21,954 bases of DNA, from positions 1 through 21,954 of IMG/VR virus record IMGVR_UViG_3300032006_000104; one strand, written 5' to 3'. This document shows positions 1-21,954 of this stretch, one piece after another (within the stretch, counting starts at the first letter, position 1; each line of letters begins with the position of its first letter). This DNA is from a virus. Both the position numbers and the translations under genes were made by a program. Under the pieces are notes generated by a model. That model was not told where the DNA came from. It worked only from the letters and a program-made list of their open reading frames with translations, and did no database searches.

Positions 1-1591
1 AACGATTCTCAATGTAAAGTACATCACCTGAGAACTTCTCAAGATCACCACCGGCTACACCATTAGTGTTTGCTGATGCTCCACCCGCTCCTGTAATAGT
101 TTCATTTGTTTGAAACGATCCTGCGATGGAATCATATCCAGTAGTGGTATTTGAACCCATTGTAACATCAATCAACCTCAAGGTTGTATTATTCTTGAAG
201 TCAACAACTTTACCAGTTGCTCCAGATTTTGCTCCAGTTACAAGTTCATCTTCTGCGAATGCTGTACTGTTCCAAGATTGAACTGTAGCTGTAATACATT
301 GATCAATCGTAGATGCTGTACAAACATCTCCATTTGCATATAATGGTTGTGCTAGAAGACCGATTTTTCGAAAATCATTGTTTGTAGTAAAGTTTCCAGA
401 TTCACCGTATTCTAATCTACTGTTAACCATTACAAAGAAACCACCAAGTTCCTCAATTGCGTCATCACCATGTCCGCCACGTGGGCCGATAACTGGTGTA
501 ACGGCTCCCGATGAACCAGCGTTTGTAACGATTGTTGCTACGGCATTACCATAGTTATTTCCACCTGCGACCATTACGATATCACCGATTACACCAGATG
601 CGGTGTTAGTTGAACGAGCATTTGCTCCATGTCCATCACCAGTGACTACGATTTTAGGACCGATAGAATAACCATCTCCATCTGCAGGAACGTTGGCACT
701 TGCTAATGCAGGTGTCCAAGTTACAACTCCTGTACCAGATTGAAAATCGGTAATTGTTCCACCTTTTCCTGTTACTCCACTTCCTGAATCAGAAGTAAAG
801 TAAATATCGTTATTTACAATCGCGTCTGTTGCTAAACCAGAACCTGTAATTTTAGCTGTGGTTGTGGTTTCTGTATGACCAGATTGAACTGTTCCAGTCT
901 CAAATGTGTATGCACTTCCACCATTGGTTACGTGCATAACTTCGATTGCACCATTACCTGAGGTATTTGCTGCAATTTCAACATCATACTGAAAAGATGA
1001 ATCGGTAGTATTCGCAACTGCACCATTTGCTTTCCTTACTCTTTGAGTAGGAATGTAACTAGGTGTTACAAACTTAAGTGCTCTTGCGGCTGAGATCTGA
1101 TACATGAACTTCCATTTATAACTGTCAGCAGTTGAAATAATGGTTGTTCCTGTTCCAGTAGGTTTTGTAGTAGATGTTCCACCAGCGTTGTTGTTGGCGA
1201 GACACTTGTATACGTTATAGTCATCTGTCATCACGTAGTACTGTTGATCAAACAAGGCGTTATTTGCATGAGTATATGCAAAATAGTTTGAACCAGTAGT
1301 CCAATTATAACGTGGTGCGACATGACTGACATCCGTAGATCCAATTTTCTTAGCTGCAATCATGTCTCTCCAGTGATTGTAGACTGTATTGGAAACGGAA
1401 TCAGTAGGTGTGGGCGGTGCTGTATCATCAGCCCACGCGGTTACTTTACCAATAAACAAGTACATATTAGTATTAAGTACACCGTTAGTATCAGTAATCG
1501 CAGCGCCTGAAGTTGCAGAAATTTCATCGAAAGCTTCTACAAACTGTTTAGCGTTGTGAATCCTGAATTTATTGGTTACTATAGCAGGCAT
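1..1591 (-). CDS. 8: Baseplate wedge protein, T4 gp8-like (3' end cut by window edge)
   Basis: Likely structural wedge protein that joins gp7 and gp6 in the T4-type baseplate. I translated all 530 visible codons by hand and found one open frame with no stop, running off the window's left edge. The N-terminus (IVTNKFRIHNAKQF), APPTPTDSV (about residue 53), the WRDM...VAPRYNW segment, YKWKFMYQIS and the terminal SGDVLYIENR match T4 gp8 as I remember it; in T4 the last of these lies about 20 residues from the end, so little should be missing. T4 gp8 is 334 aa, and the extra length is mainly a Gly-rich beta insert at about residues 195-390 with GG-x2-Y and GDGYSIGP motifs. The ATG at 1591 is preceded by GGAGG at 9 bases. 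The gene has its own late promoter and is richer in G+C than its neighbours. It follows gp6 and gp7, as in T4. Confidence 0.9.
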   Translation of the reverse strand, partial: MPAIVTNKFRIHNAKQFVEAFDEISATSGAAITDTNGVLNTNMYLFIGKVTAWADDTAPPTPTDSVSNTVYNHWRDMIAAKKIGSTDVSHVAPRYNWTTGSNYFAYTHANNALFDQQYYVMTDDYNVYKCLANNNAGGTSTTKPTGTGTTIISTADSYKWKFMYQISAARALKFVTPSYIPTQRVRKANGAVANTTDSSFQYDVEIAANTSGNGAIEVMHVTNGGSAYTFETGTVQSGHTETTTTAKITGSGLATDAIVNNDIYFTSDSGSGVTGKGGTITDFQSGTGVVTWTPALASANVPADGDGYSIGPKIVVTGDGHGANARSTNTASGVIGDIVMVAGGNNYGNAVATIVTNAGSSGAVTPVIGPRGGHGDDAIEELGGFFVMVNSRLEYGESGNFTTNNDFRKIGLLAQPLYANGDVCTASTIDQCITATVQSWNSTAFAEDELVTGAKSGATGKVVDFKNNTTLRLIDVTMGSNTTTGYDSIAGSFQTNETITGAGGASANTNGVAGGDLEKFSGDVLYIENR

Positions 1592-1600
1592 TTTGTTTTT

Positions 1601-1605
1601 CCTCC
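1601..1605 (-). promoter_or_regulatory. Strong ribosome binding site of gp8
   Basis: The minus strand reads GGAGG followed by AAAAACAAA and then the ATG at 1591, a 9-base spacing. This is the best Shine-Dalgarno match in the window and fixes the gp8 start. Confidence 0.85.
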
Positions 1606-1634
1606 AAATTTTATCAAGATTAATTTAAATTTGT

Positions 1635-1648
1635 AATGATTCCTCATT
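1635..1648 (-). other. Small hairpin at predicted 5' end of gp8 transcript
   Basis: The minus strand reads AATGA-GGAA-TCATT, a perfect 5-bp stem closed by a GGAA loop, which fits the GNRA tetraloop pattern. It starts about where a T4-type late promoter at 1653-1660 would begin transcription (about 1647). No U-run follows, so it is not an intrinsic terminator. A 5'-terminal stem could slow mRNA decay, but that role is inference, and a 5-bp AT-rich stem may be chance. Confidence 0.4.
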
Positions 1649-1652
1649 GTTA

Positions 1653-1660
1653 TATTTATA
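1653..1660 (-). promoter_or_regulatory. T4-type late promoter (TATAAATA)
   Basis: The minus strand carries an exact TATAAATA, the consensus -10 element of T4 late promoters, which are read by the gp55 sigma factor with the sliding clamp. It lies in the 89-base gap after the gp7-like stop, points at gp8, and puts the start site near 1647 with a leader of about 55 bases. By eye I saw no second exact copy on either strand. Late promoters need no -35 box, and none is evident. Confidence 0.75.
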
Positions 1661-1680
1661 TCTTTTTTCAAGTTACTATC

Positions 1681-4600
1681 TTACAACTGGTAGACTGAAT
1701 CATCAGTACCACCTAAATGTTTTCTTGTAACTACTAATTCTGTGTCACTATTAATTGCTGACACAATAAAAGCTTGTGGATCTGTAACAATCATTTTTGA
1801 TCCATCTTCCCAGAGCATATTGATATTTTCCCATTCTGGGGATTCTTGTTCGACTTGTCCTACTTCATGATCTAATCCAACCACAAGGGCTTGATTAGTG
1901 TCATCAGTAAGAATCCAATAAGTTTCTGAAGAAAAATCAGGAGTTGAATATTCTCCTGTTACTCCGGCGTGACTACCATGAGCACTGATTGTTGTATCTT
2001 CAGTAGTTATTAACCATCGAAAGTTTCTTATTTGTATTCCCATTAAATCGGCTGCGAGATCTTCATTTTGTACATGAAAAATACGCAATTCTTCGTGTTC
2101 TATTCTTTCATCAGTTTCTAATAATATACCTCCACCAGTCTCTTCATCTATAATGTTTTCATCTGCAGTTTGAAATTCTTCCCCCACACTAAGTTGAGTT
2201 AAGAATTCAGATCCATCTCCTGTTCCTGTAGTTCCCCCATCTGGAAATGTAATTGTACCCTTTAGTCTTGTTAATATTCTACTATAACGATAAGACGGAA
2301 GAACTGCCCAAGCCTGTTGTGGAGTATAGTCTACTCCATACTCTTCATTAAAAGGTTTAGATGTTTCATGTAATATTAAATCTGTACCCGTTTTCTTGTA
2401 AACATTAGTAGGATGTCCAGCTCCCGTTCCCATACCATTATGTGCAGTACAATAATAATACAATAAATCCGGAACTGAACCTTCTAAATAGAATTCAACA
2501 TAAGCACCGGCTTGACCTTCTGTTCCATTAACTATTTTGTTTACCCCAGCTGTTAATTCTGTTCCACCAGCATGTGAACCATGAGCTGTAGTAGAAAGTC
2601 TAAAAGGATGTCCGGCCATTGTTGAATCTGACACATCAAATCTAAGATGTGTTGTACGTTCCAATCTTAATTGTGGTTGTACAATTCCATCAATAACAAA
2701 TACATTTTGGTCACCAGTAGGATTTGTTACTGTTACTGTGTGTATAGTCCAATCTTCTTGTGCAAGATAATCATAGGCTCTACCATCGACTGTACCTAAA
2801 GTTTGAAGTTCATCTTCTAATAAAATTCCATGTAATTCTTCTCTTTGTAGGTTCAATAAATCTTGATTGACTTCAGGAAAATCTTCTTGAATTAGATAAT
2901 CTTGATCTGTAATACCATGCTCTAATAATATTAAACCCGAATCATCCTCTTGTGTAAATTTATCATCAACATAATATAAATTAGCATCTGACCAATTTGA
3001 AACATAATGTGGTCTAAATGGTTGCATACCAAAAGTTCTTGTAACTTTTGTATCTTGCCAAGTTTCAATATAATCTAATTCATGGTTTGCTGGAGTCCAC
3101 CTTTGCATATCACTTGGTGCTTCTTCTGTGACATATTCTTTAGTAATAACAGGTGGTTTATTTTCTTGAATATCTTGTAGAATTCTTGAATTATTAACAC
3201 TACCCAAATCCTTATGAACATCTTCCATTGCAAGATATACATCATCAATTATATTAGCCTCTATGAATATCTCTGAACCCATTCCAGCATGATTAACACA
3301 ATAGTAATGAAGTTTTTGAGTATCGTTTGATGGTCTAATTTCAATATAAGCTCCAGAAGTTCCAGGATCACCATTTATTACTACTCCATCTGTATATGCT
3401 GTACCTCCACCATGAGTACCATTGTTTGTTTTGGAAAACCTTAAGGGATGCCAAGAATCTGACTCCTCTGTAGGACGGTTCGATGCATCACTCAAATCAA
3501 AACGATATGTTCTTTGGCCTGTCATAGATACTAATGCTCTAGAAACTCCATCGATAAAAAACGCTCCACCTGCGGCAGTTACTGCATAAACTGTATTATA
3601 AGTTACAATTTTCGATGCTGTAGTAGTATTTCCCATTCCACTATGATTAAGACAATAATACCAAATATCAATATTCGTGTCTTCTGGTGGTATAAATGAA
3701 ACATAAGCTCCTGAAGTTCCCGGCTCTCCAACAACTGTTACGCCTGTAGTATATTCTGTACCTCCACCATGAGTACCATTGTTTGTTGTAGAAAATCTAA
3801 TTGGATGCCAATCGCCTGGTGTTTCTGAAGGACGTAATGAAGAATGTTCCATATTAAAACGATATTCTCTACCCCCTGAAAAAGTATAAACTGGTCTATC
3901 TGATCCATCAAAGGCAAAATCACCTAATACATTTGTTAATACAATATCAACCCTCTCAAGTTCTGGAATTTCAGGCTCCATTAGTATGTGCCACCCCATA
4001 GTGTCCACACCATATATGTTTTTCACTGGAGGTATTAATAAATCAGATGCTTTTATATTTGCGTCTTCAGTAAGTAATCTTCCTGATTCATCTTCAAGAG
4101 TAGTGTGTGTAATTCCATCTTCTTGTAGTAAATGCCAATACTGTGTTTCATAAAGATTATATTGTATTGTTTCAACATGATTACCACCAGCTACAGAACT
4201 TTTCTCTATTATAGCCCATGTACCATCTTCATGTTGAAGATAATCTTCATTCTCCATTCTTAAATGATACCCCATTGTATCATAATGTTCTGTTTCGACT
4301 TCTACTAGAGGAGCTTTTACATAATCTTCCTCAGACAACATTCTTGTTTCATCTTCATATATGATATGAGATGTGTCCTCCATTCTTAGATGCCAATGGG
4401 TAGTTTCAACAAGATTAAATTTTGTACAATATAAATTGTTTTGAGTTAAACCATAATCATCTTCTACCTTGATGTAATTATTTCCTGAGGTATTATTTTC
4501 TTCAATTAGATAATGTCCATCTTCTGTGACTATTGCATTATAAATTATTCGTAAATCAAATTCTTTTTCTAGACTATTATCTAATGTTATTGGAACAATA

Positions 4601-7600
4601 TCTAAGGTCACTAACGATTCATCTTCCATCATAAAACGATCTTGACCATCCTCAGAAATTAGATGAGCTCTTGTAGAATTAAACCAAGTCTCCAATATAT
4701 GAGTATCTACAATCGGAATACTTTCATATTGATGATCCGGTCCTTGAGTATCTTCTTCAAGAGAAATATATCTTTGTGGGCCGTTTCCTTGACCGGCAGA
4801 CTCTTCGTGTAAGAGATATCCCCACCCATAAGTACCATTATCATCTTCAAGAAGAATATCACTATTAAAACTTACATCAATGGAAATAGTTCCTGTTTCT
4901 TCTTCTGGAAATTGTAATGTTGGATAGAGATAAGTTCCACCTCTTTCCATTTGAATATCTGTACCATCCTCATTTAAAATATTTCCAGAAAAGGGATTAT
5001 CCCAATTTGTTGATTGTGTTCTGAAAACATCTGCATAAGAAATTACTGAAGATTTCAAATAAGATGTTGGCTCCATCAACAAATCATCACCATCCTCTAA
5101 GAGAATTGTATTACCAGTAGTTTGATCTTCTAAGGTGATATACAAATTTCCATCATACATTGATTGAGATGTTACTGATCCCGTATCTGGCGATGGAGTA
5201 ATAGTATATGTGTTTGTAGTGGGTACAGTAGTAACTGTATATTCATTATTAAATCGTTGATCTGATTCATCTCCAGTCCACTTAATTTTATCACCAGCTT
5301 GTAATCCATGTAATGTTGAAGTAACCACATACATTGTGGAATTAGTTCTTGCTATAGATGAAATCTCTTCAAAATTTTCTAATTGAATATTTACTTCATC
5401 ACCTATTTCTATCCTTGCATCCATTGCATGCCAAGGATGTTTATTAGTATAAATTTCTATTTCATTATTCCAATAAGTATTAGAAAATTGGACATTCATA
5501 GAAGCGGCATTAGAAGATAGAACGAGAGTACGATATTTTTTATCGCCAGCGGAAGTTTCAGTTTCTACATTACGTTCACCTTTATCAAACATTTCAACAG
5601 AAACTTTACTTCGTATAGCTAACTCACCAAACATTACTAATCCGGATGGGTGAACTAATCTTTTTACCGAATTACGATAATCATTTACATCGAAATCTGT
5701 TTTTAAGACATAAGAAAAGTTCTGATAATATTTGTTATCTTGAAGTTTTGGAACACCACTAAGTAATCCTTTAGTACCACTATAATAGCCTGGATATGTT
5801 GCATACGCCCCCAAGTGTGCGGTAAGTTCTGCATTCTTATCTCCCGCAGAAGTAGTAACTGCAGGAACAGTAGAGTAACCTGCACCAAAATCGTAAACCT
5901 CAATGGCTTGAATTGCTCCAATTGCTATTGCAGATACTTCAATTATGGCATTATTACCTCTTGGAGTAATATCTTGATAAACTGCATTTGATGATGCTAA
6001 CCACGCCGAAGCAACGGGTCTAGATCTAAGGTCGCCTGGAGGTGTAGTTGTTCCAGGAGTTTCAGGTAATACGTAAGTATATGTACTATTATTTGAAACA
6101 GTAATAGGATAAACTCCGTTAAAAATTGGATTAGCATTAGAACCTGTAATACTAACTTTATCGCCTGACCTTAAATAATGTCCTTCTTCTGTTACTGTAA
6201 CTGTTTTATTTCCTGTACCACCTGCTGATAATGTAATTTCTCGGTTTGTACCCCATGTCAATGCTCGGTTATAACTCATTGAATATGTGTTACCTGCACC
6301 TACTGTTTTAGAATCTTCAACTGTAATTGATGTGGCATTAGTATATCCAGTTATTGTAGTAGTACTGTCGTCATGATGAGTAAAAGTTCCACGAACACAA
6401 TCATTAGGAAATGTAGTTCCTACTCCTGTAATTGTAGTTCCTGATTGTGCATAAGTTCCTGTAGAATATGCAGAAGCTGCATTACTATATGCGGTAACTC
6501 GTTCTCCACTTGTATCTTCAGAATAGAATCTTGATTGATCTGATTCATTACAAATAAGATCATCATCTTCCATTTGTAACCATGTAACACTATCTTCAAT
6601 TATGAATAGTCCTCCACCACCATCTTGCGATCCTGCTGTATCTGATTCAAGTAAAAGTCTTTCGTGGGAATATCGATCTTGATGAAAGTCTTTTTCTTCT
6701 AATAATATATTTTCTACTGTTGAACCAAAATCTTGAGTGGTTAACATATCCACTCTAAGAGATGTATTACCATTTGCGATTGTTAATGGTCTGGCAGTAG
6801 TAGCAATATGTGCTTTGTCTATAAAATCAAGAACTCTACCTCTTGCAGTATAATCATCATTATAGAGTAATGAATTTTTTGTAATATTATTGGCGAGTGC
6901 CATATAGGTAAGAGTAAAAGTTTCCTTATCAGGATTATCTCCTACACCTTGTCCGAAAAGTTTTTCATTACTTACTCTAATAACAGTATTACTTGTAACT
7001 TCAGTTACTTGATCTGTAACACCATTTGCATATATGAGTGTAAGTATTCCAGAATTAGCTTCCGGCCATGCATCATCACTAGTTAAAGTAACAACATTAC
7101 CATCTTGTGAAATTAATCCTGTAGACCCAAAAAATGAATGAAGATTTAAATTAAGTATGGAATTAGGTGCACCTACAACATCTAAAGCATTTCCTAAAGT
7201 TGGAGTATAATTATTAGCTATAGTAACGGGGGGTTTTGATTCGTATTTTCCACCACCTGAAGTTAAAACAAATGAATCAATTGCTCCAACATTAACTGAA
7301 GTCATATTAAGAGCACCATTACAAACTAACTCTAAGTCAGGACTTGCTCCATGTGCATCAACCATAGTAAAGGTATTAGTTGTTACTGTGGCGGGGGTAT
7401 TTCCAACTTGAAATGTAATACCATTATGCATACTATGAGCATCGGAGCCTGATCCATCTGCAGCCGCACCTAATTTTGTAAACTTAGTATCATATACTAT
7501 GATGTTATCATCATTGACAAAATTTTGTACTGTCAATGCATCTATATCGTTATCACGATAATAAGAACCAACCGAATATAAGAATGCAGTAGTATTGGCA

Positions 7601-9369
7601 CTAATAACTGTACCCCAATAAGTATTACTTGCATATTCAATAGTAACAGTTTGACCTGTTCCAAAGTTATGTGTATCTCTAACTGTTAAAACATTATTTG
7701 CATTAAAACCTGTAATAATAGTTGTATTTGCGTTTGCATAAGTAAGTTTACCACCAACTACATCTATTTTTTCTTCTTCTGAAAGTCCAGCAGAAAGTGT
7801 AACAGTTTTTACAGATTGAGTAATGGTTAGTCCTGAAGTATCTACAGTTACTTCCTTTGCAATTCTATCTCCGGCAAGGATATGTTGTGTAGCATTATAA
7901 TTACCTTGATTATCATAGAGTTTTGCTGAAGCTGATTTAATTGCTGCCGAAAATATTAAAGAAGAGTTACCATATAAATGAGTATTGGCATTATGTCCTA
8001 AGAATGTACTAGAATAATCTCCTGCTGATAATTGTTTTACGGCATAAGCACTAACTAAATCAGTATTTCTTAATATTGCTCCAGTAGAAACAATTTTATT
8101 AATTTGAGCGGCGGCTCCAGAACCACCTGTTCCATCATTAATAAAACCTACTACATCACCTACTGCATAACCATCCCCAGAATCTATAACATCAATTCCT
8201 TCAACAACAGAATCTAAAATTGCTGATACTCTTGCTCGTGCACCCTGTCCACCACCACCGGTAATATGAACTTCATCACCAATAATATAATTTGTTCCAC
8301 CAACATCTACTGTAACACTTTGTAAAATACCCGATACTGTTGCATCTGCATATAATCCATCTGTATCAGTTTCAGAGGTAACGATTTCGTTTTCTTTAAA
8401 GTAAAATAATTCACCATCAACAACACCCTGTACTACATCTGATAATGTTAATTCTGTAACTTGAAGGGCTCCTGCAAAAGATGTAATTTGTTTTTCAACT
8501 ATTGCAGTACATTTAGAAAGACTACCAACAATTTTTCTACCCGTAAATAGATTAATATTATTTGCACTAGAAGTTACAATTTTGATTGATTTATCAAGTG
8601 ACCATTCTCCATCAGACATCTTTAATAAGTCTGTTTTAGGATAATAAAATTCTATATCTTCTTTAGCAAAGAGTGTTCTAAACAACCAACCAAAAGATGC
8701 TTCATTACCTTTTGACCGATAAACTTGTTTCATTCTCTTAAGAAGTTGTCGTCTATCAGCAACAGAAGTTTTAGGAACATTTGTATAAAATTCCTTTTTC
8801 CATGCATCATCAATAAGACCTTCACATGAAGTATCAATATCTTGTGAATCAACTAATTCTCTTATTGCTACCGCTGGTGCTTTTGTTTGATATGCATCTA
8901 TTGCCGCTTTAGGAAATGTACCATCACTAACACCATTTGCTAAATTACCATAGGAACGAGAATCACTACCAGTAACTTTTTCATTGTATGTAAAAACTGC
9001 TTCGTTAGTCTTTTTTACAAAGGCAATAGTATTACCTTTTGTACCAGTAACAACTGCGGTTGCACCACTATTAGCACCTGTAAGAGTTTCCCCTACAGTA
9101 AACATAAGGTTTGCATTACCTACAATATCTCGTTCTGATTCTAATTGAAGACGATCTCCATCTTCATAGGCAAGAAAATTTTCATCTTCATCTTGAAGCT
9201 TTGGTTCATTAAATGTAAATGTTGACCCAAAATAAAGTTGGTAGGATTCCATAAATTCATAGTATTTTTCTATGAATTTTTTGAATTTTGGATGTTCGTT
9301 GGTAATAAACTCTGGTAATTGAGTTTCAATTAAAACTGATACATCTTTTTTATCTTTAACTTCAGACAC
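1681..9369 (-). CDS. 7: Giant gp7-related baseplate wedge protein with cupredoxin-like and acidic repeat modules
   Basis: A 2562-aa protein between gp6 and gp8, the T4 position of gp7 (1032 aa). Residues 17-42 (LPEFITNEHPKFKKFIEKYY) and 185-240 (DDAWKKEFY, YRSKGNEASFGWLFRTLF) resemble the C-terminal region of T4 gp7 as I remember it. The matching VHPSG-x8-I segment comes only near residue 1241, after about 950 residues of Gly/Thr-rich beta modules. These include GG-x-Y repeats (about 350-430), a 'GTTFP...TVEDSKTV' module (about 990) and two 'HGL/HYL-x2-GD-x-(V/I)...FN-x2-Y' modules (about 1070 and 1345). From about 1415 onward come acidic EDG repeats, an 86-residue tandem repeat and three H...C-x2-H-x2-M modules. 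The start is GTG, two bases after the gp6 stop, with a weak RBS. The next Met lies inside the conserved segment, so GTG is preferred. gp7 kinship is inferred; the extra modules may be exposed fibre-like parts. Confidence 0.75.
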   Translation of the reverse strand: MSEVKDKKDVSVLIETQLPEFITNEHPKFKKFIEKYYEFMESYQLYFGSTFTFNEPKLQDEDENFLAYEDGDRLQLESERDIVGNANLMFTVGETLTGANSGATAVVTGTKGNTIAFVKKTNEAVFTYNEKVTGSDSRSYGNLANGVSDGTFPKAAIDAYQTKAPAVAIRELVDSQDIDTSCEGLIDDAWKKEFYTNVPKTSVADRRQLLKRMKQVYRSKGNEASFGWLFRTLFAKEDIEFYYPKTDLLKMSDGEWSLDKSIKIVTSSANNINLFTGRKIVGSLSKCTAIVEKQITSFAGALQVTELTLSDVVQGVVDGELFYFKENEIVTSETDTDGLYADATVSGILQSVTVDVGGTNYIIGDEVHITGGGGQGARARVSAILDSVVEGIDVIDSGDGYAVGDVVGFINDGTGGSGAAAQINKIVSTGAILRNTDLVSAYAVKQLSAGDYSSTFLGHNANTHLYGNSSLIFSAAIKSASAKLYDNQGNYNATQHILAGDRIAKEVTVDTSGLTITQSVKTVTLSAGLSEEEKIDVVGGKLTYANANTTIITGFNANNVLTVRDTHNFGTGQTVTIEYASNTYWGTVISANTTAFLYSVGSYYRDNDIDALTVQNFVNDDNIIVYDTKFTKLGAAADGSGSDAHSMHNGITFQVGNTPATVTTNTFTMVDAHGASPDLELVCNGALNMTSVNVGAIDSFVLTSGGGKYESKPPVTIANNYTPTLGNALDVVGAPNSILNLNLHSFFGSTGLISQDGNVVTLTSDDAWPEANSGILTLIYANGVTDQVTEVTSNTVIRVSNEKLFGQGVGDNPDKETFTLTYMALANNITKNSLLYNDDYTARGRVLDFIDKAHIATTARPLTIANGNTSLRVDMLTTQDFGSTVENILLEEKDFHQDRYSHERLLLESDTAGSQDGGGGLFIIEDSVTWLQMEDDDLICNESDQSRFYSEDTSGERVTAYSNAASAYSTGTYAQSGTTITGVGTTFPNDCVRGTFTHHDDSTTTITGYTNATSITVEDSKTVGAGNTYSMSYNRALTWGTNREITLSAGGTGNKTVTVTEEGHYLRSGDKVSITGSNANPIFNGVYPITVSNNSTYTYVLPETPGTTTPPGDLRSRPVASAWLASSNAVYQDITPRGNNAIIEVSAIAIGAIQAIEVYDFGAGYSTVPAVTTSAGDKNAELTAHLGAYATYPGYYSGTKGLLSGVPKLQDNKYYQNFSYVLKTDFDVNDYRNSVKRLVHPSGLVMFGELAIRSKVSVEMFDKGERNVETETSAGDKKYRTLVLSSNAASMNVQFSNTYWNNEIEIYTNKHPWHAMDARIEIGDEVNIQLENFEEISSIARTNSTMYVVTSTLHGLQAGDKIKWTGDESDQRFNNEYTVTTVPTTNTYTITPSPDTGSVTSQSMYDGNLYITLEDQTTGNTILLEDGDDLLMEPTSYLKSSVISYADVFRTQSTNWDNPFSGNILNEDGTDIQMERGGTYLYPTLQFPEEETGTISIDVSFNSDILLEDDNGTYGWGYLLHEESAGQGNGPQRYISLEEDTQGPDHQYESIPIVDTHILETWFNSTRAHLISEDGQDRFMMEDESLVTLDIVPITLDNSLEKEFDLRIIYNAIVTEDGHYLIEENNTSGNNYIKVEDDYGLTQNNLYCTKFNLVETTHWHLRMEDTSHIIYEDETRMLSEEDYVKAPLVEVETEHYDTMGYHLRMENEDYLQHEDGTWAIIEKSSVAGGNHVETIQYNLYETQYWHLLQEDGITHTTLEDESGRLLTEDANIKASDLLIPPVKNIYGVDTMGWHILMEPEIPELERVDIVLTNVLGDFAFDGSDRPVYTFSGGREYRFNMEHSSLRPSETPGDWHPIRFSTTNNGTHGGGTEYTTGVTVVGEPGTSGAYVSFIPPEDTNIDIWYYCLNHSGMGNTTTASKIVTYNTVYAVTAAGGAFFIDGVSRALVSMTGQRTYRFDLSDASNRPTEESDSWHPLRFSKTNNGTHGGGTAYTDGVVINGDPGTSGAYIEIRPSNDTQKLHYYCVNHAGMGSEIFIEANIIDDVYLAMEDVHKDLGSVNNSRILQDIQENKPPVITKEYVTEEAPSDMQRWTPANHELDYIETWQDTKVTRTFGMQPFRPHYVSNWSDANLYYVDDKFTQEDDSGLILLEHGITDQDYLIQEDFPEVNQDLLNLQREELHGILLEDELQTLGTVDGRAYDYLAQEDWTIHTVTVTNPTGDQNVFVIDGIVQPQLRLERTTHLRFDVSDSTMAGHPFRLSTTAHGSHAGGTELTAGVNKIVNGTEGQAGAYVEFYLEGSVPDLLYYYCTAHNGMGTGAGHPTNVYKKTGTDLILHETSKPFNEEYGVDYTPQQAWAVLPSYRYSRILTRLKGTITFPDGGTTGTGDGSEFLTQLSVGEEFQTADENIIDEETGGGILLETDERIEHEELRIFHVQNEDLAADLMGIQIRNFRWLITTEDTTISAHGSHAGVTGEYSTPDFSSETYWILTDDTNQALVVGLDHEVGQVEQESPEWENINMLWEDGSKMIVTDPQAFIVSAINSDTELVVTRKHLGGTDDSVYQL
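2415..2750 (-). repeat. Cupredoxin-like module, copy 3 (gp7-like residues about 2207-2318)
   Basis: Beta-rich module ending in YYYCTAHNGMG. Candidate ligands by position are His2254 (in GHPFRLS), Cys2307, His2310 and Met2313, giving H-x52-C-x2-H-x2-M. A further His in GSHAGGT (2266) is shared by all copies. Type 1 copper proteins use His-Cys-His-Met in this order, although plastocyanin has x4 rather than x2 before Met. This copy is the most diverged and is separated from copies 1-2 by about 170 residues of acidic repeats. Confidence 0.6.
3260..3605 (-). repeat. Cupredoxin-like module, copy 2 (gp7-like residues about 1922-2036)
   Basis: Tandem neighbour of copy 1 with the same plan: FFIDG near its start, an aromatic Y-R-F-D strand, SWHPLRFS, GTHGGGT, GTSGAYIE and YYCVNHAGMG. 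Candidate metal ligands are His1974, Cys2024, His2027 and Met2030, with His1986 also conserved. The period relative to copy 1 is about 119 residues. Copper binding is inferred from the motif only. Confidence 0.65.
3399..3430 (-). repeat. 32-base exact repeat, copy in module 2
   Basis: This 32-base stretch is identical to 3756-3787, 357 bases away (119 codons), and encodes the NNGTHGGGT segment of the cupredoxin-like module. Identity at the DNA level, including synonymous positions, suggests a recent duplication or gene conversion between modules 1 and 2. Confidence 0.85.
3610..3955 (-). repeat. Cupredoxin-like module, copy 1 (gp7-like residues about 1806-1920)
   Basis: Module with FAFDG near its start, YRFNM, DWHPIRFS, GTHGGGT, GTSGAYVS and WYYCLNHSGMG. 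Candidate ligands are His1855, Cys1906, His1909 and Met1912 (H-x50-C-x2-H-x2-M), plus the shared His1867. It directly abuts copy 2. Confidence 0.65.
3756..3787 (-). repeat. 32-base exact repeat, copy in module 1
   Basis: Partner of 3399-3430, in the same reading frame and at the same place in the module. Flanking bases on both sides diverge, so the identity is local. Confidence 0.85.
3970..4419 (-). repeat. Tandem 86-residue repeat, two copies, in gp7-like protein
   Basis: Copy A starts at residue 1651 (FNLVETTHWHLRMED) and copy B at residue 1737 (YNLYETQYWHLLQED). Both continue with an EDE-x-(R/G)-x-L-x-E segment, a K-A pair, and D-T-M-G-(Y/W)-H-(L/I)-x-M-E. The spacing of the first aligned residues is exactly 86. 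Copy B lacks the final part of copy A (YLQHEDGTWAIIE...). The function is unknown; alternating hydrophobic and acidic residues suggest stacked beta strands. Confidence 0.7.
5050..5160 (-). repeat. Acidic EDG motif block in gp7-like protein, shared with the 892-aa protein
   Basis: Residues about 1404-1440 read LYITLEDQ-x3-N-x-ILLEDGDDLLMEP. The 892-aa protein has LYLQLEDQ-x3-NNILLEDGNELLMEA at residues 59-84. Shorter versions, hydrophobic pair plus ED(G/E), recur through the gp7-like protein from about residue 60 to the C-terminus and are densest between 1415 and 1800. This looks like a mobile short module shared by two virion genes. Confidence 0.7.
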
Positions 9370-9371
9370 GA

Positions 9372-11249
9372 TTAATATCCAGTTGCTAGAGTTGTTCCAT
9401 CAGTAGTTGAAATAGTTCCTTCAACATACGTACCTGTTCCTGCATCATCTAACATTGTAATACTAATATCTCCTGATTCTATTAATATAATTTGTTCTCT
9501 AAGAGGATTAACATCTGATGAGGCCGGAGTAATATAAACTTCTAATGGTGTAGTATTTCCTGTAGTCTCTGAACCAATAATAAGAGGTTTAAAACTTGTA
9601 AGTGATATTTTTCCAGTAAGATAATTTACTGTACCTACATTATTATTAACAATAATTCTATCTTCTCCTGAAGTTCTATATACTTCAACTACTCCATTGT
9701 TATCTTGTAATCTACAACCTGACCATTGAGTATTTGCAGAATCTGTATACGAAAATGTATTACTAGTTACTGCACCCCAAAAAGTATTAGAAGGGTGATA
9801 GATTTGATTAGAAAATGGCATATCATAGGCTTCAGCTGATCCTAACAATGGATAAAGAAGTCTTTTTAATTGAATAGATGTTTGATTACTTTTAACAGAA
9901 ATTTCAGATTCATCTATTTCTTTAATTAATTTTGAATATCTAAATGATTTATCAAAAGTTTTTAAATTAGTATCTCCAAAAGCTGTAATCTGATTAGTTA
10001 CTGTTGACTTAAGTTGAGAAGCACTATTTGTAGTTGCACCAGAATCATATTTAACTGTACTACTAACTTTTAAATACATATAATCTGGATCTACAACTTC
10101 CGGAGTAATTCCTACAATATTTCTTTTCTTTAATATTTCATCTTCTACAAAAGTTTTATTAGATTGAGAAAGAACTGAACCTGATGCCGGTTTAATTGCT
10201 ACATAAACTTTTCCATAAACTGGGGGATCTGCATCTTCTCCACCCCAAGCAACAACCGCTTGTGCATCACCATAATCTCTTTTAACTAGAGCCACATAAT
10301 CATGAATTGTAACACATCTATTTTGAGATTCATAGTTTTTAGGAGCATTAAATTTTATTTCATCTATATCTGCGGCAACGGCTCCACCAGCTGAAATAGA
10401 TGTAGTCTCAATTTTTACATTAGAATATCCTCCAACATCAGACACTACTGAAAAGGCTTTTGCACCATTGGTTGCATCAGTTTCACATACTAAACTTGAT
10501 AGTATAACAATATTCCCATTTGATAATTGTTTACCTAATGTTCCATCACCAAATTGAATTACAAACTTACCATCTTCAGCTTCATCTATAAAATAAATTT
10601 TTGAACTAGAATTTACAGTAGTTATATCTGTTGCTTCTGAATATACTGCCGAATCAGTATCAGTAGAACTATTTTGAATTGTAACCTCTAAAGTACTAAT
10701 ATCTGTATTCTCATTAGGAAGAATAAATTTTTGATCTGGATCTCCTGTATTAGCAGTATATCTAAATGTCGTAGGCATTCCTTGTGTAAGATCTACACTA
10801 GCAACTGTATAAACTCCATTTGCATTAATATTTACAGAATAAGAATTAGAAGTACACCAAATATATGTTACGCCCTCTACTTCTCCTTGAAACTGGGTAT
10901 TCTTAGGGATGTTTATACCGGCGGGCTGATCTGTTGGTGTAATAGTAAGTGTTACTTGTGCTTTTGATCCTTGTGCAGAACGTGGTCTATAACCTAGATG
11001 TTTTGCTCTTGCTACAACAGAATTTCTAAGAGAGGCCGAATCTAAAAACATTTCATTAGCAATCATATTTGCATAATATGAATTATAATGAGTATTGTAA
11101 GATAAAATATCAAGAAGAACATCAAAGGAAGATCCCGTAAAATCATATCCCACAAAATCAGATTGACTTGTTAAGAATCCTTGAAGATTCTCTTTAATCT
11201 TAGTAAAGTCTAATTCTGATATATTAAGTTTACCATCTGAACTTGCCAT
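9372..11249 (-). CDS. 6: Baseplate wedge protein gp6
   Basis: Core wedge protein; in T4, gp6 dimers form the continuous ring that holds the wedges together. At 625 aa it is close to T4 gp6 (660 aa). The N-terminal block at about residues 32-95 is typical of the family (YDFTGSSFDVLLDILSYNTH, NEMFLDSAS, LGYRPRSA). Residues 305-355 hold the baseplate-J-like part (YESQNR, HDYVALV, AWGGED, PPVYGKVYVAI). The ATG at 11249 lies 7 bases after the gp25 stop, and GGAGAGGA in the end of gp25 provides the RBS. The stop is two bases before the GTG of the gp7-like gene, so coupled translation is likely. Confidence 0.93.
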   Translation of the reverse strand: MASSDGKLNISELDFTKIKENLQGFLTSQSDFVGYDFTGSSFDVLLDILSYNTHYNSYYANMIANEMFLDSASLRNSVVARAKHLGYRPRSAQGSKAQVTLTITPTDQPAGINIPKNTQFQGEVEGVTYIWCTSNSYSVNINANGVYTVASVDLTQGMPTTFRYTANTGDPDQKFILPNENTDISTLEVTIQNSSTDTDSAVYSEATDITTVNSSSKIYFIDEAEDGKFVIQFGDGTLGKQLSNGNIVILSSLVCETDATNGAKAFSVVSDVGGYSNVKIETTSISAGGAVAADIDEIKFNAPKNYESQNRCVTIHDYVALVKRDYGDAQAVVAWGGEDADPPVYGKVYVAIKPASGSVLSQSNKTFVEDEILKKRNIVGITPEVVDPDYMYLKVSSTVKYDSGATTNSASQLKSTVTNQITAFGDTNLKTFDKSFRYSKLIKEIDESEISVKSNQTSIQLKRLLYPLLGSAEAYDMPFSNQIYHPSNTFWGAVTSNTFSYTDSANTQWSGCRLQDNNGVVEVYRTSGEDRIIVNNNVGTVNYLTGKISLTSFKPLIIGSETTGNTTPLEVYITPASSDVNPLREQIILIESGDISITMLDDAGTGTYVEGTISTTDGTTLATGY

Positions 11250-11256
11250 GTGTTAT

Positions 11257-11649
11257 CTATGTCCTCTCCAAATAGACTTCTAGGTTTGTTTCTCTAGCGT
11301 CATTATCCGGCATATAAGTTATTAATACTTCGTATGCGTTCCGATCTTCTTGAGCTTTTACTGTTACATTACCAATTATTGCTCTAGGTTCATATTTTTC
11401 TATCGTAAACCTAATTGCTTTTTCTAACCTAGCAGTAGTAAGATTACTAAAATTTTCAAATAAAAGAATTCCTATACCATTGTCAACATCTGGTTGAAAT
11501 AATCTTTCATTTGATTTTGTGCTTAATAAATTTTTTATAGATCTGCTAATAGCTGTTGATTTTTTAACTTTAGATAAGTCACCATGAGATGGATGTTTTG
11601 TAAAATCCATATCAAAATCAACGTAATCTTTTCCGTATGTAGTAGCCAT
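11257..11649 (-). CDS. 25: Baseplate wedge protein gp25
   Basis: A 130-aa protein, nearly the length of T4 gp25 (132 aa). It belongs to the gp25 family, also found as TssE in type VI secretion, whose members sit at the inner wedge and link it to the sheath. Typical signs are the RSIKNLLSTK segment, LFQPDVDNGIG, LLFENF and the family hallmark YEPRA at about residue 91, followed by alternating beta strands. The ATG at 11649 has a weak AAGAG site 7 bases upstream. It lies 25 bases after the 663-aa gene and 7 bases before gp6, with which it forms a core wedge set. Confidence 0.93.
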   Translation of the reverse strand: MATTYGKDYVDFDMDFTKHPSHGDLSKVKKSTAISRSIKNLLSTKSNERLFQPDVDNGIGILLFENFSNLTTARLEKAIRFTIEKYEPRAIIGNVTVKAQEDRNAYEVLITYMPDNDARETNLEVYLERT

Positions 11650-11674
11650 ATCTTGCTCTTAATATTTAGTTAAT

Positions 11675-13666
11675 TTAGTTAAGTAGTCCTAGCACTAATG
11701 CTAACAAATCTATTGGATTTTTACTACCCCCTCCTGCAATGAGTTTATCTCCTTCTGTACCAATAAATAATATTCCTGATGCGTAACCCATATCTGGAAT
11801 ACCTGTGGCATTTTTGATTTCCTTCTTTAAACCCTCATTTCCTCCGTTTTGATTTGGAATATAAAGTGCGAATACTCCAGATGATGGTAATGTTATTCTA
11901 AAAAATTCCAAAAATTTATCAATAAGTTTAATTAAATGTTCTAGAAAATCTTCAATCTGTGCCAACATATTAATCATCTCTTGAATAAATCCGGTAGAAT
12001 CTATTATCATTCCTTTTATTTGTTTTACAAAGTTTTCTAACTCTTGAAAAAATTCTCCCCAACCAGGAACAATATCTTTAATTTGTATTCCATCAAAATC
12101 GGGAGGAGTAGAATCTGGAAGTACTTGTAATGTTTCAACTAAAACTTTTCCTATCTTTGGATATACTCTTAAATTTTTAGGTAAGGTGACAGTCTCTGCT
12201 CCCACCATAACATAATTATCATAATAATCAATTCCAGTTTCGGCGGTTGTTGCTTCTGAGTTTCCAAACTTTCCTCTTTTTTCCATCTCTAAAACTGTAT
12301 CGCCTGGAGTCCACGGGTTATATCCATCAACCCCCCTCATAGGCTTCACCATTATTTCCATATCCACCCATCGTTCATCTGGATTTAAATCTATTTCTTC
12401 AAGTACCTCAATTATATCACCTTCTTTATCTTTAAGTGGTTCTCCAAGATCATCAATTACTTTTATTACTTTCTGCCCCTTCATAGATGTGGCGGTTGTA
12501 GCAGAAGAATTGACAGATCTTACTTCTCCAAGACTACCATATCGTTTTCCACTTATAATATCACCAGCTACAAATTTTTCATACTTAGTATCAACTTGAG
12601 TTAAACTAACTTTTACATCATTTGGGGTAATAATTTCTTTTAATTTGTTTAGTAAATTTTGACCCTGATCGGCTGAAAATTCGGGAATATCAGAAAACAT
12701 TTTCGAAAATTCATTAAAGACTGATGCAAATTTATCAAAGTTATCTGCGGCAATTATAATTGCGATTGCTCCAGATCCACCATCAAATTCTGTATTTCCT
12801 AAAATATTAGGTTTACCTATTGAAACTTTAGTATTAATAGGTTTTCTTGATGCTTCATAATCTAGAGGCCAACGTGATTGTTCTGCGGTTCTTTTTCCCA
12901 TATCAAATAATTCTAATCCAAAATCTTCAGCGGGGTCCCATCCTCTAAATGGATTACCATCAATATCATATACTACTGAAGCTGCAGAATCATCCATTCC
13001 TTTTGATATATCATCCTTTTTTGGTAAATCAGAATCTTTAGCATTTTTTCTATATCTGGGAACATCACCCTCATCATCAAACGCCTTCACAAATTCATTA
13101 ATTACATTTTTTACACTAAATTGAGGAAATTTACTTTGACCCTCAAGTGGATCAGGTAAGGGATCAAACCAATTATAACCACCCGCAATTAATTTTCTTG
13201 GTGTAACTAATTTTGGTCTAGCCTTTTTTTGATCTAAATCTATCATTTCAGGTTTGGTTGTAGTATCTTCCCAATTACCAGAATCGTTCTTTATTTGCCA
13301 ATAACGTTTACCGGCTTCATTTCTTAACTGTTCAAATCCATAATCAAAGGGATGTGTTCCTGTTACATTTCCTTTAAAATATGGATCAACATATAAGTAC
13401 CAATATCCGGCCTCTTTTAAATCATGGATTTGTTTTAATACTTCATCTGCTAATTTATCTAATGCAACTAAAATAGGATTAATATTTTGTAATGCCGCTA
13501 AGAGTTTAACAACTTCCATTCCATTTCTAGCAAGTTCAAGACTAGACTTTACTATTTCAGCAAGATTTGTAGCTGCAGATGCTAAAGCAGAAATATCTCC
13601 CGCCTTTGCAATTTGATGGGGTTTCCATTCGGCCTTCGCCGTTAATAATGCTTCAAATTCAGCCAT
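11675..13666 (-). CDS. Virion protein of unknown function, 663 aa, helical segments at both ends
   Basis: I do not recognise a family with confidence. Residues 25-88 are mostly helical and hydrophobic (ALASAATNLAEIV, VVKLLAALQNI, ILVALDKLADEVLKQIHDL), followed by an aromatic patch (GYWYLYVDPYF). The middle is mixed and rich in charge and Pro. Residues 532-595 form a long amphipathic helical stretch (FFQELENFVKQIKGM, INMLAQIEDFLEHLIKLIDK), followed by SGVFALYIPNQNGGN, YASGILFIG and a hydrophobic C-terminus (LLALVLGLLN). No signal peptide is seen. The start overlaps the 61-aa gene by 8 bases, with an AAGGA site 8 bases upstream of the ATG. Its place between gp5 and gp25 suggests a hub, spike or wedge component, and the end helices could be oligomerisation or membrane-contact parts. 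Confidence 0.75.
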   Translation of the reverse strand: MAEFEALLTAKAEWKPHQIAKAGDISALASAATNLAEIVKSSLELARNGMEVVKLLAALQNINPILVALDKLADEVLKQIHDLKEAGYWYLYVDPYFKGNVTGTHPFDYGFEQLRNEAGKRYWQIKNDSGNWEDTTTKPEMIDLDQKKARPKLVTPRKLIAGGYNWFDPLPDPLEGQSKFPQFSVKNVINEFVKAFDDEGDVPRYRKNAKDSDLPKKDDISKGMDDSAASVVYDIDGNPFRGWDPAEDFGLELFDMGKRTAEQSRWPLDYEASRKPINTKVSIGKPNILGNTEFDGGSGAIAIIIAADNFDKFASVFNEFSKMFSDIPEFSADQGQNLLNKLKEIITPNDVKVSLTQVDTKYEKFVAGDIISGKRYGSLGEVRSVNSSATTATSMKGQKVIKVIDDLGEPLKDKEGDIIEVLEEIDLNPDERWVDMEIMVKPMRGVDGYNPWTPGDTVLEMEKRGKFGNSEATTAETGIDYYDNYVMVGAETVTLPKNLRVYPKIGKVLVETLQVLPDSTPPDFDGIQIKDIVPGWGEFFQELENFVKQIKGMIIDSTGFIQEMINMLAQIEDFLEHLIKLIDKFLEFFRITLPSSGVFALYIPNQNGGNEGLKKEIKNATGIPDMGYASGILFIGTEGDKLIAGGGSKNPIDLLALVLGLLN

Positions 13667-13844
13667 TTTGTTTTTCCTTTTCTTCTCTCTTAGCTCTTGC
13701 CCTTAAAACATTTTCCCAACCAGACTTTTTTAGATTAAGAACTTCTGAATACATTTCAGCAAGTTTTTTAGTATTCTCTAATAACTTCTTAATGTCATCT
13801 CTTCTTAATTCTGCTTCTTTCCATTTATGTTCTTGTTCTGCCAT
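13659..13844 (-). CDS. Small highly charged helical protein, 61 aa
   Basis: Unknown small protein, rich in Lys, Glu and Arg, with heptad-like hydrophobics (IKKLLENTKKLAEMYSEVL) that suggest one long helix or coiled coil. It is likely a real gene. Its ATG overlaps the stop of the 892-aa gene in a TGATG junction, AGGAG lies 8 bases upstream, and its own stop overlaps the start of the 663-aa gene by 8 bases. It may be a small structural or assembly partner of either neighbour; the sequence does not say which. Confidence 0.75.
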   Translation of the reverse strand: MAEQEHKWKEAELRRDDIKKLLENTKKLAEMYSEVLNLKKSGWENVLRARAKREEKEKQNG

Positions 13845-16522
13845 CAGCTATACTCCTTCGCTCTACCATTATAAATTTCATATTTGTTTCTAGCCTTTTT
13901 AACCAGATCTACCAAATCAGTTAAACCTTGAATATCTTGTATTAATTGTACTCCCAATTTAAGTGTCTTACCTAATAGATAATTACAACTGTCATAAATT
14001 GCTCTACCATAAGGAACAACTCCACCAGTAGTATTTGCTGCTGGTACTGCTGACACATAAACAGCGGGGTATTGCTTATAAGATGTTGATGGTGTTCCTG
14101 AACGTGTAGGTACACCAATACGTGTATCAATTTCTGCGGCACGTTTTGAACAGTTAGTACCAAATGTAGATATTTCAGTATGAAAAGCGGCCCATTCAGT
14201 ATTTGCCATAAATACAGTTACACCAAGATTACTCCCACCATTATTAGTCCCTGTTCTGGTATTATTACTGTGATTCCAAGAAGTACGAAAAGTTTCTGTT
14301 GCAGCAGTCAATGTTGCCAAATCCCCTAAAGGTTCTGCTTGAATATAAGTATCAAAAGCAACATCACTTATACCACTTCCACCTGCTTGTGCAGTGTTTA
14401 TATCAATAATTGGATCACGAAAAGATGCTAAAGATTGTAAATCATTTATTGTATCTTTTACAAACTGAACATCAGCATTCATTGAATTATCTCCAGAACC
14501 ACCAGCTTCATATAAGTGTTTCTGTATGAAATTATATCTACATGGAAATACAGTAGTATCTGTACCTAAAGTTGCTGTCCAATTTGTACCTGAAGTAATA
14601 GTAACAGACTCATAATGTAATCTGTTTATATAAATGTAATTGTTTGCACCAAGTGTATAATAATTTCCTATAGTTGCATTGACACTAGGTGCTCCGGCTG
14701 ATCCACTTAAAGAAGGATGTGTGGTAGTTTCATCTACTGGTACTGTTGATGTAGCACCCACACCAACTGAAACACCATCACATGTAACTGATGTTCCTTG
14801 TATTCTACTTATAGCACCACTTAATCCAGTTTTAGTCATAGTATGAGGAGGCTCTCCAGTATTAGGCATAGTATGATTAGTACCTATTGCACCACTAGTT
14901 CCACTTGTATATGAGATATTAGTACAAGGTACTTCATAATAGAATTTTTCAGCTTGGTCAATATAATACCTGTTCTCTGGCATAGTACCTGCACTATTTG
15001 CTCTTTCATAATCATGCCTAATAAATCTTCCACTAGGAATATCATCTTCTCCTAACCCAGTAGGTTGTGTTCCTACAATTACACCATTGTCTACTTCATA
15101 AGCTTTAACTGTTCCTCCCATTGCTGGGAAAAAAGGATTTCGTTCCTTATAAGGATATGTAGTTCCTGAAACTTCTTTTTGTAAAGAAACCCAATCACCT
15201 CTTGCGCCCTTAGTTATATCATTCGTTGCATTTGAACTACCATTGTCAGGATCAAAAAATCCAAGAAGACTTACAAATTGTGAAGTATTAGCATTTAATA
15301 AATCATCCGGTCCCGCATCTGATCCACTATAATCTCCCGCATCATCACCTACTGGTTTCCAATCTGGATTTTTAACTAAACCTTCTCCTACCACTTCTAC
15401 TTGACAGAATATATCATCTTTTGCATATCCAAATGGAACACTATTTACTGTGATGGTAACTATACCATCTGATGTTGCTATTCCTGAATTACTAAGTCTA
15501 ATTTTACTACCCGCAGTTTGTACCGCTGCTATTGATACATTGTCATCTGGAATACCTGTTCCACTAATAACATCTCCATATTTAATTTTAGAAAGATCTG
15601 TATCTGATACGTTTGTTATCTCTAAACTACCCGTTGTAGTTGTACCCGTGATAGTGAATGTGTTTACATAGTCCGCGTGTCTTTTCAAATAAAACTTTTG
15701 ACCAAAAGAAGGACCTACAGGAGTATATGAAGTATTAGTACCCCCCACTAAATGATCTAATAATGACATAGTAACTAATTCATTATATGCTCCTGAACTT
15801 TGTGTCGATACACCCGCGATATTTGCCTTTGCATAATTCTCATTCCATGTTCCCACTTCTGTTACTGTAGCTTGACCCCAAGCAACGGCATTACCAAAAG
15901 GGGTATCATCATTTGGTGAAGAATATGGAGTCATATCATCATTAATATCTACTAACTCTCCATCTATTCTTGATCTAACTACATAATAATCTTTAACATA
16001 AGTAGTGAAAGTATTACTACCTTGTGTTTGAGTTGTACCTTCTAAACTAGTTAAATTAATACTATAAGTTTCTCCAATATCTGTGGCTTTAATTCCAAAA
16101 TAAGATGTATTCGGTTCACTAAGACCTAAAGCACCATTTACTGTTTCATAAGAAGGTAAATCAAATTTTCTAAAAGTAGTTCGTATGTCTCTTGCACCCC
16201 AACATACCAATCTTTGTTCTGCTAGATTTTCACATACTTGATGAAGAGAATAACTAGCATCCAAAATAGTTGCTTCCATTAATAATTCATTACCATCTTC
16301 TAAAAGAATATTATTACCTGCACCCTGATCTTCTAATTGAAGATAAAGAGTATAAGTAGAAGCTGTAAACTTTTCACATAGTGCATTTAATCTACTCTCA
16401 GAAAATTCTCTTATTAATGCAACAGAATTGAGAATCCCATTTCTCGCAGACAAATGCGTTGCAGGAGAATCAATTATCTCCTTTTTCACTTCAACTATTT
16501 TTTTATCAATTGCTCCTGCCAT
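13844..16522 (-). CDS. Large virion protein of unknown function, 892 aa, with acidic repeat and tail-fibre-type beta module
   Basis: I cannot assign this to a T4 gene. Residues 1-58 look helical. Residues 59-84 carry an LEDQ...ILLEDGNELLMEA motif nearly identical to one in the gp7-like protein. Residues 288-358 form a Thr/Ser-rich beta module (TTTTGSLEITNVS, GDVISGTGIPDDN, IRLSNSG, TITVN) of a kind I know from phage tail fibres. Residues 565-690 are Gly/Thr-rich and likely beta. The last 45 residues (LLGKTLKLGVQLIQDIQGL) look helical again. The ATG at 16522 follows AGGA at 5 bases and lies 7 bases after the previous stop. The context makes it a baseplate or tail-tip structural protein; receptor contact is possible but unproven. 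Confidence 0.75.
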   Translation of the reverse strand: MAGAIDKKIVEVKKEIIDSPATHLSARNGILNSVALIREFSESRLNALCEKFTASTYTLYLQLEDQGAGNNILLEDGNELLMEATILDASYSLHQVCENLAEQRLVCWGARDIRTTFRKFDLPSYETVNGALGLSEPNTSYFGIKATDIGETYSINLTSLEGTTQTQGSNTFTTYVKDYYVVRSRIDGELVDINDDMTPYSSPNDDTPFGNAVAWGQATVTEVGTWNENYAKANIAGVSTQSSGAYNELVTMSLLDHLVGGTNTSYTPVGPSFGQKFYLKRHADYVNTFTITGTTTTGSLEITNVSDTDLSKIKYGDVISGTGIPDDNVSIAAVQTAGSKIRLSNSGIATSDGIVTITVNSVPFGYAKDDIFCQVEVVGEGLVKNPDWKPVGDDAGDYSGSDAGPDDLLNANTSQFVSLLGFFDPDNGSSNATNDITKGARGDWVSLQKEVSGTTYPYKERNPFFPAMGGTVKAYEVDNGVIVGTQPTGLGEDDIPSGRFIRHDYERANSAGTMPENRYYIDQAEKFYYEVPCTNISYTSGTSGAIGTNHTMPNTGEPPHTMTKTGLSGAISRIQGTSVTCDGVSVGVGATSTVPVDETTTHPSLSGSAGAPSVNATIGNYYTLGANNYIYINRLHYESVTITSGTNWTATLGTDTTVFPCRYNFIQKHLYEAGGSGDNSMNADVQFVKDTINDLQSLASFRDPIIDINTAQAGGSGISDVAFDTYIQAEPLGDLATLTAATETFRTSWNHSNNTRTGTNNGGSNLGVTVFMANTEWAAFHTEISTFGTNCSKRAAEIDTRIGVPTRSGTPSTSYKQYPAVYVSAVPAANTTGGVVPYGRAIYDSCNYLLGKTLKLGVQLIQDIQGLTDLVDLVKKARNKYEIYNGRAKEYS
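16270..16345 (-). repeat. Acidic EDG motif block in the 892-aa protein
   Basis: Partner of the block at 5050-5160. The two encoded segments match at most positions (LEDQ, ILLEDG, LLME), while the DNA has diverged, so the sharing is old or under protein-level selection. Confidence 0.7.
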
Positions 16523-16529
16523 TGTATTC

Positions 16530-17003
16530 CTATGATAAAGGTCCTGAAAATGGAACAGGTGGAGCGCCTGGAATTAATCCACTCACTACCCATGTTTTTG
16601 TCCATGTATCTAAAATGTTTGCCAACTCCTTCGAAAAACTTACACCTGAAGGTTGATGTCCTGAATATAATTGTATTAACTCCGGCGTATGTGAAGGTGA
16701 TACCGCCGGTGGCCCTATCTGATTTGCAGATAAAAATGTCAATGCCATAGTTGATAATGCCGATGCTATTTGTGTTCCTACTGCTGCACCAGATGGTAAT
16801 TGTTGAGCATAAACTCCACCTATTGTCATTCCTGTTGGAGCATCTACTACATTTGATGCTGGAAATCCACCCGCATTCTGTGCCATCATTAAATAATTCT
16901 TAAATGCTTTTGCTATATCTTTTCCTGGCTTCATTGGATCAGGACTATGACCCCCATACGTTGCTATCAATTCACCCTGTAATGTTGCTTTAACTAATGC
17001 CAT
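16530..17003 (-). CDS. Unknown small virion protein directly after gp5, 157 aa
   Basis: I recognise no family. The protein is rich in Ala, Gly, Pro and small residues, with a helical N-terminal half (KDIAKAFKNYLMMAQNAGG), a central hydrophobic stretch (ASALSTMALTFLSANQIGPP), a Trp-containing segment (ILDTWTKTWVVSG) and a Pro-rich end (IPGAPPVPFSGP). I chose the ATG at 17003 over an in-frame GTG at 17021. GGGAG lies 11 bases before this ATG and would fall inside the coding region if the GTG were used. The ATG also lies one base after the gp5 stop (TAA-T-ATG). Close coupling to gp5 suggests a spike- or hub-associated part. Confidence 0.75.
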   Translation of the reverse strand: MALVKATLQGELIATYGGHSPDPMKPGKDIAKAFKNYLMMAQNAGGFPASNVVDAPTGMTIGGVYAQQLPSGAAVGTQIASALSTMALTFLSANQIGPPAVSPSHTPELIQLYSGHQPSGVSFSKELANILDTWTKTWVVSGLIPGAPPVPFSGPLS

Positions 17004-17004
17004 A

Positions 17005-19035
17005 TTATTCAAAACTCCCACTAACTTTTAAGGATTTCAATAAGGATAATTTAGCAGTAGCTGGTGGCATTGGTGGTCCAGATGGCCCTGTTCCTGTTGG
17101 ATGAGTATGTTCTGTCATTATGTCTATTAATTCATCTAATACTTCTTTTAATGTAGCAATTAATCCTGCTACCTTTACTTTACCTCCTGAACTTACTGTT
17201 ACCTCACCCAATAATCCTTGTAAAGTAGCCGCGCCTGAACTCTCTAATCTCATCGTGGCTAATAGACTAGCCATTTCTGCATATCCCGCTAAAGAAGAAA
17301 ATGCTACATTCCCCAATAATGATTCTCCTTTAATACCACTTGTTCCTAAATTAGAATTCAATTCTATATCTCCGGGCGGTAACAATTTTATATTTCCCCC
17401 TAAACCCGCAAGACCTAAATTCATTAAGATTCCACCTGAAACTAAATTATCAGTACATTCCATTCCAATCTTACCTAGAGTAGCCGTAGTCTTTTTTGCA
17501 TAATCACCAGTTAATGATGGTAATACTCCAAATATTGATTCATTTATTGAATCGGTAATATTATATGATAATCCACCACCAGTTTGTAATCCTGCACTTC
17601 CTTGAGAACTCAAACTAAAAGATCCACTATGAATAGTGTATTTACCACCCACCTTCTTTTTTTCATCTCCTGTTGTTATTTCTGAACCAGAAGAAGACTT
17701 CTTTTCAATTATTACATTATTAGCACTTAGTACAAGAGATTCCGATGCTGTTAATTTCATTTTAGAGGCTTGAAAATTAATTGCTCCTTTTGTATTAACA
17801 ACATTAAATCTACCTTTACCTATTGCAACAGAATAATCACCATCAACTCTATCTGTCCTATTACCAATAACATAATTTTCTTGATGACCATCAACTGTTG
17901 TATAATCACTCGCTTCAATATGTGTATATTTTGCACCTAAAATAATATTATAATAATTGTTTACTATTTTATCAACTTTAATTCCAACTGGATGTATTTC
18001 TGTAAATGTTCCTGTTCTATGATACCAATGTAATCTTTCTTCATTGGGAGTATCATCCATTTCAATAATATGTCCACTTTCTGTTTGATGAACATGATTG
18101 TATGGATAAATTGCTGCCCACGGTATCTTAGGTTCAGACCAATTCCTACCATCTGCTGTAGGAATATCTAATTGTCCGGCCTTTCTATTTTGCATTTTTT
18201 CAAATACAATCCCTGAAGACTTTGGATCACTAGAATCTGTATTTCCCCGAATACCTCTAGCCAATCTATTCGTAGTAGGTTCTTTTAAATAATTTAATTG
18301 TCTTGTAGATGATAAATTTGTATTTGCTATACCAGTATCAGGAAATGTTGATCTTACATCTTGTTCTACAACCTTTACTGTAAATGCCGGTCTTGGTGCT
18401 TGTAATCCAGTTTGACCCATTAAAGATCTTACATATACACCATTTGCAGTAAATACTTGTGGTGTGGGTGCACCCATTGAACCCACTTGAACAGACGTTG
18501 CAGATTCTTCAGGATCAGGATTAGAATTATGAATAATAGTTGCGGGTTCTCTTGGAACTAACTCACTTGCGGGATTATAAGCTAAATCTCTTGGGCCTAT
18601 TTCATCATCGAATTCTGGGTGACCCACATCTCCACCTGGAGGTAAATCTCCTTGTTCTCTTCGTGGATCAAGAAACCCTTGTCCTCCTGTTGGTGTTCCA
18701 TCATTATTAATTCCTTTTGCATCTAATTCAGGAATACCACCAAGTGTTCCAAAAAACATTGGCTCTTGTCCTGCCTCACCATCACGATAAAATCCAACAA
18801 CCCATGTTCCTTCAACTGGACCTAATGGAGATGTTCCTACTCCTGTTTGACTTGCAGAAGTAATTGGTGCAACAGGATACGCCCACGGCAGCCCAACTGT
18901 TGGTTGATCATTTTTATCTTCTGAATGCCAACCTAGTATTCTAATTTTACATCTTCCAAGATAAAGAGGATCATGGCGATCTTCGACAACTCCTTGCCAC
19001 CATACAAATCCTTCTTTTCCCATAAAATATGACAT
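17005..19035 (-). CDS. 5: Baseplate hub and central spike protein gp5, without lysozyme domain
   Basis: Hub/spike protein; in T4, a trimer of gp5 forms the membrane-piercing needle below gp27. Residues 10-105 are the OB-fold (WWQGVVEDRHDPLYLGRCKI, GPVEGTWVVGFYRDGE, FFGTLGG), matching the T4 N-terminal domain. The T4 lysozyme domain should follow, but residues 105-300 show no lysozyme-like E...D...T pattern and are Pro/Ser/Asp-rich. Residues 308-350 (YNHVHQTESGHIIEMDDTP, HRTGTFTEIHPVG) match the T4 segment before the beta-helix, and residues 355-470 have VxG-type helix repeats. The end holds HTHPTGTGPSGPPMPPA, like the spike ends of P2 gpV-type proteins, where His residues hold iron. At 676 aa it is longer than T4 gp5 (575). 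The ATG follows AAGG at 10 bases. Confidence 0.92.
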   Translation of the reverse strand: MSYFMGKEGFVWWQGVVEDRHDPLYLGRCKIRILGWHSEDKNDQPTVGLPWAYPVAPITSASQTGVGTSPLGPVEGTWVVGFYRDGEAGQEPMFFGTLGGIPELDAKGINNDGTPTGGQGFLDPRREQGDLPPGGDVGHPEFDDEIGPRDLAYNPASELVPREPATIIHNSNPDPEESATSVQVGSMGAPTPQVFTANGVYVRSLMGQTGLQAPRPAFTVKVVEQDVRSTFPDTGIANTNLSSTRQLNYLKEPTTNRLARGIRGNTDSSDPKSSGIVFEKMQNRKAGQLDIPTADGRNWSEPKIPWAAIYPYNHVHQTESGHIIEMDDTPNEERLHWYHRTGTFTEIHPVGIKVDKIVNNYYNIILGAKYTHIEASDYTTVDGHQENYVIGNRTDRVDGDYSVAIGKGRFNVVNTKGAINFQASKMKLTASESLVLSANNVIIEKKSSSGSEITTGDEKKKVGGKYTIHSGSFSLSSQGSAGLQTGGGLSYNITDSINESIFGVLPSLTGDYAKKTTATLGKIGMECTDNLVSGGILMNLGLAGLGGNIKLLPPGDIELNSNLGTSGIKGESLLGNVAFSSLAGYAEMASLLATMRLESSGAATLQGLLGEVTVSSGGKVKVAGLIATLKEVLDELIDIMTEHTHPTGTGPSGPPMPPATAKLSLLKSLKVSGSFE
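17011..17018 (-). promoter_or_regulatory. Ribosome binding site that decides the start of the 157-aa gene
   Basis: The minus strand has GGGAG ending at about 17015, within the last codons of gp5 and 11 bases before the ATG at 17003. The longer GTG reading frame would start upstream of this site, which argues against the GTG. Confidence 0.6.
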
Positions 19036-19046
19036 AGTGTTATACC

Positions 19047-20846
19047 TTATCTACCTGATTGACCCTTCATTCGACCTGATTTAGCTAATGCTTCTTCAGT
19101 ATCTTTACCCGTCATTGTACCATGTCCAGAAGCGGCTGGCGCTGATCTATCTTTACCGACTGGCTTTTTTAATGAATCTTTTATTGCTTCAAATTCTATC
19201 TCATACTTTTCTTTATTAAAGTGATGTCTTAATTTTGTAATTAAATAATATCCACTTAAATAAGTATGATGTGTGGATTGTGTAAATCCATCCCTATCTT
19301 CAAGATATTGTGTAGGTAATTTAAATTCAATTAAATCTCCTACTGTTCTAGTAGATAACCCAGGCGCCCTAATACTTAATTTAATATTATTCATTTGTTG
19401 ACTTTGTACCAATCGTGATTGCATCCATTGTTCTACTCTACTAGGTTGAATACTTGGGCTTGCATTTTCTCTAATTTCTCCATGAACTCCTTGTGATCCT
19501 ATAGCTTCTTTAAATATAATGTCATGTGAAAAATTAGTAGGATAAAAAGATATTTGTGATTCGGGTGAACCTAAGGCATCTTGTTTTTCAGTAGATAATA
19601 ATCCTGACCCCAAATGAGTAAAATTATCAGTAAAGTTTTTTGCATCATGTGCTTGTTCTAAAAATTCTATAACTTCTTCTGCACCAGTATCACTATTTAC
19701 TGTTATTTTTGCACTTAATGCCGACTTATTTACCAAATTAAAATCTAATGTATCATATCTCATTCTAACTAGATCATGTGTAAGTAATCTATTTGAATAC
19801 ATTCCACTTTGTAAATTTTGTAGAACATCAAAATTAGAATTAAATTGATATTCATCTACAGCAGTCATTTCTACTGCAACATTCTTAGCTTCATTAGTTT
19901 GTGCGCCCAATCGTTTAGGTTGAATCACATAGGTTTCTTTCACGGGATCTTCTGGTTGAGTATACTCTAATTCTGTTGGTGATCCAGGCGATCCTGGAAT
20001 TGTACGATATCCCAGACCTCCACCAGCCATAAGTGTTTCCAAAGAAATAAAAAAGAATCCTCTAACAGTTTCATAAAAAACAAAACTAGAACCCACTGCA
20101 TGTTTACCCGCAGACACGGCTCTTGATGCCAAAAAATTAAGGGCTTTAAATGGTGTTTGATTTGGAATAATTAAATCTGTAAGATTTTTAGTAGGTTCAA
20201 TAAAGATTCTTTTACTATTTGAATTTCTACCTCTTTTAAAAAATTGTGTATATAGAGATTTAACTATATCCGATATTTTTCTTGGTTTAAAAGTTTGAGG
20301 ATCTAATGCGGATTTTTTAACCTTTTTCTTTAAATTTAAAATAGCTTCTTCAGAAACTAAAGATAATTTATAAGTCAACATTTGATCATTAAGTTTTACA
20401 ATATTATTAATTTTAACTACTCTAAACTTTAAACTAATTCTACCTTCATTTTGACTACCTTCAAATGGACCTGGAAGATTATTTTCTGGTTTTCTTTCTT
20501 TTACAATACCTTTTGTTTTTACTTGGATGGTTATAGTTTCTTCACCAATAATAGGTACACTTTCCATTAATCCAATACCATCTACTAATTGTATATCAGC
20601 AGTAAGATAAGGTGAAAAAATACTTTCATAGATATTGAAATCTGACCACGCGGCCTTCAAATCAATATATCCTTTTCTATGAGGTGAAGTAAGGGTAAGT
20701 TTTTGAAGTTCAAAATCGCCAGGAAAAGAGGGGAGTGCACCCTGCTTCGGATTTTTTAAAAATTCAGATTTAGTTCCATGATCGGCGGATTCTGGAGTAA
20801 TACCTACTCCTTTATTCGTCCTATCAATAATAGTTCCGGCTCCCAT
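19047..20846 (-). CDS. 27: Baseplate hub protein, gp27-like
   Basis: Probable hub protein that binds the gp5 spike and continues the tail tube. At 599 aa it is longer than T4 gp27 (391). Residues 45-110 have the pattern common to hub proteins of many myophages (GYIDLKAAWSDFNIYESIFS, PYLTADIQLVDGIGL, PIIGEETITIQVKTKG). Later come SDIVKSLYTQFF, LIIPNQTPFKALNFLASRA and FVFYETVRGFFFISLE (about 190-270), then a Gln-rich helical stretch and a tube-like segment (DLIEFKLP, GYYLITKLRHHF). The C-terminal 30 residues are polar, with two SGR motifs. Its ATG overlaps the gp53 stop (TAATG), with GGAG 11 bases upstream. The assignment rests on pattern and adjacency to gp5; I saw no strong direct match to T4 gp27. 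Confidence 0.75.
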   Translation of the reverse strand: MGAGTIIDRTNKGVGITPESADHGTKSEFLKNPKQGALPSFPGDFELQKLTLTSPHRKGYIDLKAAWSDFNIYESIFSPYLTADIQLVDGIGLMESVPIIGEETITIQVKTKGIVKERKPENNLPGPFEGSQNEGRISLKFRVVKINNIVKLNDQMLTYKLSLVSEEAILNLKKKVKKSALDPQTFKPRKISDIVKSLYTQFFKRGRNSNSKRIFIEPTKNLTDLIIPNQTPFKALNFLASRAVSAGKHAVGSSFVFYETVRGFFFISLETLMAGGGLGYRTIPGSPGSPTELEYTQPEDPVKETYVIQPKRLGAQTNEAKNVAVEMTAVDEYQFNSNFDVLQNLQSGMYSNRLLTHDLVRMRYDTLDFNLVNKSALSAKITVNSDTGAEEVIEFLEQAHDAKNFTDNFTHLGSGLLSTEKQDALGSPESQISFYPTNFSHDIIFKEAIGSQGVHGEIRENASPSIQPSRVEQWMQSRLVQSQQMNNIKLSIRAPGLSTRTVGDLIEFKLPTQYLEDRDGFTQSTHHTYLSGYYLITKLRHHFNKEKYEIEFEAIKDSLKKPVGKDRSAPAASGHGTMTGKDTEEALAKSGRMKGQSGR

Positions 20847-21421
20847 TATTCAAATTTCTCCGCATGTTCAGAGAGTATATCTGCAACATATTTTCTATCA
20901 ATCAATTTAATATCTCGCTTAGCCTCATTTCGAGCTGTTTCCCAATCATAACAATATATAATATCTCGGTCTGCTTCGTCAAGTGCATTATAAGATGTTT
21001 CATCAATTTCAATACATTTTAATGGAATTGGTTCAGAAGTTGCTGTTGCTTCTACTCTAGGTCTAACAATTTGTTCATAATGATGTACAGTAGTTTGACA
21101 ATGATTAAGACTTCCATACTTATCTTTAATAAAATTTCCAAATTCCCTAGAATTTAGTGGCCAGTCAAAAACGGGATCATGTATATCATTAATCAAAAAT
21201 ATTAACCATGTATATTTTACATGACCATACATTTTAAATGCAGTTATATCTGGTCTTTCTGCTTCTGGTATTGAATAGGGAAAATAATTAACAATAGAAC
21301 TTGTAAGTATGCTTTTTATCTTCGCATTGAGCATAATATTAATAGCAGTCTTGGTCTTTATAGGTTTTGCGCCAGAAATATCATAATTTATTTGTGGATA
21401 ATGTTGAAAATATTCAGACAT
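20846..21421 (-). CDS. 53: Baseplate wedge protein gp53
   Basis: A 191-aa protein close in length to T4 gp53 (196), which joins the wedge inner ring to the hub. The family pattern is visible: YFQHYPQINYDISG near the N-terminus, the NYFPYSI...RPDITAFKMYG segment (about 43-67), WLIFLINDIHDPVFDWPL (about 72-89), then FGNFIKDKYGS and HHYEQIVRP. The C-terminal NEAKRDIKLIDRKY helix is also typical. The ATG at 21421 has AGGAG (21431-21435) 9 bases upstream, in the 15-base gap after the previous stop. It directly precedes the hub gene. Confidence 0.9.
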   Translation of the reverse strand: MSEYFQHYPQINYDISGAKPIKTKTAINIMLNAKIKSILTSSIVNYFPYSIPEAERPDITAFKMYGHVKYTWLIFLINDIHDPVFDWPLNSREFGNFIKDKYGSLNHCQTTVHHYEQIVRPRVEATATSEPIPLKCIEIDETSYNALDEADRDIIYCYDWETARNEAKRDIKLIDRKYVADILSEHAEKFE

Positions 21422-21436
21422 AGTTAATTTCTCCTA

Positions 21437-21954
21437 TTAAAATCCTTGATCTACTTTTTCTCTATACATTATATCTACTTCCATAAACGAAAGTTTCATT
21501 GCTATAGTTACTGGATATTGTGTTCCTTCAAAAAATAAAGGTACATTTTCTGTATCAAAATTTAAGTCACATTGAGTTAATACAGATTTTCCTATATTAA
21601 ACATGGGATTCTCTGACCCAGTAGGTAAAGGGTTTCCACCAATATAAAACGTAATTTCAAAAGTATCAGGATATCCAAATAACATTGAAGGTGCAGTTGC
21701 ACTATCTCCACCCGCATGAGAAGGTAACATAGCCTTTTTAAATGAATTAGCAATTTTTAAACAAGTTTTAGATTCATCTTCATTTTGTGGTAACATTTTA
21801 AAATCGAATTCAAATGTTCTCATATCAGTAGGACCTTTAAATGCGGCAACTGTAAAAGGATTAAGTACTGCACCAGTAGCTCGTTCCATTATAGTTTTAG
21901 TACCCTCTTGAATAACATTAGCTTTTTCTGCCATTTTAAGTGTAGCAACTTTTC
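21437..21954 (-). CDS. 48: Tail-tube cap protein, gp48/gp54-like (5' end cut by window edge)
   Basis: C-terminal 171 residues of a protein that caps the baseplate and starts tail-tube assembly. The family pattern is clear: GAVLNPFTVAAFKG, a RTFEFDFKMLPQNEDES segment, NSFKKAMLP, FGYPDTFEITFY and a late SFMEVDIMYRE. T4 gp48 (364 aa) and gp54 (320 aa) share this fold, and the visible part does not decide between them. I treat it as partial because the frame stays open upstream of the ATG at 21934 (six more codons, KVATLK, to the edge), that ATG has no good ribosome binding site, and 165 aa would be half the family's length. Confidence 0.8.
   Translation of the reverse strand, partial: KVATLKMAEKANVIQEGTKTIMERATGAVLNPFTVAAFKGPTDMRTFEFDFKMLPQNEDESKTCLKIANSFKKAMLPSHAGGDSATAPSMLFGYPDTFEITFYIGGNPLPTGSENPMFNIGKSVLTQCDLNFDTENVPLFFEGTQYPVTIAMKLSFMEVDIMYREKVDQGF

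Follow-up and report, generated by a model that had tools for sequence, protein, structure and literature searches.

Cupredoxin-like modules with candidate type 1 copper sites in a phage baseplate wedge protein and their relatives on marine phage tails and bacterial lipoproteins

Can a phage baseplate protein carry copper centers? This question is raised by a 21,954-base virus fragment (IMG/VR record IMGVR_UViG_3300032006_000104; "the window" denotes this whole stretch of DNA), in which every recognised gene lies on the minus strand and a T4-like baseplate cluster is found. The gene concerned (1681..9369, minus strand) is a single open frame with a GTG start and encodes a baseplate wedge protein of 2562 amino acids. 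It matched the Pfam model Baseplate_wedge (PF23786) with 32.9 bits, above the cutoff of 27, and PHROG 17744 (baseplate wedge subunit) at 2e-47. Its assignment to the gene position of T4 gp7 is based on the matched wedge profile and on its location between genes for a gp6-like baseplate wedge subunit (9372..11249, minus strand; PHROG 219, 1.9e-172) and a gp8-like one (2..1591, minus strand; PHROG 438, 8.5e-88), the latter being truncated by the window end. The other genes of the cluster include a tail-tube cap, a gp53-like, a gp5-like hub/lysozyme and a gp25-like gene, and three further ones (11675-13666, 13844-16522, and 16530-17021, all minus strand) were without a PHROG match at 1e-3. Between its domains, the 2562-residue protein also contains many short acidic repeats, (L/I)xEDGxxLLxE, at about residues 900-1800 and 2100-2210; a similar stretch, LEDQGAGNNILLEDGNELLME, is present in another protein of the window, encoded at 13844-16522 (minus strand).

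Near the C-terminus of this protein, three modules of about 115 residues each were located in the one open frame, as claimed by the original prediction, each reading H-P-x-R followed by C-x2-H-x2-M. According to the family alignment, module 1 comprises residues 1807-1925 (3595..3951), module 2 residues 1925-2042 (3244..3597), and module 3 residues 2209-2324 (2398..2745), all, like the sites below, on the minus strand. The initially proposed span, 2415-3955, covers all three modules, but positions 2746-3243, between modules 2 and 3, are not module sequence. Candidate ligands of module 1 are His1855 of the W-HP-I-R motif (3805..3807; family column 42) and the loop Cys1906-x2-His1909-x2-Met1912 (3634..3654; columns 93, 96, and 99). 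Residue mapping places the corresponding residues of module 2 at His1974 (3448..3450) and Cys2024-x2-His2027-x2-Met2030 (3280..3300), and those of module 3 are His2254 (2608..2610) and Cys2307-x2-His2310-x2-Met2313 (2431..2451). Each module contains all the predicted motifs: (W/G)HP-x-R (WHPIR, WHPLR, and GHPFR in modules 1, 2, and 3, respectively), G(T/S)H(G/A)GGT (GTHGGGT, GTHGGGT, and GSHAGGT), and YYC-x2-H-x2-MG (YYCLNHSGMG, YYCVNHAGMG, and YYCTAHNGMG). A DNA pattern for the last of these matched three times in the window and not at all when reversed, and Cys1906, Cys2024, and Cys2307 are the sole cysteines from residue 1649 to the C-terminus. Since their per-domain E-values as family members are at most 1e-38, the presence of the modules is not due to chance. 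Taken as a metal site, the His of HP-x-R together with the Cys, His, and Met that share one loop would form a type 1 copper site. The Met spacing had been regarded as a reason to doubt such a site; however, C-x2-H-x2-M is the spacing of amicyanin, so that this objection falls.

When viral contigs were scanned with module 1, 216 relatives were obtained, the first 58 unique domains of which align end to end. Together with divergent relatives from four further scans, 387 loci with 681 modules, 546 of them unique, were collected and represented by 150 sequences at 70% identity. None of the Pfam and NCBIfam models reached its cutoff on the three modules. Single-sequence searches of the modules against Pfam, NCBIfam, and PDB gave nothing useful, and only a deep and diverse alignment produced matches. 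The Pfam model Copper-bind (PF00127, cutoff 21.2 bits) was not reached either, with no match for the window modules and 17.5-17.8 bits for the best relatives. A profile of 92 relatives, the rows of which were picked for having the ligands, matched copper nitrite reductase (7.5e-5) and plastocyanins (1.2e-4, profile positions 17-104) among the PDB sequences, with each of the H, C, H, and M residues aligned to its plastocyanin counterpart, whereas no antibody or other Ig-type chain scored better than 0.12. A relative from phage P-HM1 matched plastocyanin 1b3i at 6.7e-4. With hhalign, the 92-relative profile gave a probability of 95.7% against a plastocyanin/pseudoazurin profile, compared to at most 3.1% in 100 column shuffles (match columns only; 0 of 100 near the real value), and the unselected set of 150 representatives gave 94.6%. 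Matches to azurin-type, other blue, and multicopper oxidase profiles were weak or absent. When the four ligand columns were masked, the hhalign probability decreased to 26%, so that much of the similarity is the site itself; homology to known cupredoxins is detectable in sequence and is carried mostly by the site region. The profile search for cupredoxins suggested in the original prediction accordingly gave a positive result, and it is likely that the modules share ancestry with cupredoxins, which rests on the site, the strand pattern, and the predicted fold together. Several modules also showed weak matches (0.007-0.3, below cutoff) to nearly the full length of PF25489, a family bearing the name of a plant protein (At5g54830-like). 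Judged from sequence alone, those of module 3 and its relatives may be a hint that the family has a eukaryotic branch.

Structure prediction was carried out with AlphaFold2. The model of module 1, generated with 24 close relatives (pLDDT 80), retrieved only antibodies (Fabs) from the PDB with Foldseek, and these matches were poor (rmsd ~7 Å, TM <0.4). In the BFVD, the same model found the domain in many phage structural proteins and no annotated cupredoxin. It is superseded by a model of module 3 generated with 92 relatives (pLDDT 90, pTM 0.82), in which His46 (His2254) precedes strand 48-51, Cys99 (Cys2307) ends strand 94-99, and His102 and Met105 (His2310 and Met2313) lie in the following loop. 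As modeled, this is the layout of a cupredoxin, with the His before the middle strand and the Cys ending the penultimate one; the distances between the ligands were not measured. The top PDB matches of this model were nitrite reductase, rusticyanin (probability 0.99), multicopper oxidases, and an amicyanin-loop chimera, at TM values of ~0.5 and with no match at or below 1e-3. Strand order and Foldseek agree on a Greek-key beta-sandwich of the cupredoxin kind, with moderate scores and for a predicted structure only.

The antibody matches raise the possibility of an immunoglobulin-like (V-set) decoration domain without metal, the Y-x-C of which would mimic the F strand of antibodies. Weak antibody matches were likewise obtained from single sequences and a shallow profile, and the P-HM1 record notes PF07686 for a module-bearing protein. 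However, the deeper profile and the deeper model both switch to copper proteins, and the antibody superpositions are as poor as given above. With one Cys per module and no second conserved Cys column, the intersheet disulfide of Ig domains is missing, and the weak Ig match that Pfam reports in the P-HM1 protein lies at residues 1444-1482, away from the modules. Since an Ig fold moreover gives no reason for the joint loss of H, C, H, and M described below, we consider a V-set domain highly improbable.

Further information on the site comes from its conservation among the relatives. For the tally, modules possibly selected through a ligand-bearing search seed were left out, and 111 representatives with all four columns remained. 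HCHM was found in 84 and HCHQ in 4 of these, while the remainder mostly lacked all of H, C, and H; about 17 representative copies stay in the fold family without any ligand residue. The C-x2-H-x2-M spacing was present in 103 of 105 cases, and in 94 of 105 a Pro comes directly after the first His. Among diverse relatives, H42, C93, H96, and M99 are kept or lost jointly, with a mean phi of 0.85, as compared to a mean of 0.10 and a maximum of 0.63 for other pairs of conserved columns. In a tree from which the ligand columns had been omitted, the first His changed independently, with support, five times; these changes were accompanied by changes of the Cys in 4.4 and of the second His in 3.9 cases on average, and never the opposite, whereas the control residues Pro43 (0.5) and Tyr91 (0.8) seldom tracked them. 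This tree-aware co-loss test points in the expected direction, but with just five independent changes it is unable to give p <0.05. The His-Cys-His-Met set and order proposed for the three modules is therefore also the prevailing state among the relatives, and a free variation of these residues in homologues, which would have spoken against the proposal, was not seen, since the ligands behave as a block.

The same does not apply to the second conserved His of the original prediction, that of GTHGGGT (His1866 in module 1, 3772..3774, minus strand; column 54), which had been listed among the conserved features of each module. As a His occupies this column in only 43% of the diverse representatives, the residue belongs to a conserved loop outside the ligand set. 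A role as fifth ligand was ruled out as well, given that several relatives without this His still keep H, C, H, and M.

Met, and Gln in its stead, typically occupy the axial position at type 1 copper, and the exchange of Met for Gln is a known axial variant of stellacyanin-type sites. The subgroup with this exchange (YYWCHxHTxQG) adds a histidine-rich loop, GDHNGNGHY, and possibly has a different metal site. Alternatively, the cupredoxin domain could bind another metal (Zn, or exclusively Cu(I)) that acts purely as a structural cross-brace, the protein being synthesized in the cytoplasm, an environment in which no disulfides are formed. This would likewise agree with the ligand conservation and would suit a domain without a disulfide pair. 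Nevertheless, the roughly 17 copies without any ligands imply that the fold can do without metal, and the Met together with its Gln substitute points to the axial position of type 1 copper, for which reasons we regard a cross-brace as unlikely, without dismissing it. The persistence of the domain where the site is lost rather suggests that the purpose of the metal is dispensable yet selected for, and that it does not lie in the fold.

Three such modules in a baseplate protein had been called unusual, a view that does not hold for marine phages, in the tail proteins of which the domain is widespread. It occurs in gp7 of S-CAM22 and P-SSM7, in structural or hypothetical proteins of S-TIM5 and S-B68, in tail fibers of Pelagibacter and Methylophilales phages, in tail-fiber-like proteins of P-SSM2, and as the C-terminal domain of gp9, the tail-fiber connector, for which a gp9-type search matched 330 records of cyanophages and marine phages. 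The suggestion in the original prediction that marine viral tail proteins have similar YYC..H..MG endings is borne out by this distribution. Complete phage records that were examined contain one to five module copies each, and the isolate phages among the matches listed are all marine. In S-CAM22 gp7 (4885-9012), one intact and one ligand-less module are followed by a YHYH domain (PF14240, 9.1e-16). In the P-HM1 protein (3650-8321), two modules occur alongside a subtilase domain (PF00082, 4.4e-28), and the record notes only the Ig V-set.

The domain is not restricted to phages. Profile searches detected it in 17 of 40 genomes from the family of a SAR86-cluster genome, in 2 of 299 genomes drawn across the phylum of that genome, and in 1 of 99 genomes of the Pelagibacteraceae family, there inside a tail-fiber-like protein. 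The SAR86-type proteins begin with a lipoprotein signal (...ACGGGGG); several of them are lipoproteins of 167-190 residues with a single module, others are larger lipoproteins with the module appended, and in other gammaproteobacterial lipoproteins it is appended to cadherin-like repeats. All bacterial copies found by profile are HCHM. In four SAR86-type lipoproteins of ~570-600 residues, the module follows a region that contains an HExxH-like motif (AHEYFHVYQN in one of them) and that, going by this motif, is possibly a secreted zinc peptidase.

Profile searches, predicted topology, fold search, the all-or-none retention of the ligands, and their integrity in bacterial lipoproteins all agree with the cupredoxin-like reading of the original prediction. 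By the tests run, membership of the modules in the cupredoxin superfamily is supported, yet they remain below the Pfam Copper-bind cutoff, and copper binding is inferred. The explanation we favor, with reasonable but not high confidence and without any metal data, is that the modules are cupredoxin domains in which all ligands of a type 1 (blue) copper site are present, located on exposed tail and baseplate proteins and on marine bacterial lipoproteins. They would represent an unnamed domain family that decorates exposed marine phage proteins at the gp7 position, in gp9, and in tail fibers as well as those lipoproteins. That the site takes up copper, either in the host or once released to seawater, appears quite probable, but is an inference, as no metal was measured.

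What the copper would be used for is less certain. Module partners differ widely and include baseplate proteins, tail fibers, a subtilase, and cadherin repeats. A role in surface binding or as a spacer at the periphery of the tail is inferred from this use as an add-on beside very different partners and from the copies without a whole site. The module, sitting at the surface of baseplate and fibers, would then have a partner on the host, and copper would tune, shape or stabilize the binding face of the module and not shuttle electrons; we put this forward tentatively, with slightly less than even confidence. Type 1 sites are electron-transfer centers in most known proteins, and a redox-active center exchanging electrons with a partner on the host surface or in the periplasm, e.g., at contact or DNA entry, would be in line with this usual role, with the high-potential rusticyanin among the closest folds, and with the single-domain lipoproteins. 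On the other hand, the mosaic architecture, with fusions to adhesion-like and protease domains, the lack of a known partner, and the copies without a site make electron transfer rather improbable. Trace metals are scarce for marine bacteria, which are the hosts here, so that copper-loaded tails might also exploit host uptake of copper or other metals. This would be a copper version of the "Ferrojan horse," a published hypothesis that, like the iron-binding HxH motifs of phage tails, provides an iron precedent (PMC11705849). Since no link to a copper receptor was seen and the idea is pure inference, metal carriage seems a very distant prospect.

In the surface-module reading as in any other with a copper-binding site, many ocean phages may carry copper. 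The widest formulation, that marine phages as a class do so through an unnamed blue-copper family exchanged between bacterial lipoproteins and tails, with one to five modules per genome, for host recognition or for surface redox or copper chemistry, is possible but rather doubtful at present. Provided that copper is bound at the site, the tails of sequenced cyanophages and pelagiphages and of their uncultured relatives bear blue-copper domains in hundreds of cases. The argument for phage-metal interaction in the ocean, which has so far been based on the iron-binding HxH motifs, would then extend to a second metal, at a site that is specific, mutable, and testable in cultured cyanophages. In addition, a name and a likely fold become available for a domain that current annotations call hypothetical, tail fiber or Ig-like, and marine bacteria are shown to keep it on lipoproteins. 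To our knowledge, blue-copper domains on phage tails have not been described previously. The literature search, which did not cover most subscription journals, returned no phage virion protein with a cupredoxin domain, and as far as could be found the family is absent from Pfam. The module is contained in PHROG 693, 30742, 27200, 677, and 708, tail fiber or baseplate families annotated only as structural, with no metal site or domain named.

Among known systems, the plastocyanin/pseudoazurin/amicyanin group (PF00127) shares with the modules the H...C-H-M order, the strand before the first His, and the Cys at a strand end with His and Met in the loop, and the profile alignment with plastocyanin/pseudoazurin is full-length. 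Differences are that plastocyanin has an Asn after the first His where the modules usually have a Pro, and that the modules possess a larger middle region bearing GTHGGGTEYTTGV and are fused into large virion proteins. The best fold matches of the module 3 model are rusticyanin and the cupredoxin domain of copper nitrite reductase (1rcy, 2dv6, and 6tfo; probability 0.97-0.99); these are free periplasmic proteins or enzyme domains and show only 12-16% identity to module 3 at a TM of ~0.5. In the HPxHxHG motif of multicopper oxidases, the first ligand His is likewise followed by Pro, and the T1 domains of these enzymes are also fold matches; however, the modules lack the histidines of the trinuclear site. 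Metal sites in phage tail proteins are represented by the iron-binding HxH motifs of tail fibers (T4 gp37; Alteromonas phage R22Y; PMC11705849). Repeated HxH pairs are not the candidate ligands of the modules, which are a single His, Cys, His, and Met. While the HxH fibers are trimers in which octahedral iron is bound between histidine pairs, the modules described here are predicted to present an H-C-H-M ligand set on a beta-sandwich.
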